Positions 1 through 64,000 of a stretch of 64,000 nt of DNA are shown here, piece by piece; position 1 is the first letter of the stretch, and every line of letters starts with the position of its first letter. The DNA is from Actinomycetospora soli (GTDB lineage Bacteria; Actinomycetota; Actinomycetes; Mycobacteriales; Pseudonocardiaceae), in NCBI RefSeq assembly GCF_021026295.1, contig NZ_JAJNDA010000001.1, positions 1-64,000 of the forward strand, given 5' to 3'. A program made the position numbers and the translations under genes. A model generated the notes under the pieces. The model searched no databases and was not told where the DNA came from. It saw only the letters and a program-made list of their open reading frames with translations.

Positions 1-118
1 CCGCGGCGTCGTTGGCGACCGACTGAAGATCTTCGTCGTTCACTGGGACGTCCTTCCCGACCACCATGCCCGGCACGGAAGTCGATCTTGGTCCGTCCGC
101 TGCTTACACGGTTGCCGT

Positions 119-193
119 GACACGCCCATCCACCACTCTGATGCCGGGTCGCAGTACACCGCGATCCGCTACGGCGAACGGCTGCTCGAGGCC
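119..193 (+). pseudogene. IS3-family transposase (OrfB, rve) fragment
   Basis: Reading from base 119 gives DTPIHHSDAGSQYTAIRYGE and then RLLEAG. This is the very characteristic stretch around the second catalytic Asp of IS3-family OrfB integrases (HHSDxGSQYTS/A). Only about 25 codons survive; neither the DDE end nor inverted repeats are visible. The frame continues without a stop into the HNH fragment that follows, and is also open back to the window edge, but what lies before base 119 is not recognisable as transposase. I infer a decayed element. Confidence 0.75.
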
Positions 194-565
194 GGGCCGA
201 CCCAGGCCGACAACCTCGGCGCCCTCTCGATCGGCGACCACCTGCGCAAACACGAGCCCACCTCGGGCTGGACCGTCCGCCAGACCCGCCCCGGCACCTT
301 CCTGTGGACCGCCCCCACCGGCACCCACCACATCGTCGAACCCGACCCCTACCGACCACTACGACCAGTACCGCGAGAGCGGTTCGACCACGGCATCACC
401 GACACCCGCGGCGAACCCCGACCTCCGAGGCCGTGGAAACCGAGAACGAACAAGCACGGCCACACCACCGACGCCCAACGACAGACCCTGCACGACATCG
501 ACCGGCGCCGACGCGAAAGACAGAAACAGCCCCCCGACCCCTTCGACGACGACCCGCCGTTCTAG
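194..565 (+). pseudogene. C-terminal remnant of DUF222/HNH endonuclease (13E12-type)
   Basis: From base 194 the frame reads GPTQADNLGAL, then KHEPTSGWTVRQ, and ends in a low-complexity basic/proline tail with DDDPPF before TAG at 563-565. This is the usual C-terminal end of actinobacterial DUF222-HNH proteins, where the phrase normally follows the DHxxPW half of the HNH site. The DUF222 domain and the first half of the HNH motif are absent, and the Cys/His cluster normally following NLGxL is replaced by SIGDHLRKH, so it cannot be an active nuclease. It is joined in frame to an IS3 transposase scrap and has no start codon of its own. Confidence 0.7.
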
Positions 566-579
566 GCAGGATCGCCGCC

Positions 580-999
580 ATGATCCACGTCCGCGCGGCC
601 GGGACGGACGACGTCGAGCAGGTCCTGGAACTGTGGTCCGTCGCCGGCGAGAACGACGACCGCCCAGCCGACGACCGCGACGTCGTGCTCGCCCTGCTCA
701 CCCGCGACCCGCAGGCCCTCCTGCTCGCGGAGGAGGACGGCGAGCTGGTCGGCACGGTCGTCGCCGGGTGGGGCGGATGGCGGGCCCACCTCTACCGGCT
801 CGCCGTCCACCCCGGGCACCGTCGCCGCGGGATCGCCTCCGCACTCCTGCGGGCTGCCGAGGAACGCCTGGTCGGGTTGGGCGCCCGGCGACTCGACGCC
901 ATGGTCCTCGAAGGCAACGTCGACGGGCAGGCGCTCTGGGCGCGGGCCGGCTTCGGCCCGCAGGAACGGTGGCGCCGCTGGGTGCGGCCCACCGGGTGA
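580..999 (+). CDS. GNAT family N-acetyltransferase
   Basis: A 139-residue single-domain GNAT protein. The acetyl-CoA binding motif is clear around residues 73-85 (LAVHPGHRRRGIASALL, i.e. V-x-P-x-x-R-x-x-G-I/A), preceded by the beta-4 segment and followed by the N-V-x-G-x-A-L-W-A-R-x-G-F segment typical of the fold's last part. The ATG at 580 begins IHVRAAGTDDVEQV, the standard GNAT N-terminus; the frame is open upstream but that part is HNH debris. It would transfer an acetyl group from acetyl-CoA to an amine; the substrate cannot be read from sequence. It lies 14 bases after the HNH remnant and converges with the NYN gene. Confidence 0.85.
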   Translation: MIHVRAAGTDDVEQVLELWSVAGENDDRPADDRDVVLALLTRDPQALLLAEEDGELVGTVVAGWGGWRAHLYRLAVHPGHRRRGIASALLRAAEERLVGLGARRLDAMVLEGNVDGQALWARAGFGPQERWRRWVRPTG

Positions 1000-1068
1000 G
1001 GCCGACGAGCGCCTGATCACCAGGACCTGCACCCGTAGGGCGCTGCACCCAACGTCACGGAGCGACGA

Positions 1069-2103
1069 TCAGGCCGGACGCAGCCGCCAGTCCCCGGCCC
1101 GCTCGTCCCAGTCCATGCCCACCACGCCCCGCGCCCGGGCGGCCTTCGCGAACGACAGGAACGAGGTGAAGCCGTAGGTCTTCTCGCTGAAGTCCGCGCG
1201 GCGCTTGCGCACCTGGTCCTTCAGCCCGGACAGCGGCACCGTGCCGTCCCGACCGGCCAGGTCCCCGACCACCTGGGCCAGCAGACGGAACGCGTCGTCC
1301 TCGGCGGGCTCGTCGACCGGGAAGCTCACCTCGGGGTCGCCGTGCGCCGACCCCTCCCCCAGCGCCACGATCCGCCGCTCCTGCAGGTGGCGAAGCAGCT
1401 CGCCGAACCCGCGGAACCCGTGCTCGGCCTCGTCGAACGTCGGGTCCTGGCGCAGCATCGCCCGCTTGAGCCGCGACGCGAGGACCGGCCCGTCGCCGCG
1501 GCGCGCGAGCCCGGAGAGCGTGCGCGTCACCAACCGCTCCACCGCCTCGTCGCCCGCGGGCTCCTCCGGCTCCTCCGTCCCGACGGCAGGTGTGGCCGGC
1601 TCGGGCGGCGGGGTGGTGTCGACGAGGCGGTCGTAGTAGAGGAACTCGTCGCAGGCGGGCGGGAGCAGCCGGGAGGTGGAGGACGCGACGCCGATGCCGA
1701 TCACCCGCTTGTCGAGCTCGCGCAGCTTGTGCACGAGCGGAGTGAAGTCGGAGTCGCCGGTGCCGATGGCGAAGGTGGTCACCCACGAGCGCTCGTAGGC
1801 GATCTCGATCGCGTCGACGGCCATCTTGATGTCGGCGGAGTTCTTGCGGGATCCGCCGAGCCGCTGCGGGATGTCGATGAGCTCGACCTGCGCCCGGGCC
1901 AGCAGGCGGCGGTCGTCGTCGAAGGAGGACCAGTCCGCGTACGCCCGCCGCGCGACCACACGGCCACGCACGGCGAGGGCATCGGCGACCGGACCGAGGT
2001 CGAACGGCGAGACCCCCAGCCCCTCCCGGGCCCCGATCGCGAGGTTCTCGTAGTCCAGGAGCAGGGCGATGCGCTCGTCGCGCTCGTCCGGGGTGGCGGC
2101 CAT
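1069..2103 (-). CDS. NYN-domain RNase-like protein with two OST-HTH/LOTUS domains
   Basis: 344 residues. Residues ~10-150 form a NYN (PIN-like) nuclease domain, with the acidic metal site visible as LLLDYENLAIG near the start, then the internal Asp segments and GTGDSDFTPLVHKLRE. Two winged-helix OST-HTH/LOTUS domains follow, roughly residues 180-245 and 275-344. The combination is known in LabA/DUF88-type proteins and is associated with RNA binding or cleavage; the bacterial role is poorly defined. Start chosen at ATG 2103 (MAATPDERDERIALLLDYEN). It ends 69 bases from the convergent GNAT gene. Confidence 0.85.
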   Translation of the reverse strand: MAATPDERDERIALLLDYENLAIGAREGLGVSPFDLGPVADALAVRGRVVARRAYADWSSFDDDRRLLARAQVELIDIPQRLGGSRKNSADIKMAVDAIEIAYERSWVTTFAIGTGDSDFTPLVHKLRELDKRVIGIGVASSTSRLLPPACDEFLYYDRLVDTTPPPEPATPAVGTEEPEEPAGDEAVERLVTRTLSGLARRGDGPVLASRLKRAMLRQDPTFDEAEHGFRGFGELLRHLQERRIVALGEGSAHGDPEVSFPVDEPAEDDAFRLLAQVVGDLAGRDGTVPLSGLKDQVRKRRADFSEKTYGFTSFLSFAKAARARGVVGMDWDERAGDWRLRPA

Positions 2104-2116
2104 GCCGCACACCCTG

Positions 2117-2644
2117 TCAGGGAACGATCTGCACCTGGTCGTAGACGTTCAGGTAGTCGAAGAACTTCTCCGACGCGTCGTGCGAGAGGTGCACGCAACC
2201 CGCCGAGTCGCGCTGCAGGCTGCCCTCGTGGAAGGCGTCGCCCGGCGCGAAGAACACCGAGTTGTTCATCGGCGCGTGGTCGTACTCGTCGGACTTGTGG
2301 TCCTTGTCCTTCCACATCACCGAGAAGGTGCCGGTCGGCGTCTCGTAGCCCTTGGCGCCCGTGGTGATCGGCACCGGCCCGTAGACGACCTTGCCGTGCC
2401 CGTCGGTGAGCCACGCCTTCTTCGCCGAGATGTCGACGCACGCCTTCGCCTCGGGCTTGCACGGCGTCTGGCTGCCGTGCGCCGTCGCGGGCGCCGGGGC
2501 CGGCGTGGCGGCGGGCGCCGCGATCGCCGGGGCACCCATCGCCAGCAGGCTCGCGCCGACCGCGCCGATCGACCCGACGCCCACCCGCAGTCGCGATCCG
2601 GCGCCACCCGAGGGTGAGGACGCGTCCCGGTGGTGACGACCCAT
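2117..2644 (-). CDS. Secreted L,D-transpeptidase (YkuD domain)
   Basis: 175 residues. An N-terminal signal sequence (basic start, then a hydrophobic stretch around residues 25-45 ending in alanines/prolines) is followed by a short Ala/Pro linker and a YkuD catalytic domain. The active site is visible as H-E-G...S-A-G-C-V-H-L-S-H-D, with the nucleophilic Cys in SAGCVHL. Such enzymes make 3-3 cross-links in peptidoglycan or attach proteins to it, outside the membrane. The start was placed at ATG 2644 because the next in-frame region upstream has no signal-peptide character and an A/G-rich site (AAGGAAC) lies just before it. A second L,D-transpeptidase with a different architecture is at 25028. 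Confidence 0.88.
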   Translation of the reverse strand: MGRHHRDASSPSGGAGSRLRVGVGSIGAVGASLLAMGAPAIAAPAATPAPAPATAHGSQTPCKPEAKACVDISAKKAWLTDGHGKVVYGPVPITTGAKGYETPTGTFSVMWKDKDHKSDEYDHAPMNNSVFFAPGDAFHEGSLQRDSAGCVHLSHDASEKFFDYLNVYDQVQIVP

Positions 2645-2932
2645 GGTGTGTTCCTTCGCGGTCGGTGATGCGGAGTGCTCGCCCCGTCCAACGCCCGCCG
2701 GGCGGGTCCGGTGCGGGCGAGCGACGAGGAGTCTGCACCCCGAGATCCACACCGCGCGGCGGGGATCATGGTCCTGAGCTGGGCATTCGCGGGCAGCCCG
2801 ACACGAACCGGACGAGCCGGGCCGAGCACCCGAACCGGACGGGGAGGCCACGGCGGAACGACACGCCGACGTTTCCTGAGAGCCCTCGATGAATCCTCGG
2901 CCGGTTACCGCCGTGTGGGTGTGATCGAGCCC

Positions 2933-3196
2933 TCAGCTCACGAGACGGAGTTCCACACTCCGGCTGGCCGCGCTCTCGCGGGCGCAGTCGACCACGCGGG
3001 CCTGCGGCGCCGGCAGCGGCTCGGCGTCCACGTGCAGCTCGAGGTCCAGCCCGGCGGCCGCGGCCCGGTCGAGCGCGCCGTGCAGGCGGCAGCTCAGCGT
3101 CGCGGCGTCGGGGAGCGTCCCGCGCGCGTCCACCGGGAGCCCGGGGCGGCGGCCGACGCGGACCGGGTCGACCGTGGGGGTCGCCTCGAGGGTCAT
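2933..3196 (-). CDS. Small hypothetical protein (87 aa)
   Basis: An 87-residue acidic/alanine-rich protein beginning MTLEATPTVDPVRVG and ending ELRLVS. No domain is recognised, and there is no signal peptide, membrane helix or Cys cluster. I accept it as a gene because ATG 3196 is preceded on its strand by a strong AGGAGG ribosome site at good spacing and because its third codon positions are GC-biased throughout. It is transcribed away from the acyl-CoA synthetase gene, sharing a 229-base intergenic region that holds 18-base tandem repeats. Confidence 0.55.
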   Translation of the reverse strand: MTLEATPTVDPVRVGRRPGLPVDARGTLPDAATLSCRLHGALDRAAAAGLDLELHVDAEPLPAPQARVVDCARESAASRSVELRLVS

Positions 3197-3311
3197 GGCA
3201 GCCTCCTCGCCGTCCGGCGGCGGGGACGCCGGGCGGGGCCCCGGAACGGTGTCCCCGGGCGTAGACACACCCGGTACCCGTTCGTGGTCCCTGTCACTCC
3301 TCCGCGGGCAC

Positions 3312-3365
3312 ATCCACGCGAAGCCGTCGATCCACGCGGAGCCGGACATCCACGCGAACACGACA
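3312..3365 (+). repeat. Three tandem 18-bp repeats in a divergent intergenic region
   Basis: ATCCACGCG begins at 3312, 3330 and 3348, an exact 18-base period; the remainder of each unit is partly conserved (AAGCCG/GAGCCG/AACACG). They lie between the 87-aa gene and the acyl-CoA synthetase. Because 18 is a multiple of three, they could encode a hexapeptide repeat (IHAKPS, IHAEPD, IHANTT) if translation started further upstream. Tandem regulator binding sites are the more likely reading. Confidence 0.6.
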
Positions 3366-3425
3366 GCGCGGGACGCTGCGCCCACCGGGCCGCGGCGTCG
3401 CCCGATCGGGAGCAGACTGCCGGGC

Positions 3426-5084
3426 GTGTCCATCGACGAGGCCGCACCGTCGCGGGTCGACGTGATCGCCGAGCTCACCGGTCCGGGCGGGCCGTTCGAG
3501 CTCGCCGCGACGGAGGTCCGCGGGGTCCCGCTCCGGGTGCACGTGACCGGCCCGCAGACGCTGCGCGAGGCGCACGAGGCCCTCGCCGTCGCCGACGACC
3601 GGCTCTTCACCCTCTACGCCGGGGAGCGGGTGACCTTCGGCGAGCACCGCGCCCGCGTCGCCACCCTGGCGCGCCGTCTCACTGACGCGGGTCTGCAGCC
3701 GGGCGACCGGGTGGCCGTCTGCCTGCGCAACTACCCGGAGTGGCCCACCGTGTGCTGGGCCGCGTGGGTGTCGGGGCTGGTGGTGGTCCCGCTCAACGCC
3801 TGGTGGCAGGCCGCCGAGCTGGCGCACGCGGTCGCCGACGCGACGCCGCGGCTCGTCGTCGCCGACGGCGAGCGCAGTGCCGTGCTCCGGGAGGTCACTC
3901 CCGACGACGTCCCGGTGGTCACCGTCCGCGGCACCGGGGACACGACCTTCGACGCGTTCCTCGGCGAGCCCGCCCTCGTGCCCCTGCCCGAGCACCGCCC
4001 GGCGCCCGACGACGACGCCTTCATCCTCTACACCTCCGGCACGACGGGCCGCCCGAAGGGCGCGGTGGGCACCCACCGGAACCTGCTCACCGACGTGGCC
4101 AACCGCGGGCTGCTCGCCGCCGCCGGCGCACGGGTGACCGGCGCGGCTCCGCCCGAGCGGCCGGGGATGCTCCTCGCCTTCCCGATGTTCCACGTCGCCG
4201 GACTCTGCGCGATGGTGAACATGACCCTCGCCGGATCGGTCCTCGCCACCCAGTACCGCTGGGACGCCGCCGAGGCCCTGGACCTCATCGCGGCGGAGGG
4301 CCTCACCGGCATCGCCGGGGTCCCGACAATCGCCGGCGACCTGCTCCGCGTCGCGGAGACCACGGGCCGGCGTGGCGACCTCGCCACCCTCGCGAACATC
4401 GGCATGGGCGGCGCCCCGATCCCGCCCGAGCTCGTGCGTCGCGCGGCCCCCGTGGCCACACCCGGCAACGGGTACGGGCTGACCGAGACGACCGCCGGGA
4501 TCGCGTTCAACTCCGGCGACGAGTACGTCGCCGCGCCCGACGCGGTCGGCCGCCCGGTGCCGAGCGCGGACGTCCGGGTGGTGGACCCGTCGTCGGGAAC
4601 GGACCTCGGCGAGGGCGAGATCGGCGAGCTGTGGTTCCGCGGGCCGAACGTGGTCCGCGGCTACTGGAACGCCCCCGAGGCCACGGCGGCCGCGTTCGTC
4701 GACGGCTGGTTCCGCACCGGCGACCTGGGGCGGGTCGACGACGGCGTGATCCGCGTGGTCGACCGGCTCAAGGACGTGGTGATCCGCGGCGGGGAGAACG
4801 TCTACTGCGCCGCGGTCGAGGCCGAGCTGCTCGAGGTCGACGGCGTGCTGGACGCCGCGGTCGTCGGGATCCCGCACCCGACGTACGGCGAGGAGGTGGC
4901 CGCGGTCGTCGTGCATGCCCCGGGCCACGTGCCCGACGAGGCCGCGCTGCGCGAGCGGGTGGCGACACGGATCGCGGCCTTCGCCGCCCCGACGGCCATC
5001 CGGACGACGACGGACCCGCTGCCGCGCAACGCCGTCGGGAAGGTCCTCAAGCGTGAGCTGCGGGAGACGGTCACCAGGGCGTGA
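3426..5084 (+). CDS. Acyl-CoA synthetase (AMP-forming), class I adenylate-forming enzyme
   Basis: 552 residues from GTG 3426. All signature motifs are present in order: the P-loop-like YTSGTTGRPKGAV, GYGLTET, FRTGDLGRVDDGVIRVVDR with the hinge Asp, RLKDVVIRGGENVY, and the C-terminal catalytic lysine in PRNAVGKVLKREL. It should activate a carboxylate with ATP to an acyl-adenylate and transfer it to CoA; a fatty or aromatic acid is plausible given the enoyl-CoA hydratases nearby. An in-frame ATG exists at 3174, but the intervening segment is low-complexity and holds the 18-base repeats, so GTG 3426 is preferred. Its 3' end overlaps the convergent SDR gene by 14 bases. Confidence 0.9.
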   Translation: MSIDEAAPSRVDVIAELTGPGGPFELAATEVRGVPLRVHVTGPQTLREAHEALAVADDRLFTLYAGERVTFGEHRARVATLARRLTDAGLQPGDRVAVCLRNYPEWPTVCWAAWVSGLVVVPLNAWWQAAELAHAVADATPRLVVADGERSAVLREVTPDDVPVVTVRGTGDTTFDAFLGEPALVPLPEHRPAPDDDAFILYTSGTTGRPKGAVGTHRNLLTDVANRGLLAAAGARVTGAAPPERPGMLLAFPMFHVAGLCAMVNMTLAGSVLATQYRWDAAEALDLIAAEGLTGIAGVPTIAGDLLRVAETTGRRGDLATLANIGMGGAPIPPELVRRAAPVATPGNGYGLTETTAGIAFNSGDEYVAAPDAVGRPVPSADVRVVDPSSGTDLGEGEIGELWFRGPNVVRGYWNAPEATAAAFVDGWFRTGDLGRVDDGVIRVVDRLKDVVIRGGENVYCAAVEAELLEVDGVLDAAVVGIPHPTYGEEVAAVVVHAPGHVPDEAALRERVATRIAAFAAPTAIRTTTDPLPRNAVGKVLKRELRETVTRA

Positions 5085-5751
5085 GGCCCTCGCGGGAGAG
5101 CGAGCGACCGGACGGGCCCTCGGTGTCGAGCACCGCGGCGACGAGGGCGTCGGTGCCCTCGTCCAGGGTCTGGTGGCCGCGGTAGTCGTTGAACTCGGTC
5201 GCGGTGAAGCCCGGGTTGACGATCGTGACGAGCACGTCCGGCAGCGTCCGCGCGTACATCAGCCCGGCCATGTTCAGGGCCGCCTTCGACGACGGGTAGG
5301 CGAGGTGGGGCCAGTTCTCCCACCGGCCCGCGTCCATGAGCTGCAGCGAGCCGAGCTGCGAGGACACGAGCACCAGGCGCGGTGTGGCCGAGGCGCGCAG
5401 CAGCGGGAGGAAGGCGTGGGTGACGCGGACCGGGCCGACGACGTTGGTCTCGAGGACCTCGCGCACCTCGTCCGGCCCGGTGTCGGCGGGCCTCGCCCGG
5501 GTGCCGGCGACCCCGGCGTTGTTCACGAGGACGTCGAGCGCGCCGAACGACGCCTCGACCTCCTTCACCGCGGCGGCGACGGATGCGTCGTCGGTGACGT
5601 CGAGGGCGATCGGGTGGACGTTCTCCTCGGAGACGTCCGCGGCCGCAGGGGTGCGGCAGCCGGCGAGGACGGTGACGCCCTGCGCGGCGAGACGGCGGGC
5701 GGCGTGGGCACCGATCCCGCGGGAGGCGCCGGTGATGAATGCTGTGGTCAT
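5071..5751 (-). CDS. Short-chain dehydrogenase/reductase
   Basis: 226 residues. Classical SDR: cofactor motif TGASRGIG near residue 8, structural NNAG motif, catalytic Ser in SSQLGS and the YxxxK pair in AYPSSKAAL. It probably binds NADP(H), given the Arg after GAS, and oxidises or reduces a small alcohol/ketone. The start is ATG 5751 (TTAFITGASRG). It is divergent, 88 bases away, from an XRE-type regulator gene at 5840. This pairing of SDR with a MmyB-type regulator is common in actinobacteria, which suggests the regulator controls this gene. Confidence 0.9.
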   Translation of the reverse strand: MTTAFITGASRGIGAHAARRLAAQGVTVLAGCRTPAAADVSEENVHPIALDVTDDASVAAAVKEVEASFGALDVLVNNAGVAGTRARPADTGPDEVREVLETNVVGPVRVTHAFLPLLRASATPRLVLVSSQLGSLQLMDAGRWENWPHLAYPSSKAALNMAGLMYARTLPDVLVTIVNPGFTATEFNDYRGHQTLDEGTDALVAAVLDTEGPSGRSLSREGLTPW

Positions 5752-5839
5752 GTCGATCACCGTGCGCCGGGTGGTCGGTGCGCAGCCAGGGATCGCCGGT
5801 CCCAGGCACCGGCGGCCCCGGGACGGCAGGCTGGGGCCC

Positions 5840-6676
5840 GTGAACGACGCCGGAGAACTCGCCGCGGCGCTGCGCCAGTGGCGTGAGCGCCTCTCCCCCG
5901 CCGAGGTCGGCGTGCCCGCTGGGCCCCGACGCCGCACCCCGGGCCTGCGCCGCGAGGAGGTGGCGCAGCTCGCCGGGGTGTCGGTGGACTACGTGGTCCG
6001 GCTCGAGCAGGCGCGCGGGCCGCACCCGTCGGAGTCCGTGCTCGGGGCGCTCGCCCGTGCCCTGCGGCTCGCGCCGGCCGAGACCACCCACCTGTTCACG
6101 CTGGCCGGCGTCGCGGTGCCCGGGCCGGACCGCGTGCGCGACACCGTCCGGCCCTCGGTCCTGCGTCTGCTCGACCGGATGCACGACCTGCCGGCCATGC
6201 TCATCGGCGCCGGCGAGGACGTCCTGGCGTGGAACGCGCTGCTCGCGGCCCTGTGGGGCGACGTGTCCGCGGTGCCGCGGGAGCGGCGCAACCTGTTGTG
6301 GCTGCAGTTCGCGGGACACATCCGGCTCGCCACCGACGAGCAGGGCGACGCCTCCCGGCTGGAGCGCTCGACCGTGGCGCGGGCCCGGGCCGCCCTCGCC
6401 CGCTACCCGCACGACCACCGGCTGCGCGGGCTCGTCGACGAGCTGTACCGCACCCACCCGCGGTTCGCCGAGCTCTGGGACGCGCGGCCCGTCGAGCACG
6501 CCCGCGTCGACCGCAAGCGCTACGACGTCCCGGGGATCGGGCCGATCGTCCTGGACTGCGACGTGCTCGAGGTCCCCCAGGACGACCAGCGCCTGATCGT
6601 CTACTCGGCGGCCCCGGGGACCGAGGACGCCGAGAAGCTCGACCTGCTGCGGGTGGTCGGCCTGCAGAGCGTCTGA
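5840..6676 (+). CDS. XRE-family regulator with MmyB-like ligand-binding domain
   Basis: 278 residues from GTG 5840. An N-terminal helix-turn-helix (about residues 5-80, with RRTPGLRREEVAQLAGVS and YVVRLEQARG) is followed by a MmyB-like PAS-type domain containing DLPAMLIGAGEDVLAWN and the later H-x-R-F-AELWD segment. This family binds an unknown hydrophobic ligand and usually regulates an adjacent oxidoreductase gene. It is divergent from the SDR gene and its stop abuts the stop of the convergent enoyl-CoA hydratase gene. The open frame runs far upstream, but protein similarity begins only at the GTG (NDAGELAAALRQWRERL). Confidence 0.88.
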   Translation: MNDAGELAAALRQWRERLSPAEVGVPAGPRRRTPGLRREEVAQLAGVSVDYVVRLEQARGPHPSESVLGALARALRLAPAETTHLFTLAGVAVPGPDRVRDTVRPSVLRLLDRMHDLPAMLIGAGEDVLAWNALLAALWGDVSAVPRERRNLLWLQFAGHIRLATDEQGDASRLERSTVARARAALARYPHDHRLRGLVDELYRTHPRFAELWDARPVEHARVDRKRYDVPGIGPIVLDCDVLEVPQDDQRLIVYSAAPGTEDAEKLDLLRVVGLQSV

Positions 6677-7501
6677 TCAGGCGCCCCGGAAGACCGGCTT
6701 CTCCTTCGCGACGAAGGCGTCGACCGCGTTGCGGTGGTCCTCGGTGGCCCCCAGCCGGGCCTGGGCCGCGGCCTCGTGCTCCAGGACGTCGCGCAGCGAC
6801 GACACCGTGCCCATCGCGACGGCCGCCTTGATCTCGGCGAACGCCAGCGTGGGCCCCGCGGCGAGCCGCCGCGCGAGGGCGAGGGCGGCCTCGTCGGTGG
6901 CCTCGGGCGTGTCCGCGACCTCCCGGACGATCCCCCAGTCCCGCGCCTGCTCGGCGGTGAAGGTGTCGCCGAGCATGAGCAGTTCGGTCGCCCGCGAGGA
7001 GCCGACGCAGTGCGCGAGGGTGCCGGAGAGCCCGGAGTCCCCACCGAAGCCGATCCCCGCGAACGCGGTCGCGAACTTCGTGCCCGCCGTCGCCACCCGC
7101 AGGTCGCAGGCGAGGGCGAACCCGAGCCCTGCACCGACGGCGGTGCCGTTGATCGCGCAGACGACCGGCTTGCGCATGCTGCCCAGGGCCATCGCGATCC
7201 GGTTGTAGTGCTCCGGGACGGTCGAGAGCGCGTCCGCGCCGATCCCGCCGTCCTCCCCCGCCCGCAGGGCCTCGGCGTGCTCGCGCAGGTCCTGCCCGAC
7301 GCAGAACGCCTTGCCGGTGGAGGCGAGCACGACCGCGCGTACCGACGGGTCGTCGGCCACCGCCTCCAGCGCGTCCCGCAGCGCGACCTTCAGCTCGACC
7401 GTCAGCGCGTTGCGGTTGTCCGGCCGGTTGAGGCGGACGGTGGTCACCGCCTCCCGGTCGTCGGTCTCGACGAGCACGGGCGGGTTCTCGACGCTGCTCA
7501 T
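6677..7501 (-). CDS. Enoyl-CoA hydratase/isomerase family protein
   Basis: 274 residues, crotonase fold. The CoA-binding/oxyanion segments are visible: AFCVGQDLREH, then GTAVGAGLGFALACDLRVA and GGDSGLSGTLAHCVG, with the C-terminal trimerisation part FAEIKAAV...FVAKEKPVF. The equivalent of the second catalytic glutamate falls in GGDSG, where Asp is seen, so the exact reaction (hydratase, isomerase or another crotonase activity) is uncertain. The start is ATG 7501. It could act with the acyl-CoA synthetase upstream in fatty or aromatic acid oxidation. Confidence 0.88.
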   Translation of the reverse strand: MSSVENPPVLVETDDREAVTTVRLNRPDNRNALTVELKVALRDALEAVADDPSVRAVVLASTGKAFCVGQDLREHAEALRAGEDGGIGADALSTVPEHYNRIAMALGSMRKPVVCAINGTAVGAGLGFALACDLRVATAGTKFATAFAGIGFGGDSGLSGTLAHCVGSSRATELLMLGDTFTAEQARDWGIVREVADTPEATDEAALALARRLAAGPTLAFAEIKAAVAMGTVSSLRDVLEHEAAAQARLGATEDHRNAVDAFVAKEKPVFRGA

Positions 7502-7534
7502 GTCGATGATCGTGGCACGTGATTCAGTGGTTCC

Positions 7535-8068
7535 GTGAGGCCCCATCCCGTCGCGATCACGGTCTTCGTCGCCGTGCTCTGGACGGTCGGCGTCCTCCTC
7601 GCGACCAGCTCGCTGCACGGCACCGGCGCGCGCGACGTCGGGGTCCGCGGGTCCGGCCCGGAGGGCCCGTCGGTCGCCGAGCTCGCGTCGGGCCGCTGCG
7701 CCCCGACGATCACCAACCCGGGCGGCACGAACAACTACGTCCCGAGGGCCCCGTACACGAACCCGCTCGGCGCCGGGTTCACCGTCGCGGGGACCGTGCG
7801 CGACGAGGCCTGCCGCCCGCTGCCCGGCGTCCGCGTGCAGGTCTGGGCGCAGACGGCGACGGCGAGCGAGCAGCGCAACCGCACCTCCGTACGCACCGAC
7901 GACCAGGGGCGCTACCGGGTCGACACCGACCCGCTCGTCGCACAGTTCGGCGAACCCAACGTGCACGTCGGCTACGACGACCCCGGCCCGTGGCGCCGGG
8001 TGTTCCTGCGCAACGTCACCCGCGACGGCGACACGGGCGCGCAGGTCGACCTGGTGCTGTCGCCGTGA
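7535..8068 (+). CDS. Secreted/membrane-anchored intradiol-dioxygenase-like protein
   Basis: 177 residues from GTG 7535. One N-terminal hydrophobic segment (AITVFVAVLWTVGVLLA, residues ~7-23) suggests export with a signal anchor. The rest resembles the beta-sandwich of intradiol ring-cleavage dioxygenases: GTVRDEACRPLPGVRVQVW, then RTDDQGRYRVDT and the VHVGYDD strand. The family's Tyr/Tyr/His/His iron site is only partly apparent, so enzyme activity is doubtful. The stop overlaps the GTG of the next gene (GTGA), so the two are translationally coupled; a membrane haem protein could supply electrons, which is inference. Confidence 0.65.
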   Translation: MRPHPVAITVFVAVLWTVGVLLATSSLHGTGARDVGVRGSGPEGPSVAELASGRCAPTITNPGGTNNYVPRAPYTNPLGAGFTVAGTVRDEACRPLPGVRVQVWAQTATASEQRNRTSVRTDDQGRYRVDTDPLVAQFGEPNVHVGYDDPGPWRRVFLRNVTRDGDTGAQVDLVLSP

Positions 8069-8712
8069 ACGGCGTCCGGGGCGCGGCCGTCCTGACGGCG
8101 GGTGTGCTCGGCCTGGCGGGCCTCGTGGTCGCGTCGACCTCGCCGCACCTGGCCGGGGCCGAGCCGGTGCTGGTGGTCTCGACGCTGACCGCGACCCTCG
8201 CGGTCGCGGGCCTCGCGGCCCAGCCGTGGCTGGCGCGCGGGCGGGTCGGGGCGCACGTCGCGGTGGGATCGGCCGTGCTGGTCCTCGTCGTGGTGCACGT
8301 CGCGGCGCTGCTCGTGCTCTCGCCCGACGACGCCCTGTTCGCGATGTCGCCGGACGGCCCGACGCGGGCCCGGATGGCGCTGATCTCGCTGGTGCTGCTC
8401 GTGGTGGTCGCGTGCCTCGGTGTGCTGCGTCGCCGACTGGGCTGGTCGGGGCCGACCTTCCGGCTCCTGCACGGCGGGTTCGCCCTGCTCGCGACGGTGC
8501 TCGGCGTGGGGCACGCCGTGCTCACCGACGGCGCGCTGGAGGCGTGGGGAACGGTCGTCCTCCTGGCCTCCGGCGTGCTGTCGGTGGCGGGCGGTGTGGT
8601 CGCGGTGCTCGGGCGGCGACCCGGCCGACGCCTCAGCCGGCGGCCGGCACCAGCGGCTCGGGCATCGGGAACAGGTCCAGCAGCCGCTCCACCGCCGCCC
8701 GGTCGCCGCTGA
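8065..8712 (+). CDS. Ferric-reductase-like / cytochrome b-type membrane protein
   Basis: 215 residues, GTG start overlapping the previous stop. Five or six hydrophobic helices. Histidines are spaced as expected for haem ligands in a four-helix bundle: GAHVAVGSAVLVLVVVHVAAL (two His 14 residues apart), then RLLHGGFALLATVLGVGHAV (two His 14 apart). This arrangement matches ferric reductase-like/cytochrome b membrane domains. The last ~40 residues are Arg/Pro/Ala-rich and antisense to the end of the HxlR gene (80-base overlap), so the true C-terminus may matter little. It is coupled to the intradiol-like gene. Confidence 0.65.
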   Translation: MNGVRGAAVLTAGVLGLAGLVVASTSPHLAGAEPVLVVSTLTATLAVAGLAAQPWLARGRVGAHVAVGSAVLVLVVVHVAALLVLSPDDALFAMSPDGPTRARMALISLVLLVVVACLGVLRRRLGWSGPTFRLLHGGFALLATVLGVGHAVLTDGALEAWGTVVLLASGVLSVAGGVVAVLGRRPGRRLSRRPAPAARASGTGPAAAPPPPGRR

Positions 8713-9298
8713 CCGTGAGCATCCCGTCGGACACCGCGGACGCGAGCGGGTGCCCCATGTAGAGCACCGCCGCCCAGGCCTCCGGCGCACCCGAGACGGT
8801 GGCGGCCGGCGCCGGGGCGTCCCCGCGGACGATCGTGAAGTCCCCGTCGTGCAGGGTCGCCACGAAGGGCTGGTCGGCGAAGACGAACTGCACGGTCTCC
8901 TCGACGCCCGCGGCCCGCTCCGGAGCGAACATCGTGCGCATCGACATGACGAGCGAGTCGACCCCGATGGACTCGGCCTGCGGCAGCGAGCGGGCCGCCC
9001 ACCGTCCGAGGGTCTGCAGCACCGGCTCGAGCTCGTAGCCCCAGTCGGTGAGCTCGTAGACGGCCGACGCCGCGGGCGGGGGCAGCCGCCGCCGACGCAG
9101 CACCCCGGCGTCCTCCAGCTCCCGCAGGCGCTGCGACAGGACGTTCGGGCTCGCGTGCGGCAGGCCGGTGCGCAGGTCGGTGAAGCGCTTGGGTCCGAGC
9201 ATCAGTTCCCGGACGACGAGCAGGGCCCAGCGTTCCCCGACGAGGTCGAGGGCGTGGGCGGCCGCGCAGCCGTCGAAGTAGTCGCGCCGTGGAGCCAT
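8633..9298 (-). CDS. HxlR-family winged-helix regulator with SCP2-like C-terminal domain
   Basis: 221 residues. The HxlR domain occupies residues ~5-100: CAAAHALDLVGERWALLVVR, then GPKRFTDLRTGLPHASPNVLSQRLRELEDAGV, the usual recognition helix and wing. The C-terminal half (EETVQFVFADQPF...VSGAPEAWAAVLYMG) looks like an SCP2 sterol-transfer-type sensor. The start is ATG 9298. The 21-base palindrome at 9326-9346 immediately upstream is a probable autoregulatory site. It overlaps the 3' end of the membrane haem-protein gene. Confidence 0.85.
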   Translation of the reverse strand: MAPRRDYFDGCAAAHALDLVGERWALLVVRELMLGPKRFTDLRTGLPHASPNVLSQRLRELEDAGVLRRRRLPPPAASAVYELTDWGYELEPVLQTLGRWAARSLPQAESIGVDSLVMSMRTMFAPERAAGVEETVQFVFADQPFVATLHDGDFTIVRGDAPAPAATVSGAPEAWAAVLYMGHPLASAVSDGMLTVSGDRAAVERLLDLFPMPEPLVPAAG

Positions 9299-9325
9299 GA
9301 CCGGACCGTACCGCGCAACCATCCG

Positions 9326-9346
9326 ACAGTCACTTTCTAGGACTGT
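9326..9346. promoter_or_regulatory. Probable HxlR operator
   Basis: ACAGTC-N9-GACTGT, a perfect 6-base inverted repeat, 28 bases upstream of the HxlR start codon. The spacer contains a TAG-AAAGT element on the minus strand that could be part of the promoter, so a bound dimer would block transcription of its own gene. Confidence 0.6.
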
Positions 9347-9357
9347 GAGTCGCCACA

Positions 9358-10008
9358 TCAGGACGTGACGACGCCGTGCTCCCACGCCCAGGCGATCAGC
9401 CGCGGCCGGTCGGGCATCCCGAGCTTGTCGAGGATCCGCCCGAGGTGCGTCTTCACCGTCGTCTCCCCCAGGTGCAGCCGCGCCGCGACCTCGGCGTTGG
9501 CGAGCCCGCGGGCCACGAGGGCGAGCACCTCGGACTCCCGCGGCGTCAGCGCGTCGAGCACCGCCGGGCGGGTCGGCGCGGCGGCGGTGCGACCGTAGGC
9601 CGCGACGACGCCCGGGACCACGTCGGGGTCGAGCGCACCCCGTCCCGCCGCGACCCGGCGCACCGCCTCGAGCAGCTCCTCGGGCGGGGCCGTCTTGAGC
9701 AGGAACCCGGCCACCCCGGCCCGCAGCGCGGCGTCGACGGTGGCGTGGTCGTCGAAGGTCGTGAGCACGAGGACCCGCGCCCGGCTGCCGGCCGCGGCGA
9801 GGGCCCGGGTGGCCGCGATCCCGTCGAGCCCCGGCATCCGGACGTCCATCACGACGACGTCGGCCCCGGTCCGGCGCGCGGCCTCCACCGCCGCCCGGCC
9901 GTCGGCGGCCTCCGCGAGCACGGCGAGGTCGTCCTCGCCGTCGAGCAGCATCCGCAGGCCCATCCGCACGAGCGCCTCGTCGTCGGCGACCACCACCCCG
10001 GTCGTCAC
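9358..10008 (-). CDS. NarL/LuxR-type response regulator
   Basis: 216 residues from GTG 10008. Receiver domain at residues ~1-120, with the DDE acidic pocket near the start, the phosphorylated Asp in VVMDVRMPGLDG and the conserved Thr/Lys in LTTFDD and FLLKTAPPEEL. A LuxR-type HTH is at ~145-205 (LTPRESEVLALVARGLANAE... TVKTHLGRILDKLG). It is the partner of the sensor kinase encoded just before it; the kinase stop and this GTG overlap (GTGA). No clue to the target genes is visible. Confidence 0.92.
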   Translation of the reverse strand: MTTGVVVADDEALVRMGLRMLLDGEDDLAVLAEAADGRAAVEAARRTGADVVVMDVRMPGLDGIAATRALAAAGSRARVLVLTTFDDHATVDAALRAGVAGFLLKTAPPEELLEAVRRVAAGRGALDPDVVPGVVAAYGRTAAAPTRPAVLDALTPRESEVLALVARGLANAEVAARLHLGETTVKTHLGRILDKLGMPDRPRLIAWAWEHGVVTS

Positions 10009-11192
10009 CGCACCACCGCCGGTTCCGGCGCCGCCAGGACCGGGAGGACCACCCGGACCCGGAACCCGCCGTCGGGACGGGGACCGGCCTCCAGCGTGCC
10101 GCCGGCGAGCAGGGCCCGTTCGCGCAGGTTGAGCAGCCCGTGTCCGGGGTCGCCGCCGCCCGGCCCCGGCGGCCCGGCGCCCTCGTCGAGGACCTCGACG
10201 CTCACCCGCGGGCCCTCCCAGCGCACGACCACCTCGGCGCGGTCGGTGCCCGCGTGGCGGAGCACGTTGGTGAGCGCCTCGGCGACGATCCGGTGGGCGG
10301 AGGTGTCGGTGGCGGGGGCCAGCCGGCCCGGCTCGCCGTGCACCGCGACGGTGACCGCGAGCCCGGCACCCGCGAGCCGTCCGACCAGGTCGTCGAGCTG
10401 GTGCAGCGACGGGGCGGGCGTCAGCGGCCCGTCGTCGGGATCGTCGGCGCCGGCGTCGTCGGCCGAGCGCAGCACCCCCACCACGCGGCGCAGCTCGTCG
10501 ACGGAGCGCCGCCCGAGGTCCTCGACCGAGCGCAGCGCCGCGACCTCCGCGTCCGCGTCGTCGCGGCGCTCGAGGCGCCGCCGGACGACGCCGGCCTGCA
10601 GCGTCATCACCGACACCGAGTGCGCCACCGCGTCGTGCAGCTCGCGCGAGATCCGGGCCCGCTCCTCGACGAGAGCCAGCCGGGTGGTCCGCTCGCGCTC
10701 GTCGGCGAGCTCGTCGGCGAGGCGGGCGAGCTCGCTGCTGCGGGTGCGCTCGCGGCGCAGCAGCCAGCCCAGCGTCCATGCGCCGCCCATCGTGGCGCCG
10801 AAGAAGACGAGCTCGAACCAGGGTGCGCCGTGCAGCATCGACCCGGCCGCCCCACCGACCGCGACCAGCGCGGCCCCGGGGGCACTCGCGCGCAGGGGTA
10901 GCCGGCGGGCGCCGGAGGCGACGAGGACCAGCATCGTGATCAGCGCGATCCCGCCCACGCCCGGGCTCGCCGGCGCGGCGAGCGCCTGGAGCGGGAACGT
11001 CGCGGCCGCGGCCACCAGGCCCGCCCAGGGCAGCAGCGGCGCGAGCAGGGCGCCGAGGGCGAGGGCCAGGGTCGGGACGAGGTACAGGGCCGCGTCGGTG
11101 TCCCGGTAGACGGTGGCCTCCGCCGCCGACCCGAGCGCGACCGCGGCCCCGGCGAGGACGCCGGCACCGAGCCGGAGCCACACCGGGTGCAT
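10005..11192 (-). CDS. Sensor histidine kinase (HisKA_3 type)
   Basis: 395 residues. An N-terminal membrane region with five or six hydrophobic segments (residues ~5-165) is followed by a coiled coil (LARLADELADERERTTRLAL), the HisKA_3 dimerisation box RISRELHDAVAHSVSVM with the phospho-acceptor His, and the HATPase domain with N-box ALTNVLRHAG and G-box GHGLLNLRERA. It autophosphorylates and passes phosphate to the overlapping response regulator. Start at ATG 11192 (MHPVWLRL); upstream codons lack membrane-protein character. There are no large extracellular loops, so it probably senses through its membrane segments. Confidence 0.92.
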   Translation of the reverse strand: MHPVWLRLGAGVLAGAAVALGSAAEATVYRDTDAALYLVPTLALALGALLAPLLPWAGLVAAAATFPLQALAAPASPGVGGIALITMLVLVASGARRLPLRASAPGAALVAVGGAAGSMLHGAPWFELVFFGATMGGAWTLGWLLRRERTRSSELARLADELADERERTTRLALVEERARISRELHDAVAHSVSVMTLQAGVVRRRLERRDDADAEVAALRSVEDLGRRSVDELRRVVGVLRSADDAGADDPDDGPLTPAPSLHQLDDLVGRLAGAGLAVTVAVHGEPGRLAPATDTSAHRIVAEALTNVLRHAGTDRAEVVVRWEGPRVSVEVLDEGAGPPGPGGGDPGHGLLNLRERALLAGGTLEAGPRPDGGFRVRVVLPVLAAPEPAVVR

Positions 11193-11268
11193 GCGGCGCA
11201 GGCTAGGCCGTGCCGGGCCCGCCGGGGTCCTCCTCCGGGAGGACCCGGGGTGGCCTTCGAGGCGACAC

Positions 11269-11283
11269 GTTCGGTCCGCGAAC
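11269..11283. promoter_or_regulatory. Inverted repeat in divergent promoter region
   Basis: GTTCG-GTCCG-CGAAC, a perfect 5-base inverted repeat, in the 168-base interval between the divergent kinase gene and the membrane protein gene at 11361. It may bind the response regulator or another dimeric factor; this is inference from position. Confidence 0.3.
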
Positions 11284-11360
11284 ACGATCCGTGACATTAC
11301 GCCGCGACCTACGGTTCTCCCATCGCTCGAACAGCGCAGCGATCGTCACGAGGAGAAGCC

Positions 11361-12047
11361 ATGACCACGCTGGACGCCCCCACCACCTCGCTCGCCGCCA
11401 CCCCGGCCGACCCCATCCGCCGGAATCTCCTGACCAGTGCCGGGGGCATCGCGCTCCTCGCGTCCCCGCTGCTGCTCACGGGCGGCATGCTCACCATCCC
11501 GCCCGGCGAGGACGGCACCACCGCCGGCTACGTCGCCTCGCTGGCCGCCACGCCGTGGCTGACGGCGCTGTCCGCCGGACTGCTGCACTACTCCTGGGTG
11601 CTCTTCGCGCTCGGCGTGCTCGCCGTGCCGGCCCTGGTGCGGGGCGGGCGGGGACGGAGCGTGGTCGGCGCGGTCGCCGTCCTGTCGTCGTTCTGCGCGA
11701 TCCAACTCTCGGGCCTGCTGGCGGGCGACTGGTACGCGATGGCGATCGGGCGCTCGGTGCCCCGGGACCAGGCGGCCACGATCTTCGAGGCGGCCGGGTC
11801 CGACCTCTGGATGACGACGTGGCTGTGGTCGGGGAAGCTCGTCGGCTTCCTCGGGGTCGCGCTCCTGGCCGGCGCCCTCGCCCACGCCCGCGCCACGAGC
11901 TGGTGGCTGCTCGCCCTGCCGGTGCTCGGGACCGCCGCGATGGTGGTGCTGCCCGGCCTGCTCGGGACGCCCGGCGTCGCGCTCGGGACCCTGATCTCGT
12001 TCGTCCCGCTGCTGGTGATCGGCGCGCGGCTGGTGCGGCGGCGCTGA
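11361..12047 (+). CDS. Integral membrane protein of unknown function
   Basis: 228 residues preceded by a good ribosome site (GAGGAG, 6 bases before ATG). Six hydrophobic segments are visible, for example GGIALLASPLLLTGGMLTI, SAGLLHYSWVLFALGVLAVP, VVGAVAVLSSFCAIQLSGLL and LVGFLGVALLAGALA, with a GDWYAMAIGRSVP loop between helices. The layout resembles small DUF4386-like membrane proteins, but I do not assign a family. It is divergent from the two-component kinase, which might regulate it. Its 3' end is followed by a strong hairpin. Confidence 0.75.
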   Translation: MTTLDAPTTSLAATPADPIRRNLLTSAGGIALLASPLLLTGGMLTIPPGEDGTTAGYVASLAATPWLTALSAGLLHYSWVLFALGVLAVPALVRGGRGRSVVGAVAVLSSFCAIQLSGLLAGDWYAMAIGRSVPRDQAATIFEAAGSDLWMTTWLWSGKLVGFLGVALLAGALAHARATSWWLLALPVLGTAAMVVLPGLLGTPGVALGTLISFVPLLVIGARLVRRR

Positions 12048-12067
12048 CCGCCCCCGGCAGGCACGGA

Positions 12068-12105
12068 CGGGCCGTTCGTCACGATCTCCCGTGACGGACG
12101 GCCCG
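12068..12105. terminator. Bidirectional hairpin terminator
   Basis: A 16-base stem (12068-12083 with 12090-12105, one mismatch) around a 6-base loop, lying exactly between the convergent genes ending at 12047 and 12117. There is no T-tract, but the stem is long and GC-rich, as usual for actinobacterial terminators. Confidence 0.7.
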
Positions 12106-12116
12106 GTCGCGGCGTC

Positions 12117-12518
12117 TCAGGTGCCCGGCGCGATGAAGAACTCGAGCGCGATGCCGTCGGGGTCACGGAACGAGATGCCCGAGCCGTACCCGGCCTTCTT
12201 GATCCCGCCGTGGGCGATGCCCAGCTCGTCGAGCTTCTTCCCCCACTGCTCCAGTGACGCCGAGTCCGGCAGTGCGAAGCCGATGTGGTCGAGGCCCGTG
12301 CGGCGCTCGTCGAACGCGTCCTTGGACTCCCGGCCGTGGTGGGTGTGCAGACCGAGCAGCATCCCGCCATCGAGGGCGAAGACCGTGTGGTGGAACTCGC
12401 CGCCCTCCTCGTCCTCGTCCAGGACGGGGTCGGCGCCCAAGAGCTTCGAGTACCAGTCGGTCGAGCGCTGCAGGTCCGACACCGTGATGGCGACGTGCTG
12501 CAGACCGGGGAACGACAT
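12117..12518 (-). CDS. VOC/glyoxalase family protein
   Basis: 133 residues, a single vicinal-oxygen-chelate unit with the two beta-alpha-beta-beta-beta modules: LQHVAITVSDLQRSTDWYSKLLG at the start and LDHIGFALPDSASLEQWGKKL in the second half, ending FRDPDGIALEFFI. His in LQHV and Glu in LEFF occupy the usual metal-ligand places, with HTVFALDG and H-I-G-F in between. Likely a small dioxygenase- or lyase-like enzyme; the substrate is not identifiable. ATG 12518. It is 43 bases downstream of an enoyl-CoA hydratase gene on the same strand and may be co-transcribed. Confidence 0.85.
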   Translation of the reverse strand: MSFPGLQHVAITVSDLQRSTDWYSKLLGADPVLDEDEEGGEFHHTVFALDGGMLLGLHTHHGRESKDAFDERRTGLDHIGFALPDSASLEQWGKKLDELGIAHGGIKKAGYGSGISFRDPDGIALEFFIAPGT

Positions 12519-12561
12519 GAGGGCAGGCTCCTTTGCCTCGATCGTGCGTCGACGGACCCGA

Positions 12562-13356
12562 CTAGCGGTGCTGCCAGACGGGCCGGCGCTTCTGCAGGAA
12601 GGCCGACATGCCCTCCTGCGCATCACAGGTCATGGCGTTGGTGGCCATGACCTCGCTCATCTCGGCGTACGCCTCCTCCTCGGAGAGGTCGATCTGCCGG
12701 TAGAACGCCTCCTTGCCGATCCGCAGCGTCACGCCGCTGGCGTCGGCGACCTGCCCCGCGAGCTCGGCCACCCGGGCCTCGAGCGCGTCGGCCGGGACGG
12801 CCTCGTTGACCAGGCCCCACTCGACGGCGGTCGCGGCGTCGATCGTCTGCCCGGTCAGCAGCAGCTGCATCGCGCGCTTGCGACCGATCGCGCGGCTGAC
12901 CGCGACCATCGGGGTCGAGCAGAACAACCCGATCTTCACGCCCGGCGTCCCGAACACGGCGTGGTCGGCGGCCACGGCGAGGTCGGCGGTGGCCACGAGC
13001 TGGCACCCGGCCGCGACCGCCATGCCCTGGACGGCGGCGATGACCGGCTGGGGGACGTCGTGCACCGCCGTCATCATCTCGGTGCACACCGCGAACACCT
13101 CGCGCTCCTCGGCGAGCGTGCGGTCGACCATCTCGGAGAGGTCGTGGCCGGCGGAGAAGGCGGGGCCCTCGGCGGCGATCACGATGACCCGCACGCCCTC
13201 GGTGGCCGACACCTCCCGCAGACCCGCGGTCACGGCGCGCATCGTCGCGACCGAGAGGGGGTTGCGGCGGCGGGCGGCGGTGAGGACGACCCGCGCGGTC
13301 GCCCCGTCCACCTCCACGCGCACGGTGTCCTGCTCCTGCGTCACCGGGGCGGCCAT
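12562..13356 (-). CDS. Enoyl-CoA hydratase (ECHDC3-like)
   Basis: 264 residues, crotonase fold. Oxyanion segment AFSAGHDLSEM, then GMAVAAGCQLVATADLAVA and FGTPGVKIGLFCSTP; the GLFCSTP phrase is characteristic of the ECHDC3-like subgroup. The C-terminus (EGMSAFLQKRRPVWQHR) is typical of actinobacterial hydratases. Its role in beta-oxidation is inferred from family only. The upstream intergenic region (13357-13479) contains a G/C palindrome, GGCCGGGGCCCGGCC, that could end transcription of the DUF4383-like gene before it. Confidence 0.87.
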   Translation of the reverse strand: MAAPVTQEQDTVRVEVDGATARVVLTAARRRNPLSVATMRAVTAGLREVSATEGVRVIVIAAEGPAFSAGHDLSEMVDRTLAEEREVFAVCTEMMTAVHDVPQPVIAAVQGMAVAAGCQLVATADLAVAADHAVFGTPGVKIGLFCSTPMVAVSRAIGRKRAMQLLLTGQTIDAATAVEWGLVNEAVPADALEARVAELAGQVADASGVTLRIGKEAFYRQIDLSEEEAYAEMSEVMATNAMTCDAQEGMSAFLQKRRPVWQHR

Positions 13357-13479
13357 GGCTCATGGTCTATCAGCCATGCGTTCCCGACGACAGGTCGGCG
13401 CGGGCCGGGGCCCGGCCGCGGCCCGGACGCGGCCCGTTCCGAGAGGGCGCCCCCCTCCGTCCGGGCGGGGCGGTGCGTC

Positions 13480-14169
13480 TCAGGCCATGGCGGACCCGCG
13501 CTCGTGGCCCTCCTCGGTGGCCATCCAGCGCTCGCGGCGGTCCTCGTGGGTGCGCAGGGCGTCGATCTCGGCGAGGCGCCGGCGCTGGTCGGCGCTGGCG
13601 GTCCCGCTCACCGCGGCCCGCGAGGCCTCGGCCATCTCCCGGTCGGCCCGCATCTCGGCCCGGGTGTGCGGGCGCGAGGGCAGCGTGGCCTCGGGGTCGG
13701 CCGAGCGCTCACCGTCCTCGTCGCCGGAGGCACGGTAGGGGTTGTCGGCAGGGAGCTTCGCGCTGACGCGGCCGTAGCTGCCGAGGATGAGCAGGACCAG
13801 ACCGGCGCCGATCGAGAAGAAGACGTTCGGCAGCCGGAAGGCCAGCAGGTTGTACGGCGTGGCCATCACCGCGAGGTTGGCGAACGCGGAGACGAGGAAC
13901 AGCGTGCCCACCACGATCATCACGGTCGAGGACAGCCGTCCCCCGCGGAACGCGGCCGCCACCAGCACGAGCGCCGTGACGATGGAGATCGTCGAGAGCA
14001 GACCGTTGGAGGACAGCCCGAGGACCGGAGTGCCGCTGGTGTCGAAGAACCCGAGGCCGCCGACGAAGCCGAGGACCCCGAAGGTGGCGATGACGAGCGC
14101 GACGATCACGGCGCCGACCCGGTGGACGACGACGACCTTGTGGTCGGCGGTGAGGCTGGGGGTGTTCAT
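13480..14169 (-). CDS. DUF4383-like membrane protein
   Basis: 229 residues. Four hydrophobic segments in the first ~140 residues ([73 protein letters not shown]), with HRVGAV and the TPYNLLAF phrase seen in DUF4383 proteins, followed by a charged cytoplasmic tail of ~90 residues rich in Arg/Glu. Function unknown. It is divergent from the acetaldehyde dehydrogenase operon at 14322, sharing a 152-base region in which I see no clear repeat. Confidence 0.75.
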
Positions 14170-14321
14170 GGGGGCTCCCGGAAGCCGAGATCGTGGCGGG
14201 CCAGTACCCGGGGGTTACCGCCCCGCGTGATGTCAACCACGCCCGGACCGGACGATCCGGGCTTTGCCGTCTCGCGAACGCAGCCGTTCCCGGCGGGCCC
14301 GCCGCGTGCCACGGTCGGCGC

Positions 14322-15239
14322 ATGAGCGACAAGGTCCCCGCGGCCATCGTCGGCCCGGGCAACATCGGCACCGACCTGCTGGCGAAGCTGGCCCGCACGT
14401 CGTCGATCGAGGTGACCGCGATGGTCGGCGTCGTCGAGTCCCCGGGGCTCGACCGCGCCCGGGCGGCGGGCATCCCGGCGTCGGCCGAGGGGGTCGACTG
14501 GCTGCTCGCGCAGGACCCGCTCCCCCGCATCGTCTTCGAGGCCACCTCGGCGCGGGCGCACGCGGCGAACGCCCCGCGCTACGAGGCGGCGGGCATCCGC
14601 GCGGTGGACCTGACGCCCGCGCACCTCGGGCCGATGGTGTGCCCGGCGGTGAACATGCCGGACCACCTCGACGCGGCGAACGTCAACATGATCACCTGCG
14701 GCGGCCAGGCGACGATCCCGGTGGTGGCCGCGGTGTCGCAGGTGGTCGACGTCCCCTACGCCGAGATCGTCGCGTCGGCGGCGTCCCGCTCGGCCGGACC
14801 CGGCACGCGGGCCAACATCGACGAGTTCACCCAGACCACCGCCCGCGCCGTCGAGGAGGTCGGGGGCGCCGCCCGGGGCAAGGCGATCATCATCCTCAAC
14901 CCCGTCGAGCCGCCGATGATCATGCGCGACACCGTCTACTGCGCGATCCCCGGCGAGGTCTACGACGACGCGACGACCACCGCGATCGCCGGCTCGATCC
15001 AGGCCATGGTGGCGCGGGTCCAGGAGTACGTGCCCGGCTACACGCTGCGCGCCGACCCGCAGTTCGACCCGCCACGACCCGAATGGGGCGGGCGGGGCCG
15101 CGTCGCGAGCTTCCTCGAGGTCCGCGGCGCGGGCGACTTCCTCCCCGAGTACGCCGGCAACCTCGACATCATGACGGCGGCCGCGACGCGCGTCGGTGAG
15201 CTGCTCGCGGCCGAGCTGGGCGCGGGGGTGGCGGCATGA
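14322..15239 (+). CDS. Acetaldehyde dehydrogenase (acylating), meta-cleavage pathway
   Basis: 305 residues. Converts acetaldehyde (or propanal) plus CoA and NAD+ to the acyl-CoA; it is the last step of the catechol meta-cleavage route and belongs to the DmpF/BphJ/HsaG family. The Rossmann motif GPGNIG is at residues 11-16 and the catalytic cysteine is C126 in MITCGGQAT; the later INEFTQT-like region appears as NIDEFTQTT. Full family length. ATG 14322 is followed by [13 protein letters not shown]. The stop overlaps the aldolase start (ATGA), matching the known channelled aldolase-dehydrogenase complex. Confidence 0.95.
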
Positions 15240-16270
15240 GCCGGCCCGGGATCCGCCACGACGTGCGGATCACTGACACCACGCTGCGCGACGGCTCCCA
15301 CGCCCAGGCCCACCAGTTCACCGAGCAGCAGGTCCGCGACACCGTGCGGGCGCTCGACCGGGCGGGCGTCGAGGTCATCGAGGTGACCCACGGCGACGGC
15401 CTCGGCGGCTCGAGCTTCAACTACGGGTTCTCCCACACCGACGAGCTGCGCCTGATCGCCGCCGCCCGCGAGGAGGCGCGGAACGCCCGGATCGCCGTGC
15501 TGCTCGTGCCCGGGATCGGCACCGTCGACGACCTGCGCCGTGCCCACGACGCGGGCGCCGAGGTGGTGCGGGTGGCCACCCACTGCACCGAGGCCGACGT
15601 CAGCCCCCAGCACTTCGGCGTGGCCCGGGACCTGGGCATGGAGACCGTCGGGTTCCTCATGATGGCCCACCGCACCTCGCCGGAGGACCTCGCGAAGCAG
15701 GCCCGGATCATGGTCGACGCCGGGTGCCAGTGCCCGTACGTCACCGACTCCGCAGGCGCCCTGCTCATGCACGAGGCCCGCGCCCGGTTCGAGGCGCTCG
15801 TGGCCGAGGTCGGCGACGAGGCCTGGGTCGGGTACCACGGGCACCAGAACCTCTCCTTCGGCGTCGCGAACTCCGTGATCGCCGCCGAGGTCGGCGTGAA
15901 GGAGATCGACGGGTCGCTCTGCGCGCTGGGCGCCGGGTCGGGCAACTCCCCCACCGAGGTCCTCGCGGCGGTGTTCGACCGGCTGGGGATCAGCACCGGG
16001 CTCGACGTCATGGCCCTGCTCGACGCCGCCGAGGACGTCGTCCGCCCGTACCTGCACCGCTGGCCCAAGATGGACCGCAACGCGATCGTCCAGGGCTGGG
16101 CCGGCGTGTACTCCAGCTTCCTGCTCCACGCCGAGCACGCGGCCGAGCGCTACAAGGTGCCCACGCACGAGATCCTCCGCCGCTGCGGCGAGCTCGGCCT
16201 CGTCGGCGGCCAGGAGGACATGATCATCGACGTGGCGCTCGAGCTGGCCCGGGCCCGCGAGGAGGGCTGA
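15236..16270 (+). CDS. 4-hydroxy-2-oxovalerate aldolase
   Basis: 344 residues, HMGL-like TIM barrel of the DmpG/BphI/HsaF family. It splits 4-hydroxy-2-oxoacids into pyruvate and an aldehyde that is channelled to the acylating dehydrogenase. Metal and catalytic residues are visible: R18 and D19 in TTLRDGSH, H22, and H201/H203 in GYHGHQN. The C-terminal DmpG communication domain is present ([19 protein letters not shown]), so the protein is complete. Its ATG overlaps the stop of the dehydrogenase, and its own stop overlaps the tautomerase start. Confidence 0.96.
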
Positions 16271-16686
16271 TGCCCGTCGTCGAGATCCACCTGGTCGAGG
16301 GCGCCCACGACGACGCCCGCCTCGAGGACCTGCTCCGGCGCGTCAGCGAGCGCTACGCGGCCGTGCTGGAGTCCCCGGTCGACCGCGTGCGGGCCTTCGT
16401 GACGATGCACGCGCCGCACCACTGGATGACCGGCGGCGTGACCGCGGCGGTCGACGGCGACCCCGCGCCGTACTTCGCGGCGGCGGTGCTCGAGGGGCGC
16501 CCGGTCGAGCAGCGGCACCGGCTGCTCGCCGAGCTGACCGACGTGCTGTGCGACGTCCTCGGCGTCACCCGGTCCCGGGTGCGCGGCCGGGTCGTCCAGG
16601 TGCCGCCCGACGACTGGGCGATCGGCGGCGTCCCCGCCGCGACCCGTCGTCGGGACGAGATCGTGGCGCGCTCCTCGCGGCTGTAG
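16270..16686 (+). CDS. Double-length tautomerase-superfamily protein
   Basis: 138 residues starting [11 protein letters not shown], giving the N-terminal proline required for tautomerase catalysis once Met is removed. It looks like two 4-oxalocrotonate-tautomerase-like halves: residues 1-57 end in HHWMTGG and residues ~68-122 end in DDWAIGG, each with a central helix (LEDLLRRVSERYAAVLE; HRLLAELTDVLCDVLG). The second half lacks an N-terminal proline of its own. It is translationally coupled to the aldolase (ATGA), so a role in 2-hydroxymuconate/2-hydroxydienoate isomerisation is likely. A separate 67-residue tautomerase is encoded at 32819. Confidence 0.78.
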   Translation: MPVVEIHLVEGAHDDARLEDLLRRVSERYAAVLESPVDRVRAFVTMHAPHHWMTGGVTAAVDGDPAPYFAAAVLEGRPVEQRHRLLAELTDVLCDVLGVTRSRVRGRVVQVPPDDWAIGGVPAATRRRDEIVARSSRL

Positions 16687-16713
16687 GTGCGGCTGTCGGC
16701 GCGGCTGTCGGGG

Positions 16714-17415
16714 TCAGCGGCGCAGCGACAGCAGCTGCTCGGTGAACCCGCCGATCCGGCGCTCCGCGTCGACGAGGTGCACCTCGAGGATCCAGTGGCA
16801 GCGGCGGCCGGCGGAGTCGGTCGCGTCGTGCAGGGCGACGTCGTTGCCGCTGGTGATGTAGCTGTGCACGCGGTCGGGGTCGATGTGGTCGTGCGGGAAC
16901 TCGCCGACCAGGTGTCCGCTGTGCACGCCGCCGAAGGTCCAGCCGCGCTCGGCGGCGAGCCCGCACACGTGCTCGTAGAGCCCGGCCGCCGTGACGTCGG
17001 GCGTGGCCTCGTAGAACGCCCGGCCCGCCTCCCACACGGCGTCGAGGTCGGCCGTGAGCCGGTGCTTGTGCGGGTCGTCGCCCAGCACGAACGTCCGCCC
17101 GACGTCGGCCTCCCACTCCGCGAACACCGGGCCGAGGTCGACGAAGACGATGTCGTCGGCCTCGATCCGGCGGTCGGGCGGGTTCTCCTTGTAGGGCTGC
17201 AGGGTGTTCTCGCCGGAGCGGACGACCCGCTTGTGCCAGTACCGGGACGTCCCGAACAGGTCCGCGCCGAGATCGCGGATGGCGCGGCTGACCTCCGACT
17301 CCCACGCCCCGGGCGCGACCAGTCCCCGGCGGGTGATCTCGGCGAACAGCTCGTCCGCCCGCTCCTCGGCCCGCAGGAGCTCCCCGGCCCTCGTGTCCTC
17401 GTCGAGCGACGTCAC
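16714..17415 (-). CDS. M24-fold metallopeptidase-like protein
   Basis: 233 residues from GTG 17415, only the pita-bread catalytic domain of aminopeptidase P/creatinase-type proteins. The five metal ligands can be placed: Asp in VFVDLGP, Asp in ADVGRTFVLG, His in GVHSGHLVGEFPH, Glu in ILEVHLVD and a last acidic residue in GGFTEQLL. The N-terminal domain of larger family members is absent. It could hydrolyse an Xaa-Pro peptide or a C-N bond in a small molecule. It is downstream of, and on the same strand as, the tandem DUF1003 gene, and converges with the aldolase operon. Confidence 0.8.
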   Translation of the reverse strand: MTSLDEDTRAGELLRAEERADELFAEITRRGLVAPGAWESEVSRAIRDLGADLFGTSRYWHKRVVRSGENTLQPYKENPPDRRIEADDIVFVDLGPVFAEWEADVGRTFVLGDDPHKHRLTADLDAVWEAGRAFYEATPDVTAAGLYEHVCGLAAERGWTFGGVHSGHLVGEFPHDHIDPDRVHSYITSGNDVALHDATDSAGRRCHWILEVHLVDAERRIGGFTEQLLSLRR

Positions 17416-17425
17416 GCACCCGACC

Positions 17426-18283
17426 CTAGGTGGCCTCCGGCCCCGGGCGCACCTGTACGGGGCCCTCGGCCGACCGCGGCGCCGGCGCCCGCGGCCCGTC
17501 GTCGGGACCGCCCACCAGCGAGAGGATCAGCCGGTCCTGGGCCACGAGGTGCTGGCGCAGGTGGCGGCACTGCCGGAGCACGACCGCCGTGTGGTTCGCC
17601 GTCTGGATCACCCGCCGGTCGGACGCCTCCCCGAGCACGTCCTGCCCCACCATGATCAGGAACATGAACACCAGCTGCGCCAGCGACGAGCAGAACAGCA
17701 GGAACGGGAACGGATAGGGGTCCGGGACCACGCCGGCGAGCGCGAGGGCCATCCAGCCGAGGACGATCACCGCGGTCCACACCACGGCGGCGGTCGACCC
17801 GAGCCACTGCATCAGCCACGCGGCGAGACGACGGTTCGGGCCGGCGGCGGCCGGCTCCACGGTCTCGGGCGGGGAGATGAGGATCGGCGCGGTGTCGCAG
17901 GGGTCGAGCCGGTCGGGGGGCGCGGCCGCCCGGTTCAGCACGCGGGCCTGCTCGTCGATGTGCTCCTGGAGCCGGTGGCACTCGCGCAGGATGGCCTGGG
18001 CGTCGTCGTAGGTCTGCTGCGAGCGCCGCTCCCCCGCCGCCGACAGCGTCCGCTGCCCGACGAGGATCACGAAGATCAGCAGCAGCTGCACCACGTTCCC
18101 GACGAAGAGCAGCACCGGGTACGGGTAGGGGTCGAAGCCCAGGACCCCGCGGGCGCCGAGCACCATCCACAGCGCCGAGAGCCCCACGGTCGCGTACACC
18201 GTGGCCATCGAGCTGAGCCGCCGCGTCATCCACGTCGCCGCCCGGTCGCCCACCGTGCCCCGCTCCGGGTCCGTCACCGCCAC
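17426..18283 (-). CDS. Membrane protein with two tandem DUF1003-like units
   Basis: 285 residues. Two copies of the same ~90-residue module: the first with FDPYPYPVLLFVGNVVQLLL then IFVILVGQ, the second with PDPYPFPFLLFCSSLAQLVF then MFLIMVGQ. Each has two hydrophobic helices and is followed by an Arg/Gln-rich helix with similar spacing (RRSQQTYDDAQAILRECHRLQEH; RRVIQTANHTAVVLRQCRHLRQH). DUF1003 proteins usually have one copy. Function is unknown; in other bacteria the family is linked to envelope stress. Start at GTG 18283 with GGGGGAG before it; GTG 18277 is an alternative. Confidence 0.78.
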   Translation of the reverse strand: MAVTDPERGTVGDRAATWMTRRLSSMATVYATVGLSALWMVLGARGVLGFDPYPYPVLLFVGNVVQLLLIFVILVGQRTLSAAGERRSQQTYDDAQAILRECHRLQEHIDEQARVLNRAAAPPDRLDPCDTAPILISPPETVEPAAAGPNRRLAAWLMQWLGSTAAVVWTAVIVLGWMALALAGVVPDPYPFPFLLFCSSLAQLVFMFLIMVGQDVLGEASDRRVIQTANHTAVVLRQCRHLRQHLVAQDRLILSLVGGPDDGPRAPAPRSAEGPVQVRPGPEAT

Positions 18284-18441
18284 CCGAGCTCCCCCGTCGC
18301 GCCGGCCCGCCCGCCCACCGCCCGGGCCCGGCCCGCCCGCACGGTGCTGTTTCGATCCAGAGACGCGGGTCCGGGGCCGGGGTTGCGCGGCGATCGCGCA
18401 TGCCTCGACAGGTATATGCCGAGACTGGCACATTCGCCGTC

Positions 18442-18753
18442 GTGAGCACCTGGACCGCGCTCGCCGACCCGACCCGGCGCGCCATCCTCGACGTGCTGCG
18501 GGAGCGGCCGCACGCGGTCGGCGAGCTCGTCGACCGCCTCGACCTCGCCCAGCCCGCGGCATCGAAGCACCTCGCCACCCTGCGCCGCGCCGGGCTGGTG
18601 CACGCCACCGTGGACGCGCAGCGTCGCGTCTACGCGCTCGACCCCCGCCCGTTCGTCGAGCTCGAGGCCTGGCTCGCGCCCTACCGGGCGCTCTGGTCGG
18701 ACGCCCTCGACCGCCTCGACGCCCACCTCCACGACCACCAGGAGGACCGATGA
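18442..18753 (+). CDS. ArsR-family winged-helix repressor
   Basis: 103 residues from GTG 18442. Typical ArsR/SmtB fold: WTALADPTRRAILDVLRERP, the recognition helix LAQPAASKHLATLRRAGLV and the wing ATVDAQRRVYAL. No Cys-rich metal site, so not a classic metal sensor. The stop overlaps the ATG of an SRPBCC (AHSA1) gene. This ArsR-AHSA1 pair is a common actinobacterial arrangement in which the repressor controls the operon. An alternative in-frame ATG at 18400 lies next to TATATG, which looks more like the promoter -10 box. Confidence 0.87.
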   Translation: MSTWTALADPTRRAILDVLRERPHAVGELVDRLDLAQPAASKHLATLRRAGLVHATVDAQRRVYALDPRPFVELEAWLAPYRALWSDALDRLDAHLHDHQEDR

Positions 18754-19265
18754 CCACCGGCACCTACCTCGAGATCGACGCCCGGCCCGCCCTGCGGTTC
18801 GTGCGCGAGTACCCCGACCCCGTCGAGCGGATCTGGGCCGCGGTCAGCGACCCCGCCGAGCTCACCGCCTGGTTCCCGGCCCGCGTCGCCTTCCCCGACG
18901 GCGGGTCGCCGACGCCGGGCGGGACGGTCACCTTCACGTTCGCCGAGGACGGCGACGGCGGGACCGGGACCGTGCAGGCGTACGACCCACCGTCGCTCCT
19001 GGTGTTCACGTGGGACGGCGACGAACTGCGCTTCGAGGTGACCCCGCTGCGCACCGGCAGCCGCCTGACCTTCACGACGGTCCTCGCCGGCCGGGACACC
19101 GCCGCGCGCAACGCCGCCGGCTGGGAGGTGTGCCTCGAGGCGCTGGACGCCGCGCTCACGGGACGCCCGCAGGAGGCACCGGGCGGCGCGACCCCCGCCT
19201 GGCGGCGGCACTTCGACGACTACGTCGCGGCGGGCGTGCCGGCGGGCGCGCCGGTCCCGGAGTGA
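18750..19265 (+). CDS. SRPBCC/AHSA1-family protein
   Basis: 171 residues. START-like helix-grip fold recognisable from REYPDPVERIWAAVSDPAELTAWFP at the start, the PGGTVTFTFAEDG strand pair, PPSLLVFTWDGDELRFEVTPL and the C-terminal helix AAGWEVCLEALDAAL. Such proteins bind hydrophobic ligands in a deep cavity; there is no catalytic motif to name. It is translationally coupled to the ArsR repressor (ATGA), suggesting ligand-responsive control of both. Confidence 0.87.
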   Translation: MTTGTYLEIDARPALRFVREYPDPVERIWAAVSDPAELTAWFPARVAFPDGGSPTPGGTVTFTFAEDGDGGTGTVQAYDPPSLLVFTWDGDELRFEVTPLRTGSRLTFTTVLAGRDTAARNAAGWEVCLEALDAALTGRPQEAPGGATPAWRRHFDDYVAAGVPAGAPVPE

Positions 19266-19362
19266 GGAAATCGCTCGCGCGCGCCGCGGCCGCGTGCGTG
19301 AATGCCCGACGAGGCGCCCCGTGACCGGGGACGCCGCCGAGCACCGAGGAGAGGAGTGCCCC

Positions 19363-19434
19363 GTGTCGACCGTCGCCCGTGCGCGGGCGTGCTCCGGCGC
19401 GCCCCGATACCGCCGCGTCCGCACCCCGCGCTGA
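19363..19434 (+). CDS. Possible 23-aa leader peptide upstream of RIO kinase
   Basis: GTG 19363 opens a 23-codon frame (VSTVARARACSGAPRYRRVR then TPR) ending at TGA 19432-19434. It is preceded at good spacing by a strong GAGGAGAGGAG ribosome site, which has no other gene to serve. It ends 10 bases before a perfect hairpin that sits directly upstream of the next gene's ribosome site. That arrangement suggests a translated leader controlling the RIO kinase, with a Cys and many Arg codons. Too short to be certain. Confidence 0.4.
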   Translation: MSTVARARACSGAPRYRRVRTPR

Positions 19435-19443
19435 GGCGCCCTC

Positions 19444-19465
19444 GCGTGGGGTGACCACCCCACGC
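19444..19465 (+). promoter_or_regulatory. Leader hairpin before RIO kinase gene
   Basis: GCGTGGGGT-GACC-ACCCCACGC, a perfect 9-base stem with a 4-base loop, ending one base before the AGGAG ribosome site (19467-19471) of the RIO kinase gene. It could be an attenuator or could set ribosome access depending on translation of the preceding small frame. Confidence 0.5.
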
Positions 19466-19478
19466 CAGGAGCCCTCGA

Positions 19479-20390
19479 GTGCACGAACGCATGCCCCGCC
19501 GTCGTCGCCGGTTCGACGACGACCACGATGACGACCACGACGACGACCACGACGACCGCCCCACCCGCCGTCGGGCCGAGGTCGACCCCGGGACCGGGAC
19601 CGGCGGTCCGCCCACCGGCGACCGCTGGTCCACCTGGGCCGACGCGACCCACGGTCCCCGCCCCACCCCCGGCTGGCTCGTGACCGCCGCGGGCGCGGTC
19701 GACACCGAGCTCGGCGTCCTCAAGACGGGCAAGGAGGCCGACGTCCACCTCCTCGAACGCGCCGTCCCGGACGGGCCCGCCTGCCTGCTGGCGGCCAAGC
19801 GCTACCGCTCCGCGGAGCACCGGGCCTTCCACCGCGACGCCACGTACCTGGAGGGCCGCCGGGTCCGCCGGTCCCGCGAGACGCGGGCGATGGCCCACCG
19901 CACCGCCTTCGGCCGGGAGCTCCTGGCCGGGCAGTGGGCCGGCGCGGAGTTCGCCGCCCTCGGCACGCTCCACGCGGCGGGGGTGGCCGTGCCCTACCCG
20001 GTGTCACTGGACGGCACCGAGCTCATCCTGGAGTTCCTCGGCGACGCGGCGGGCAGGGCGGCGCCACGGCTGGCGGCGACCCGCCCAACGGGCGCCGAGC
20101 TGCGGGACTGGTGGCACCAGCTGACCGAGGCCCTCCTCGGGCTCGCCCGGCTGGGCTGGACGCACGGCGACCTGTCCGCCTACAACGTCCTCGTCGACGA
20201 GGGGCGGATCGTGCTGATCGACCTGCCCCAGGTCGTCGACCTGGTCGGGAACCCGCACGGGGCCGACGTCCTCGTCCGCGACGTCCGCCGCATCGGCGGG
20301 TGGTCCACCGCGCGGGACGACGGCATCGACCCCGAGGCGCTGTTCCACCGCCTGGTGGCGGAGGCGGGCCTGGCCGGCCGGGACGCCTAG
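19479..20390 (+). CDS. RIO-type protein serine kinase
   Basis: 303 residues. The N-terminal ~50 residues are a basic then Asp/His-rich low-complexity stretch (RRRRRFDDDHDDDHDDD). The RIO catalytic core then shows GKEADVHLLE (nucleotide loop), AAKRYR (Lys), and the catalytic loop THGDLSAYNVLV with IDLPQVVD as the metal-binding DFG equivalent (Asp in IDLPQ). Family members phosphorylate serine and act in ribosome maturation in archaea/eukaryotes; the bacterial role is unclear. GTG 19479 is preferred for its AGGAG at seven bases; ATG 19491 is the alternative. Its 3' end overlaps the convergent SDR gene by four bases. Confidence 0.87.
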   Translation: MHERMPRRRRRFDDDHDDDHDDDHDDRPTRRRAEVDPGTGTGGPPTGDRWSTWADATHGPRPTPGWLVTAAGAVDTELGVLKTGKEADVHLLERAVPDGPACLLAAKRYRSAEHRAFHRDATYLEGRRVRRSRETRAMAHRTAFGRELLAGQWAGAEFAALGTLHAAGVAVPYPVSLDGTELILEFLGDAAGRAAPRLAATRPTGAELRDWWHQLTEALLGLARLGWTHGDLSAYNVLVDEGRIVLIDLPQVVDLVGNPHGADVLVRDVRRIGGWSTARDDGIDPEALFHRLVAEAGLAGRDA

Positions 20391-21145
20391 AAGACACCGC
20401 GTCGGGCGCCGACGTCCAGAGCCAGCGTGGAACCGGTGAGGGCGTCGGCCTCGGGGTCGAGCAGCGTGGCGACCGCCCAGGCGACCTGGGCGGGCGTCAC
20501 GAGCGCACCGAGCGGGGACTCCGCGCGGCGCTCGTCGAGGATCACCGAGACGTCGACCCCGCGGTCGTCGGCCCGGGCCTGCGAGAGCCGCCGAAGCCGG
20601 TCGGTGTCGGCGGGTCCCGGGGCCACCAGGTGGGCGGTGACCCCGTCCGGTCCGTGGTGGTCGGCGAGCTGGCGCACCAGGTTCGCGAGCGCCGCATTCG
20701 TCACCCCGGCCGCGCAGGTGTGCGGGGACGGCTCGCTCCCGTAGTGCCCGCCGAGCGCGACCAGCCGCGAACCCGGCCGGACCCGGTGGGACACGGCGCG
20801 CACCAGCCGCAGCATGCCGCCGACCTTGAGCGCGACGGCCGCACCCAGGGCTGCCGGCTCGATCGTCGGCAACGGTCCCGCCGCCGGGAGCCCGGCGGCC
20901 TGCACCACCATCCGCACGGGGCGGTCCAGCCCGTCGACCGCGTCGCGGATCGCCGGGACGGCCGCGTCGTCGCCGATGTCCGCGCCGCACGGGACCAGGC
21001 CCGACGCCGGGTCGGGCGGCGTCCGCGCGACGGCCACGACCGTGAGCCCGGCCCGCCGGAGCCGCTCCGCGATCGCCGAGCCGAGGGCACCCGAGGCGCC
21101 GACGACGACGGCGGTGCCGGCGGTGCCGGCGTCGTCGGGGGTCAT
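20387..21145 (-). CDS. SDR-family protein lacking the usual YxxxK pair
   Basis: 252 residues with a clear Rossmann start (VVVGASGALGSAIAERLRRAG) and SDR-like ending (ALVTPAQVAWAVATLL then TGSTLALDVG). However, the NNAG equivalent reads QAAG, and the segment where Ser-Tyr-xxx-Lys is expected reads GGHYGSEPSPHTCAAGVTNA, with no Tyr-x3-Lys. It is either an atypical oxidoreductase or a cofactor-binding protein without classical catalysis. Its stop-start overlap with the HAD gene (ATGA) indicates one operon. Confidence 0.75.
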   Translation of the reverse strand: MTPDDAGTAGTAVVVGASGALGSAIAERLRRAGLTVVAVARTPPDPASGLVPCGADIGDDAAVPAIRDAVDGLDRPVRMVVQAAGLPAAGPLPTIEPAALGAAVALKVGGMLRLVRAVSHRVRPGSRLVALGGHYGSEPSPHTCAAGVTNAALANLVRQLADHHGPDGVTAHLVAPGPADTDRLRRLSQARADDRGVDVSVILDERRAESPLGALVTPAQVAWAVATLLDPEADALTGSTLALDVGARRGVF

Positions 21146-21774
21146 GCCGCGGCCCGCAGGGCGAGGAGGTCGCGGGCGCGCCCGACGGCCGCGGAGGGGT
21201 CGCGCAGGTCGACCTCGACGGTGACGAGCCCCGCGTCCCGCGCCCCCGCACAGTTGCCCGGGATGTCGTCGAGGAACACGACCTCCCCCGCGGGCAGCCC
21301 GAGGGCGTGCAGCGCCCCCGCGTAGGCCCGCGGGTCGGGCTTGAGCACCCCCGTCACCGAGCCGTCGACGATCGTGTCGAACCGGCCGAGGACCGGGTGG
21401 CGGGTGAGGTCGGCGTCGCCGTGGAAGGCGGCGAGGTCGTTGGTCAGCGCGGCGACCGCGAGCCCGGCCCGGTGGGCGTCGTCCATCAGGGCGATCACCT
21501 CGGGTCGGAAGGGCCCGTCGTCGTCATAGAGGGCGTCCATCAGCTCCGGGACGGTCCCCGTGCCGCCGCACAGCGCGCCGTACTCGGCGGCGCGGGCGGC
21601 CCAGTAGGCCCGTTCGCGGCCCCGGCCGGCGAGGACGTCGTCCCAGGCCGGGTCGGGGCGCGGACCGAGCACGCCGCGCACCTCGGTGAACTCCGGCGGC
21701 GCCGCCAGGGACGCCATGCGCTCGTGGCCCGAGGTGAGCAGGACGCCCCCGATGTCGAGCAGCAGTGCTCTCAT
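21142..21774 (-). CDS. HAD-superfamily hydrolase
   Basis: 210 residues. HAD motif I is ALLLDIGGVLL (the nucleophile Asp is kept; the second Asp of DxD is Gly as in the DxGG subclass), motif II is ALTND, motif III Lys is in GVLKPD and motif IV is VVFLDDIPGN. A cap of ~90 residues lies between motifs I and II. DxGG enzymes include haloacid dehalogenase-like and some phosphatase-like members, so phosphatase activity is not assured. It is coupled to the SDR-like gene and diverges from the split phosphotransferase genes with 143 bases between. Confidence 0.82.
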   Translation of the reverse strand: MRALLLDIGGVLLTSGHERMASLAAPPEFTEVRGVLGPRPDPAWDDVLAGRGRERAYWAARAAEYGALCGGTGTVPELMDALYDDDGPFRPEVIALMDDAHRAGLAVAALTNDLAAFHGDADLTRHPVLGRFDTIVDGSVTGVLKPDPRAYAGALHALGLPAGEVVFLDDIPGNCAGARDAGLVTVEVDLRDPSAAVGRARDLLALRAAA

Positions 21775-21832
21775 CCGCCGCACGGTAGGGGGTCGCTCGC
21801 CCTCCGTGCCGGTCGTCGTTCGCGCCCCGGCA

Positions 21833-21853
21833 ACGTTCCTGTCCCGCGAACGT
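21833..21853. promoter_or_regulatory. Palindromic operator candidate upstream of split phosphotransferase genes
   Basis: ACGTTC-N9-GAACGT, a perfect 6-base inverted repeat, 65 bases before the ATG at 21918 and 59 bases before the divergent HAD gene. Its geometry is that of a dimer-binding site and could control both directions. Two CTTGCG repeats follow at about 21857-21874. Confidence 0.45.
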
Positions 21854-21917
21854 GTTGCTTGCGTCACCCTTGCGGTTGGATCACGGTCGGCTCGATCTCA
21901 TCGCGGAGGAGGGTCCG

Positions 21918-23702
21918 ATGTCCAACATCGTTCCGGTGGACGCCTACAGCACGGGCGAGTGGTACCCCGGGTACAAGCCGGAGTACTTCGACATGCCGTG
22001 GATCGTCGACCCGGCCGGCCCCTTCAAGCCCGGCGACGAGAACCAGTTCTGGTTCCTCGACTTCCACTGGTCGCGCGGCCTCACGCCGCTCGGCGCCACG
22101 CTCTGGAGCGGCGACGGCTACTGCTGGGGCACCCAGCACGCCGCCGAGAGCCTCCCCCTGCCGCCGGGTCGGGGGGTCAGCGCCCGCTTCGCCGGCACCC
22201 ACCTCTACGGCAGCGCCCTCCCCGAGACCGATCCCCGCGAGATCGAGGCCCGGGCCGGACGCATCGCCACCAACCTCCCCCACTTCCTGCAGAACTACCG
22301 CCACATCTGGGAGGGCGGCCGCGACGAGCTCGAGAACACCTGGTCCTACTTCCGCGGGGTGGACTTCACGCAGGCCCGCGGGGACGAGCTCCCCGAGCTG
22401 CTGGTCAAGGGCCGCCGTTACCACAAGCGGTCGATGGAGATCCACTTCGGCGTCATGTACCCGATGCTCGCCAACTTCCTCGGCTTCTACGGGGCGTGCG
22501 CCGACATGGGGATCGACCCCAACGAGATCGGCAAGTTCCTCCAGGGCGAGGACACCAAGATCATGGAGACCGACCGCGCGCTCTACGCGCTGGCCATGAA
22601 GGCCCGGGCGGCCGGGCTCGAGGGCGTCTTCCAGGCGCACGCCGGCTCGCAGCTGCGTGACGCGCTGGGCCGCCACGGCGGGGCCGCGTCGCAGTGGCTC
22701 ACCGAGTTCGACGACTTCCTGCAGGTCTACGGCTGGCGCGCCGAGGCGACCTGCGACGTCGGGGTCCCGGCCTGGATCGAGGACAACACGATCCCGCTGG
22801 ACCTGGTCAAGACGTTCCTGCAGCGCGGCGACGCCCACGACTTCGAGGCGGCCGCCCGCAACGCCCTCGCCGAGCGCGACGAGGCCATCGACAACGCGCG
22901 GGCCGGGCTCACCCGTGAGGAGCAGGCCGTCTTCGACGCCGGGCTCGCCTCCAACCAGGAGGCCAACTTCCCCTGGTGGCAGGACGACCACAACTACTAC
23001 ATCGACCTCAAGGTCATGCTGCCCCTGCGCTGGGGCTGCCAGGAGCTCGCGAACCGCGTCAAGGCCGAGCGGAACGACGACATGCTCTACCTCTTCTGGC
23101 CCGAGCTCATGGACGTCGCCACCGGCGAACGGCCCTACGACGCCGGGCTGCGCTCGCTGGTCGAGGACCGGCGTCAGTACTTCGACCACTGGCACGGCCG
23201 CCGCGGCGAGATGCCGAAGGTGCTCGGGACGATCCCCGAGGCGGTCGAGGACCCGATCCTCATCGAGATCTTCGGGCTGAACCCGAACTCGATCCGGGCC
23301 GTGCAGAACCCCGACGCCGCCCAGCAGACGACGATCTCCGGCGTCGCCGCGGCCAAGGGCACCGCCCGCGGCATCGCCCGCGTGCTGCAGTCCTCCGACG
23401 AGCTGCACCGCCTCGAGCCGGGGTCGGTCCTGGTGTGCGAGTCGACCTCGCCGAACTGGACGCCGGCGTTCGGCAAGATCGCGGCCGCGGTGTGCGACGG
23501 CGGCGGGATGCTCTCGCACGCCGCGATCGTCGGCCGGGAGTACGGCGTCCCCACGGTCACCGCCACCGGCGTGGCGACGCTGTCGATCAACGACGGCGAC
23601 GAGGTCGAGGTGGACGGGACCACGGGCACCGTCACGGTCCTGACGCGGGCCGCCGACGTCGCGGCACCCGCGACGCCGGCGGTGGAGGGGGCCAACGCAT
23701 GA
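21918..23702 (+). CDS. PEP-synthase-related phosphotransferase, substrate/His-domain subunit
   Basis: 594 residues (~66 kDa). Residues ~1-490 are a large domain without ATP-binding motifs; the C-terminal ~100 residues are the swivelling phosphohistidine domain of PEP-utilising enzymes, with SPNWTPAF and then GGGMLSHAAIVGREYGVPTV, where H534 is the phosphorylated histidine. The PEP/pyruvate TIM barrel of true PEP synthase is absent. Order and size match the alpha subunit of phenylphosphate synthase and the second half of rifampin phosphotransferase; the N-terminal domain would hold the acceptor. A good GGAGGAGGG site precedes ATG 21918. The stop overlaps the ATP-binding subunit's start. Confidence 0.8.
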   Translation: MSNIVPVDAYSTGEWYPGYKPEYFDMPWIVDPAGPFKPGDENQFWFLDFHWSRGLTPLGATLWSGDGYCWGTQHAAESLPLPPGRGVSARFAGTHLYGSALPETDPREIEARAGRIATNLPHFLQNYRHIWEGGRDELENTWSYFRGVDFTQARGDELPELLVKGRRYHKRSMEIHFGVMYPMLANFLGFYGACADMGIDPNEIGKFLQGEDTKIMETDRALYALAMKARAAGLEGVFQAHAGSQLRDALGRHGGAASQWLTEFDDFLQVYGWRAEATCDVGVPAWIEDNTIPLDLVKTFLQRGDAHDFEAAARNALAERDEAIDNARAGLTREEQAVFDAGLASNQEANFPWWQDDHNYYIDLKVMLPLRWGCQELANRVKAERNDDMLYLFWPELMDVATGERPYDAGLRSLVEDRRQYFDHWHGRRGEMPKVLGTIPEAVEDPILIEIFGLNPNSIRAVQNPDAAQQTTISGVAAAKGTARGIARVLQSSDELHRLEPGSVLVCESTSPNWTPAFGKIAAAVCDGGGMLSHAAIVGREYGVPTVTATGVATLSINDGDEVEVDGTTGTVTVLTRAADVAAPATPAVEGANA

Positions 23703-24874
23703 CGGTGGTGTCGGGGACGGCGGAGGTGGTGGCCATGAGCGACGCGGACGGCACGGACGGCCCGGACGGCCCGGACGGTCAGGGGACCGAGCGGCACAGC
23801 TGCGCGGCGATCGCCTGGCTCGACGAGGTCGCGCCGGCGGAGGCGATCGCCTGCGGCGGCGCGAAGATGGGTCGGCTCGCGGAGCTGCTGGCCTCGGGCG
23901 TGCAGGTGCCCCAGGGGTTCGCGGTGACCGTCGAGGCCTACCGCAGGCACTGCGCCGACTCGGGCCTCGACGGCCGGATCGACGCCGTCCTGACGGGCCT
24001 CGGGCCCGATCCGGACGACGGGGCGGTGGAGGCCGCGTCCGCGGCGATCCGTGAGCTCTTCGTGACGACCCCGGTGTCGGAGGCGCTCACCGCGCGGCTC
24101 ACCGAGGCCTACGAGGAGCTGTGCCTGCGCTGCGTCGACGTGAACGTGCCGGTGGCCGTCCGGTCGTCGGCCACCGGGGAGGACGCCGCGGACGCCTCCT
24201 TCGCCGGGATCTTCGACACCTACCTCGGGGTCTCCGGGATCGAGCGGGTCGTCGACTCGGTGCGCCGCTGCTGGGGCTCGCTGTTCACGGCCCGGGCCCT
24301 CGCCTACCGGCTGCGGCGTGGCATCAGCCACCACGAGATGCCGATCGCGGTCGGGGTGATCGAGCTCATCCACGCCCGCGCCTCCGGGGTCGCCTTCTCG
24401 GTGCACCCGGTGACCGGCAAGCGGGACCGGATCGTGATCGAGACCAGCTGGGGCTGGGGCGAGGCGATCGTGCAGGGCCTGGTCGACCCCGACCACGTCG
24501 AGGTGGGCAAGGCCGACGGCCGGTTGCTGCGCTACGACGTCGCGCACAAGAAGGTGGTGTCGGCGTTCGACTTCGCCTGCGGCGCGGTCACCGAGATCGA
24601 CATGCCCGCGAAGCTCGCGGACCGCCGGGTGCTCGACGACGAGCAGGTCGCCGCCATCGCCGCGGCGGTGACGTCGATCGAGGACCACTACGGCCATCCG
24701 GTCGACGTGGAGTGGGTGATCGGCCGCCACCGCCGCGCCGGCGACCCGGTCTGCATCGTGCAGACCCGGCCGGTGACCACCGTCGAGCCCGAGGCCACCG
24801 CGGCCCCGGCCTACGACCCGGTGGCCCTCGCCCAGAAGTACCTGTTCTCCGGGAAGCCGATCCCGGGGCGGTAG
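23699..24874 (+). CDS. PEP-synthase-related phosphotransferase, ATP-binding subunit
   Basis: 391 residues (~41 kDa). This is only the N-terminal nucleotide-binding (PPDK_N) part of PEP synthase: GGAKMGRLAELL near the start, VPVAVRSSATGEDAADASFAG, the HPVTGKRDRIVIETSWGWGEAIVQG segment and the closing DVEWVIG...VCIVQTRPVT. It should transfer the beta-phosphate of ATP to the histidine of the partner protein. The first ~30 residues are Asp/Gly-rich. Translational coupling (ATGA) with the His-domain gene and lack of any PEP-binding domain argue that the pair phosphorylates another molecule. A G/C hairpin follows at 24955. Confidence 0.85.
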   Translation: MTVVSGTAEVVAMSDADGTDGPDGPDGQGTERHSCAAIAWLDEVAPAEAIACGGAKMGRLAELLASGVQVPQGFAVTVEAYRRHCADSGLDGRIDAVLTGLGPDPDDGAVEAASAAIRELFVTTPVSEALTARLTEAYEELCLRCVDVNVPVAVRSSATGEDAADASFAGIFDTYLGVSGIERVVDSVRRCWGSLFTARALAYRLRRGISHHEMPIAVGVIELIHARASGVAFSVHPVTGKRDRIVIETSWGWGEAIVQGLVDPDHVEVGKADGRLLRYDVAHKKVVSAFDFACGAVTEIDMPAKLADRRVLDDEQVAAIAAAVTSIEDHYGHPVDVEWVIGRHRRAGDPVCIVQTRPVTTVEPEATAAPAYDPVALAQKYLFSGKPIPGR

Positions 24875-24954
24875 CCCGTCCGGCGCGTCGTGTCGCCGCG
24901 CTCACCGGGGTGGCACCCGGTGACCGTCGGACCCCCGGTGCACGATGGTGGAAC

Positions 24955-24976
24955 CGGACGCCCCCGTGGGCGTCCG
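24955..24976 (+). terminator. Hairpin terminator after phosphotransferase operon
   Basis: CGGACGCCC-CCGT-GGGCGTCCG, a perfect 9-base GC stem with a 4-base loop followed by TCTC. Another repeat, CACCGGG...CCCGGTG, precedes it at about 24903-24922. It lies 81 bases past the operon and 52 bases before the next gene. Confidence 0.6.
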
Positions 24977-25027
24977 TCTCTACGGCGTGCCGGCGGGGGT
25001 ACGCGCGGAACGGCTGGGGGTTGTGGC

Positions 25028-26221
25028 ATGGCACTCGGGCGCGCGGTGCTCGGGCTGATGGTGACGTTCGCGGTGGCACTCGCCGCGATCACGGTGTGGG
25101 GCACGGTGGACCGGGCCTCGGGCTCGACGCCCGGGGCCTCGGCGCAGGCGGGATCGGAGGCACCGGCGGCGCCGGAGGCCCGGGTCACGCTGAGCCCGGC
25201 GAACGGGGCGACGGACGTGGCACCGGCCTCGCCCGCCGTGGTGACGGTGGCCGAGGGGCGGCTGACCGACGTGGCCCTGATGGGCGCGGACGGCAAGGCG
25301 GTGCCCGGGCGGCCGACGCCCGACGGGTGGACCTCGACCGGGACGCTCGCCTACGGCACCACCTACACGTGGAAGGGGCTCGCCGTCGACGCGGCGGGCA
25401 CCCCGACTCCGGTCTCGGGGTCGTTCAGCACGGTCACGCCGCAGCGGAGGATCGCGGCGAACATCAACATCGCGGACGACGCGACCGTCGGCGTGGGTGC
25501 GCCGATCATCGTGCAGTTCAACGGCGAGGTCGCCGACAAGGCCGCCGCCCAGCGGGCGCTGCAGGTGCGGACGTCGGTGCCCACCGAGGGCTCCTGGGCC
25601 TGGCTGCCCGACGCCGAGCAGGGCTCGCGTGCGCACTGGCGGCCGAAGGAGTACTGGAAGCCGGGCACGGTGGTGGACGTCGCCGCGAACCTCACCGGGG
25701 TCGACCTGGGCGGCGGCGCCTGGGGCGGCCCGGTCGTGACGTCGCACTTCACGATCGGCCGCTCGCAGATCGTCAAGGCCGACGTGAACTCGTTCCAGAT
25801 GGTCGTGGTGCGCGACGGGCAGACGGTGATGACGGTGCCGGCGAGCTACGGGCTCGGGTCGGACCCGAACCGCAACACCACCAACGGGGTCCACGTGGTG
25901 ATGAGCAAGGAGGCCACCAAGCTCATGACCAACCCCGAGTACGGCTACTTCAACGTGCCGGAGAAGTGGGCGGTCCGGATCTCGAACAACGGCGAGTTCA
26001 TCCACGCGAACCCGCTCTCGACGAGCGCCCAGGGCAACGAGAACGTCACCCACGGCTGCGTGAACCTGTCGACGAAGGACGCGGAGGCGTACTTCGACAC
26101 GGCGATGTTCGGGGACCCGGTCGAGGTGACGGGCAGCCCCGTGCCGATGCCGCGTACCGACATCTACGACTGGTCGCTCACGTGGCAGGAGTGGCAGTCG
26201 ATGTCGGCGCTGCCGGTGTAG
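25028..26221 (+). CDS. Secreted L,D-transpeptidase with Ig-like domains
   Basis: 397 residues from ATG 25028. N-terminal signal/anchor (LGLMVTFAVALAAITVWG), then two Ig-like modules (residues ~45-270, VTLSPANGATDVAPASPAVV...; IRVQFNGEV-type second module), and a C-terminal YkuD domain with the histidine in FIHANP and the nucleophilic cysteine in THGCVNLSTKDAEAYFD. This is the LdtMt2-type layout of mycobacteria and relatives; it forms 3-3 peptidoglycan cross-links outside the membrane. A later WSLTWQEWQ segment forms the C-terminal subdomain. It is independent of the short YkuD protein at 2117. Confidence 0.92.
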   Translation: MALGRAVLGLMVTFAVALAAITVWGTVDRASGSTPGASAQAGSEAPAAPEARVTLSPANGATDVAPASPAVVTVAEGRLTDVALMGADGKAVPGRPTPDGWTSTGTLAYGTTYTWKGLAVDAAGTPTPVSGSFSTVTPQRRIAANINIADDATVGVGAPIIVQFNGEVADKAAAQRALQVRTSVPTEGSWAWLPDAEQGSRAHWRPKEYWKPGTVVDVAANLTGVDLGGGAWGGPVVTSHFTIGRSQIVKADVNSFQMVVVRDGQTVMTVPASYGLGSDPNRNTTNGVHVVMSKEATKLMTNPEYGYFNVPEKWAVRISNNGEFIHANPLSTSAQGNENVTHGCVNLSTKDAEAYFDTAMFGDPVEVTGSPVPMPRTDIYDWSLTWQEWQSMSALPV

Positions 26222-26282
26222 GGGTCCCCCTCGCGGCAGCACGGCGTCGTGGCCGGCGTCCCGTGGCAGGAACGCCGGCTCG

Positions 26283-27188
26283 TCACGCGACGGTCACGAT
26301 CACCTTGCCGGTCGCGTGGCCGCTCTCGACGAGGGCGAGGGCGGCTTCGACCTCCTCGAGCGGGCGGACGTCGGTGACGTGGGGGTCGAGCGTGCCGTCG
26401 GCGACGAGGCCGACGAGCCGCTCGAGCACGGCGGTGCTGCGGTCGCGCACGATCTGCTGGCCGCCGAGCTCGGTCGACAGGCCGTAGTCGGCCACCGAGA
26501 TCAGCTCCGACGGGGCGGTCAGCAGGGGCGCGACGGTGCGCAGGGCGTCCCCGCCGACGAGGTCGAACACGCCGTCCACGCCGTCCGGGGCGACCTCGCG
26601 GAGGCGGTCGACCACGCCGTCGCCGTACGCCACGGGCGTGGCGCCGAAGCCGCTCAGCATCGCGTGCTTGCCGGGGCTGGCCGTCGTCACCACCCGCAGG
26701 CCGCGGGCGGCGGCGAGCTGGATCATGGGGATGCCGACGCCCCCGCCGCCGCCGTTGACCAGCAGCGTGCTCCCGGCCGCGAGGTCGAGCTGCTCGAGCG
26801 CGTCCCAGGCGGTGCCCGCGGCCACGGGCAGGGCGGCCGCGTCCTCCGGGCTGACGGCCGTGGGGCGCTGCGCGGCGAAGCCCGCCGTCACGCGGGCCCG
26901 CGGCGCCCAGCCGCCCTGCATGTCCGGGCAGCCGCCGAAGACCTCGTCGCCCACCGCGAAGCCGTCGACGTCCGGGCCGACCGCCAGCACGGGGCCCGCG
27001 ACCTCGCGCCCCAGCACGGCCGGGCCGCTGATGCCGTAGGACCCGTCGCGGACCTTCCAGTCCCCCGGGTTCACCCCGGCCGCCCGCACTGCGACGAGGA
27101 GCTCGCCCGGCCCCGGGGTCGGTTCGTCGACCTCGATCCACGCCTGCTGCTCCGGACCACCGACCGCGACGAATCCGTACCCGCGCAC
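26283..27188 (-). CDS. Zinc-less quinone oxidoreductase/alcohol dehydrogenase family (MDR)
   Basis: 301 residues from GTG 27188. MDR fold: catalytic-domain phrase VRAAGVNPGDWKVRDGSYG, then VLGREVAGPV, and the NADPH-binding GGGGGVGIPMIQLAAARG. No structural-zinc Cys cluster is present, as in quinone oxidoreductases. The C-terminus VESGHATGKVIVTV is standard. It probably reduces quinones or enones with NADPH. The first possible start further upstream adds 33 residues that do not fit the family. It is divergent from ctaG with only about 46 bases between. Confidence 0.88.
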   Translation of the reverse strand: MRGYGFVAVGGPEQQAWIEVDEPTPGPGELLVAVRAAGVNPGDWKVRDGSYGISGPAVLGREVAGPVLAVGPDVDGFAVGDEVFGGCPDMQGGWAPRARVTAGFAAQRPTAVSPEDAAALPVAAGTAWDALEQLDLAAGSTLLVNGGGGGVGIPMIQLAAARGLRVVTTASPGKHAMLSGFGATPVAYGDGVVDRLREVAPDGVDGVFDLVGGDALRTVAPLLTAPSELISVADYGLSTELGGQQIVRDRSTAVLERLVGLVADGTLDPHVTDVRPLEEVEAALALVESGHATGKVIVTVA

Positions 27189-27234
27189 GGAGCCGCATCC
27201 TGCTCCGGTCCCCGGAGGGGCGCAAAATGGTTGC

Positions 27235-28179
27235 GTGCAGATGCCAATGGGGCCGACCCCGGGTCCGGCGTGGGCCGACGTGCTCACGACGGGGTCGCCC
27301 GCCTGGGGCGTGAACGCGGTGCTCCTCGTGCTGACGGCGCTCTACCTGGCGGCCGCCCGGGGACACGGGGCGTGGCCGGTGCGGCGGACCTTGTCCTTCC
27401 TCGCCGCGATCGCCTCCGCCGTGGTGACCTGGAACTCGGGGATCGCCGTCTTCGGGCACCAGGCGTTCGCGGTGCACATGGTCATGCACCTGATGCTGAT
27501 CATGGTGCTGCCGGCGTTCTGGGTCGCGGCCCACCCGCTGGAGCTGCTGCGGTCGGCGCTGCCGGAGCGGGCGGGCGCCCGGTTCGACGCGGCCCTCGAC
27601 TCGCGGGCGTCGCGGGCCCTGTTCTTCCCCGGCACCGTCCTCGTGTTCTACGCGCTCGTGGTGGTGCTGACGCACCTGACGTCGTTCATGGAGGCGATGG
27701 CGGGCTCGATGGCCCTGCACCACGCGGAGCAGGGGCTCTACCTGGTCGCCGGCGTCCTGTTCTTCCACGTCGCGATCGGTGTGGACCTGCTGCCGAACCG
27801 CCCGGCCTACTTCGTGCGCTACGTGCTCATGGCGCTCGCGATGGGCGTCGACACCCTCGTCGGGGTGGTGCTCATGCAGGCGCCGGCGACGATGTTCCCC
27901 TCGTACGACCTGGAGGGCGTGCACCTCGGCGGCGCGCTCATGTGGGTCGTCGGGGACGGCCTGATGATGGTGATCATGGTGCTGCTCGGGCGGCTGTGGG
28001 TCACCGACGCGTCGGCGAAGGTCGACTTCGGGCCGTGGCTGGAGTCGGCCCGCCAGGACGCCTTCCGGGAGCAGACCGGGGCGGGTCGCACGGACCGCGC
28101 CGCGGATCTCGACGACGACGACGAGGCCCTCGCCGCCTACAACCGGATGCTGGCCCGGCTCGACCGCGGCGAGCACTGA
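27235..28179 (+). CDS. ctaG: Cytochrome c oxidase assembly factor CtaG (caa3-type)
   Basis: 314 residues from GTG 27235 (ATGs at 27241 and 27247 are alternatives). Seven hydrophobic helices with the conserved HMVMHLMLIMVLPAFWVAAHP and SMALHHAEQGLYLVAGVLFFH histidines and the late MWVVGDGLMMVIMVLLG helix seen in the caa3_CtaG family. The family helps assemble the copper centre of cytochrome oxidase. The cytoplasmic tail is acidic (DLDDDDEALAAYNRMLARLD). No oxidase genes lie nearby. Confidence 0.85.
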   Translation: MQMPMGPTPGPAWADVLTTGSPAWGVNAVLLVLTALYLAAARGHGAWPVRRTLSFLAAIASAVVTWNSGIAVFGHQAFAVHMVMHLMLIMVLPAFWVAAHPLELLRSALPERAGARFDAALDSRASRALFFPGTVLVFYALVVVLTHLTSFMEAMAGSMALHHAEQGLYLVAGVLFFHVAIGVDLLPNRPAYFVRYVLMALAMGVDTLVGVVLMQAPATMFPSYDLEGVHLGGALMWVVGDGLMMVIMVLLGRLWVTDASAKVDFGPWLESARQDAFREQTGAGRTDRAADLDDDDEALAAYNRMLARLDRGEH

Positions 28180-28338
28180 GGCACCTGCTCCCACCCGCTC
28201 CCTGCCCGGCGTGCCTCGCGCGAGCGGACCGGGGCCGTGTCCCGCAGCGCGGCACAGCGCGCTTCCGTCGGCCACCGGGCGCTCCCTACCGTGACGGGCA
28301 CCACCACGACACCGCCACGACACCGCCTGGAGGCCGCC

Positions 28339-29688
28339 GTGCTGACCGCCGAGCAGAACGACGAACTCACCGCCGTCGAACCGGGGACCCGCATGGGCGA
28401 GGTCCTGCGCCGCTACTGGTACCCGGTGGCGTTCGCGCGGGAGATGGCGGAGTTCCCGGTCAAGCGCGTGGAGCTGCTGGGCGAGTTCTTCGCGCTGTGG
28501 CGCTCGCCGTCGGGCCGGTACGGGATCATCCCCGAGCCCTGCCCGCACCGGAAGGCGTCGATGGCCTACGGTGTCGTCGAGGGCGAGGGCCTGCGCTGCC
28601 CGTACCACGGGTGGAAGTTCGACACCGAGGGCGCGTGCGTCGACCAGCCGGCCGAGAAGGACAACACGAACTTCCAGGGTCGGGTCCGCGCGACCGCGGG
28701 CCGGGTCGAGGAGCTGGGCGGGCTGGTGTGGGCCTACGTCGGGCCCGGCCCGGCGCCGCTGCTCCCCCGCTTCGACGTCTACGTGATGGACGGGTTCCGC
28801 GACATCGGCTGGGCGGACGTCCCGTGCAACTACGTGCAGATCATGGAGAACGCGGTCGACCCGCACCACGTCGAGCACCTGCACGGCCGGTACTTCGAGT
28901 TCATCGGGGCGCACGAGGGGTTCACCGCCCCGGCGTCGTTCGGCAAGAAGCACCAGCGGATCGGGTTCGACGCCTTCGAGTACGGGATCATCAAGCGCCG
29001 CATCCTGTCCGGCGCGAGCGAGGACAACGACGACTGGAAGGTCGGCCACCCGCTCGTCTTCCCGTACAACATGCGCGTCGGCGGCGGCGGCATCCACCAG
29101 ATGCAGATCCGGGTGCCGATCAACCGCACCACGACGCGGTTCATGCTCTACACCGTCCACGCGCCCGAGGGCTACGAGCCCCTCGAGCAGCCGACGATCC
29201 CGGACTACGAGATCCCGGTGTTCGACGACCAGGGCCGCCACGTCGTCAACTACGTCGAGGGCCAGGACATCATGGCCTGGGCGACGCAGGGCCCGATCGC
29301 CGATCGCACCACCGAGCACCTGGGCCGCTCGGACATCGGGGTGTCGATGCTGCGCAAGATGTTCAAGCAGCAGATGGCGGCCGTGGAGAACGGCGAGGAC
29401 CCGCTCGGCACGGTCCGCGAGCCGCACGAGCGCATCGACCTGCCGTGCGAGAAGGACAAGTTCCACGCCGGCGGGGCGCAGTTCGCGCTCGACTTCTGCG
29501 ACATGGGCTCCACCCGCTTCTCCCCGGTGCTCGACACCATCCGCAAGGTCCACCTCTCGGCCGCCGAGCAGGTGGGCAAGGACAAGGCCGCCGGGCGCGA
29601 GTCGTTCACGCCCGTGGGCGGCATCGGCACCGCGACGCTCGAGCCGGGCACCGACGCGCAGGTCGACTCCGGCCTCGTCCCGCGATGA
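28339..29688 (+). CDS. Rieske non-haem iron oxygenase, oxygenase component
   Basis: 449 residues from GTG 28339 with TGGAGG before it. The Rieske 2Fe-2S site is C68-x-H70 and C87-x2-H90 (CPHRKAS...RCPYHGW). The mononuclear iron site is N171-x2-D174-x2-H177-x4-H182. Length and the single-subunit layout fit the phthalate dioxygenase/vanillate demethylase (PDO) group rather than the alpha-beta dioxygenases. It would hydroxylate or demethylate an aromatic acid or ether using electrons from a separate reductase, which is not encoded here. The stop overlaps the next small zinc-ribbon gene. It may feed the ring-cleavage cluster at 32-39 kb. Confidence 0.92.
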   Translation: MLTAEQNDELTAVEPGTRMGEVLRRYWYPVAFAREMAEFPVKRVELLGEFFALWRSPSGRYGIIPEPCPHRKASMAYGVVEGEGLRCPYHGWKFDTEGACVDQPAEKDNTNFQGRVRATAGRVEELGGLVWAYVGPGPAPLLPRFDVYVMDGFRDIGWADVPCNYVQIMENAVDPHHVEHLHGRYFEFIGAHEGFTAPASFGKKHQRIGFDAFEYGIIKRRILSGASEDNDDWKVGHPLVFPYNMRVGGGGIHQMQIRVPINRTTTRFMLYTVHAPEGYEPLEQPTIPDYEIPVFDDQGRHVVNYVEGQDIMAWATQGPIADRTTEHLGRSDIGVSMLRKMFKQQMAAVENGEDPLGTVREPHERIDLPCEKDKFHAGGAQFALDFCDMGSTRFSPVLDTIRKVHLSAAEQVGKDKAAGRESFTPVGGIGTATLEPGTDAQVDSGLVPR

Positions 29689-29900
29689 CCGTCCCCGACC
29701 GCCGGTTCACCGCCGACGCCGAGGCCCACCGCCGCGACCAGCCCCGGTACTGCCCCGCGTGCGCGGCGGCCCTCGACCTCGCCAGCGAGTTCTGGGAGGG
29801 CGACGAGCGCCGCTTCTACTGCTGGTGCGCGGGCTGCGGCTGGACGGGGGAGGTCACGACGACGGGTGCGACCGCGCGGGGGCACGAACCCGAGCACTGA
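29685..29900 (+). CDS. Small zinc-ribbon protein coupled to Rieske oxygenase
   Basis: 71 residues. Contains two CxxC pairs, YCPACAAALDL and YCWCAGCGWTGEV (C-A-G-C and C-W-C), so a zinc ribbon or rubredoxin-like metal site is likely. ATG 29685 overlaps the Rieske oxygenase stop (ATGA), so the two proteins are made together. It could be an assembly or electron-transfer helper; I know of no named family and treat that as a guess. The sequence between and after the Cys pairs is charged. Confidence 0.65.
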   Translation: MTVPDRRFTADAEAHRRDQPRYCPACAAALDLASEFWEGDERRFYCWCAGCGWTGEVTTTGATARGHEPEH

Positions 29901-29926
29901 GCCCGTCCCGGGAGCAGGATGGGGTC

Positions 29927-30370
29927 GTGAGTGAGTTCGAGCTCGGCACCGACGGCCCGTCGGTCATCCTCGCCGCCGTCGACGGGTCGGTGACCTCGCT
30001 GCGGGCGGGTGCGTACGCCGTCGGGCTCGCCCGACGCCAGCACAGCGACCTCGCCGTCATCACGGTGACGACGACACCGGCGCTGTCGGGCATGTCCGCG
30101 GACGCCGTCACCGTGCTCGCGCAGTCCGCCCACGAGCTCGCCAGCGACCTGCACGCGCAGGCCCGCGAGTACCTGGAGCTGCTGGAGATGGAGGCGCGCC
30201 TGCTCACCGTGCACGGCGACCCCTACCTCGAGATCGTCCGGGCGGCCGACGACCTGCGGGCCGACGCCGTCGTGGTCGGGGCCTCGATGAAGGCCGGGCA
30301 CCGGTTCGTCGGCTCGCTCGCCGGGCGGCTGATCAAGGCCGGGAAGTGGCCGGTCACGGTCGTGCCGTGA
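29927..30370 (+). CDS. Universal stress protein (UspA family)
   Basis: 147 residues from GTG 29927. The UspA fold begins SVILAAVDGSVTSLRAGAYAVGLAR and ends with VVVGASMKAGHRFVGSLAGRLIKAGKWPVTVVP. The usual ATP-binding G-x2-G-x9-G-S/T motif is altered (GASMKAGHRFVGSLAGRLI), so nucleotide binding is uncertain. Its end overlaps the convergent endonuclease/phosphatase gene by 17 bases. Regulation is not evident. Confidence 0.88.
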   Translation: MSEFELGTDGPSVILAAVDGSVTSLRAGAYAVGLARRQHSDLAVITVTTTPALSGMSADAVTVLAQSAHELASDLHAQAREYLELLEMEARLLTVHGDPYLEIVRAADDLRADAVVVGASMKAGHRFVGSLAGRLIKAGKWPVTVVP

Positions 30371-31139
30371 CCACCTCGACCGCGAGGGCCCGGTGGTCGG
30401 AGACCGCCAGCGGCAGCGCGGCGGAGCGGGTCACCTCGAGGGTGTCCGCGTCCCGCGCCAGCACGTGGTCGAGCTGCACCCGCGGGTCCTCGGTGGGGAA
30501 CGTCGCGGCCCGCGCCAGCGACCGCCAGTCCGGCAGGACCGCGGGCGGGACCGGGCCCGGCAGGTTGAGGTCCCCGAGCAGGACGATCGGCGGTCGGGCG
30601 TCCCGCAGCGCGCGCGCCAGGCGCAGGAGCTGCACCACGTTCACCCCCGGGGCGAACGACAGGTGCGTCGCGACCACCGTGCCGACCGGGCCGGGCCCGG
30701 CGAGCTCCGCCGCCACCGCGACCCGGGGCTCGTCGCGCACGAGGGCCGGACGCCGGGCGTCGATCAGCAGCGGCAGCCGTGCCGGGGACGACCCGAGGGG
30801 GATGCGCCGCCACCGGGCCACCGGCAGCCGGCTGACCAGGCCCACCCCGTAGGTCGGCTCGGCGTCGACGTCGCCCACCTCCGCGGGACGCCACGACTCC
30901 CCGGGCGTGCCCACGAGCGCCGGCACGAAGCGGGCGTCACCGGCCCCGAGCGCGCCCGCCACGAGCGACGTCTGGTCCGCGCGGCCGCTCCGGTCCTGCC
31001 CGCGGTCGACCTCCTGGATCGCCAGCACGTCGACGTCGAGCGAGGCGACCGCGGCGACCAGCCGGTCCGGGTCGACGACGCCGTCGGCCGGGGAACGGCC
31101 GTGCAACAGGTTGAACGTCGCCAGGCGCACGGCACGCAC
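30354..31139 (-). CDS. Endonuclease/exonuclease/phosphatase (EEP) family protein
   Basis: 261 residues from GTG 31139. EEP catalytic motifs in order: ATFNLLHGR (metal Asn), VLAIQEVDRG (metal Glu), THLSFAPG, LLGDLNLPG (Asp/Asn) and the last VSDHRALAVEV with the general-base Asp-His. The fold is shared by DNA repair nucleases, sphingomyelinases and inositol phosphatases; lack of a signal peptide suggests a cytosolic enzyme, with the substrate unknown. Confidence 0.87.
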   Translation of the reverse strand: MRAVRLATFNLLHGRSPADGVVDPDRLVAAVASLDVDVLAIQEVDRGQDRSGRADQTSLVAGALGAGDARFVPALVGTPGESWRPAEVGDVDAEPTYGVGLVSRLPVARWRRIPLGSSPARLPLLIDARRPALVRDEPRVAVAAELAGPGPVGTVVATHLSFAPGVNVVQLLRLARALRDARPPIVLLGDLNLPGPVPPAVLPDWRSLARAATFPTEDPRVQLDHVLARDADTLEVTRSAALPLAVSDHRALAVEVVTARP

Positions 31140-31174
31140 CCTCCCCGATCACAACGCCGCGCGCCGTGCGGGGG

Positions 31175-32362
31175 TCACCAGGTCAGCGGCAGGCTCCGCA
31201 TGCCGTAGATGAACGTGCCCTCGCGGAAGTCGGCCCGCTCGACGTCGGTCACCGGGGCCAGCGTCGGGAAGCGGCGCAGGAGCGCGGGGAACGCCGTCGC
31301 CATCTCCATCCGGGCCAGCGGCGCGCCCAGGCAGTGGTGCACGCCGTGCCCGAAGGCGACGTGCGGGGCGGCCGCACGGCCGATGTCGAGGTGGTCGGGG
31401 TCCTCGGCGAGCGCCCGGTCCCGGTCGGCCGCGGCGAGCTGCACGAGCACCATGTCGCCCGCGGCGATCCGCTGGCCGCCCACCTCGGTGTCCGTGATCG
31501 CGACGCGGGGCACCGCCGCGTGCACGATCGTCAGGAACCGCATCAGCTCCTCGACGGCCGGGGCCGCGGCCTCCGGGTCGTCCCGCAGCAGCGCGGCCTG
31601 GTCCGGGTGGCGCAGCAGCGCGAGCGTGCCCAGCGCCAGCATGTTCGCCGTGGTCTCGTGGCCGGCGATGAGCAGCAGGGAGGCGATGCCGATCAGCTCG
31701 TCGCGGGTCACGTCGTCGCGGTGTTCGCGGACCAGCATGCCCAGGAGGTCGTCGCCGGGGTCCGCCACCGCCCGGTCGACCAGCCCGCCCATGTACTCCC
31801 GCGACTCGAGGGCGACCTTCCCGCGCTCGGCCATCGGCAGCGTCAGGTCGATCTGCTGGGACGCACGTCGCTGGAAGTCGTCCCGGTCGTCGTAGGGCAC
31901 CCCGAGCAGCTCGCAGATGACGAGGCTCGGGATCGGCAGCGCGAAGTCGGTGACGAGGTCGGTGGGCGGTCCGGCGGCGGCCATCGCGTCCAGGTGCTCG
32001 TCGACGATCTCCTGCAGGCGCGGCTGCAGCCGGCGGATCCGCTTGACGGTGAACTCGCCGGTCAGCAGCCGCCGCAGGCGGGTGTGCTCCGGCGGGTCGA
32101 GGGCGAGCAGCTGACCGGCGCGCATCTGCTCGGGGTCGATCCCGGGCATCGGCACCACGGGCACCCGCTCGTTGGAGAACCGGGTCGCGTCCCCCAGCAC
32201 CTCGCGGGCCTCGTCGTAGCGGGTGACGAGCCACGCCTCGCGGCCGAGCGAGTCGTGCACCCGCTCCAGGCCGGGCCGGTCGCGCAGGGCGCTGATCGCG
32301 GCGGGCGGGTCGAACCGGTCGCGCTGGACGTGCAGGGGCAGTTCGCTGGCCTCGACGGACAC
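31175..32362 (-). CDS. Cytochrome P450
   Basis: 395 residues from GTG 32362 (GAGGAG site upstream). Diagnostic motifs: the I-helix oxygen-activation motif AGHETTAN, the ExxR of the K helix in EELMRF (ELMR), and the haem-binding loop FGHGVHHCLG with the thiolate C344. A soluble bacterial class I P450 needing ferredoxin and reductase. It is the last gene in the same direction as the aromatic lower-pathway genes, 76 bases after a Rieske-type ferredoxin gene, which could be its redox partner or serve another enzyme. Substrate cannot be predicted. Confidence 0.94.
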   Translation of the reverse strand: MSVEASELPLHVQRDRFDPPAAISALRDRPGLERVHDSLGREAWLVTRYDEAREVLGDATRFSNERVPVVPMPGIDPEQMRAGQLLALDPPEHTRLRRLLTGEFTVKRIRRLQPRLQEIVDEHLDAMAAAGPPTDLVTDFALPIPSLVICELLGVPYDDRDDFQRRASQQIDLTLPMAERGKVALESREYMGGLVDRAVADPGDDLLGMLVREHRDDVTRDELIGIASLLLIAGHETTANMLALGTLALLRHPDQAALLRDDPEAAAPAVEELMRFLTIVHAAVPRVAITDTEVGGQRIAAGDMVLVQLAAADRDRALAEDPDHLDIGRAAAPHVAFGHGVHHCLGAPLARMEMATAFPALLRRFPTLAPVTDVERADFREGTFIYGMRSLPLTW

Positions 32363-32438
32363 GGTGGTGACTCCTCACGACGGCGGCACCACCGACCGTA
32401 ACACCACAAACGGAAGCACGCTCCCGCTTACGCCGCCC

Positions 32439-32819
32439 TCACTCCCCCTGCGCGTGCGCCCGCAGGCGCTCCGCCCAGGACAGCACCGGCGGCGGTTCGC
32501 CCACCTCGGCGAACCACGCCCCGTCCCGCTCGACCACGGGGTACACCCCGAGCCGGTGCTGGTCGGTGGTGCGGCACTGCCCGGTGTCGAGGTCGAACCG
32601 GTACCAGTGCCACGGGCAGCGGACCTCGCCGTCGCGGACCCGGCCCTCGACCATCGGCCCGCCCCGGTGCGGGCAGCCGGCGTCGGTCACCCGCACCGAC
32701 CCCCGGTCGGCGTGCTCCGCCGCATCGTCGGGAGCCAGGAAGACCGCGAACTCCCGGCCGTCCGGGCTCGCGACCGTCCAGGCGGTGCGCCCGGCCGGGT
32801 CGCCCAGCGCGAGGAGCAC
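32439..32819 (-). CDS. Rieske-type ferredoxin
   Basis: 126 residues from GTG 32819. A small Rieske 2Fe-2S protein: C-P-H-R-G-G-P-M in the first cluster half and C-P-W-H-W-Y-R-F in the second, about 18 residues later. No oxygenase domain, so it acts as an electron carrier. The GTG overlaps the tautomerase stop codon (TAGTG). Its position between the tautomerase and P450 genes suggests supply of electrons to an oxygenase of this pathway (the Rieske oxygenase at 28339 or the P450). Confidence 0.87.
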   Translation of the reverse strand: MLLALGDPAGRTAWTVASPDGREFAVFLAPDDAAEHADRGSVRVTDAGCPHRGGPMVEGRVRDGEVRCPWHWYRFDLDTGQCRTTDQHRLGVYPVVERDGAWFAEVGEPPPVLSWAERLRAHAQGE

Positions 32820-33022
32820 TACCGCTTCCCGGACGCCCGGAGCTCGGCCAGCGACTCGCCGCCGACGAACCAGTGCTCGGGCTCGCACTCGGTGACCACG
32901 ACGCGGACGTTGCCCGCGGGCGCGCCGACGGCCTCCGACACCGCCGCGGTGACCTTCTCCCCCAGCGCGGCGAGCTGCTCGGGGGTCCGCCCGCGGGCGA
33001 GGGTGATCTGGACGAGGGGCAC
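32819..33022 (-). CDS. 4-oxalocrotonate tautomerase (DmpI/XylH type)
   Basis: 67 residues from GTG 33022; after removal of the initiator the N-terminus is PLVQITLARGRT, supplying the catalytic Pro-1. The rest (EQLAALGEKVTAAVSEAVG...VRVVVTECEPEHWFVGG) fits the small hexameric tautomerase, with the arginine of NVRVVV in the expected position and the Trp of HWFVGG near the end. It converts 2-hydroxymuconate to 4-oxalocrotonate in meta-cleavage. It lies between the hydratase-family genes and the Rieske ferredoxin. Confidence 0.9.
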   Translation of the reverse strand: MPLVQITLARGRTPEQLAALGEKVTAAVSEAVGAPAGNVRVVVTECEPEHWFVGGESLAELRASGKR

Positions 33023-33030
33023 GGTTCCTC

Positions 33031-33789
33031 CTAGACGACGGCCATCTCGACGGTGCCGAGCCGGTCGATCGACACGGTCACCACGTCGCCGGGGGCGACC
33101 GGGGTCGCCGCGGTGAGCCCCCCGGAGAGGACGACCTCCCCGGCGCGCAGCCCCTCCCCCGACAGTGCGAGCCGGCGCACCAGCCACGCGACGGCCGCGG
33201 CCGGGTGCCCGAGCGACGCGGCACCCGACGCCGTCGCGACCAGCTCGCCGTTGCGCTCCAGCACCACGCCCACCAGGCGCACGTCGATCCCGGCGGGCGG
33301 CACCGGCGTGCCCACCACGTAGCGGGCGGCGGACGTGTTGTCGGCGACGACGTCGGCCATGGTGAAGCGGTAGTCGCGGAACCGGGAGTCGAGCACCTCG
33401 ATGCCGACCGCGAGCCCGGAGGTCGCCGAGAGCACGTCCACGGCGGTGCAGTGCGCGCCGTGCAGGTCGCGGCCCAGGACGAACACGATCTCCGGTTCGG
33501 CCCGCGGCTGGATCAGCTCGCCCGCCGCCAGCGGCTCGCCGAGGTCGAGCGCCGCGGCGGCCGGGAGGAAGCCGCAGACCGGGGCCGACACCCCGACCTG
33601 CGCCTGCTTCGCCCGCGAGGTCACGCCGAGCTTCCACCCGGCCAGCGGACCGGCCTGCTCGCGCAGCACACGCTGCACGGCGTACCCCGTCTCCAGGTCG
33701 AGGTCGGGGTGCTCGTCGGTCAGCGGCTCGATCGCCGTGCGGTCCGCGACGGCCTTCGACAGCCGCGCCGCGAGTTCCTCGTGGTTCAC
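33031..33789 (-). CDS. 2-oxopent-4-enoate hydratase / 4-oxalocrotonate decarboxylase family protein
   Basis: 252 residues from GTG 33789, overlapping the stop of its upstream paralogue (GTGA). FAH-fold/DmpE-DmpH family: GWKLGVTSRAKQAQVG, then PRAEPEIVFVLGRDL with the metal Glu pair, LAVGIEVLDSRFRDYRF, and the C-terminal LSGGLTAATPVAPGDVV. The family includes both the hydratase and the decarboxylase of the meta pathway, which cannot be told apart by eye. Two paralogues side by side suggests one of each. Confidence 0.88.
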   Translation of the reverse strand: MNHEELAARLSKAVADRTAIEPLTDEHPDLDLETGYAVQRVLREQAGPLAGWKLGVTSRAKQAQVGVSAPVCGFLPAAAALDLGEPLAAGELIQPRAEPEIVFVLGRDLHGAHCTAVDVLSATSGLAVGIEVLDSRFRDYRFTMADVVADNTSAARYVVGTPVPPAGIDVRLVGVVLERNGELVATASGAASLGHPAAAVAWLVRRLALSGEGLRAGEVVLSGGLTAATPVAPGDVVTVSIDRLGTVEMAVV

Positions 33790-34610
33790 GCCGGTCCTCC
33801 CTGGGTCGAGCCCCGCTCCGCTGCGTCTCCCGCCACCCTGATGCTGATCGGACCCAGCCGGTCGAACTCCGCCCGGTACACCTCGCCCGCGGCCAGGGGG
33901 ACCGCCGCGTGCAGCGCACCGGTCATGATCAGGTGCCCGGGCTCCAGCGCCACGCCGTGCTCGCCGAGCACGTTCGCGAGCCACGCCACCACCGCGAGCG
34001 GGTCGCCCAGCGCCGCGGCCCCGGCGCCGGTGTCGAGCAGCTCGCCGTTGCGCGTCAACGTCATGCCGACGAGCCGGGTGTCGAGCCCCTCGAGCGGCAC
34101 CAGCCGGGAGGACACGGCGACCGCGCCGTTGGAGGCGAGGTCGGCCACGGTGTCGGCGAGCTTGATGCGCCAGTCGGCGATGCGGGAGTCGACGATCTCC
34201 ATCGCCGCCGCCGCGCCGGCGACCGCCCGGGCCGCGTCCGTCGGGCCGACGCCGGGCCCCGCCAGCCGCTCCCCCATCACGAAGACGATCTCGGCCTCGA
34301 CCTTGGGCGCGATGAAGTCGGCGAGCGAGAGCACGTCACCGTCGCGGTAGACCGTCGAGGCCAGCACGGGGCCGTGGTCGGGCGTGTCCACCCCGACCAT
34401 CCGCTGCATCGCCGTGGAGGTCAGCCCGACCTTGTACCCGACGACCCGGTCGCCGTCGGCGAGCAGCAGCGGCACGAGCTCGCGCTGGATCGCGTAGCCG
34501 TCGGCCATCCCCAGCGTCGGGTCGTCGTCGGTGAAGGGCGGGATCGGGGTCCGCGTGCGCCGCGCGTCGTAGAGCGCGCGGGCCTTGGCCTCCGGGTCAG
34601 ACACGGGCAT
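33786..34610 (-). CDS. 2-oxopent-4-enoate hydratase / 4-oxalocrotonate decarboxylase family protein (paralogue)
   Basis: 274 residues, ATG 34610. Same family as the next gene: GYKVGLTSTAMQRMVGVDTP, then PKVEAEIVFVMGERL with the metal-binding Glu residues, AMEIVDSRIADWRIKL and MTGALHAAVPLAAGEV. The SDPEAKARALYDARRTRTPI N-terminus resembles MhpD/DmpE-type hydratases, which I slightly favour as its role: adding water to 2-hydroxypenta-2,4-dienoate to give 4-hydroxy-2-oxovalerate, the substrate of the aldolase at 15236. It overlaps the IclR stop by 14 bases. Confidence 0.88.
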   Translation of the reverse strand: MPVSDPEAKARALYDARRTRTPIPPFTDDDPTLGMADGYAIQRELVPLLLADGDRVVGYKVGLTSTAMQRMVGVDTPDHGPVLASTVYRDGDVLSLADFIAPKVEAEIVFVMGERLAGPGVGPTDAARAVAGAAAAMEIVDSRIADWRIKLADTVADLASNGAVAVSSRLVPLEGLDTRLVGMTLTRNGELLDTGAGAAALGDPLAVVAWLANVLGEHGVALEPGHLIMTGALHAAVPLAAGEVYRAEFDRLGPISIRVAGDAAERGSTQGGPA

Positions 34611-35400
34611 GCAGGGTCTCCTCGATCCTTCCCGACGACAGGTTCTCCGGGCTCCAGCCGAGCCGGCGGGAGACGGCCTCCCCGGCCTCGACCACGCACC
34701 GGACCAGGTGCTCCCGCGGGAGGGCCCGGAACCGCAGCGCCGGCGCCCCCACGCTGATCGCGGCGACGACGTCCCCGCCCGGCCCGTGCACGGGGGCGGC
34801 GAGCGAGGCGACGCCGATCTCGCGCTCGTCGATCGCGTCGGCCCAACCGCGCCGGCGGACGGCGGCGAGCTCGGCGCGGACGGCGTCGGGGGCGACGATC
34901 GTGTGCGGGGTCAGGGCGGGGAAGCCGCGGGCGATGATCGCCTCCTGGCGCTCGGCGGACATCGCCGCGAGCAGCACCTTCCCCGAGCTCGTGCAGTGCA
35001 GCGGGACGCGGCGCCCGGTCTCGTGGAACAGCCGCAGCGAGTGCGTGCTCTCCAGGCGGTCGACGTAGACCACCTCGTCCCCGTCGAGCACGCCCACCTG
35101 CGAGGACTCCCCGGTCTGCTCCCGCAGCTCGACGAGTACCGGCCCCGCGGCGGCGTGCAGGTCCATGTGCGAGCGCACGACCTCGCCGAGCTCGAACATC
35201 ACGATGCCGAGGCGGTAGCCGCCGCCCTCCACGCGGGTGACGAGACCCTCCGCGGCCAGGGTGGCGAGCAGCCGGTGCACGGCGGACTTGCCGAGGCCGA
35301 GCCGCCGCGACAGCTCGGAGACCCCGAGCGTCTCCTCGCGGGACAGGAACGCCTTGAGCAGGCGCGCGGCGTTGGTGACCGACTGCAGCGTCGCGTCCAT
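34597..35400 (-). CDS. IclR-family transcriptional regulator
   Basis: 267 residues from ATG 35400. Winged HTH at ~5-65 (AARLLKAFL...LGVSELSRRLGLGKSAVHRLLATLAAEGLV) and an IclR effector domain (VPLHCTSSGKVLLAAM, then AAPVHGPGGDVVAAISVGAPALRF). IclR proteins commonly control aromatic catabolism with small aromatic acids as effectors. It is encoded inside the minus-strand arm, immediately after the conserved unknown gene (stop and start adjacent), so it is probably autoregulated through the palindrome at 36136. Confidence 0.92.
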   Translation of the reverse strand: MDATLQSVTNAARLLKAFLSREETLGVSELSRRLGLGKSAVHRLLATLAAEGLVTRVEGGGYRLGIVMFELGEVVRSHMDLHAAAGPVLVELREQTGESSQVGVLDGDEVVYVDRLESTHSLRLFHETGRRVPLHCTSSGKVLLAAMSAERQEAIIARGFPALTPHTIVAPDAVRAELAAVRRRGWADAIDEREIGVASLAAPVHGPGGDVVAAISVGAPALRFRALPREHLVRCVVEAGEAVSRRLGWSPENLSSGRIEETLHARV

Positions 35401-36108
35401 TCACACCGCCCCCGCGGTGCCGGCCGGGGTGCCGCCGAGGGCGGTGACGAGGACGCGGCGCACGGCGTCCGGGTCGACCGCCGCGCCGGGGCGCAGGGCG
35501 GCGTCCACCGCCTCCCCGACGGAGGCGTCGTACGGCGCGATCGCCCGGGCCAGCAGCACCTGCGCCCGGGCAAGCCCGGCCGTCGCCGCGCCCTGCATCT
35601 CGTCCACGAGGATCTCCCGGCCCCGGGCGCGCGAGCGCAGGGCGTCGAAGTCGCGGGCCGCCGCGGAGTGCCCGGCGGCGAGTCCGGATCCGACGTGGCC
35701 GGCGTGGTGCGGGGAGAGCCCGGAGCCCGGCTGCGTCACGAGGTGGTAGAGCACCGTGGAGATGCCCAACGTGCCCCGGACGTCGGCGGGACGGGGACCG
35801 GCGCCCTCGTCGACGAGCCCGAGCGCGGGCAGCACCACCGGGTCGTAGAACCGGACGACCCAGTCGAGGCCCTCGAGCGAGCCGGGCAGCTCGACCTCCT
35901 CGCCGCGCAGCGGGCCGAGCGGCTCGGTGGTCGCGAGGACGTGCAGGTGCCGGGCGCCGGCGGCGACGACGGTGAAGCGTCCGGCGGCGAGCAGCGGCAT
36001 CCGTCCCCGCACGGCGGGCGGGAACGTCGCCGCCTGCTGGGCGTACGCGGCGTGGATGCCCTCGACGTAGCCCGCGACGGCCCGTCGCATCGCCATCGGG
36101 TCGGCCAC
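35401..36108 (-). CDS. Conserved unknown protein, first gene of the minus aromatic arm
   Basis: 235 residues from GTG 36108, preceded by GAGGAGG at ideal spacing. I do not recognise the family. The sequence is Ala-rich with DWVVRFYDPVVLPALGLVDEG, GISTVLYHLVTQPGSGLSPHHAGHVG and a histidine-containing central region (SPHHAGH); no transmembrane helix and no Rossmann motif. It is the first gene of the operon leading to IclR, the hydratases and the tautomerase, and it faces the ring-cleavage dioxygenases across the shared promoter. It may be a pathway enzyme, possibly for the missing semialdehyde step, but nothing in the sequence proves it. Confidence 0.7.
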   Translation of the reverse strand: MADPMAMRRAVAGYVEGIHAAYAQQAATFPPAVRGRMPLLAAGRFTVVAAGARHLHVLATTEPLGPLRGEEVELPGSLEGLDWVVRFYDPVVLPALGLVDEGAGPRPADVRGTLGISTVLYHLVTQPGSGLSPHHAGHVGSGLAAGHSAAARDFDALRSRARGREILVDEMQGAATAGLARAQVLLARAIAPYDASVGEAVDAALRPGAAVDPDAVRRVLVTALGGTPAGTAGAV

Positions 36109-36135
36109 GTCGCCTCCTCGTCGGGTCCCGGGCAT

Positions 36136-36154
36136 CGTTCCGGCTTCCGGAACG
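36136..36154. promoter_or_regulatory. IclR-type palindromic operator in the shared divergent promoter
   Basis: CGTTCCGG-CTT-CCGGAACG, a perfect 8-base inverted repeat with a 3-base centre, and an extra half-site CCGGAACG at 36168-36175. It lies between the start of the minus arm (36108) and the dioxygenase ATG (36222). IclR proteins typically bind short-spaced palindromes like this. Confidence 0.7.
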
Positions 36155-36221
36155 GCAGGTCTTCTCCCCGGAACGCTAGGGCGGTTAGCGTCGTGACGTC
36201 AAGCACACCCAGGAGGTGTAC

Positions 36222-37136
36222 ATGGGCATCCTTCGCCTCGCCCACGTCGACGTCCGGACCCCCGACCTCGACCTCTCGACGGCCTACTACACCGAGGTCA
36301 TGGGCCTGCAGCAGGTCATGCGCACCGAGGACGCGGTGTACCTCAAGTGCTGGGACGAGGAGGACCACCACTCCCTGCGGATGCGCTACAACCCGCGCAC
36401 CGGCCTCGACTCCTTCACCTTCCGCGTGGAGGCCGAGGACGACCTCGCCGACTTCGAGAACAAGGTCGAGGCCTACGGCTGCCCGACCTCGCGGGTCAGC
36501 CGCGGCGAGGCGGTCGGCCAGGGCGAGTCGCTGCGCTTCGAGGTCCCGAGCGGCCAGATCATGGAACTGGTCTGGGACATCGAGAAGACCGGCAACCTGC
36601 TCGGGAAGCACAACCCGGCCCCGACGCCGCCGCCCGACCTGCCCGGCATCGCGCCCCCGCGCATGGACCACATGCTGGTCAACGCCGAGGAGGTCGCCGA
36701 GGCCGCCACCTTCTTCATCGACGTGCTCGGCCTGCGGATGACCGAGCAGGTGCTCGACGGCAACGGCCACCAGCTCGGCGTCTGGCTCGCCGGGCGCACC
36801 AACTCCCCGCACGACATCGCGATCGTCAACGGTCCCAACGGCGCCCTGCACCACTGGGCCTACTGGCTCGACGACTGGGACCACATCCGCAAGGCCGCCG
36901 ACACGCTCGCCTACAACGGCGTGCAGATCGACCAGGGCCCGACGCGGCACGGCGTGACCCGCGGCAACACCATCTACTTCTTCGACCCGTTGGGGATCCG
37001 GAACGAGGTCTTCACCGGCGGCTACTGGGTCGACCCCGACACCGAGATCCTCACGTGGACCGAGGACAACTTCGGCAAGGGCCTCTTCTACTACGAGAAC
37101 GTCGTCAGCCAGCGCTTCCTGCGCATGCACACGTGA
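36222..37136 (+). CDS. Extradiol ring-cleavage dioxygenase (catechol 2,3-dioxygenase family), copy 1
   Basis: 304 residues, ATG 36222 placed by AGGAGG at 36211-36216. Two-domain VOC enzyme of the XylE class; it opens a catechol ring next to the hydroxyls using Fe(II) and O2. Metal ligands H150, H211 and E262 and second-shell H243 and Y252 sit at a constant offset of three from the known XylE residues (H153, H214, E265, H246, Y255). Motifs: PRMDHMLVNAEEV, GALHHWAYWLDDW, TRHGVTRGNTIYFFDP, RNEVFTGGYWV. The next gene is a close paralogue eight bases downstream. The first possible GTG (36216) lies inside the ribosome site. Confidence 0.95.
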   Translation: MGILRLAHVDVRTPDLDLSTAYYTEVMGLQQVMRTEDAVYLKCWDEEDHHSLRMRYNPRTGLDSFTFRVEAEDDLADFENKVEAYGCPTSRVSRGEAVGQGESLRFEVPSGQIMELVWDIEKTGNLLGKHNPAPTPPPDLPGIAPPRMDHMLVNAEEVAEAATFFIDVLGLRMTEQVLDGNGHQLGVWLAGRTNSPHDIAIVNGPNGALHHWAYWLDDWDHIRKAADTLAYNGVQIDQGPTRHGVTRGNTIYFFDPLGIRNEVFTGGYWVDPDTEILTWTEDNFGKGLFYYENVVSQRFLRMHT

Positions 37137-37144
37137 GGGGTCCG

Positions 37145-38089
37145 ATGCCGAACAACTCCACGTCCGACCGCATCCTGCGGCTGCAGCACGTCGAGATCCG
37201 CGTCCCGGACCTCGAGCTCGCCGCGGCGTACTACACCGAGGTGCTCGGGCTGATCGAGACCGCGCGCGACGAACGCGACGGCGCCGAGCGCGTCTTCCTG
37301 AAGTGCTGGGACGAGCGCGAGCACCACTCGGTGATCCTGCGCTCCGCACCCACGCACGGCCTGGACCACATGTCGTTCAAGCTGCACGCCCCGGAGGACC
37401 TCGACCACTTCACGACGAGGCTCGAGGCGGCCGGCGTGGCCGTGAAGCGGTTCGCCGCGCGGGAGCTCGGCCCCGGCTGGGGCGAGGCGATCCGCTTCGA
37501 GGCGCCGTCCGGGCACCTCGTCGAGCTGACCCACGGCACCGAGCGCATCGGGAACATGCTCCCGATGCAGAACCCGCCGCCCCGACCGCAGGACCTGGTC
37601 GGCATCGCCCCGCCGCGGCTGGACCACGTCTTCGTCATGGCCGAGGACGTCGAGGCGTTCACCGCGTTCTTCACCGAGCTGCTCGAGTTCCGCCTCACCG
37701 AGCAGATCCTCGCCAACGACGGGCACCAGCTCGCCACGTTCCTCGAGCACTCGCACACCCCGCACGACATCGCGGTGATCACCGGCCCGAACGGCGCGCT
37801 GCACCACTTCGCGTTCTGGATGGACGACTGGAACGGCATCCGCGAGGCCGCCGACACGCTCGCCTACCACGGGGTCCCGATCGACGTGGCCCCCACGCGC
37901 CACGGCGTGACCCGCGGCTACACCACCTACTTCTTCGACCCCGCCGGCAACCGCAACGAGCTGTTCACCGGCGGCTACTGGGTGGACCCGGACTTCGAGC
38001 CGATCACCTGGACCGAGGAGGAGATGGGGCGGGCGATCTTCTACTACCACCGCCAGGTCAACGAGCGCTTCTTCACGGTGCACTCCTGA
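37145..38089 (+). CDS. Extradiol ring-cleavage dioxygenase (catechol 2,3-dioxygenase family), copy 2
   Basis: 314 residues, ATG 37145. Paralogue of the preceding enzyme, with the same motif order; iron ligands H161, H221 and E272 and second-shell H253 and Y262. Differences cluster in the N-terminal domain and in the active-site lining segments (HFAFWMDDWNGIREAADTLAYHG versus HWAYWLDDWDHIRKAADTLAYNG), so a different ring substitution pattern is likely. The stop overlaps the histidine phosphatase start. Tandem intact copies point to two substrates or to formation of a mixed oligomer; both are inference. Confidence 0.95.
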   Translation: MPNNSTSDRILRLQHVEIRVPDLELAAAYYTEVLGLIETARDERDGAERVFLKCWDEREHHSVILRSAPTHGLDHMSFKLHAPEDLDHFTTRLEAAGVAVKRFAARELGPGWGEAIRFEAPSGHLVELTHGTERIGNMLPMQNPPPRPQDLVGIAPPRLDHVFVMAEDVEAFTAFFTELLEFRLTEQILANDGHQLATFLEHSHTPHDIAVITGPNGALHHFAFWMDDWNGIREAADTLAYHGVPIDVAPTRHGVTRGYTTYFFDPAGNRNELFTGGYWVDPDFEPITWTEEEMGRAIFYYHRQVNERFFTVHS

Positions 38090-39108
38090 TGGCCCGCGAC
38101 CCGCGGTCGGTGGACCGTTACGAGACCCCGGACTACCTGTCGCGGTACCGGTCCCGGCGGCGGACGCCGGACACCGAGGCACCCGCGGAGGAGGGCGTCC
38201 CGCTCTACCTGCGCCGCTTCCGGGAACGGACCACGGCCTCGTCGGGCACCGAGACCAGCGTCTCCCACGACGGCGAGCGCTTCACCCCGGCCCTCGCCGA
38301 GGCCAGTCGCGGCAAGGAGATCGCCGCGCCGGTCGAGCGCCGGGCGTCGGAGAAGATCGTCTGCGAGATCTCGATCATCCGGCACGGCATCACCCAGGGG
38401 TACTCGACCGACGCCGGCCTCACGCCGATGGGCGCGTGGCAGGCGCACCGCCGCGGCCACGAGCTCGCGCGGCGCTGGTCCGACGGGGACCGGGTGCTCC
38501 TCGTCTGCGCCGACACCAACCGCGCCCGGCAGACCGCCGACCAGCTCTTCCGCGGCGCCAAGGACGGCCTGTCGATGTGGGGCATCGACGCGGAGATCAC
38601 CGACAAGGAGCCGATCCCGGAGCTGCGCAACTTCGGGGTGTGGACCCCGGACGGGCTCCGCGACGTGACCTCGGCGTTCCGGCAGTACCAGGCGACGAAC
38701 GAGACGCTGGAGCGGCTCGCGGTCGGCGACCGGCCGCGCTGGCTCGTCGAGATCGACCGGTTCTACCGGACCCAGCTGGGCGGGGCCGACCCGATCCAGG
38801 AGTGGCTCACGATCCCGATGATGTACTTCGAGCCGCCCGCCATGTGCGTGCGGCGGTTCTGGCGGGGCTTCCACCGCCTCATGCACGAACAGCCCGACCA
38901 CCAGCGGATCCTCGCGGCCACGCACTCCGGCCCGATGCGGGCCTTCGCCACCTGGGCGCACGGCTACGACCCCGGCGAGCCCCTCAACACCGAGGAGATC
39001 CGGATCAAGATGCGGGAGGGCGGGCGCACCGCGTTCGTCTCCTACCGCAACCGGGTCACCGAGGTGAACGTGCCGCCGCCCGACGAGTTCCCGGACTGGG
39101 AGGCGTGA
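38089..39108 (+). CDS. Histidine phosphatase family protein in the ring-cleavage operon
   Basis: 339 residues. A ~90-residue Arg-rich N-terminal extension precedes the phosphoglycerate-mutase-like catalytic core, with the phosphohistidine motif IIRHGITQG (R98, H99), CADTNRARQTAD, and the second catalytic His in ILAATHSGPMR. The acceptor pocket is long, with an insertion RDVTSAFRQYQATNETLERL. The family removes phosphate from small molecules. It is coupled to both flanking genes (ATGA at each end), so it belongs to the same function; why a ring-cleavage operon needs a phosphatase is not obvious. Confidence 0.85.
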   Translation: MARDPRSVDRYETPDYLSRYRSRRRTPDTEAPAEEGVPLYLRRFRERTTASSGTETSVSHDGERFTPALAEASRGKEIAAPVERRASEKIVCEISIIRHGITQGYSTDAGLTPMGAWQAHRRGHELARRWSDGDRVLLVCADTNRARQTADQLFRGAKDGLSMWGIDAEITDKEPIPELRNFGVWTPDGLRDVTSAFRQYQATNETLERLAVGDRPRWLVEIDRFYRTQLGGADPIQEWLTIPMMYFEPPAMCVRRFWRGFHRLMHEQPDHQRILAATHSGPMRAFATWAHGYDPGEPLNTEEIRIKMREGGRTAFVSYRNRVTEVNVPPPDEFPDWEA

Positions 39109-39914
39109 TGACCGTCCTGCCCTTCACGCCGCCCGTGCTGCCCGACGAGGCCGAGGACTCGCCCCTGCGGTCGGTGTCCACCGCCGTCGCGGTCCTCGAC
39201 TGCTTCACCGACTCCCCCGAGCTCGGCGCCACGAAGGTCGCGGCCCGCCTCGGGATCGCGAAGTCGACCGCCTGCCGGATGCTCGCCGCGCTCGCGGCGG
39301 GCGGCCTGCTGGAGAAGGCCGGGTCGGGGCGCTACCGGCTCGGCCTGCGGCTCTTCGAGTACGGCCAGCTCGCGGTCGACCGGCTGCTGCTGCGCGAGGT
39401 GGCGATGCCGGTGCTCGGTGAGCTGCGGGAGACGGTCCGCGAGACCGTGCAGCTCGGCGTCGCGGTGGGCACCGACGTGCTCTACCTCGAGCGGCTGGAG
39501 ACCGAGGGCGCCGGCCTGCGGTTCCGCACCGACTACCACCGCAACCCGGCGCACTCGTCGTCGATCGGGCGGGTCCTCGCGGCGTCCGACCCGTCGCTGA
39601 CGATGGCGATCCTCGAGCGGGGCCTGGAGCGCCGGACCCCGTTCACGGTCGTCGACCCGCGCCGCTGGCGGCAGACGCTCGTCCAGACCCGCGAGCAGGG
39701 CTACGCGACGTGTCGGGACGAGTACGACCAGGGCTGGTCGTCCATCGCGGCGCCGATCCTCACCGGGGCCTCCGGCCGGCGCCGGGCCGTCGCGGCGGTG
39801 TCGGTCGTGGGCTCGACGTCGCGGGTGCTCGGTCCGCGCAAGCCCGCCCTGGTGCAGGGCGTGCGCCGCGCGGCCGAGCGGATCACGGTCGCGCTGGAGC
39901 GGGCGACGTCCTAG
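39108..39914 (+). CDS. IclR-family transcriptional regulator (second)
   Basis: 268 residues, ATG 39108 overlapping the previous stop. HTH at ~20-80 (VSTAVAVLDCFTDSPELGATKVAARLGIAKSTACRMLAALAAGGLL) and an IclR effector domain (NPAHSSSIGRVLAAS, then TCRDEYDQGWSSIAAPILT). It differs from the IclR in the minus arm, giving the cluster two related regulators, one in each arm. Followed by a nested palindrome with a hairpin. Confidence 0.92.
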   Translation: MTVLPFTPPVLPDEAEDSPLRSVSTAVAVLDCFTDSPELGATKVAARLGIAKSTACRMLAALAAGGLLEKAGSGRYRLGLRLFEYGQLAVDRLLLREVAMPVLGELRETVRETVQLGVAVGTDVLYLERLETEGAGLRFRTDYHRNPAHSSSIGRVLAASDPSLTMAILERGLERRTPFTVVDPRRWRQTLVQTREQGYATCRDEYDQGWSSIAAPILTGASGRRRAVAAVSVVGSTSRVLGPRKPALVQGVRRAAERITVALERATS

Positions 39915-39919
39915 GGCCC

Positions 39920-40039
39920 GAGTGCAAGCAATGCGTCACCGCTTGCACTGGACGCCAGAGAAGCCACATCGTCAGGTCGCGGCCGACGATGTGGCTTTTC
40001 CCGTCACCGGGTGCAAGCAGTGACGCATTGCTGGCACTC
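39920..40039. repeat. 120-bp nested palindrome between convergent genes
   Basis: Outer arms 39920-39948 and 40011-40039 are inverted copies with 27 of 29 bases matching; both are centred on the inner hairpin 39961-39997. Each outer arm is itself a dyad: GTGCAAGC-N11-GCTTGCAC (39922-39948, perfect) and GTGCAAGC-N11-GCTGGCAC (40011-40037, one mismatch). The whole element is symmetric about base ~39979.5. It overlaps the last codons of the nitrile hydratase alpha gene. It may be a mobile palindromic element or a regulated terminator. Confidence 0.8.
39961..39997. terminator. Bidirectional terminator hairpin (core of nested palindrome)
   Basis: A perfect 13-base stem (39961-39973 with 39985-39997), loop of 11, followed by TTTTC on the plus strand and preceded by A-rich AGAGAA, i.e. 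T-rich on the minus strand. It lies between the convergent IclR and nitrile hydratase genes. Confidence 0.8.
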
Positions 40040-40634
40040 AGGGCACCGCCACACCGATCAGGCAGTCCCGGGTGACGAGGTCCAGCTGCTGGTCCTCCGA
40101 GAGGTCCGCGGCCCCGGCCGGGGCCATCGGGACGACCATGTACCGGGCCTCGGCACTGGCGTCCCACACCCGCACCTCGGTCGCGTCGGGCAGCGTCGTC
40201 CCGAACTCCGCGAGCACCCCCCGGGGGTCGCGCACCACCCGGGAGCGGTAGGCCTCGGACTTGTACCAGGCGGGCGGCGGGCCCAGCCACGCCAGCGGGT
40301 AGCAGGAGCACAGGGTGCAGACGACGACGTTGTGCACCTCGGGGGTGTTCGCCACCGCGTGCAGCCGGATGTCCGAGGAGTAGCCGCCGCCGGAGACCCC
40401 GAGCTCGGCGGCCGCCGCACCGGCGTCGTCGAGCAGCCGCTCGCGGTAGGCGTCGTCGTTCCAGGCCCGGACGACCATGAGCGCCCCGTTGAGCGGCGAC
40501 ACCGACGACCCGAGCAGCTCGATCCGCCGGTCGATCTCCTCGCGGTCGACGATGCCGCGCTCCTCGGCGAGCGCCAGCAGCACGTTCACCCGCGCCTGCA
40601 GCTCACCGTTGCGATGGTGGCCGGACCCGCTCAT
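40038..40634 (-). CDS. nthA: Nitrile hydratase alpha subunit (cobalt type)
   Basis: 198 residues. Hydrates nitriles to amides. The metal-binding loop is VVVCTLCSCY with C106, C109 and C111; CTLCSC marks the cobalt class (iron enzymes have CSLCSC). The later RVWDASAEARYMVVPMAP region is the usual C-terminal conserved part. Start at ATG 40634, which overlaps the stop of the beta-C gene. It is the third gene of the set beta-N, beta-C, alpha. Its last codons fall in the nested palindrome. Confidence 0.94.
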   Translation of the reverse strand: MSGSGHHRNGELQARVNVLLALAEERGIVDREEIDRRIELLGSSVSPLNGALMVVRAWNDDAYRERLLDDAGAAAAELGVSGGGYSSDIRLHAVANTPEVHNVVVCTLCSCYPLAWLGPPPAWYKSEAYRSRVVRDPRGVLAEFGTTLPDATEVRVWDASAEARYMVVPMAPAGAADLSEDQQLDLVTRDCLIGVAVP

Positions 40635-40936
40635 GCACGCTCCAGGTAGGTCTCGAACAGGTCGACGTGCACGCGGTCGTTCGGCCCGGCGTCGGGGCCC
40701 CACAGCTCGGTCCCGGCGAACGCCACCGTCCAGCTCTCCTCGCGCCGCGCGTCCGCGCCGACGGCCGCGGCCTCGTCGGGGAAGCGCCCGTCCCCCACCG
40801 CCCGCACCACGACCCCGGTGCGCCCGCGCACGTACGACGGCGCCCGGTTGTGCCCCGGCGGGTTCAGCACGCGCACCCGGACGCGGTCGCCGACCCCGAC
40901 GGCGGGTCGAGCTCCGCTGCGCTCCGTCTCCCTCAC
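40631..40936 (-). CDS. Nitrile hydratase beta subunit, C-terminal domain as separate protein
   Basis: 101 residues from GTG 40936. This is the SH3-like barrel of nitrile hydratase beta chains: GDRVRVRVLNPPGHNRAPSY, VRGRTGVVVRAVG, then WTVAFAGTELWGPDAGPNDRVHVDLFETYLE. The N-terminal helical half is not in this frame but in the preceding gene, and the two overlap by GTGA. In ordinary enzymes both halves form one ~230-residue chain. The start codon sits just where the barrel begins, so the split is at a domain boundary, as in three-subunit nitrile hydratases (ToyJKL) and thiocyanate hydrolase. Confidence 0.88.
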   Translation of the reverse strand: MRETERSGARPAVGVGDRVRVRVLNPPGHNRAPSYVRGRTGVVVRAVGDGRFPDEAAAVGADARREESWTVAFAGTELWGPDAGPNDRVHVDLFETYLERA

Positions 40937-41172
40937 GGCAGCAGCCGTTCCACCGCGTACAGCCAGCGCTCGTAGTAGGGCATCGCGTAGTACTCGGCGG
41001 GCGGGATCCGCTCCATGGTGTGCCGGAACTCGTCGAGCGTGTAGACGCCCGCCGCCACGCACGCCTGGTTCAGGGCGAACACCTGCGCCTCCCACACCGA
41101 CTCGAAGCCGTGCCCTTCCTCGGGCAGGTCCCCGAACCCGTGCATGCCACCGACGTCGTTCGCGTACGCCAT
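40933..41172 (-). CDS. Nitrile hydratase beta subunit, N-terminal domain as separate protein
   Basis: 79 residues, ATG 41172. The helical N-terminal part of the beta chain: NDVGGMHGFGDLPEEGHGFESVWEAQVFAL, TLDEFRHTMERIPPAEYYAMPYYERWLYAVERLL, then stop. It corresponds to the canonical HDVGG...YYxxW segment and ends before the usual linker (about 40-60 residues in single-chain enzymes), which is missing. It is the first gene of the operon and divergent from the XRE-TetR gene with 132 bases between. It also resembles nitrile hydratase activator proteins, but no other beta N-terminal half is present. Confidence 0.86.
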   Translation of the reverse strand: MAYANDVGGMHGFGDLPEEGHGFESVWEAQVFALNQACVAAGVYTLDEFRHTMERIPPAEYYAMPYYERWLYAVERLLP

Positions 41173-41183
41173 CCCTCGAGTCT

Positions 41184-41273
41184 CGTGAGGGGAACCCTCG
41201 CACCACAAGAGCGCTCGCATCCTCCCCTCACGATCGCAAGCCGCGGGCTGATCCACCAATCAGGACTTGCGAT
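41184..41273. promoter_or_regulatory. Inverted repeats in the nitrile hydratase/TetR divergent promoter
   Basis: Two perfect inverted repeats: CGTGAGGGGA (41184-41193) with TCCCCTCACG (41223-41232), and ATCGCAAG (41233-41240) with CTTGCGAT (41266-41273). They are adjacent and fill the 132-base gap between the two start codons. One is probably the binding site of the XRE-TetR regulator. Confidence 0.55.
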
Positions 41274-41304
41274 AGCGGCAAGGACACCCGTAGCGTGCCG
41301 ACCG

Positions 41305-42135
41305 ATGAGCGACGACGAGGTCCGGCACCGGGTCCGCGCGGCCGTCGACGCCGCGGGTTCCCGACGACGGGTCGCAGCGGCGGTCGGGCTCGACGAGACC
41401 AAGCTGTCGAAGGCCCTCGCCGGCCGGCGCCGGTTCACCCCCGACGAGCTCGACCGGATCGCCGCGCACACCGGCGTCGACCTCACCTGGCTGCTCCGCG
41501 GTGCGGGCTCCTCCCCCGTCACCGCCGCGTCCGACCTCATCGCCGTCCGCAGCGAGCCCGACGACGCGCGCAAGCGCATCCTCGACGCCGCCTGGACCCT
41601 CATCGCCACCCGCGGGTACCACCGCGTGCGCATCGCCGACGTCGCCGGGGCGGCCGGCACCAGCAGCGCCGCGGTGCACTACCACTACGCGGACAAGGAC
41701 GCCCTGCTCGACGAGGCCCTGCGGCACAACGTCGAGCTCGCCCACGACCGGCAGGCCGCCGCCCTCGCCGCGATCGACGACCCCGTCGAGCGGCTGGAGA
41801 GGCTGCTCGACCTCCAGATGCCCGACGGCCCGGTCCTCGAGCCGGAGTGGTCGATCTGGATGCAGGTGTGGGTGGAGGCCGTCACGGCGTCCCGCCACCG
41901 CGACCTGTACGCCCGCGCCCAGGACCGCTGGTTCCGCACCGTCCGCCTGACCCTCGAGGCCGGCGCCGAGACCGGCGTGTTCACACCCGGCGACCAGGAG
42001 CTGCGGGCCCGCCAGCTCACCGCGCTCGTCGACGGGTTGGGCGTCGGCGTCATGACCGGCGCCTCGACCCCCGCGCAGATGCGGGCCGCGCTGCACGACT
42101 TCACCACGTCCGTCGTCCGGAAGGACCCCGCATGA
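41305..42135 (+). CDS. Regulator with N-terminal XRE-type HTH fused to a TetR domain
   Basis: 276 residues. Residues ~8-65 form a Cro/XRE-like helix-turn-helix (VAAAVGLDETKLSKALAGRRRFTPDELDRIAAHTG). A second DNA-binding HTH of TetR type starts near residue 85 (RKRILDAAWTLIATRGYHRVRIADVAGAAG, SSAAVHYHYADKDALL), followed by a TetR ligand domain with AQDRWFRTVRLTLEAG. Two distinct HTHs in one chain are unusual. The stop overlaps the BKACE gene (ATGA), and the gene diverges from nitrile hydratase, so it may control both. Confidence 0.87.
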   Translation: MSDDEVRHRVRAAVDAAGSRRRVAAAVGLDETKLSKALAGRRRFTPDELDRIAAHTGVDLTWLLRGAGSSPVTAASDLIAVRSEPDDARKRILDAAWTLIATRGYHRVRIADVAGAAGTSSAAVHYHYADKDALLDEALRHNVELAHDRQAAALAAIDDPVERLERLLDLQMPDGPVLEPEWSIWMQVWVEAVTASRHRDLYARAQDRWFRTVRLTLEAGAETGVFTPGDQELRARQLTALVDGLGVGVMTGASTPAQMRAALHDFTTSVVRKDPA

Positions 42136-43025
42136 GCCGCCCCGTCAACCGCCGCGTGGTGATCACGGCCGCCCTCACCGGCGCCGCCGACTCGCCCGCC
42201 AAGAGCCCGCACGTCCCGGTCACCCCGCAGCAGATCGCCGACGACGCGATCGCCGCTGCCCGCGCGGGTGCAGCGGTCGTCCACGTGCACGTCCGGCACC
42301 CCGAGACCGGCATCCGCTCCCGCGACGTCGCGCTCTACCGCGAGGCCGCCGGGCTGATCCGGGCGAGCGACGTCGACGTCGTCCTCAACCTCACCGCCGG
42401 CATGGGCGGCGACCTCGTCGTCGACGCCGAGGACCCGCTCAAGCCCGTCGACGGCACCGACCTCGTCAGCCAGCGCGACCGGATGCCCCACGTCGAGGAG
42501 CTCCTCCCCGACATCGCGACCCTCGACTGCGGCTCGTACAACTTCGGCGACGGCCAGGCCCTCTACGTCTCGACGACCGCCATGCTGCGCGAGGGCGCGA
42601 AGCGGTTCCAGGAGCTCGGCGTGAAGCCCGAGCTGGAGGTGTTCGACTCGGGCCAGCTCTGGTTCGCCACGGTCCTGCGCGAGGAGGGCCTGATCGACGC
42701 GCCCGGGCTGTTCCAGCTCTGCATGGGCGTGCCCTACGGCGCCCCGGCCGACCCCGGCCTGCTGATGGCGATGGTCAACCAGCTGCCCGCCGACGCCGAG
42801 TTCACCTCGTTCGCCCTCGGACGCGACCAGCTGCCGTGGGTCGCGCAGTCGGTGCTGCTCGGCGGGCACGCCCGCGTCGGGCTGGAGGACAACCTCTACC
42901 TCTCCCGCGGGGTCAAGGCGACGAACGCCCAGCTCGTGGAGCAAGCGGTCACCATCATCGAGTCGCTCGGATCGGCCGTCGCGACGCCCGACGAGGCCCG
43001 CGAGATCTTCGGGCTGCAGCGGTGA
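42132..43025 (+). CDS. Beta-keto acid cleavage enzyme (BKACE/DUF849)
   Basis: 297 residues. Zinc-dependent TIM barrel that condenses a beta-keto acid with acetyl-CoA and splits it (family of Kce). Zn ligands are expected in VVHVHVRHPETG (His-x-His) and the Glu of VGLEDNLYL; GSYNFGD and FDSGQLW are family phrases. Full length. It is coupled to the regulator and the dehydrogenase (GTGA at its end). In Pseudomonas such an enzyme next to a carnitine dehydrogenase cleaves dehydrocarnitine, so the same substrate is a reasonable guess here. Confidence 0.9.
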   Translation: MSRPVNRRVVITAALTGAADSPAKSPHVPVTPQQIADDAIAAARAGAAVVHVHVRHPETGIRSRDVALYREAAGLIRASDVDVVLNLTAGMGGDLVVDAEDPLKPVDGTDLVSQRDRMPHVEELLPDIATLDCGSYNFGDGQALYVSTTAMLREGAKRFQELGVKPELEVFDSGQLWFATVLREEGLIDAPGLFQLCMGVPYGAPADPGLLMAMVNQLPADAEFTSFALGRDQLPWVAQSVLLGGHARVGLEDNLYLSRGVKATNAQLVEQAVTIIESLGSAVATPDEAREIFGLQR

Positions 43026-43927
43026 TCGCCTGCATCGGCGCCGGGGTCATCGGCGGCGGCTGGGCGGCCTACTTCCTCGCCCGTGGCCACGACGTCGTCG
43101 CCTGGGACCCGGCGCCCGACGCCGACGCGCGGCTGCGCACGGTCGTCGAGGCGGCCCGCCCCGCGCTGAACGCGGTGGGTCTTCCCGACGACGCGTGGGG
43201 CACGTTGACGGTCGCGGGCTCGCTCGCCGAGGCCGTGCGGGACGCGGAGTTCGTGCAGGAGTCGGCGCCCGAGGACCTCGAGCTGAAGCGGTCGCTGCTG
43301 GCCGACCTCGCCGCGGCGACCGGGCCGGAGACGATCGTCGCGTCGTCGACCTCCGGGTTCCCGATGACCGACATGGCGGTTCGCGCCGCGGACCCGTCGC
43401 GGCTCGTCGTCGGGCACCCGTTCAACCCGCCGTACCTGATCCCGCTGGTCGAGGTGGTCGGCGGCGAGGCGACCGCTCCGGCCGTCGTGCAGCGGGCCGC
43501 GGAGTTCTACCGCGGGCTCGGCAAGTCGGTGATCGAGATGGACCGGGAGGTGCCGGGCTTCGTCGCGAACCGGCTGCAGGAGGCGCTCTGGCGGGAGGCG
43601 CTGCACATGGTGGCGAACGGGGAGGCCACCGTGGAGCAGATCGACGCGTCCATCACCGAGGGCCCGGGCCTGCGCTGGCCGGTGCACGGGCCGTGCCGGA
43701 CGTTCCACCTGGCCGGGGGCGAGGGCGGGATGGCGCACATGCTCGACCACTTCGGGCCGTCGCTGCAGGCCCCCTGGACGCGGTTGGACGCCCCGGAGCT
43801 GACACCGGAGCTGCGCGACGCGATGGTGGCGGGGACGGCGACCGACCGGTCGTTCGCATCGTTGGTCGCCGAGCGCGACCGGGCGGTCATCGCGATCCGC
43901 CGGGCCGTGGAGGACGCACGGTCCTGA
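43022..43927 (+). CDS. 3-hydroxyacyl-CoA dehydrogenase family protein (carnitine 3-dehydrogenase-like)
   Basis: 301 residues from GTG 43022. NAD-binding motif [11 protein letters not shown] at the N-terminus, [11 protein letters not shown] and [18 protein letters not shown] in the first domain, and the C-terminal helical domain [19 protein letters not shown]...[18 protein letters not shown] and WP-HGP occur in L-carnitine dehydrogenases and related enzymes. It would oxidise the 3-hydroxyl to a keto group, making the substrate of the coupled BKACE. A thioesterase partner as in Pseudomonas cdhB is not seen. Confidence 0.87.
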
Positions 43928-44003
43928 CGCGCGGACTCCGGCGCCGCCCACGCCGGCATGTGTGCGCCACGCGCAGCAGCGCGCACCGGGCAGACTCGAC
44001 GAG

Positions 44004-44450
44004 GTGTCCACCACCCGCCTCCGTGTCGCCGTCGCCCTCGTCCGCGAGACCGGACAGGGCCCCGAGGTGCTCGTCTTCGACCACCGTGACCACCCGGACG
44101 CCGGCGTGCAGCTCCCGGGCGGTGGGGTCGATCCGGGCGAGACGATCGAGGCGGCGGCGCGGCGGGAGGTCCGCGAGGAGACCGGGCTGACCGCCGTCAC
44201 GGTCGGCGCTCCGATCTCCGTGCACCACCGTCCGACCGCCGCGGGCACCCCGCAGCACACCGTCCTGGTGCGCGCGACGACGACCGAACCCCGGGACCAC
44301 TGGACGTACACCGTCGAGGGCGAGGGCGACGACCGCGGCCTGGTGTACCTGTGCCGGTTCCTCGCGCTGCCCGCCCAGGTGGGCTTCCACCACGTCCCCC
44401 GTGCCGCACACGCGAACGACGCGGTGTCTCGCGGGCGGTCCCGTTCCTAG
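44004..44450 (+). CDS. NUDIX hydrolase
   Basis: 148 residues from GTG 44004. The Nudix box is complete: [18 protein letters not shown] then REETG, matching Gx5Ex7REUxEExG. Preceded by [20 protein letters not shown]. Substrate unknown (nucleoside diphosphate linked to X). It ends ten bases before the MetE-like gene, and the -10-like CCTAGC lies over its stop codon, so the next gene may have its own promoter. Confidence 0.85.
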
Positions 44451-44460
44451 CGTCGGGGCC

Positions 44461-45606
44461 ATGCAGCGCAGCGGAGAGCGGATCCTCACCACCCACGTCG
44501 GCAGCCTCGCGCGCCCGGAGGCGCTGCTCGACACGATGCGGGAGAAGGAGCACGGCCGCCCGTACGACGAGGCCGGGTTCGCCAAGCAGGTCACCGAGGC
44601 CGTGCGCGACGTCGTCGCGAAGCAGGCCGAGGTGGGCCTCGACGTCGTCACCGACGGCGAGATGGGCAAGGTCAGCTTCGCGACCTACATCCAGGACCGC
44701 CTCGAGGGCTTCTCCCCGTCGTCCGGGGAGAAGCTGCTCCCGCCGTCGTGGCGCCTCGAGCTCGACGCCTTCCCCGAGTACTACGAGCAGTACATGGGGA
44801 AGTACACGAAGACCGTGGCGCCGATGGTCACGGTCGCCTGTGTCGGGCCGGTCTCCTACTCCGGGCACGACCAGCTGCGGACCGACATCGACAACCTGAA
44901 GGCCGCGCTCGTCGGGGTCGACGCCACCGAGGCGTTCATGCCGTCGACGTCGCCGCGGGGCTTCGGGCGCAACGAGTACTACGCGACCGACACCGAGTAC
45001 TACACCGCCGTCGCCGAGGCGCTGCGCGAGGAGTACCTGGCCATCGTCGACGCCGGGTTCCTGCTCCAGATCGACGACCCCTGGCTGATCGAGATCCTCT
45101 CCGACCCGCAGCTCACGCCCGAGGAGCGGCAGCGCACCGCGGCCGAGCACGCCGAGATCGTCAACCACGCCCTGCGCGACATCCCGACCGAGCGGATCCG
45201 CCTCCACACCTGCTACGGCCTCAACCACGGGCCGCGGATCCACGACATCACGATGGCCGAGGTCGCCGGGCCGATGCTGGCGATCCGGGCCGGGGCGTAC
45301 TCGTTCGAGGTCGCGAACCCGCGGCACATGCACGAGTGGACGATCTGGCAGGACGCCGGGCTGCAACGTCGGCTCGGGGACGCGGTCCTCGTCCCGGGGC
45401 TCCTCGGACACGCGCAGAACTACGTCGAGCACCCCGACCTCGTCGCCGAGATGCTGCGCCACTACGTCGACGCCGTCGGGCGCGAGCAGGTCATCGCCGG
45501 CGCCGACTGCGGGTTCTCCTCGCGCGCGAGCTACCAGCCCGAGGTGCACCCGACCGTCGTGTGGGAGAAGTTCCGCGCGCTGCGGGCGGGCGCGGACCTC
45601 GTCTAG
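44461..45606 (+). CDS. MetE-like (cobalamin-independent methionine synthase C-terminal type) methyltransferase
   Basis: 381 residues, ATG 44461. Corresponds to the catalytic C-terminal barrel of cobalamin-independent methionine synthase: TTHVGSLARPEALL, VVTDGEMGK, LQIDDPWL, and zinc ligands in LHTCYGLNHG (His, Cys) and AGADCGFSS (Cys). Shorter than true MetE and lacking its N-terminal barrel, so it belongs to the stand-alone archaeal/actinobacterial type that may transfer a methyl or other alkyl group to a thiol. Its end overlaps the convergent maleylacetate reductase gene by four bases. Confidence 0.87.
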   Translation: MQRSGERILTTHVGSLARPEALLDTMREKEHGRPYDEAGFAKQVTEAVRDVVAKQAEVGLDVVTDGEMGKVSFATYIQDRLEGFSPSSGEKLLPPSWRLELDAFPEYYEQYMGKYTKTVAPMVTVACVGPVSYSGHDQLRTDIDNLKAALVGVDATEAFMPSTSPRGFGRNEYYATDTEYYTAVAEALREEYLAIVDAGFLLQIDDPWLIEILSDPQLTPEERQRTAAEHAEIVNHALRDIPTERIRLHTCYGLNHGPRIHDITMAEVAGPMLAIRAGAYSFEVANPRHMHEWTIWQDAGLQRRLGDAVLVPGLLGHAQNYVEHPDLVAEMLRHYVDAVGREQVIAGADCGFSSRASYQPEVHPTVVWEKFRALRAGADLV

Positions 45607-46634
45607 GGCCGCTCGCCCGCCCACGCCCGGCCCAGCAGCGCCCGCAGCCCGTCGTAGGTGAGCTCGGCGGGGTTCGGGTACGGGGTCCCGACGGCGATCC
45701 CGGCCGCCCGGTCGAGGTCGGCCCCGTCCATCCCGAGCTCGCGCAGGGAGGTGGGGCCACCCGCCGTCGTGACGAGGTCGAACACGCCGCGGGGCGCGTC
45801 GTCCACCCCGAGGGCGTCGGCGAGCCGGCGCATCGCCTCCGGCGCGGCCGCGGCGTTGTAGGCCATGGCGTGCGGGAGGACGACGGTGTGCGTCGGGGCG
45901 TGCGGGAGGTCGAACGAGCCGCCGAGCGTGTGGCAGAGCTTGTGGTGCAGCGCCATGCCCACCGAGCCGAGGCACGTACCGGCCAGCCAGGCGCCCATCA
46001 GCAGGTCGTCGCGGGCGGAGTCCCCGCCGTCGAGACCCCGCAGACCGGCGGCCAGGCGCCGGGTCGCGTCGAGGGCCAGCAGGTCGACGACGGGGTTCGC
46101 CTGCGGCGAGTACACCGCCTCGACGGCGTGGGCGAGGGCGTTGACGGCACTGGTGACCGTGACGTCGTGGGGCAGCGACCGGGAGAGCTCGACGTCGTAG
46201 ATCACGGTCTCCGGGAGGATGTCCGGCGACGTGCGGGTGGTCTTGCGGCCGTCGGCGGTCTCCCCGAGGACGGGCGTGACCTCGGACCCGGAGTACGTCG
46301 TCGGCACGATGACCTGGTCGGCCCCGGTGCGGGACGCCAGCGCCTTGGCCAGGCCCGTCGCCGAGCCGCCGCCGACGGCGACGACGCAGTCGGCGTCCGC
46401 GTCGCGGAGCACGGCGAGCGCGCGCTCGGTCACCTCCACCGGCGTGTGCATCGCGGCGCCCTCGAAGCGCGCCACGGCGCGCGGGCCGAGCACCGCTTCC
46501 ACGCGCTCCGCGTGCCGGCGGCCGGACAGGACCAGGACCCGCGACCGACCGAGCCGGTCGACCTCGTCGGCGAGCCGGTCGAGCGTGCCGGCGCCGAACA
46601 CGACGCGCGCGGGCTGGGCGGTGTAGACGAACAC
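45603..46634 (-). CDS. Maleylacetate reductase (iron-containing alcohol dehydrogenase family)
   Basis: 343 residues. Reduces maleylacetate to 3-oxoadipate in the hydroxyquinol/chlorocatechol routes. Features: GAGTLDRLADEVDRLG, the NAD-binding VVAVGGGSATGLAKALA, and a C-terminal metal domain with LAHAVEAVYSPQANP and HHKLCHTLGGSFDLPHAPTH. Start uncertain: a TTG at 46658 is possible, but GTG 46634 gives the family N-terminus VFVYTAQPARVVFG and follows AAGGAG (short spacing). No hydroxyquinol dioxygenase is nearby, so the substrate supply is unknown. Confidence 0.9.
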   Translation of the reverse strand: MFVYTAQPARVVFGAGTLDRLADEVDRLGRSRVLVLSGRRHAERVEAVLGPRAVARFEGAAMHTPVEVTERALAVLRDADADCVVAVGGGSATGLAKALASRTGADQVIVPTTYSGSEVTPVLGETADGRKTTRTSPDILPETVIYDVELSRSLPHDVTVTSAVNALAHAVEAVYSPQANPVVDLLALDATRRLAAGLRGLDGGDSARDDLLMGAWLAGTCLGSVGMALHHKLCHTLGGSFDLPHAPTHTVVLPHAMAYNAAAAPEAMRRLADALGVDDAPRGVFDLVTTAGGPTSLRELGMDGADLDRAAGIAVGTPYPNPAELTYDGLRALLGRAWAGERP

Positions 46635-46693
46635 GTCTCCTTCTACCGCAATGGTCAAGGGTTCAACCGAGGCGGGACGGGCACCCGCCGCGC

Positions 46694-47776
46694 ATGCATC
46701 CGCTCTCCCGCCCCCTGATCGTCGGCGTCACCGGGATCGTCGGCCACGCCCTCGCCGAGCGCCTCACCGTCCGCGGGGGGCACGTGCTCGGGCTGTCGCG
46801 GCGGTCGTCGTCGACGGTCGCCGAGGTCGAGGGCCTCCACGCCGACCTCACCGACCCCACCGCCCTGCGGGAGGTGATCGCCGGCACCCGGCCGACCTCG
46901 GTGTTCCTCACCGCGTGGGCGCGCCAGGACAGCGAGGAGGAGAACATCCGGGTCAACGGCGGGATGGTGCGCGACGTGCTCGCGGCCGCGGGCGCCGAGG
47001 GCACGGTCCAGCACGTCGCGCTGATGACGGGCCTCAAGCACTACCTCGGGCCGTTCGAGGCGTACGGCCAGGGGACGCTGCCGGAGACGCCGTTCGTGGA
47101 GACCGAGCCGCGTCTCGACGCGCCGAACTTCTACTACGCCCAGGAGGACGAGCTGTTCGCCGCCGCGCGCGAGCACCGCTTCTCGTGGAGCGTGCACCGG
47201 GCGCACACGGTGGTCGGCTACGCGGTGGGCAACGCCATGAACATCGCGTCCACGCTCGCCGCCTACGCCGCGCTGTGCCGGGAGACCGGGCGGCCGTTCA
47301 CCTTCCCCGGCTCGCAGCAGCAGTGGGACGGGCTCACCGACATGACCGACGCCGGGCAGGCCGCCGAGCACATGATCTGGGCGACCGGGTCGCCGTCGGC
47401 GCACGACCAGGCACTGAACGTGGTGAACGGCGACGTCTTCCGCTGGCGCTGGATGTGGCCGCGGCTCGCCGAGCTGCTCGGGGTGGAGGCGCAGGGGTTC
47501 GACGGCACCGTGCGCCCGCTCGAGGAGCAGACGGCCGGCGCGGCGGACGTGTGGGCGCGGATCGCCGAGCGCGAGCACCTGGTGGAGACCGACCTCGACC
47601 GGGTCGCCTCGTTCTGGCACACCGACGGCGACCTGGGCCGTGACATCGAGTGCCTCACCGACATGTCCCGGTCGCGCCTCGCCGGGTTCCCCGGCTACGT
47701 CCGCACCCTCGACGCCTTCGCCGCCGTGTTCGACCGGCTCGCCGCCGACCGCATCGTCCCGCACGTCCGGACGTGA
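46694..47776 (+). CDS. PRISE-type NAD(P)H-dependent reductase (extended SDR)
   Basis: 360 residues. Progesterone-5beta-reductase/iridoid-synthase-like (PRISE) family: VGVTGIVGHALAERL near the start, ALMTGLKHYLGPFEAYGQG, and NFYYAQEDELF with the Tyr of the family's K-x-x-x-Y pair. The family reduces enones (1,4-addition of hydride). The C-terminal half has WRWMWPRLAELLG and a long helix bundle. It diverges from the maleylacetate reductase gene (about 59 bases). Actual substrate unknown. Confidence 0.88.
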   Translation: MHPLSRPLIVGVTGIVGHALAERLTVRGGHVLGLSRRSSSTVAEVEGLHADLTDPTALREVIAGTRPTSVFLTAWARQDSEEENIRVNGGMVRDVLAAAGAEGTVQHVALMTGLKHYLGPFEAYGQGTLPETPFVETEPRLDAPNFYYAQEDELFAAAREHRFSWSVHRAHTVVGYAVGNAMNIASTLAAYAALCRETGRPFTFPGSQQQWDGLTDMTDAGQAAEHMIWATGSPSAHDQALNVVNGDVFRWRWMWPRLAELLGVEAQGFDGTVRPLEEQTAGAADVWARIAEREHLVETDLDRVASFWHTDGDLGRDIECLTDMSRSRLAGFPGYVRTLDAFAAVFDRLAADRIVPHVRT

Positions 47777-47825
47777 CCTCCGCCCGCGCAGGTGCGGGAG
47801 GACCCGGCGTCGGGAACAGAGCGGC

Positions 47826-49025
47826 ATGAGCTGGAGCCGGAAGAACCTCGAGGGTGTCGAGACGCTCGCACCCGCGGCGAGCGTGTACCTGACCCCGGAG
47901 CGGCTGGAGCTGCAGCGGGTCGCGCGCACGTTCGCGATGGAGGAGGTGCTGCCGGTCGCCGACGAGCTCGACCCGCAGCGCGCCGAGATCCCCGACGAGC
48001 TGATGGCGCGGCTCGCCGAGCTCGGCTACTTCGGCGTGATGATCGACCGCGAGCACGGCGGGCTCGGGCTGGGCGTGCTCGAGTACGCGCTGATCTGCGA
48101 GGAGCTCGCGCGGGCGTGGATGAGCGTCGCGAGCATCATCGCCCGCGGCAACGGCACCGGCTGCGCCGGACGGCCGGACCTGCTCGAGCGTTCCGCCCGC
48201 GGTGAGTGGATCGGGGGGATCGCGTTCTCCGAGCCGTCGGCCGGCTCCGACCTCGCGAACGTCGGGTGCCACGCCGAGCGCGACGGCGAGGAGTGGGTGA
48301 TCAGCGGGACGAAGCGTTGGGTCGGGCACGCGAAGCGGGCCGACTTCCTGCACCTGCTCGCGCGCACCCGCGAGCCGCGCGAAGGCCGTGGACGCTCCGA
48401 CGGACTGGAGCTGTTCCTCGTGGAGAAGGCGCGCGGGGAGTTCCCGGAGGGCGTCACCGGCACCCCGATCGACAAGATCGGCTACTACGGCCTGACGACG
48501 TGGGAGCTGCAGCTCGACGGGCTCCGCCTCCCCGCCGACGCGCTGCAGGACACCGGGCAGGACGAGGGCCAGGGGTTCAAGGAGTCGCTGCGCTGGCTCG
48601 GGCCGGCCCGGGTGCAGACGGCCGCGCGGGCGGTCGGGCTCGCGCGCGGCGCCGTCGAGGACGCGATCGCCTACGTGAAGCAGCGCGTGCAGTTCGGGCA
48701 CCCGATCGGCGACCAGCAGGTCATCCGGCACGCGCTGGCGGACCTCTCCGCCGACGTCGAGGCCGCCCGGCAGCTCTACCTGCACGCAGCGTGGCTCGTG
48801 GACTCGGGTGCGCCGGCGGACGTCGAGACCTCGCAGGCCAAGCTCGTCGCGTCCGAGACCGCGGAGCGCGTGACCTCGCGGGCCCTGCAGATCTTCGGCG
48901 GCAACGGCTACACCACCGAGTACTCCGCCGAGCGGTACTGGCGCGACGCCCGCCTCACGACGATCTTCGAGGGCACGTCGGAGATCCAGCGCAAGATCGT
49001 GTCGGACGCGCTGCTCGCCGACTGA
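47826..49025 (+). CDS. Acyl-CoA dehydrogenase
   Basis: 399 residues, ATG 47826. Three-domain flavoenzyme: IAFSEPSAGSDLANVG (FAD loop), VISGTKRWVGHAKRAD, AIAYVKQRVQFGHPIGDQQ, and ALQIFGGNGYTTEYSAERYWRDARL, with the catalytic base E382 in IFEGTSEIQRKI. Oxidises an acyl-CoA to the 2-enoyl-CoA and passes electrons to ETF. It is followed by a palindromic element and then a pseudouridine synthase gene. Confidence 0.94.
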   Translation: MSWSRKNLEGVETLAPAASVYLTPERLELQRVARTFAMEEVLPVADELDPQRAEIPDELMARLAELGYFGVMIDREHGGLGLGVLEYALICEELARAWMSVASIIARGNGTGCAGRPDLLERSARGEWIGGIAFSEPSAGSDLANVGCHAERDGEEWVISGTKRWVGHAKRADFLHLLARTREPREGRGRSDGLELFLVEKARGEFPEGVTGTPIDKIGYYGLTTWELQLDGLRLPADALQDTGQDEGQGFKESLRWLGPARVQTAARAVGLARGAVEDAIAYVKQRVQFGHPIGDQQVIRHALADLSADVEAARQLYLHAAWLVDSGAPADVETSQAKLVASETAERVTSRALQIFGGNGYTTEYSAERYWRDARLTTIFEGTSEIQRKIVSDALLAD

Positions 49026-49026
49026 C

Positions 49027-49136
49027 CGAAGGGCACCTTCGCGCGAATAGGCGGGCCATGGGCGCCCCTGGCCGGCCGCGGGCACACATGGCCGTGGGCG
49101 CCCACGGGCGGGTAGATCGACCGAAGGTGCCCTTCG
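49027..49136. repeat. Nested palindromic element in intergenic region
   Basis: Perfect 15-base inverted repeat: CGAAGGGCACCTTCG (49027-49041) and CGAAGGTGCCCTTCG (49122-49136); each arm is also an imperfect palindrome (CGAAG..CTTCG). Inside are a perfect 16-base palindrome, CCGTGGGCGCCCACGG (49092-49107), and a near-palindrome, CCATGGGCGCCCCTGG, at about 49056-49071. It occupies nearly the whole 117-base interval between the acyl-CoA dehydrogenase and pseudouridine synthase genes. Confidence 0.75.
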
Positions 49137-49142
49137 CTCAGA

Positions 49143-50105
49143 ATGGGGAGCGTGCGCCCGCCGGAGTCTCTGCCGCCCCGCTTCGGGCTCGACCCGGCGC
49201 GCATGCGGCTGCCGGTGTCGGACGAGTGGGCGACGATCCGCGACCACGTGGTGACGCGGGTGCCGCTGCCGGCCGCGCAGGTCGACGCCATGTTCGACGC
49301 CGGGCGCTTCCACGACGCCGAGGGCCCGCTGCCGGCCGACGCGCCGTACGTCAGCGGCGGGTCGATCTGGTTCCACCGGGACCTTCCCGACGAGGCCCCG
49401 GTGCCGTTCGGCATCGACGTCGCGTTCTCCGACGACCGCGTCCTCGTCGCCGACAAGCCGCACTTCCTCGCGACGATCCCCCGCGGGAAGCACGTGCGGG
49501 AGACGGCGCTGGTCCGGCTGCGCGACGAGCTCGGCCTGCCCGACCTCTCCCCCGCCCACCGGCTCGACCGGGTCACCGCGGGGCTCGTGCTGTTCGTGAT
49601 CCGGCGCGCGGACCGCGGGACGTTCCAGAACCTGTTCCGCGACCGGCGGGTGGCCAAGACCTACGAGGCGGTCACGCGGTACGACCCGGCGCTCCCGACG
49701 ACGCAGGTGGTGCGCTCGCGGATCGTCAAGGAGCGCGGGACCGTCACGGCCCGCGAGGTGGACGGCGAACCGAACGCCGAGACGCTCGTGGAGCTGGTCG
49801 GGCACCGCGACGACCCGGTGCTCGGGCCGGTCGCGCGGTACCGGCTGACCCCGCGCACGGGGCGGACCCACCAGCTGCGCCTGCACCTCTGCTCGCTCGG
49901 GATCCCGATCCTGGGCGACCCGTTCTACCCCGACCTCCGGGACGTCCCGCTGGACGACCTCCGCACGCCCCTGCAGCTGCTGGCGCGGACGCTGAGCTGG
50001 CCGGACCCCACGTCGGGCGAGCCCGTCACGGTGCACTCGCGGCGGACCCTGCAGGCGTGGGACGACCCGGCCGGCTGGCTCGCCGGCCCCGCAGGCACCC
50101 CCTGA
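49143..50105 (+). CDS. RluA-family RNA pseudouridine synthase
   Basis: 320 residues, ATG 49143. An N-terminal S4-like segment is followed by the catalytic domain with HRLDRVTAGLVLF (catalytic Asp), DRRVAKTYEAV, RYRLTPRTGRTHQLRLHL and LGIPILGDPFYP. Converts uridines in rRNA or tRNA to pseudouridine; the exact site is not predictable. It starts directly after the nested palindrome, so its promoter may lie within that element or the gene may be read through from the acyl-CoA dehydrogenase. Confidence 0.9.
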   Translation: MGSVRPPESLPPRFGLDPARMRLPVSDEWATIRDHVVTRVPLPAAQVDAMFDAGRFHDAEGPLPADAPYVSGGSIWFHRDLPDEAPVPFGIDVAFSDDRVLVADKPHFLATIPRGKHVRETALVRLRDELGLPDLSPAHRLDRVTAGLVLFVIRRADRGTFQNLFRDRRVAKTYEAVTRYDPALPTTQVVRSRIVKERGTVTAREVDGEPNAETLVELVGHRDDPVLGPVARYRLTPRTGRTHQLRLHLCSLGIPILGDPFYPDLRDVPLDDLRTPLQLLARTLSWPDPTSGEPVTVHSRRTLQAWDDPAGWLAGPAGTP

Positions 50106-50173
50106 CGCCGCGTTCGCGGCGGCCGGACGTGCCCGATGTGCACCTCGGGAGCCGCAGCGGGTACCTCGCCCCG

Positions 50174-50683
50174 GTGCCCGACCCCCTGATCGTCTCCGCC
50201 GTCCTCGTCCCCGACGCCCAGGCCGACCTGGACGCCCAGCGCCGACGCTGGTTCCCGGCGGACCGCCTGCACGTCGGCGCGCACATCACGCTGTTCCACG
50301 CCCTGCCCGGGGAGCGTCTCGACGAGGTCCGGACCCAGCTCGCCCGGCTCACGCGCGGCGATCGGCCGGCGATCCACGTGGGCGAGCCGTTCAAGCTGGG
50401 CCGCGGGGTCGGTCTGCGGCTGCAGTCCTCGGAGCTCGAGGGCATCCGCGGGGCGATCGCGAAGCGCTTCGAGGACGACCTGTCCGACCAGGACGCCCGC
50501 CGCTGGCGCCCGCACGTGACGATCCAGAACAAGGTGACGCCCGAGGAGGCCCGCCGCACCCTCGAGACCGTCCGGGAAACGCACGTCCCGTACGACACCG
50601 AGGTCGAGGCCCTCGCCCTGTGGCACTACCGTGGCGGCCCGTGGGAGGCGGCGGGGGACTACGCATTCGACCGGTCCGGCTGA
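50174..50683 (+). CDS. 2H phosphoesterase (2'-5' RNA ligase family)
   Basis: 169 residues from GTG 50174. The two histidine motifs of the 2H superfamily are present: GAHITLFH near residue 33 and RPHVTIQNK near residue 115 (HxT each). The family hydrolyses cyclic phosphodiesters or ligates RNA in vitro. A longer start at about 50139 is possible but less supported. It ends 22 bases before the nitronate monooxygenase gene, and co-transcription is likely. Confidence 0.87.
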   Translation: MPDPLIVSAVLVPDAQADLDAQRRRWFPADRLHVGAHITLFHALPGERLDEVRTQLARLTRGDRPAIHVGEPFKLGRGVGLRLQSSELEGIRGAIAKRFEDDLSDQDARRWRPHVTIQNKVTPEEARRTLETVRETHVPYDTEVEALALWHYRGGPWEAAGDYAFDRSG

Positions 50684-50705
50684 CGAGGCGGGGCGGGCCG
50701 GTCCG

Positions 50706-51719
50706 GTGAACCCGATCGTCGCGGCCCCGATGGCCGGCGGGCCGTCCACGCCGGCGCTGGTGGCGGCCGTCGCGCGGGCCGGCGGCTTCGGCTACCTCGC
50801 CGGGGGCTACCTGACCGCCGACGCCCTCGCCGCCCAGCTCGCGGAGCTGCGCCAGCGCTCGGACCGGCCGTTCGGGGTCAACCTGTTCCTGCCCGACCCG
50901 AGCCCGCGCGCCCGTCGTCGGGACCGGGCCGTGGCGTCCTACGGTCGGCGCATCGCCGCCGAGGCCCGCGCGGTGCTCGTCGAGCTCGGCGACCCGCACC
51001 CCGCGGCCGATCCCGACGACGGGTCGGGCCTGGACGCGAAGATTCGGGTGCTCGCGGCGGACCCGCCCGACACGATCAGCGTCACCTTCGCGCTCCCCGA
51101 CCCCGACCGCCTCGCCGCGCTGCGGGCGACCGGCGCGCGGCTGCTGGCCACCGTGACGAGCCCCGAGGAGGCCCGGGCGGCCGCGGACGCGGGGTTCGAC
51201 GGCCTCGTCGTCCAGGGCACCGACGCGGGCGGGCACCGCGGGACGCACGCGGTCGCGGCCGAGCCGAACGACGTCGACACCCTCGACCTGGTCCGCGCCA
51301 TCCGGCCGCGGACCGCCCTGCCGCTGGTCGCCGCGGGCGGGATCGCGGACGCCGCCGGGGTCCGGCGGGCGCTCGACGCCGGCGCGGAGCAGGTCCAGCT
51401 CGGCACCGCGTTCCTGCGCACCGAGGAGGCCGGGACCTCCGCGACCCACCGCGAGGCCCTCGCGGACCCCGCCTTCTCCGGCACCACGGTCACGCGGGCC
51501 TTCACGGGCCGCGCCGCGCGGGCACTGACGAACCGCTTCGCCGTCGAGCACGGTCCGGTCGCGCCGGCCGCCTACCCGGAGCTGCACCACCTGACGCGGC
51601 CGATCCGCGTCGCCGCCGCGAAGGCGGGCGACGCCGAGCGGCTGCACCTGTGGGCCGGCGTGCACTTCCGCCGCGCGACCGCAGGACCTGCCGCCGAGGT
51701 GGTGCGCGGCCTGCTCTGA
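50706..51719 (+). CDS. Nitronate monooxygenase (2-nitropropane dioxygenase family)
   Basis: 337 residues from GTG 50706. FMN-dependent TIM barrel: VAAPMAGGPSTPALVAAVARAGG at the start, then GFDGLVVQGTDAGGHRG with the catalytic His, and PLVAAGGIADAAGVRRALDAGAEQVQLGTAFL with the FMN-phosphate site. Oxidises propionate-3-nitronate or alkyl nitronates. The C-terminal segment (LTNRFAVEHGPVAPAAYPELHHLT) is standard. Confidence 0.92.
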   Translation: MNPIVAAPMAGGPSTPALVAAVARAGGFGYLAGGYLTADALAAQLAELRQRSDRPFGVNLFLPDPSPRARRRDRAVASYGRRIAAEARAVLVELGDPHPAADPDDGSGLDAKIRVLAADPPDTISVTFALPDPDRLAALRATGARLLATVTSPEEARAAADAGFDGLVVQGTDAGGHRGTHAVAAEPNDVDTLDLVRAIRPRTALPLVAAGGIADAAGVRRALDAGAEQVQLGTAFLRTEEAGTSATHREALADPAFSGTTVTRAFTGRAARALTNRFAVEHGPVAPAAYPELHHLTRPIRVAAAKAGDAERLHLWAGVHFRRATAGPAAEVVRGLL

Positions 51720-51779
51720 TCGGACGCGTCCCTCCTCGGTCGTTCGGGTACCACGGCCCGCCGAACGGGAGGAGGACCC

Positions 51780-52307
51780 ATGTCCGACGGTGCCGAACCC
51801 ACCGACACCAGTACGACCGGCCGCGCGGGCCACCGGCTCGCGGGCGCCGTGAAGAAGGCGGCCGGAGCGGTCACGGGCAACGACACGCTGCGCGCCGAGG
51901 GCGAGCTGCAGACCGAGCGCGCCGACGCCGAGAAGGAGGCCGAGCGCGCCGAGGCCCAGGCCCGGCAGAAGCGCGAGGAGGCCGAGGCCGAGGCCCGCGC
52001 GGAGGAACTGCGCGTGGAGCGCGAGCGCCTGGCCGCCGAGGACGCCCGCGGCGAGCGCGAGGAGCGGGCCGAGGCCGAGCGCCGCGCCCGCGAGGAGCGC
52101 ATCGAGGCCGAGACCGCACAGCGCGAGCAGGTGGTCTCGCAGACCGCGCAGGCCCAGGAGCGGGCGGCGCAGCGCGACGAGGCGGCGGCCGTGCGCGAGC
52201 GCGGCGAGGCGGAGACACGCGTGCGCGACGAGGAGCAGCGGGCCGAGCAGGCCCGCCGCTCCGCGCGCACGCTCGAGGCGGTCGAACAGGTCGAGGAGGA
52301 CCGATGA
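51780..52307 (+). CDS. CsbD-like start with long charged coiled coil
   Basis: 175 residues, ATG 51780 with GGAGGA before it. The N-terminal ~45 residues (RLAGAVKKAAGAVTGNDTLRAEG) resemble CsbD-type stress proteins; residues ~50-170 are an unbroken Glu/Arg/Ala helix with heptad-like spacing (EAERRAREERIEAETAQREQ), i.e. a long coiled coil. No enzyme motif. Coupled (ATGA) to the next coiled-coil gene, so the two may pair. Function unknown; I infer a stress-related structural role from the CsbD-like head. Confidence 0.75.
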   Translation: MSDGAEPTDTSTTGRAGHRLAGAVKKAAGAVTGNDTLRAEGELQTERADAEKEAERAEAQARQKREEAEAEARAEELRVERERLAAEDARGEREERAEAERRAREERIEAETAQREQVVSQTAQAQERAAQRDEAAAVRERGEAETRVRDEEQRAEQARRSARTLEAVEQVEEDR

Positions 52308-52924
52308 GCAACCCGGTGTCGGCGGTGGCGGGACCCGTGATCTCGCTGGGGTTCGGCGTGGTGCGCCTGCCGGTGGGGCTCCTGGCCCAGGTCACCGGCA
52401 ACGGCGGCAACAAGGAGTGGGGCCCGTCGCTGGCCGTCGACGCCGTCGAGGGCGGCGTGCGGCAGGTGCTGGGGTCGCTGCTGCGCGACCCGGACCTGGC
52501 GCGCCAGGGAGACGTCACCGACGCCCGGGTGCAGCAGCGCACCGAGGCCGCGGAACGCGACCAGGCGGCGCAGGCCCGGCGCGAGGTGGCCGACGACCGG
52601 CTCGAGCAGCGCCGCGAGCGCGACCAGGAGGCCCGCCGCAGGGCCCGCGAGGCCGAGCAGCAGCAGCATCGTCGCCTCGAGCAGGAGAAGGAGCAGCGCG
52701 CGCAGCAGGAACGCGAGCGCGAGCAGCAGCGCAAGCAGGCCGCCCGCCGCGACGAGCAGCGTGCGCAGGAGATCGCCGACGACCACGCCCAGGAGGCCCG
52801 TCGCACCCGGGTCGAGGCGGAGTCGCAGGCCGTCGAGGCCGAGCGGGAGGCCGCGGCCGCGAAGGCCGAGGCGCTCGACGTCGCCGAGGCGAAGCGGTCG
52901 GCGAAGAACGCCCGCAAGCGGTGA
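52304..52924 (+). CDS. Membrane-proximal coiled-coil protein
   Basis: 206 residues. An N-terminal amphipathic/hydrophobic stretch (VSAVAGPVISLGFGVVRLPVGLLAQVTG) is followed from residue ~65 by a highly charged Gln/Arg/Glu coiled coil (EAEQQQHRRLEQEKEQRAQQ) ending in KNARKR. The hydrophobic head could touch the membrane while the helix pairs with the preceding gene's coiled coil. ATGA overlap with that gene supports a joint function. No family recognised. Confidence 0.72.
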   Translation: MSNPVSAVAGPVISLGFGVVRLPVGLLAQVTGNGGNKEWGPSLAVDAVEGGVRQVLGSLLRDPDLARQGDVTDARVQQRTEAAERDQAAQARREVADDRLEQRRERDQEARRRAREAEQQQHRRLEQEKEQRAQQEREREQQRKQAARRDEQRAQEIADDHAQEARRTRVEAESQAVEAEREAAAAKAEALDVAEAKRSAKNARKR

Positions 52925-52930
52925 CCCACG

Positions 52931-52965
52931 CCGTGGGGGCGGACCGGTCGGGACCGTCCCCACGG
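52931..52965 (+). terminator. Hairpin between coiled-coil pair and GH15 gene
   Basis: CCGTGGGG (52931-52938) pairs with CCCCACGG (52958-52965), and the pairing extends inward with two mismatches over about 15 bases. It sits seven bases after the upstream stop and 14 bases before the GH15 start, so it may end or attenuate transcription. Confidence 0.5.
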
Positions 52966-52979
52966 GGTACCACCCGATC

Positions 52980-54794
52980 ATGCTGGCCATCGAGGACCAC
53001 GGCGTGATCGGCGACCTGCGGACGGTCGCCCTGGTGGGCACCGACGGGAGCATCGACTTCGCGTGTCTGCCCGACTTCGACTCGCCGGCCGTGTTCTCCG
53101 CCCTGCTCACCGAGGACGGGGCCGAGGCCGAGCGCAGCGCGTTCACCGTCCGCCCGGGCTCCTGCACCCGCACCAAGCAGCTCTACCTGCCCGACTCCAA
53201 CGTCCTGATGACCCGCTTCCTCGACGCGGACTCGGTGTCGGAGGTCGTCGACCTCATGGACCCCGAGGACGACGGCACCCGCCCGCTGGTGCGGACGGTG
53301 CGCGTCGTCCGGGGCCGGCAGCGGTTCACCGTGCGCTGCGCGCCCGCGTTCGACTGGGCCCGGGCCCGGCACACCGTGGAGCTCCTGGACGGCGTCGGCG
53401 CGGTCTTCCTCCCGGACGACGGGTCCGGTGCGTTGGTGCTGCGCACCGGGGCGGCTCTCCGGGTGGCCGACGACCCCGACGCGACCGGACCCGCCGTCGT
53501 CGCGGAGATCGACCTCGGGGCCGGGGAGGCGGCGGACTTCCTGCTGAGCTGGCACGACGAGGCGCCGCACCGCAACGACGTCGAGGTGCTCGGCGAGCAC
53601 GAGGCGGACCGGCGGCGGGACGCGGTGCTCGCCTACTGGCAGCGGTGGCTCGCCCGCTCGACCTACGCGGGGCGCTGGCGCGAGATGGTCCACCGCTCCG
53701 CGCTGCTGCTCAAGCTCATGGTGCACCGGCCGACCGGAGCGCTGATCGCGTCACCGACGGCCGGGCTGCCGGAGGAGATCGGCGGGGAGCGCAACTGGGA
53801 CTACCGGTACGCCTGGCTGCGCGACGCCGCGTTCACCTCCTACGCCCTGATGCGGCTGGGCTTCGTCGAGGAGGGCCGGGCGTTCCTGTCCTGGCTCGAG
53901 CAGCGGATGGCCGAGGCGGACGACACGTCGGGTCTGCTGCCGGTCTACACCGTGCACGGGGCGCCGCCGCCGGAGGAGGTCGAGCTGACGCACCTGTCGG
54001 GGTACCGGGGCTCGCGGCCGGTGCGGATCGGGAACGCCGCGGGGGCGCAGCGCCAGCTCGACACCTACGGCGAGGTGATGGACTCGGTCTACATCGCCAA
54101 CAAGGAGACCCCGATCTCCTACGACCTGTGGACCCGGGTCCGCGGCTCGCTCGACTGGTTGGACCGCAACCGGCACCTGCCCGACCAGGGGCTCTGGGAG
54201 TCCCGGGGCGAGCCGCAGTTCCACACCTACTCGCGGGTGATGGTGTGGGTGGCGTTCGAGCGCGCGCTGCGCCTGGCGCGCCAGCGCGGCCTGCCGGCCC
54301 CCGTGGAGGCGTGGGAGAAGGCCGCGGCCGAGGCCTACGAGGAGGTCCAGCGCGACTGCTGGGACGACGACCTGGGCTCGTACACGCAGTTCCCCGGCAC
54401 CGACCAGGTCGAGGCCGGGCTGCTGATCCTGCCGCTGGTGAAGTTCTCCGGGCCGACCGACCCGCGCTTCCTCTCGACCCTCACGCGCATCGAGGACGAC
54501 CTGGTCGTCGACTCGCTGGTGCAGCGCTACCCGCCGGACGGGTCCGACGGGCTCGACGGCGAGGAGGGCACGTTCAACCTGTGCTCGTTCTGGTACGTCG
54601 AGGCGCTCACCCGGGCGGGCCGGGCCGACCGGGCCCGCAACGTGCTGGAGAAGGCGTTCACCTACGCCAACCACGTCGGGCTGTTCGCCGAGGAGCTCTC
54701 CGCCTCGGGCGAGCAGCTGGGCAACTTCCCCCAGGCCCTGACCCACCTGGGGCTGATCAGTGCGGCGGTGAACCTGGACCGGGCGCTGGGCTGA
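52980..54794 (+). CDS. Glycoside hydrolase family 15 protein (trehalase/glucoamylase-like)
   Basis: 604 residues, ATG 52980. Begins with the family start IEDHGVIGDLRTVALVGTDGSIDFACLPDFDSPAVFSALL, then an (alpha/alpha)6 barrel with GGERNWDYRYAWLRDAAFTSYAL (general-acid region) and EEGTFNLCSFWYVEAL, plus GLWESRGEPQFHTYSRVMVWVAFERAL. Actinobacterial members of this exact type hydrolyse trehalose or other alpha-glucosides. No signal peptide, so cytoplasmic. The 3' end overlaps the convergent membrane gene by 38 bases. Confidence 0.92.
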   Translation: MLAIEDHGVIGDLRTVALVGTDGSIDFACLPDFDSPAVFSALLTEDGAEAERSAFTVRPGSCTRTKQLYLPDSNVLMTRFLDADSVSEVVDLMDPEDDGTRPLVRTVRVVRGRQRFTVRCAPAFDWARARHTVELLDGVGAVFLPDDGSGALVLRTGAALRVADDPDATGPAVVAEIDLGAGEAADFLLSWHDEAPHRNDVEVLGEHEADRRRDAVLAYWQRWLARSTYAGRWREMVHRSALLLKLMVHRPTGALIASPTAGLPEEIGGERNWDYRYAWLRDAAFTSYALMRLGFVEEGRAFLSWLEQRMAEADDTSGLLPVYTVHGAPPPEEVELTHLSGYRGSRPVRIGNAAGAQRQLDTYGEVMDSVYIANKETPISYDLWTRVRGSLDWLDRNRHLPDQGLWESRGEPQFHTYSRVMVWVAFERALRLARQRGLPAPVEAWEKAAAEAYEEVQRDCWDDDLGSYTQFPGTDQVEAGLLILPLVKFSGPTDPRFLSTLTRIEDDLVVDSLVQRYPPDGSDGLDGEEGTFNLCSFWYVEALTRAGRADRARNVLEKAFTYANHVGLFAEELSASGEQLGNFPQALTHLGLISAAVNLDRALG

Positions 54795-55275
54795 CGGCGC
54801 GGAACCAGGCGTTCGACGACGGCACGAAGAGCAGCACGAGGACCGACACCTGCAGCGCGGCCGCGCCGATGGTGATCAGGGACGGCCCGACGAGGGCGGC
54901 GCTCGCCCCGGAGCCCGCGAGACCGACCGCGCTCACCAGCGCCACCACGATGCGGGCGGCCCGGCTGCCGGTCCGGACGCGTCGGGCGAGCAGGAACCAC
55001 AGGGACACCAGGGCCAGCCCCAGCAGCACGGCGAGCAGGCAGGCGGCCAGGCCCGGGTAGTCGCCGGTGCCGAGTCCGAACGCGACCGCCAGCAGGCCGA
55101 AGAAGCCGACGCCGAGCACGCCGAACGCTCCCTGCACCCCGAGCACGACCGCGGCGGCCGTCACCGGGGCCGGCGGGCCCGGCGGCGCACCGGAGGGCGG
55201 GACGGCGGGTAGGGCGGGGAGGACCGTGGTCGCGTCGAACGTCGCGTGGCGGCCGGAGTACGCGGGGAGAGTCAT
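54757..55275 (-). CDS. Proline-rich small membrane protein
   Basis: 172 residues, ATG 55275. About 50 residues of Pro/Ala-rich N-terminus (VLPALPAVPPSGAPPGPPAP) are followed by four hydrophobic helices (VVLGVQGAFGVLGVGFFGLLAVAFG, AACLLAVLLGLALVSLWFLLA, IVVALVSAVGLAGSGASAAL, SLITIGAAALQVSVLVLLFV). No family recognised. Upstream lies GGCGA-AAA-TCGCC at about 55319-55331, a possible regulatory palindrome. Confidence 0.72.
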   Translation of the reverse strand: MTLPAYSGRHATFDATTVLPALPAVPPSGAPPGPPAPVTAAAVVLGVQGAFGVLGVGFFGLLAVAFGLGTGDYPGLAACLLAVLLGLALVSLWFLLARRVRTGSRAARIVVALVSAVGLAGSGASAALVGPSLITIGAAALQVSVLVLLFVPSSNAWFRAVSPAPGPGSPPH

Positions 55276-55433
55276 GGAGCGATCGTGACGCTCCGTAGAG
55301 CAGAACAGAAGACAGCTGGCGAAAATCGCCATGGATCATCACGTTCGGTGACGCGCTCGCCCGCTCCCCTCGCCGGGAACGGGCGTTCGCGACCGCGGCG
55401 CCGGGTAGCCCCCGCTTCCCGGCACGTGGGGTT

Positions 55434-55589
55434 CTAGAAGAACGTCTTGCGCCCGCCCACGCCCCGGCCGACGGCGCCGAGGATGGTGAGGATCAGGCCG
55501 ACGACCACCAGGATCCACCCGATGTAGGTCAGCACGGCGATCGGGACGATGTACCCGACGATCAGCAGGATGATGCCGAGGATGATCAT
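55434..55589 (-). CDS. Small hydrophobic protein (DUF6131-like, 51 aa)
   Basis: 51 residues, ATG 55589 with GAGGGAG upstream. Two tightly packed transmembrane helices (MIILGIILLIVGYIVPIAVL, TYIGWILVVVGLILTILGAV) and a short basic tail GRGVGGRKTFF. Proteins of this size and pattern are common in mycobacteria and relatives (DUF6131) and are often stress-induced; the function is unknown. Divergent from the NUDIX gene at 55737. Confidence 0.75.
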   Translation of the reverse strand: MIILGIILLIVGYIVPIAVLTYIGWILVVVGLILTILGAVGRGVGGRKTFF

Positions 55590-55686
55590 GACGCTCCCTC
55601 GTGTAGGACCGGCCGGGCGGCCGGGGTCAGCGAAGTACCCGAGCGTCACGGCGAACACACACAAGGTCCACACATCACTCCTCCGA

Positions 55687-55707
55687 GTGACCGTTCTTCT
55701 GACCGTT
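55687..55707. promoter_or_regulatory. Direct repeat TGACCGTTC x2 in divergent promoter
   Basis: TGACCGTTC occurs at 55687-55695 and 55699-55707, 12 bases apart, roughly one helical turn, in the 147-base gap between the DUF6131-like and NUDIX genes. Its position suits a response-regulator or activator site. Confidence 0.45.
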
Positions 55708-55736
55708 CGTCGCATGTCGAGACAGAAGGGACGCGT

Positions 55737-56309
55737 GTGACTCCGGCTGACGCCTGGGCCACCCACGAGGTGACCACCGTGTGGGGAGCACCGCTCACCG
55801 TCACCACGGACGACGACGACGCCTCGGTCCGCGTCGAGCTGCACGACGTCACCGCGCCGGAGGGCGACCGGTTCGACTACCCGGTGGTGCACCTGCCGTC
55901 GGTCGCGGTCGCCGTGGTGGTCCGCGACGAGCAGGTCCTCGTCCTGCGCACCTACCGCTACCCGGTCGGCCGCTACGGCTACGAGCTGCCCGGCGGCGGC
56001 GTCGACCCCGGCGAGGAACCGGCGGTCGCGGCCGCCCGCGAGACCGCGGAGGAGACCGGCTGGTCCCCCGTCGGCCCCGGGCGTCCGCTCATCACCTTCC
56101 AGCCGTTGCCCGGCGGCGTCGTCTCCACCGTCCACGTGCACCTCTGGACCGAGGTCGAGCGCAGCGACGCGCCCCTCGACCGGCACGAGCCCGGGCAGGC
56201 GCAGTGGATCCCGGTGGCCGACGTCGTGCGCCTCGCCGCCGCCGGCGAGCTGCTCGGGTCCGGGACCCTCGTCGGCCTCCTGCAGTACGTCGCGGAACGG
56301 CAGGTGTGA
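55737..56309 (+). CDS. NUDIX hydrolase (ADP-sugar pyrophosphatase-like)
   Basis: 190 residues from GTG 55737. The Nudix box [23 protein letters not shown] is present with two changes: RE is RET and the REUxEE helix reads ETAEETG, still retaining the metal-binding Glu residues. Preceded by VLVLRTYRYPVGRYGYELPGGG, typical of ADP-ribose pyrophosphatases. It ends 87 bases before IcmF. Confidence 0.87.
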   Translation: MTPADAWATHEVTTVWGAPLTVTTDDDDASVRVELHDVTAPEGDRFDYPVVHLPSVAVAVVVRDEQVLVLRTYRYPVGRYGYELPGGGVDPGEEPAVAAARETAEETGWSPVGPGRPLITFQPLPGGVVSTVHVHLWTEVERSDAPLDRHEPGQAQWIPVADVVRLAAAGELLGSGTLVGLLQYVAERQV

Positions 56310-56330
56310 CAGACCGGTCCTCGCGAATAC

Positions 56331-56346
56331 TAGGACGTCCTACTAT
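56331..56346 (+). promoter_or_regulatory. Palindrome overlapping the icmF promoter
   Basis: TAGGACGTCCTA (56331-56342) is a perfect 12-base palindrome directly overlapping TACTAT (56341-56346), a good -10 box, with the icmF ATG 50 bases further on. A repressor binding here would block icmF. Confidence 0.55.
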
Positions 56347-56395
56347 CGTCGCCGGGGTACTCCCCTCCACACCCGGCGACCGAGGACGACGCGAC

Positions 56396-59300
56396 ATGGC
56401 CGAATCAGAGCTGTACGTGCCGAGCAACCCGATCCGGGTGGTGACCGCCGCCAGCCTGTTCGACGGACACGACGCCGCGATCAACATCATGCGGCGCATC
56501 CTGCAGCGCCAGGGCGCCGAGGTGATCCACCTCGGGCACGACCGCTCGGTCGACGACGTCGTCTCGGCCGCGGTCGAGGAGGACGCGCACGCCGTCGCGA
56601 TCAGCTCGTACCAGGGCGGCCACGTCGAGTACTTCACCTACCTCGTCGACCTGCTGCGCGAGCGCGGCGCGGGCCACGTCCGCGTCTACGGCGGCGGGGG
56701 CGGCGTCATCGTCCAGCGCGAGATCGACCAGCTGCACGCGCACGGCGTCGCCCGCATCTTCTCCCCGCAGGACGGCCAGCAGCTCGGCCTCCCCGGCATG
56801 ATCAACACGATCATCCGCGAGTGCGACGAGGACCTCGCGGCGCAGGCCCCGTCGTCGTGGGACGGGCTGTTCACCGGCGAGCGGGCCGTGGTGGCCCGCG
56901 CGGTGACGATGGCCGAGTCCGGGGTGCTGCCCGACGACGTCCGCGAGCGGGTCGACGGCGTGACCGCCGAGCGGCACGTCCCGGTCCTCGGCATCACCGG
57001 CACGGGCGGATCCGGCAAGTCCTCGCTCACCGACGAGCTGGTGCGGCGCACCCGGATGGACCGCGAGGACAAGCTCAAGGTGGCCGTGCTCGCGGTCGAC
57101 CCGACCCGCCGTCGGGGCGGCGGCGCCCTGCTCGGCGACCGCATCCGCATGAACTCCCTCGGCGGGCCGGTGGCCTTCCGTTCCATGGCCAACCGCGGTT
57201 CGGGCACCGCCCTGCCGGAGCGCCTCGCCGACGTCATCGCCGTGCTGCGCGCCTCCGGGGCCGACCTGGTCATCGTCGAGACCCCGGGCATCGGACAGGG
57301 CGACGCCGGCATCGTCGAGTTCGCCGACGTCTCGCTCTACGTCATGACGCCGGAGTTCGGCGCGGCCTCCCAGCTCGAGAAGATCGACATGCTGGACTTC
57401 GCCGACGTCGTCGCGATCAACAAGTTCGAGCGGCGCGGCGGCGACGACGCCCGACGCGACGTCGCGCGCCAGCTGCTGCGCAACCGCGACGAGTGGGGCG
57501 CGAGCTGGGAGGACATGCCGGTCTTCGGCACCAGCGCCGCCACCTTCCACGACGAGGGCGTCACCGCGCTCTACGGCGAGCTCGTCTCGCTGCTCGGCGA
57601 GAAGGGCCTCGTCGAGGGCACCGGGCACCTCGAGATTCCCGACACCGCGGTGTCCACCTTCGCCGGCTCGGCCATCCCCGCCGAGCGCGAGCGCTACCTC
57701 GCCGACATCGCCGCCACCGTGCGCCGTTACCACGAGGACACCGAGACCATGGTCGCCGCGACGCGGCGGCGCTCGGCGCTGAAGCAGGCGGTCGACCTGC
57801 TCGGCGACCGCGACGCGGGCGAGCTGCCGGCCGTGCTGGAGGAGGCCGAGCGCGACCTGCCGAGCGAGGCGGACGCGCTGCTCAGCGGGTGGGAGCAGAC
57901 CAAGGAGGACTACGCGGGTGACGAGTTCGTCTACACCGTCCGCGAGAAGGAGAACCGGGTCCAGCTCACGAAGGAGACGCTGTCCGGGTCGAAGGTCAAC
58001 CGCGTCTCGCTGCCGCCGTTCACCGCGGACGAGGAGGTCGTGCGCTTCCTGCGCAAGGAGAACCTCCCCGGGTCCTTCCCCTTCACCGCCGGCGTGTTCG
58101 CGTTCAAGCGCGACGGCGAGGACCCCGCGCGCATGTTCGCCGGGGAGGGCGACCCGTTCCGCACCAACCGGCGCTTCCACTACCTCTCCGAGGACTCGCC
58201 GGCCAAGCGCCTGTCCACGGCGTTCGACTCGGTGACCCTCTACGGCCGCGACCCGGCCACGCCGCCGGACGTCTACGGCAAGGTCGGCACGTCCGGGGTG
58301 TCGATCGCGACGCTCGACGACATGAAGGTGCTCTACGGCGGGTTCGACCTGACCTCGCCGAGCACCTCGGTGTCGATGACGATCAACGGCCCCGCCCCGA
58401 CGATACTCGCCTTCTTCCTCAACACCGCGATCGACCAGGTGGTGGACGCGTACCGCGAGGAGCACGGCGAGGAGCCCTCCGAGGAGAAGCGCGCCGAGCT
58501 CGTCACGCACGCGGTGTCCAGCGTCCGCGGCACGGTGCAGGCCGACATCCTCAAGGAGGACCAGGGCCAGAACACCTGCATCTTCTCGACCGAGTTCTCC
58601 CTGCGGATGATGGCCGACATCCAGGAGTGGTTCATCGCGCACAAGGTGCGCAACTTCTACTCGGTGTCGATCTCCGGGTACCACATCGCCGAGGCCGGGG
58701 CGAACCCCATCTCGCAGCTGGCGTTCACGCTGTCGAACGGCTTCACCTACGTCGAGTCCTACCTCGCCCGCGGGATGGACATCGACGACTTCGCACCCAA
58801 CCTGTCGTTCTTCTTCTCCAACGGCATGGACGCGGAGTACTCGGTGATCGGCCGGGTCGCCCGCCGCATCTGGGCGGTGGCCATGCGCGAGCGCTACGGC
58901 GCCAACGAGCGCTCGCAGAAGCTCAAGTACCACGTCCAGACGTCGGGTCGTTCGCTGCACGCGCAGGAGATGCAGTTCAACGACATCCGGACGACGCTGC
59001 AGGCGCTCTGCGCGCTCTACGACAACGCCAACTCGCTGCACACCAACGCCTACGACGAGGCCGTGACGACCCCGTCGCAGGAGTCGGTGCGCCGGGCCCT
59101 CGCGATCCAGATGATCATCAACCGCGAGTGGGGACTCTCGCTCAACGAGAACCCGCTGCAGGGCTCGTTCGTCATCGACGAGCTCACCGACCTCGTCGAG
59201 GAGGCCGTGCTCGCGGAGTTCGACCGGATCGCCGAGCGCGGAGGCGTGCTGGGCGCCATGGAGACCGGCTACCAGCGCGGCAAGATCCAGGACGAGTCGA

Positions 59301-59632
59301 TGCTCTACGAGGGCCGCAAGCACGACGGCTCGCTGCCGATCATCGGCGTCAACACGTTCCTGCCCCCGGAGGACGCCGAGGGTGAGGAGCCGAAGGAGAT
59401 CGAGCTCTCCCGCGCCACCGAGGAGGAGAAGAGCTCGCAGCTCCAGCGCCTGGACGACTTCCAGGCCCGCCACCAGAGCGAGTCCGCCGAGGCGATCTCG
59501 CGACTGCAGGCGGCGGCGACCGCCGGGGAGAACGTGTTCGACGAGCTGATGAAGGCCGCCCGCGTGTGCTCGCTCGGTCAGCTCACCGAGGCGTTCTTCG
59601 AGGTGGGCGGGCAGTACCGGCGCAGCATGTGA
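56396..59632 (+). CDS. icmF: Fused isobutyryl-CoA mutase IcmF
   Basis: 1078 residues, ATG 56396. Adenosylcobalamin enzyme interconverting isobutyryl-CoA and n-butyryl-CoA (related substrates possible), fused with its G-protein chaperone. Domains: B12-binding (residues ~10-150) with the cobalt-ligand H25 in FDGHDAAIN and the GGGGG loop; G-protein (~195-470) with P-loop GITGTGGSGKSS (K208) and the DPTRRRGGGALLGDR and NKFE motifs; and a mutase barrel (~560-1078). The B12-G-protein-mutase order is that of IcmF rather than methylmalonyl-CoA mutase. No separate chaperone gene is needed. Confidence 0.95.
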   Translation: MAESELYVPSNPIRVVTAASLFDGHDAAINIMRRILQRQGAEVIHLGHDRSVDDVVSAAVEEDAHAVAISSYQGGHVEYFTYLVDLLRERGAGHVRVYGGGGGVIVQREIDQLHAHGVARIFSPQDGQQLGLPGMINTIIRECDEDLAAQAPSSWDGLFTGERAVVARAVTMAESGVLPDDVRERVDGVTAERHVPVLGITGTGGSGKSSLTDELVRRTRMDREDKLKVAVLAVDPTRRRGGGALLGDRIRMNSLGGPVAFRSMANRGSGTALPERLADVIAVLRASGADLVIVETPGIGQGDAGIVEFADVSLYVMTPEFGAASQLEKIDMLDFADVVAINKFERRGGDDARRDVARQLLRNRDEWGASWEDMPVFGTSAATFHDEGVTALYGELVSLLGEKGLVEGTGHLEIPDTAVSTFAGSAIPAERERYLADIAATVRRYHEDTETMVAATRRRSALKQAVDLLGDRDAGELPAVLEEAERDLPSEADALLSGWEQTKEDYAGDEFVYTVREKENRVQLTKETLSGSKVNRVSLPPFTADEEVVRFLRKENLPGSFPFTAGVFAFKRDGEDPARMFAGEGDPFRTNRRFHYLSEDSPAKRLSTAFDSVTLYGRDPATPPDVYGKVGTSGVSIATLDDMKVLYGGFDLTSPSTSVSMTINGPAPTILAFFLNTAIDQVVDAYREEHGEEPSEEKRAELVTHAVSSVRGTVQADILKEDQGQNTCIFSTEFSLRMMADIQEWFIAHKVRNFYSVSISGYHIAEAGANPISQLAFTLSNGFTYVESYLARGMDIDDFAPNLSFFFSNGMDAEYSVIGRVARRIWAVAMRERYGANERSQKLKYHVQTSGRSLHAQEMQFNDIRTTLQALCALYDNANSLHTNAYDEAVTTPSQESVRRALAIQMIINREWGLSLNENPLQGSFVIDELTDLVEEAVLAEFDRIAERGGVLGAMETGYQRGKIQDESMLYEGRKHDGSLPIIGVNTFLPPEDAEGEEPKEIELSRATEEEKSSQLQRLDDFQARHQSESAEAISRLQAAATAGENVFDELMKAARVCSLGQLTEAFFEVGGQYRRSM

Positions 59633-59643
59633 GCTGCGCTCAG

Positions 59644-59683
59644 GTGAGCACTCACGGTCGCTGTGGCGACCGTGAGTGCTCAC
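59644..59683. terminator. Perfect 18-bp hairpin between convergent genes
   Basis: An 18-base perfect stem (59644-59661 with 59666-59683) closes a 4-base loop (TGTG) just after icmF and over the last codons of the convergent azoreductase-like gene. The outer part of each arm is itself palindromic (GTGAG-CA-CTCAC). No T-tract; acts as a bidirectional terminator by stem strength. Confidence 0.8.
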
Positions 59684-60318
59684 GAGGCGCGCAGCGCCAC
59701 ACCGAGCTTCGCCGCCGCCTCGTGGGCCTCGGCCCGCTTCTGCGCGGCGAGCGGGCGGAGCTCGGCCATGGCCGGGACGACCTCGGCCAGGGTCAGCTCG
59801 GCCTCGACGACCGTGACGTCGGCGCCCCACACGTCGCGGAGGATGCGCGTGATCCACCCGGTGCCGTGGTCCCAGCCCTCCCGCGGGGTGCCCGGGCCGT
59901 ACCCGCCGCCGCGGGAGACCACGAGCACCACGGACGTGCCGGCCAGGGGCGAGGTGCCGGGCGCGAAGCGCGGGTCGGTGACGAGCAGATCCACCCAGCT
60001 CTTGAGGTGGGCGGCGATCCCGAAGTTGTAGAGCGGCGAGCCGATCACGACGGCGTCCGCGGCCGCCAGCTCGTCGGCGAGCTCGCCCGCCGTGGCGAGC
60101 GCGGCCCGCTGCTCGTCGCTGCGCCGGTCCTCCGGCGTCATCCCGGCGGCGACGGCGGCCGCCCAGGTCGCCGGCGAGATCGGGTCGCGCCCGAGATCGC
60201 GGCGGACGACCGCGGCGCCCGGGTCGGCCTCGAGGTACGAGCGCTCGAGGCTGTCCAGCACCTCACGGCTCACCGAGCCCTCCGTGCGGATGCTGCTGTC
60301 GATGCGGAGCAGGCTCAT
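59680..60318 (-). CDS. FMN-dependent NADH-azoreductase-like flavoprotein
   Basis: 212 residues, ATG 60318. Flavodoxin-like fold of the AzoR/NQO type: LLRIDSSIRTEGSVSREVLDSL (FMN phosphate loop), DAVVIGSPLYNFGIAAHLKSWVDLL with the family YNFxxPxxLK-like segment, and VVSRGGGYGPGTPREGWDH. Reduces quinones or azo compounds with NAD(P)H. Divergent from a MarR gene with 89 bases holding two inverted repeats, so it is probably induced by quinones or electrophiles through MarR. Confidence 0.9.
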   Translation of the reverse strand: MSLLRIDSSIRTEGSVSREVLDSLERSYLEADPGAAVVRRDLGRDPISPATWAAAVAAGMTPEDRRSDEQRAALATAGELADELAAADAVVIGSPLYNFGIAAHLKSWVDLLVTDPRFAPGTSPLAGTSVVLVVSRGGGYGPGTPREGWDHGTGWITRILRDVWGADVTVVEAELTLAEVVPAMAELRPLAAQKRAEAHEAAAKLGVALRAS

Positions 60319-60349
60319 GACGACCTCCGGTGTGCGTCTTCCGAGATGT

Positions 60350-60379
60350 TCTGTCGAACAGACTATCTGCTCCACAGAT
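60350..60379. promoter_or_regulatory. Two MarR-type operators
   Basis: TCTGT-CGA-ACAGA (60350-60362) and ATCTG-CTCCA-CAGAT (60365-60379), adjacent perfect inverted repeats sharing TCTG/CAGA half-sites, lying between the divergent azoreductase-like and MarR genes (60318/60408). Confidence 0.7.
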
Positions 60380-60407
60380 TCCCTGCGCAACCACGTACCC
60401 TGAGACG

Positions 60408-60896
60408 GTGAGCACGCCGCGGCAGGTGGAGTCCGATCTGGGCTGGGCCCTCGGCCGCGTCGCGCGCGCCCACCTGCGCACCGCGCAGACGGTGCTCGAG
60501 GGCCTGCCCGGCGGGCCGCGCGGCTACCAGGTGCTGGCCGCGGTCGCCCGGGGCGAGCCGAGCACCCAGCTCGCCCTCGCGCGGAAGCTCGGGGTCGACC
60601 GGACGGTCATGACCTACCTGCTCGACGAGATCCAGGCGGCCGGCCTGGTCGAGCGGCGGCCCGATCCCGCCGATCGTCGCGCGCGCCGCGTGGAGCTCAC
60701 CGACGCCGGCCGGGCCCGCCTGTGCGAGCTCGAGCGCAAGCTCCGCGACGCCGAGGACCACATGCTCGCCCCGCTGGAGCCCCGCGAGCAGGACACCCTG
60801 CGCGAGCTCCTCGCGCGCCTCGCCACCGCCGACCCCGACCAGCCCTCGGCGTGCCAGGTCGCGCAGGAGCTGCAGGACGGGGGCTGCACCGCCTGA
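60408..60896 (+). CDS. MarR-family regulator
   Basis: 162 residues from GTG 60408. Winged-helix core: GPRGYQVLAAVARGEPSTQLALARKLGVDRTVMTYLLDEIQAAGLVERRPDPADRRARRVELTDAG, with dimerisation helices either side. The C-terminus carries two Cys (SACQVAQELQDGGCTA), possibly redox sensing, which would suit control of the divergent flavoprotein. Start at the GTG because upstream codons overlap the operators. Confidence 0.88.
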   Translation: MSTPRQVESDLGWALGRVARAHLRTAQTVLEGLPGGPRGYQVLAAVARGEPSTQLALARKLGVDRTVMTYLLDEIQAAGLVERRPDPADRRARRVELTDAGRARLCELERKLRDAEDHMLAPLEPREQDTLRELLARLATADPDQPSACQVAQELQDGGCTA

Positions 60897-60991
60897 CGTC
60901 CGGTGAGGTCGGTGTGTGCCTTTCGTCCGACTCGGGTATCGCGGTCCGCCCCCGACCGACGGTCGGCGGCGTCCACCGTGAGGAGGCGTCG

Positions 60992-61921
60992 GTGCACCAC
61001 TCCGTCGAGATGTCGGTCCCGAGCGCGGCGACCGACGGGACGTTGTCGCGGCTCGCCGCCATCGACGGCGTCCTCGCGCTCAAGGTCGAGCGCGGCGCGG
61101 GCGTCCGGCCCGAGGGCGACGTGATCACCGTGCAGACGCTGAACCGCTCGGTCGACGACGTCCTCGCCGCGGCCGCCGAGGCGGAGCGGCACGGCCCGAT
61201 CGCGGTGGCGACCGGCGGCGTGGAGAGCCTCGTCGCCACCGGCGCCCAGGGCGCGATCGACGACGATGCCGACGAGTCGCCCTGGGAGGAGTTCGAGCGG
61301 CGGTTGCGCCACCACGGCCGGCTCTCGCTGAACTACGTCCTCCTCATGACGGTCGGCGGCGCGATCGCCGTCGCCGGCCTCCTCTCGCCGCCGGTCCCCC
61401 AGGCCCTCGCGCTGGCGGCGTCGGCGGTGCTCACCCCCGCGTTCGAGCCGGTCGGCGAGCTCGCCGTGGCCCTCGTGCGTCGCAGCGGCTACGCGATCCG
61501 CCGGGGCCTGGTCTCGGTGCTCGTCGGCTACCTGCTGCTCGCCGTCGGCGGCGGGCTGGCCTTCCTCGTGCTGCGGGCCCTCGGCCTCGCGTCGCCGAAG
61601 ACCCTGGCGAGCAGCGAGGGCCTGCACCTCGTCATCGACCCGACCGCCGCCGACTGGCTGGTGGCCGCCGGCGGGGCGGTCGCGGGGCTGCTGATCATCA
61701 CGTCGTTCCGCCAGGCCGTCCTCGCCGGCGCCCTCATCGCCCTCGCGCTCGTCCCGGCGGGCGGCGTGCTCGGGATGGGGGTCGCGGCCCTCGACGTCGG
61801 GCTCGCGCTGCAGGGGCTGCAGCGCCTCGCCGAGGACGTGGCCCTCGTCCTCGTGCTCGGCGGGCTCGTCGTGCTCGGCAAGGACCGGCTGAAGCATCAC
61901 GGACGGCGGCCGCTGGCCTGA
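60992..61921 (+). CDS. DUF389-like membrane protein
   Basis: 309 residues from GTG 60992 (GAGGAGG at good spacing). An N-terminal cytoplasmic ~85-residue module (LSRLAAIDGVLALKVERGAGVRPEGDVITVQ, VDDVLAAAAEAERHG) precedes seven or so helices (YVLLMTVGGAIAVAGLLSPP, LALAASAVLTPAFEPVGELA, LVSVLVGYLLLAVGGGLAFLVL...). Layout fits DUF389 (TIGR00341) proteins of unknown function. The TGA stop is followed after five bases by the promoter of the F420 enzyme gene. Confidence 0.75.
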   Translation: MHHSVEMSVPSAATDGTLSRLAAIDGVLALKVERGAGVRPEGDVITVQTLNRSVDDVLAAAAEAERHGPIAVATGGVESLVATGAQGAIDDDADESPWEEFERRLRHHGRLSLNYVLLMTVGGAIAVAGLLSPPVPQALALAASAVLTPAFEPVGELAVALVRRSGYAIRRGLVSVLVGYLLLAVGGGLAFLVLRALGLASPKTLASSEGLHLVIDPTAADWLVAAGGAVAGLLIITSFRQAVLAGALIALALVPAGGVLGMGVAALDVGLALQGLQRLAEDVALVLVLGGLVVLGKDRLKHHGRRPLA

Positions 61922-61926
61922 GCCAC

Positions 61927-61932
61927 TAAGAT
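61927..61932 (+). promoter_or_regulatory. -10 box of leaderless F420-enzyme gene
   Basis: TAAGAT ends six bases before the GTG at 61939, so transcription starting at the usual ~7 bases downstream would begin at the start codon itself: a leaderless mRNA, consistent with the absence of a ribosome site there. Confidence 0.6.
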
Positions 61933-61938
61933 CAACAA

Positions 61939-62403
61939 GTGGCGAACATCGCGACCAACGACAGCGTCGACCGCGAGCAGCTGGTCGACTTCCTCCGCAC
62001 CCGGCACCACGCCGTGATCGTGACCAAGCGGTCCGACGGCGGTGACCAGACCAGCCCGGTGACGGTCGGGATCGACGAGCAGGGGCGCCTGCTGGTGTCG
62101 ACCTACCCCGAGCGCGCCAAGGTGACGAACATCCGCCGCGACCCGCGGGTCGTGATGTGCATGCTCTCCGACGACTTCGAGGGCCCGTGGGTGCACGTCG
62201 AGGGCACCGCGGAGATCCTCGACATGCCCGACGCCCTCGACCCGCTCGTCGAGTACTTCCGCTCCATCTCCGGCGAGCACCCCGACTGGGACGAGTACAA
62301 GCAGGCCATGGCCGACGAGGACAAGACCCTCATCCGACTCACGGTCGAGCACTGGGGCCCGATCGCCACCGGCGGCTTCCCCGCGCGCCTCGGGAAGGGC
62401 TAG
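61939..62403 (+). CDS. PPOX-class F420-dependent enzyme
   Basis: 154 residues from GTG 61939. Split-barrel flavin/F420 fold: FLRTRHHAVIVTKRSDGGDQTSPVTVGIDEQGRLLVSTY, ERAKVTNIRRDPRVVMCML, and the closing ITVEHWGPIATGG-like RLTVEHWGPI. Members reduce substrates with reduced F420 or act on haem-breakdown products. Overlaps the next convergent gene by four bases. Confidence 0.88.
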   Translation: MANIATNDSVDREQLVDFLRTRHHAVIVTKRSDGGDQTSPVTVGIDEQGRLLVSTYPERAKVTNIRRDPRVVMCMLSDDFEGPWVHVEGTAEILDMPDALDPLVEYFRSISGEHPDWDEYKQAMADEDKTLIRLTVEHWGPIATGGFPARLGKG

Positions 62404-63977
62404 CAGCCGACGCGCAGCACGCCCCCGGTCCCGGTCAGGCCGACGACCAGTGCGCCGTCGTGCACGGTCAGCGCCGCGTACGGGGCCGGGCGCTGTGCGA
62501 TCGAACCCGTCCCCGACCCGTGCGCGGGCACGTGCGCCGGGAGCGTCGCGAGCGGCAGGTTCCCGACGACGGGTCGGGCGCTCCGGGTGCGCGGGTCCAC
62601 CCGCGTGAGCCGCCCGGCCGCGGCCTCGAGGACGTACAGGTCGCCCCCGTGGGCCACCAGCCCCTCCGGACGAGCCAGGCCGGCCGCCGCCACGAGGCCG
62701 TCGGAGACCCGCACCACCTGCCCCCGCCCGGCGTCGGACACCCACACCTCGCCGTCCGCGACCGCGAGGTCCACCGGCCGGTCGAGGCCCGACGCGACGG
62801 GGTCGACCTCGCCCGCGTGACCCACCCGCACCACGCGGCCCGATCCCGACTCGGCGACCAGCACCTCTCCCCCGGCGGCCACCGGCCCGCACGGGCGGTC
62901 CAGTCCGGACGCCCGCCGTCCCCACCGGGCGCCGAGCCGGCCGGAGCGCACCTCGCCGCCCTCGGTGGTGGCCACCAGCTCGGGCCCGAGGGCCGCGATT
63001 CCCCGCAGCCCGTGGACGCCGACCTCGTGCGCGTCCACCGCCCCGTCGTCGATCGCGGCCAGCGTGTGGTGGTCGGCGGCGACCACCCGGCCGCCGCAGG
63101 AGGCGAGGCCGAACGGCCCGCAGAGCCCCGGCGGGAGGACCTGCCGTCGGGAACCGTCCGGGCACAGCGCCACCAGGCCGCCGGTGAAGGCCCCCGTCAC
63201 GTACCAGGTGCCGTCCGGTCCCACGGCGAGGTTGTCCGCACCGACCACCCCGGTGCCCACGCGCTCCCGGCCGTCCGGCCGGGTCGAGGTCCGCTCCGCC
63301 GCGTCGCCCACGACCAGCACCGACCCGTCCGCGTTCGAGAGCACCAGCATCCGGCCGGCGTCGTCGAACCGGACCGCGACCGGCCGGTCGAGCCCGTCGA
63401 GCAGGCACTCGGGCTCGCCGCCGTCGAGGTCGACGGCCCACACCTCGCCGCCCAGGAGGTGCGGGTACGCGAGCCGTCCGTCGGGCCCGACGGCCATGGC
63501 GTTGCCCAGGGCGAGCCCGTCGGCCATCCCCCGCCACCGTCCCTCGGGGAGGACCTCCAGCAGCCGGCCGCGCGGGGCGAGCTCGTTGACGAACAACCGC
63601 CCCCGCCAGGTCGCGATCCCGTCCGGCGCGAGGATGCCGTCGGCGACCACCGACAGCGCCCCGTCGGGCGCCCGGCGCCACACCAGGCCGGGCGGGAGGT
63701 CGACCACGTAGCAGGAGCCGTCGTCGGCGAACGCGAGGTCGTCGGGCGCGGTCAGCGGACCACCGGGCCCCAGGACGGGGTCGAGCTCCCCGGTCGTGAG
63801 GTCGAGCGCGGACACGGTGCCGCCGAGGAACTGCGCGATCCACAGCCGTCCGTCGGGACCGAACGCGAGCCCGTTGGAGGCGTGCAGCGGGTTCGGCGGC
63901 ACCAGCTCGGACAGGACGACGCCGGGGGCGAGCGGCTCGGGCGTCCCCCCGACGCCGACGAAGGGGCGGGCGGTCAT
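62400..63977 (-). CDS. SMP-30/NHL-type beta-propeller protein
   Basis: 525 residues, ATG 63977. Repeated ~45-residue blades (LWIAQFLGGTVSALDLTTG, DLAFADDGSCYVVDLPPG, NLAVGPDGTWYVTGAFTGG, DLAVADGEVWVSDAGRG) with SMP-30/gluconolactonase-like ASNGLAFGPDG. Possibly two propellers. No signal peptide. Could be a lactonase or a binding scaffold; metal ligands cannot be assigned with confidence. Its ATG overlaps the stop of an incomplete upstream gene (ATGA). Confidence 0.75.
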   Translation of the reverse strand: MTARPFVGVGGTPEPLAPGVVLSELVPPNPLHASNGLAFGPDGRLWIAQFLGGTVSALDLTTGELDPVLGPGGPLTAPDDLAFADDGSCYVVDLPPGLVWRRAPDGALSVVADGILAPDGIATWRGRLFVNELAPRGRLLEVLPEGRWRGMADGLALGNAMAVGPDGRLAYPHLLGGEVWAVDLDGGEPECLLDGLDRPVAVRFDDAGRMLVLSNADGSVLVVGDAAERTSTRPDGRERVGTGVVGADNLAVGPDGTWYVTGAFTGGLVALCPDGSRRQVLPPGLCGPFGLASCGGRVVAADHHTLAAIDDGAVDAHEVGVHGLRGIAALGPELVATTEGGEVRSGRLGARWGRRASGLDRPCGPVAAGGEVLVAESGSGRVVRVGHAGEVDPVASGLDRPVDLAVADGEVWVSDAGRGQVVRVSDGLVAAAGLARPEGLVAHGGDLYVLEAAAGRLTRVDPRTRSARPVVGNLPLATLPAHVPAHGSGTGSIAQRPAPYAALTVHDGALVVGLTGTGGVLRVGC

Positions 63978-64000
63978 CGCGGCGTGAACACCTCCGCGCG
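63974..64000 (-). CDS. Partial gene at window edge (C-terminal codons only)
   Basis: On the minus strand the last bases read RAEVFTPR then TGA, whose TGA overlaps the ATG of the propeller gene in the ATGA fashion used elsewhere in this genome. Only eight codons are inside the window, so no identification is possible; the overlap suggests it is in the same operon. Confidence 0.4.
   Translation of the reverse strand, partial: RAEVFTPR

Follow-up and report, generated by a model that had tools for sequence, protein, structure and literature searches.

A probable split dikinase gene pair among meta-cleavage genes

The window, that is, the whole 64,000-nt stretch of Actinomycetospora soli DNA analysed here, carries a pair of overlapping genes, which we call H and I, together with genes for an oxygenase, a phosphatase and catechol meta-cleavage. 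The features are as follows (strand in brackets).

14322..15239 (+), acylating acetaldehyde dehydrogenase (TIGR03215, 417 bits, cut-off 282)
15236..16270 (+), 4-hydroxy-2-oxovalerate aldolase (TIGR03217, 492 bits, cut-off 286)
16270..16686 (+), tautomerase
20387..21145 (−), SDR dehydrogenase, conserved neighbour, sharing 4 bases with the HAD gene
21142..21774 (−), HAD-family protein, conserved neighbour, divergent from H
21918..23702 (+), H, substrate-binding and swivel (phosphohistidine) subunit, 594 aa, 65.4 kDa, catalytic His534
23699..24874 (+), I, ATP-grasp (PPDK_N) subunit, 391 aa, 41.3 kDa, alternative start 23735
28339..29688 (+), Rieske oxygenase, phthalate-dioxygenase-like, [2Fe-2S] and Fe-ligand motifs intact
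29685..29900 (+), 71-aa CxxC protein, conserved with the Rieske gene and overlapping it
31175–32362, P450 gene, kept in near relatives only
32819..33022 (−), 4-oxalocrotonate tautomerase-like
33031..33789 (−), 2-oxo-3-hexenedioate decarboxylase-like (DmpH type), under the NCBIfam cut-off
33786..34610 (−), 2-oxopent-4-enoate hydratase-like (DmpE type), under the NCBIfam cut-off
34597..35400 (−), IclR-type regulator
36216..37136 (+), catechol 2,3-dioxygenase a (TIGR03211, 357 bits, cut-off 320)
37145..38089 (+), catechol 2,3-dioxygenase b (TIGR03211, 366 bits, cut-off 320)
38089..39108 (+), histidine phosphatase (His_Phos_1), adjoining the dioxygenase pair, RHG motif intact
39105..39914 (+), IclR-type regulator
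44461–45606, MetE-like gene, recurring with the H–I pair in 6 of 52 loci

H starts at the ATG at 21918 and ends with its stop at 23702. The mobile phosphohistidine domain (PF00391, residues 500–570) was the sole Pfam match in H at E 0.01; neither an ATP-grasp domain nor a PEP-binding barrel was found by Pfam, and the protein ends 24 residues past the swivel match. Residue 534 is a His that was invariant in 66/66 aligned sequences (the window protein, 59 of the 120 listed homologues out of 428 found, and six locus proteins), as were G529 and G530, which places the catalytic His in a GGxxxH motif. The Pfam search and the alignment thus bore out the preliminary description of a 594-aa protein with a C-terminal phosphohistidine domain, H534 and no ATP or PEP site, and the gene coordinates and Pfam did the same for its coupling through ATGA, the overlap of the two genes, to a 391-aa PPDK_N protein. 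In I, the PPDK_N domain spans residues 54–366 (315 bits), and R155, E338, Q355 and R357 were kept in 71/71 aligned I sequences. Translation of I could in fact begin at an in-frame ATG at 23735, which would shorten the protein to 379 aa; BLAST alignments of I to its relatives mostly start near residue 37–41.

I was present in 52/52 named loci with H and followed it directly on the same strand in 51, the exception (L082) having I ~6.6 kb from H on the opposite strand; a locus holding only an H fragment (L091) was excluded from these counts. The genes are therefore not a chance pair of open reading frames. Our codon-score gene caller, whose gene starts are approximate, missed I in L078 and L081, and an open reading frame search found both.

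Meta-cleavage genes flank H–I on both sides in the window, as had been proposed. The region of the CxxC protein (29697–29897) gave no Pfam match. A phthalate-dioxygenase-type reductase was not found on the contig of the window, and four candidates for it lie on other contigs of the same genome. Motif I of the HAD protein reads DxGG, without the usual second Asp, in 28 of the 34 HAD genes examined, that of the window included; in the other six, which were called from too far inside the gene, the pattern found no motif I. This weakens the case for the HAD protein as the phosphatase and makes the histidine phosphatase the better candidate.

Relationship to characterized phosphotransferases

Profile comparison (hhalign) matched the N-terminal domain of H with HpeH/CreH/PpsA at a probability of 99.9 (E 2e-33, 420 columns) and with the drug-binding domain of rifampin phosphotransferase (RPH) at 96.1 (E 3e-9, 192 columns), the RPH side being two sequences. 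Against PEP synthase, represented by one sequence, H residues 1–470 scored 0.1; the swivel domain alone, used as a positive control, scored 98.7. The N-terminal domain of H is thus unlike PEP synthase and does not align with its PEP-binding barrel, and identity with PEP synthase was rejected on this result and on the lack of a C-terminal barrel by Pfam.

H is 26–27% identical to members of the three characterized groups, which are 43–47% identical to one another, and on its sequence H is placed in a clade of its own, separate from the HpeH, CreH and PpsA groups. The fork of the window clade and the 41% clade had a support of 82/92 in one tree and 100/100 in the other, with several end branches long in these trees; the second H of L053 (494 aa as called) was left out of the later tree by a length filter. 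Among the homologues compared in Dexter 2025, a T/SxxGGxxxH motif is described as conserved. In H, the Thr/Ser position (−8) is occupied by Cys526, invariant in 66/66, and we therefore do not claim membership of the Pps/Cre/Hpe group. The H–I pair is, as far as alignment and domain content indicate, a separate clade that shares the architecture of two-component small-molecule dikinases.

HpeHI, the hydroxyphenylethanone kinase of Rhodococcus rhodochrous GD02, for which the mechanism of the two-component dikinase family has been measured (PMC12167813), has the same two-gene split (substrate and swivel domains in H, ATP-grasp in I), a homologous N-terminal domain and its catalytic His in GGxxxH. 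H differs from it in having Ser, not Cys, before the His, with Leu at −2 and Cys at −8. Identity with HpeHI was rejected, given 26% identity of H (32% for I) to the HpeH-like protein pair of L092, the separate clade, and the finding of no biotin-dependent carboxylase, acyl-CoA synthetase or NagD-type phosphatase genes of the HpeHI type among the window genes scanned. CreHI, the 4-methylbenzyl phosphate synthase of Corynebacterium glutamicum, shares the two-component architecture and the Ser before the His. The Cre pathway uses CreJEF, CreG, CreC and CreD (PMC8796525), a gene set that is not that of the window, and the cre-like set of L093 (P450, ferredoxin and HD-phosphohydrolase neighbours) was not found in the window either; with 27% identity of H to the CreH-like protein of L093 and a separate clade, this identity was rejected too. 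A search of PMC13101518 for cre genes returned none.

The preliminary description had likened the pair to phenylphosphate synthase. PpsAB of Thauera and Aromatoleum (compared through the Azoarcus KH32C copy in L094) does have the same subunit sizes, domain split and Ser before the His, so the likeness in organization held. Being phenylphosphate synthase itself did not: identities are 26% (H) and 37% (I), H lies in a separate clade, and PpsAB adjoins phenylphosphate carboxylase genes for anaerobic phenol use, whereas the window has oxygenases and meta-cleavage genes, with no phenylphosphate carboxylase genes found among those scanned.

RPH has the same three domains in a single chain and an antibiotic substrate; since the ATP-grasp domain is on a separate chain here, H–I is not an RPH. 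By phmmer, H residues 253–575 align with residues 575–878 of PDB 5hv2, which we take to be an RPH, and its near-identical group. PMC12167813 identifies the structures 5HV1 and 5FBS as RPH. At another place in its genome (L096), A. soli has a gene for a single-chain protein with an RPH-like architecture.

Conserved neighbourhoods in actinomycetes

Across 346 genomes of the family, H was found in 43 and the Rieske oxygenase in 43, with both in 41; the catechol 2,3-dioxygenase pair occurred in 40, in 39 of them with H. We judged the 346 genomes to be the same set in all these counts from the equal number and the listed handles, most genomes that lack a match being unlisted, and the genus, order and family counts all include the genome of the window. 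Hypergeometric figures for the co-occurrence take no account of kinship, and we give them no weight as evidence. The best Rieske match lay on the contig of H in 39/41 genomes (median distance 6.4 kb), and the dioxygenase did so in 37/39 (14.8 kb). The genomes with the histidine phosphatase were the very 40 that have the dioxygenase pair, and in all of them the phosphatase lay on the same contig, 1.9–2.1 kb from the pair. These genomes are not independent: L064 and L065 have identical Rieske rows, G454 and G470 have identical scores for H, Rieske, dioxygenase and phosphatase, and several genomes come from species that named loci also represent, which makes the data sets overlap.

In a genome without the window-type H (G443), one same-strand run holds two catechol 2,3-dioxygenases, the histidine phosphatase, I, H, the Rieske oxygenase, the CxxC protein, a HAD protein, a reductase, a hydratase, acetaldehyde dehydrogenase and aldolase. 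The H of this run groups with a CreH-like protein (support 98/98), and kinases of the CreH group lie in Rieske, dioxygenase and phosphatase clusters of both G443 and L067; in L051 such a kinase is one gene from a Rieske gene. The Rieske clade of the window is the one that sits with the CreH-group kinases in G443 and L067, and the Rieske clade adjoining window-type H in Pseudonocardia is encoded on another contig of the A. soli genome. In mycobacteria, a run of diiron hydroxylase, catechol 2,3-dioxygenase, IclR, H, I, hydratase, decarboxylase and aldehyde dehydrogenase was found, with H–I inside the meta-cleavage run in four loci; the oxygenase partner of H–I varies among loci. Because the loci extend at most 10 kb per side, absences within them are not real absences. 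Carriers of the H clade include several mycobacteria and Pseudonocardia dioxanivorans CB1190, a degrader of 1,4-dioxane. A paralogue of H (38–41% identical) lies beside inositol monophosphatase-family and MetE-like genes, with no I nearby.

The best solved-structure matches of the window Rieske protein were 7fjl (E 3e-46), 7fhr and 9ina, and like phthalate dioxygenase-like oxygenases it has intact Fe and cluster ligand motifs. In PDO_KF1, phthalate is bound by Arg207 and Arg244 (PMC12445078). Both are unmatched in the window protein, with Arg207 opposite Ala197 in a loose alignment read by eye, and phthalate is therefore disfavoured as its substrate.

Proposed role of the H–I pair

Taking together gene structure, conserved clustering, protein family, homologous domains and the conservation of catalytic residues, we infer that H–I is probably an ATP-dependent aryl dikinase that feeds aerobic meta-cleavage, with a phenolic substrate and with the phosphatase and catechol 2,3-dioxygenase acting downstream. 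ATP would be bound by I, and the swivel domain of H would take up its β-phosphoryl group on His534 with release of AMP and Pi. The phosphoryl group would then pass to a hydroxyl of a small molecule that sits in the N-terminal, RPH/HpeH-like domain of H, most likely a phenolic compound on its way into catechol meta-cleavage. The catechol would be produced by an oxygenase, which is of the phthalate-dioxygenase-like Rieske type in Pseudonocardiales and a diiron monooxygenase in mycobacteria, the clustered phosphatase would remove the phosphate, and catechol 2,3-dioxygenase with the lower pathway would complete the breakdown. Several findings weigh against this reading: the low identity of H to the characterized groups and its Cys at −8, the pair in G575 with no aromatic genes recognized nearby, the varying oxygenase partner, the presence in the window of the Rieske clade that goes with CreH-group kinases, the missing second Asp in motif I of the HAD neighbour, the hydroxylase families encoded elsewhere in the genome, and the negative search of the window's contig for a phthalate-dioxygenase-type reductase. 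The earlier proposal that a split dikinase phosphorylates a phenol or alcohol with ATP gains support from the N-terminal domain homology and the conserved neighbourhoods, and the latter greatly strengthen the aromatic reading that it had offered as a possible place inside a meta-cleavage pathway.

A bolder version, which we advance tentatively, is that the aryl phosphate itself is the Rieske substrate, in a phosphorylation-primed aerobic route to catechol. H–I would make an aryl phosphate dianion from a phenol, the Rieske oxygenase would recognize it as phthalate dioxygenases recognize dicarboxylates, and the ring would be oxygenated at the carbon that bears the phosphate or next to it; the histidine phosphatase would then free catechol, whose ring the two tandem catechol 2,3-dioxygenases would open. 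ATP would thereby pay for a charged group that serves ring oxygenation as a handle or is lost as a leaving group, and no such use of phosphorylation came up among the papers listed by the literature searches.

The kinase could instead only trap or detoxify phenols as phosphate esters, which the phosphatase releases for an ordinary hydroxylase to convert into catechol; kinase activity is common to this and to our preferred explanation, and the order of steps differs. We consider it somewhat unlikely. Phosphorylation may hold phenols in the cell, as Dexter et al. 2025 suggest. Moreover, proteins matching PF07976 (12/18 same-genus genomes, 11 above the cut-off), PF02332 (16/18) and HpaB (5/18, 4 above the cut-off) are encoded elsewhere in the genome of the window, so catechol could form without a phosphorylated intermediate and the idea that the cluster must supply the only phenol hydroxylase was rejected. 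Against trapping, 41/43 family genomes with H have a Rieske protein of the phthalate-dioxygenase-like type as the clustered oxygenase, and a PF07976 match is absent from 6 of the 18 same-genus genomes, all 18 of which have H, Rieske and dioxygenase, though 3 of the 18 are <90% complete. It is less likely still that H–I phosphorylates a hydroxy compound that is not aromatic and that its genes are only passengers of an aromatic island, as might be read from an H–I pair with no aromatic genes recognized within 20 kb (G575, L109), from the recurrence of the MetE-like gene and from the surroundings of the I-less paralogue; two distinct dikinase clades accompany the same Rieske, dioxygenase and phosphatase genes, and the pair lies within the mycobacterial meta-cleavage runs. 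A split RPH relative inactivating an antibiotic or toxin, the alternative raised in the preliminary description, is highly improbable: the substrate domain of H aligns with the RPH drug-binding domain and the host is an actinomycete, but that domain is nearer to HpeH/CreH/PpsA, an RPH-like chain is already encoded elsewhere in the genome, and the neighbourhoods examined gave no support, with aromatic catabolic genes adjoining H–I in several actinomycete families.

Two-component aryl dikinases have been described as a subfamily only recently, and why such pathways start with phosphorylation is unclear (Dexter et al. 2025). Enzymes of this kind are known, but the H clade stands apart from them as a branch associated with another pathway: in dozens of genomes of actinomycetes it connects this kinase type with meta-cleavage, a phosphatase and oxygenases that hydroxylate the ring. 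Because the genes of G443 form a single run, a few purified proteins from it would allow a direct test. Should the oxygenase act on the aryl phosphate, phenols would have a new way into aerobic aromatic catabolism and phosphorylation a new use there; if the kinase only traps phenols, the clusters would even so point to a likely class of substrate for many genes that now bear only the name 'PEP-utilizing enzyme'.

The H–I gene pair

Open reading frame placement put the two genes of the predicted dikinase where the preliminary description of a split, phenylphosphate synthase-like phosphotransferase had located them:

21918–23702: H, substrate and swivel subunit, 594 aa; only Pfam match, the mobile phosphohistidine domain (residues 500–570)
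23699–24874: I, ATP-grasp subunit, 391 aa; only Pfam match, the ATP-binding PPDK_N domain

A purine-rich stretch resembling a ribosome-binding site lies 5′ of H, and an ATGA overlap couples I to H, with an alternative I start possible at 23735. His534 of H (context GGGMLSHAAI) is identical in 66/66 aligned sequences, comprising the window protein, 59 of 120 listed homologues (428 found) and six locus proteins. R155, E338, Q355 and R357 of I, presumably the counterparts of the ATP-grasp catalytic residues of rifampin phosphotransferase (RPH), are identical in 71/71 aligned proteins. Judged from sequence, H–I is a real, conserved two-component dikinase of predicted function; its substrate is very probably a phenolic compound destined for aerobic meta-cleavage. 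Dexter et al. 2025 (PMC12167813) class HpeHI, CreHI and PpsAB as two-component small-molecule dikinases in which I presents ATP and the swivel-domain His of H takes the β-phosphoryl group, yielding AMP and a phosphorylated phenol.

Profile comparison related the N-terminal part of H to both CreH/PpsA and RPH domains. Residues 1–470 matched six HpeH/CreH/PpsA-type sequences (probability 99.9, E 2e-33, columns 37–466), and residues 242–442 matched residues 516–714 of two RPH-like chains (probability 96.1, E 3.4e-9). By plain sequence search, residues 253–575 align with residues 575–878 of PDB 5hv2, which we take to be an RPH entry. The opposing possibility, that the N-terminal domain is a PEP-binding barrel, found no support: residues 1–470 did not match the genome's own PEP synthase (probability 0.1, E 0.51). 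The swivel part alone matched that protein at a probability of 98.7, so the comparison could have detected an N-terminal match had one existed.

Known systems were represented by the hpe-like cluster of Rhodococcus JS3073 (L092; named from reading frames, as the record is unannotated), the cre-like cluster of Rhodococcus oxybenzonivorans (L093) and Azoarcus PpsAB adjoining ppc genes (L094). Against these three, none of which is the protein assayed in published work, window H is 26%, 27% and 26% identical and window I 32%, 37% and 37%, respectively, whereas the three H proteins share 43–47% among themselves. L093 contains P450, I, H, SDR, ferredoxin, reductase, HD protein and ALDH genes, to which we presumptively assigned cre gene letters. 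PMC9618137 gives 46% identity between HpeH and CreH. In trees, window H falls in a separate clade outside the Pps/Cre/Hpe group, together with proteins from Pseudonocardia, Amycolatopsis, Haloechinothrix, Nocardioides, Nanopelagicales and mycobacteria; its swivel motif has Cys at −8, in contrast to Thr/Ser in that group. By sequence, the clade is matched to no characterised member, and no description of it was found by title or abstract start in the open-licence literature, among the matches listed, which is weak evidence of absence.

The closest named relatives are Actinomycetospora (94%). Counting the window genome each time, H was found in 18/18 genomes of the genus and 43/346 of the family (E 1e-160), and is rare across the order (3/298 sampled genomes, E 1e-120). 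Mycolicibacter L082 is the sole locus of 52 without I adjacent to H (H at 10001–11725; I at 18315–19385, ~6.6 kb off on the opposite strand).

Ring-cleavage, oxygenase and phosphatase neighbours

In the window, H–I is flanked by a divergent HAD gene and an SDR gene. Within ~15 kb lie genes for a Rieske oxygenase, a 71-aa CxxC protein, a histidine phosphatase, IclR regulators, tautomerases, a hydratase, a decarboxylase, an aldolase, an acylating acetaldehyde dehydrogenase (AcDH) and two catechol 2,3-dioxygenases (C23Os), both of which score above the NCBIfam cut-off. The meta-cleavage surroundings first proposed are thereby borne out. The CxxC gene (29685–29900; no Pfam match found) overlaps the Rieske gene and is kept with it from Actinomycetospora to genome G443. 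At 42132–43927, beyond a TetR gene, a gene for a beta-keto acid cleavage enzyme precedes one for a 3-hydroxyacyl-CoA dehydrogenase-family protein, a pairing that may belong to a carnitine-type pathway. A cobalamin-independent methionine synthase-like (MetE-like) gene lies at 44461–45606; such a gene accompanies H–I in 6/52 loci (L067, L070, L071, L079, L089 and L090).

Of the 52 named loci, which extend at most 10 kb either side of H–I, 37 contain a Rieske gene (22/36 outside Actinomycetospora), 36 an IclR gene (25/36), 36 one or more meta-cleavage genes (21/36) and 30 a gene for either a HAD protein or a histidine phosphatase (21/36). Among 346 family genomes, 43 encode the Rieske protein, 43 encode H and 41 both; C23O occurs in 40, of which 39 also have H. 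The best Rieske match shares a contig with H in 39/41 genomes, at a median distance of 6.4 kb; in G577 and G586, where it does not, a second Rieske match adjoins H. C23O shares a contig with H in 37/39 (median 14.8 kb) but not in G014 and G586, whose assemblies comprise ~640 and ~130 contigs.

The histidine phosphatase gene occurs in the 40 family genomes that have the C23O pair and in no others; in 40/40 the phosphatase gene and the pair share a contig and are 1.9–2.1 kb apart. Its constant place beside the genes for ring cleavage hints independently at a phosphorylated intermediate. The HAD protein adjoining H (21142–21774) counts against the proposed role of H–I: motif I is DxGG rather than DxD, without the second catalytic Asp, and the protein may be no phosphatase. 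DxGG recurs in 28/34 HAD genes examined; the motif was not found in the remaining six.

Variation among loci and further dikinase genes

The oxygenase partner varies between genomes, which likewise counts against the proposed role. A diiron monooxygenase replaces the Rieske protein in 4/6 mycobacterial loci (L083, L085, L087 and L088) and in G475, near C23O, IclR, H, I, hydratase and decarboxylase genes (Pfam for L083 and L085 proteins only, BLAST for the remaining assignments); of the other two loci, L084 is incomplete and L082 different. G575 has H–I without recognised aromatic neighbours, and G446 a distant Rieske relative (47–48%) with H absent. G443 has Rieske, C23O and phosphatase genes and no window-type H. 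Its same-strand run (C23O, C23O, histidine phosphatase, I, H, Rieske, CxxC, HAD, flavin reductase, hydratase, AcDH, aldolase) holds an H that clusters with the CreH-like protein (98/98) and the second H copies of L067 and L051; thus another dikinase clade occupies the same place. In L067 the Rieske gene adjoins the CreH-type H, whereas a MetE-like gene, the two C23O genes and the phosphatase gene come after the window-type pair.

Other Actinomycetospora carry a second dikinase pair (L103 9676–15286, likewise L105; H 27% identical) ~15 kb upstream of window-type H. Beside it are genes for a BMC shell-domain protein and two LigB-type ring-opening dioxygenases, and a histidine phosphatase is encoded close by. 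This locus is similar to the published ARO microcompartment locus; the accessible part of that publication contained no mention of a kinase or dikinase. An H paralogue (38–41% identical; L098 5290–9974, L099, L100 5951–10629), for which no ATP-grasp partner was found within 500 bp, shares a run with MetE-like genes (Pfam confirmed one; the other was identified by eye) and an inositol monophosphatase-family gene.

The Rieske oxygenase and a candidate aryl phosphate

The Rieske proteins form two groups, and the CxxC protein goes with that of the window. In 16 named loci (12 Pseudonocardia, L070, L071, L075 and L077) the second group is the neighbour of window-type H, usually in divergent orientation; a phosphatase gene intervenes in L070 and L075, and two genes do in L077. 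The window genome's own second-group gene is on another contig (L112), with no recognised kinase near, so the partner of H–I may be either Rieske protein or neither.

The solved structures closest to the Rieske protein are phthalate-type dioxygenases; 7fhr carries that label, and 7fjl is presumably phthalate dioxygenase. Because such enzymes act on dianionic rings, an aryl phosphate would be an attractive candidate substrate of the Rieske oxygenase. Entry 9ina is an isophthalate dioxygenase according to PMC12445078. The reductase encoded beside H–I in L113/L114 has its strongest matches in the reductase portions of two P450 fusion proteins (E 4e-83 and 1e-79); phthalate dioxygenase reductase ranks below them (E 1.4e-55). 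Two points count against the aryl phosphate route: no suitable reductase gene was found on the window's contig, and other hydroxylase families are encoded elsewhere in the genome. Four candidate reductases lie elsewhere in the genome, some of which, in long frames, may be P450 fusions.

No description of a Rieske/aryl-phosphate pathway was found by title or abstract start among the listed open-licence matches, again weak evidence. Rieske oxygenation linked to a dikinase through an aryl phosphate would be a surprise, and one that can be tested.
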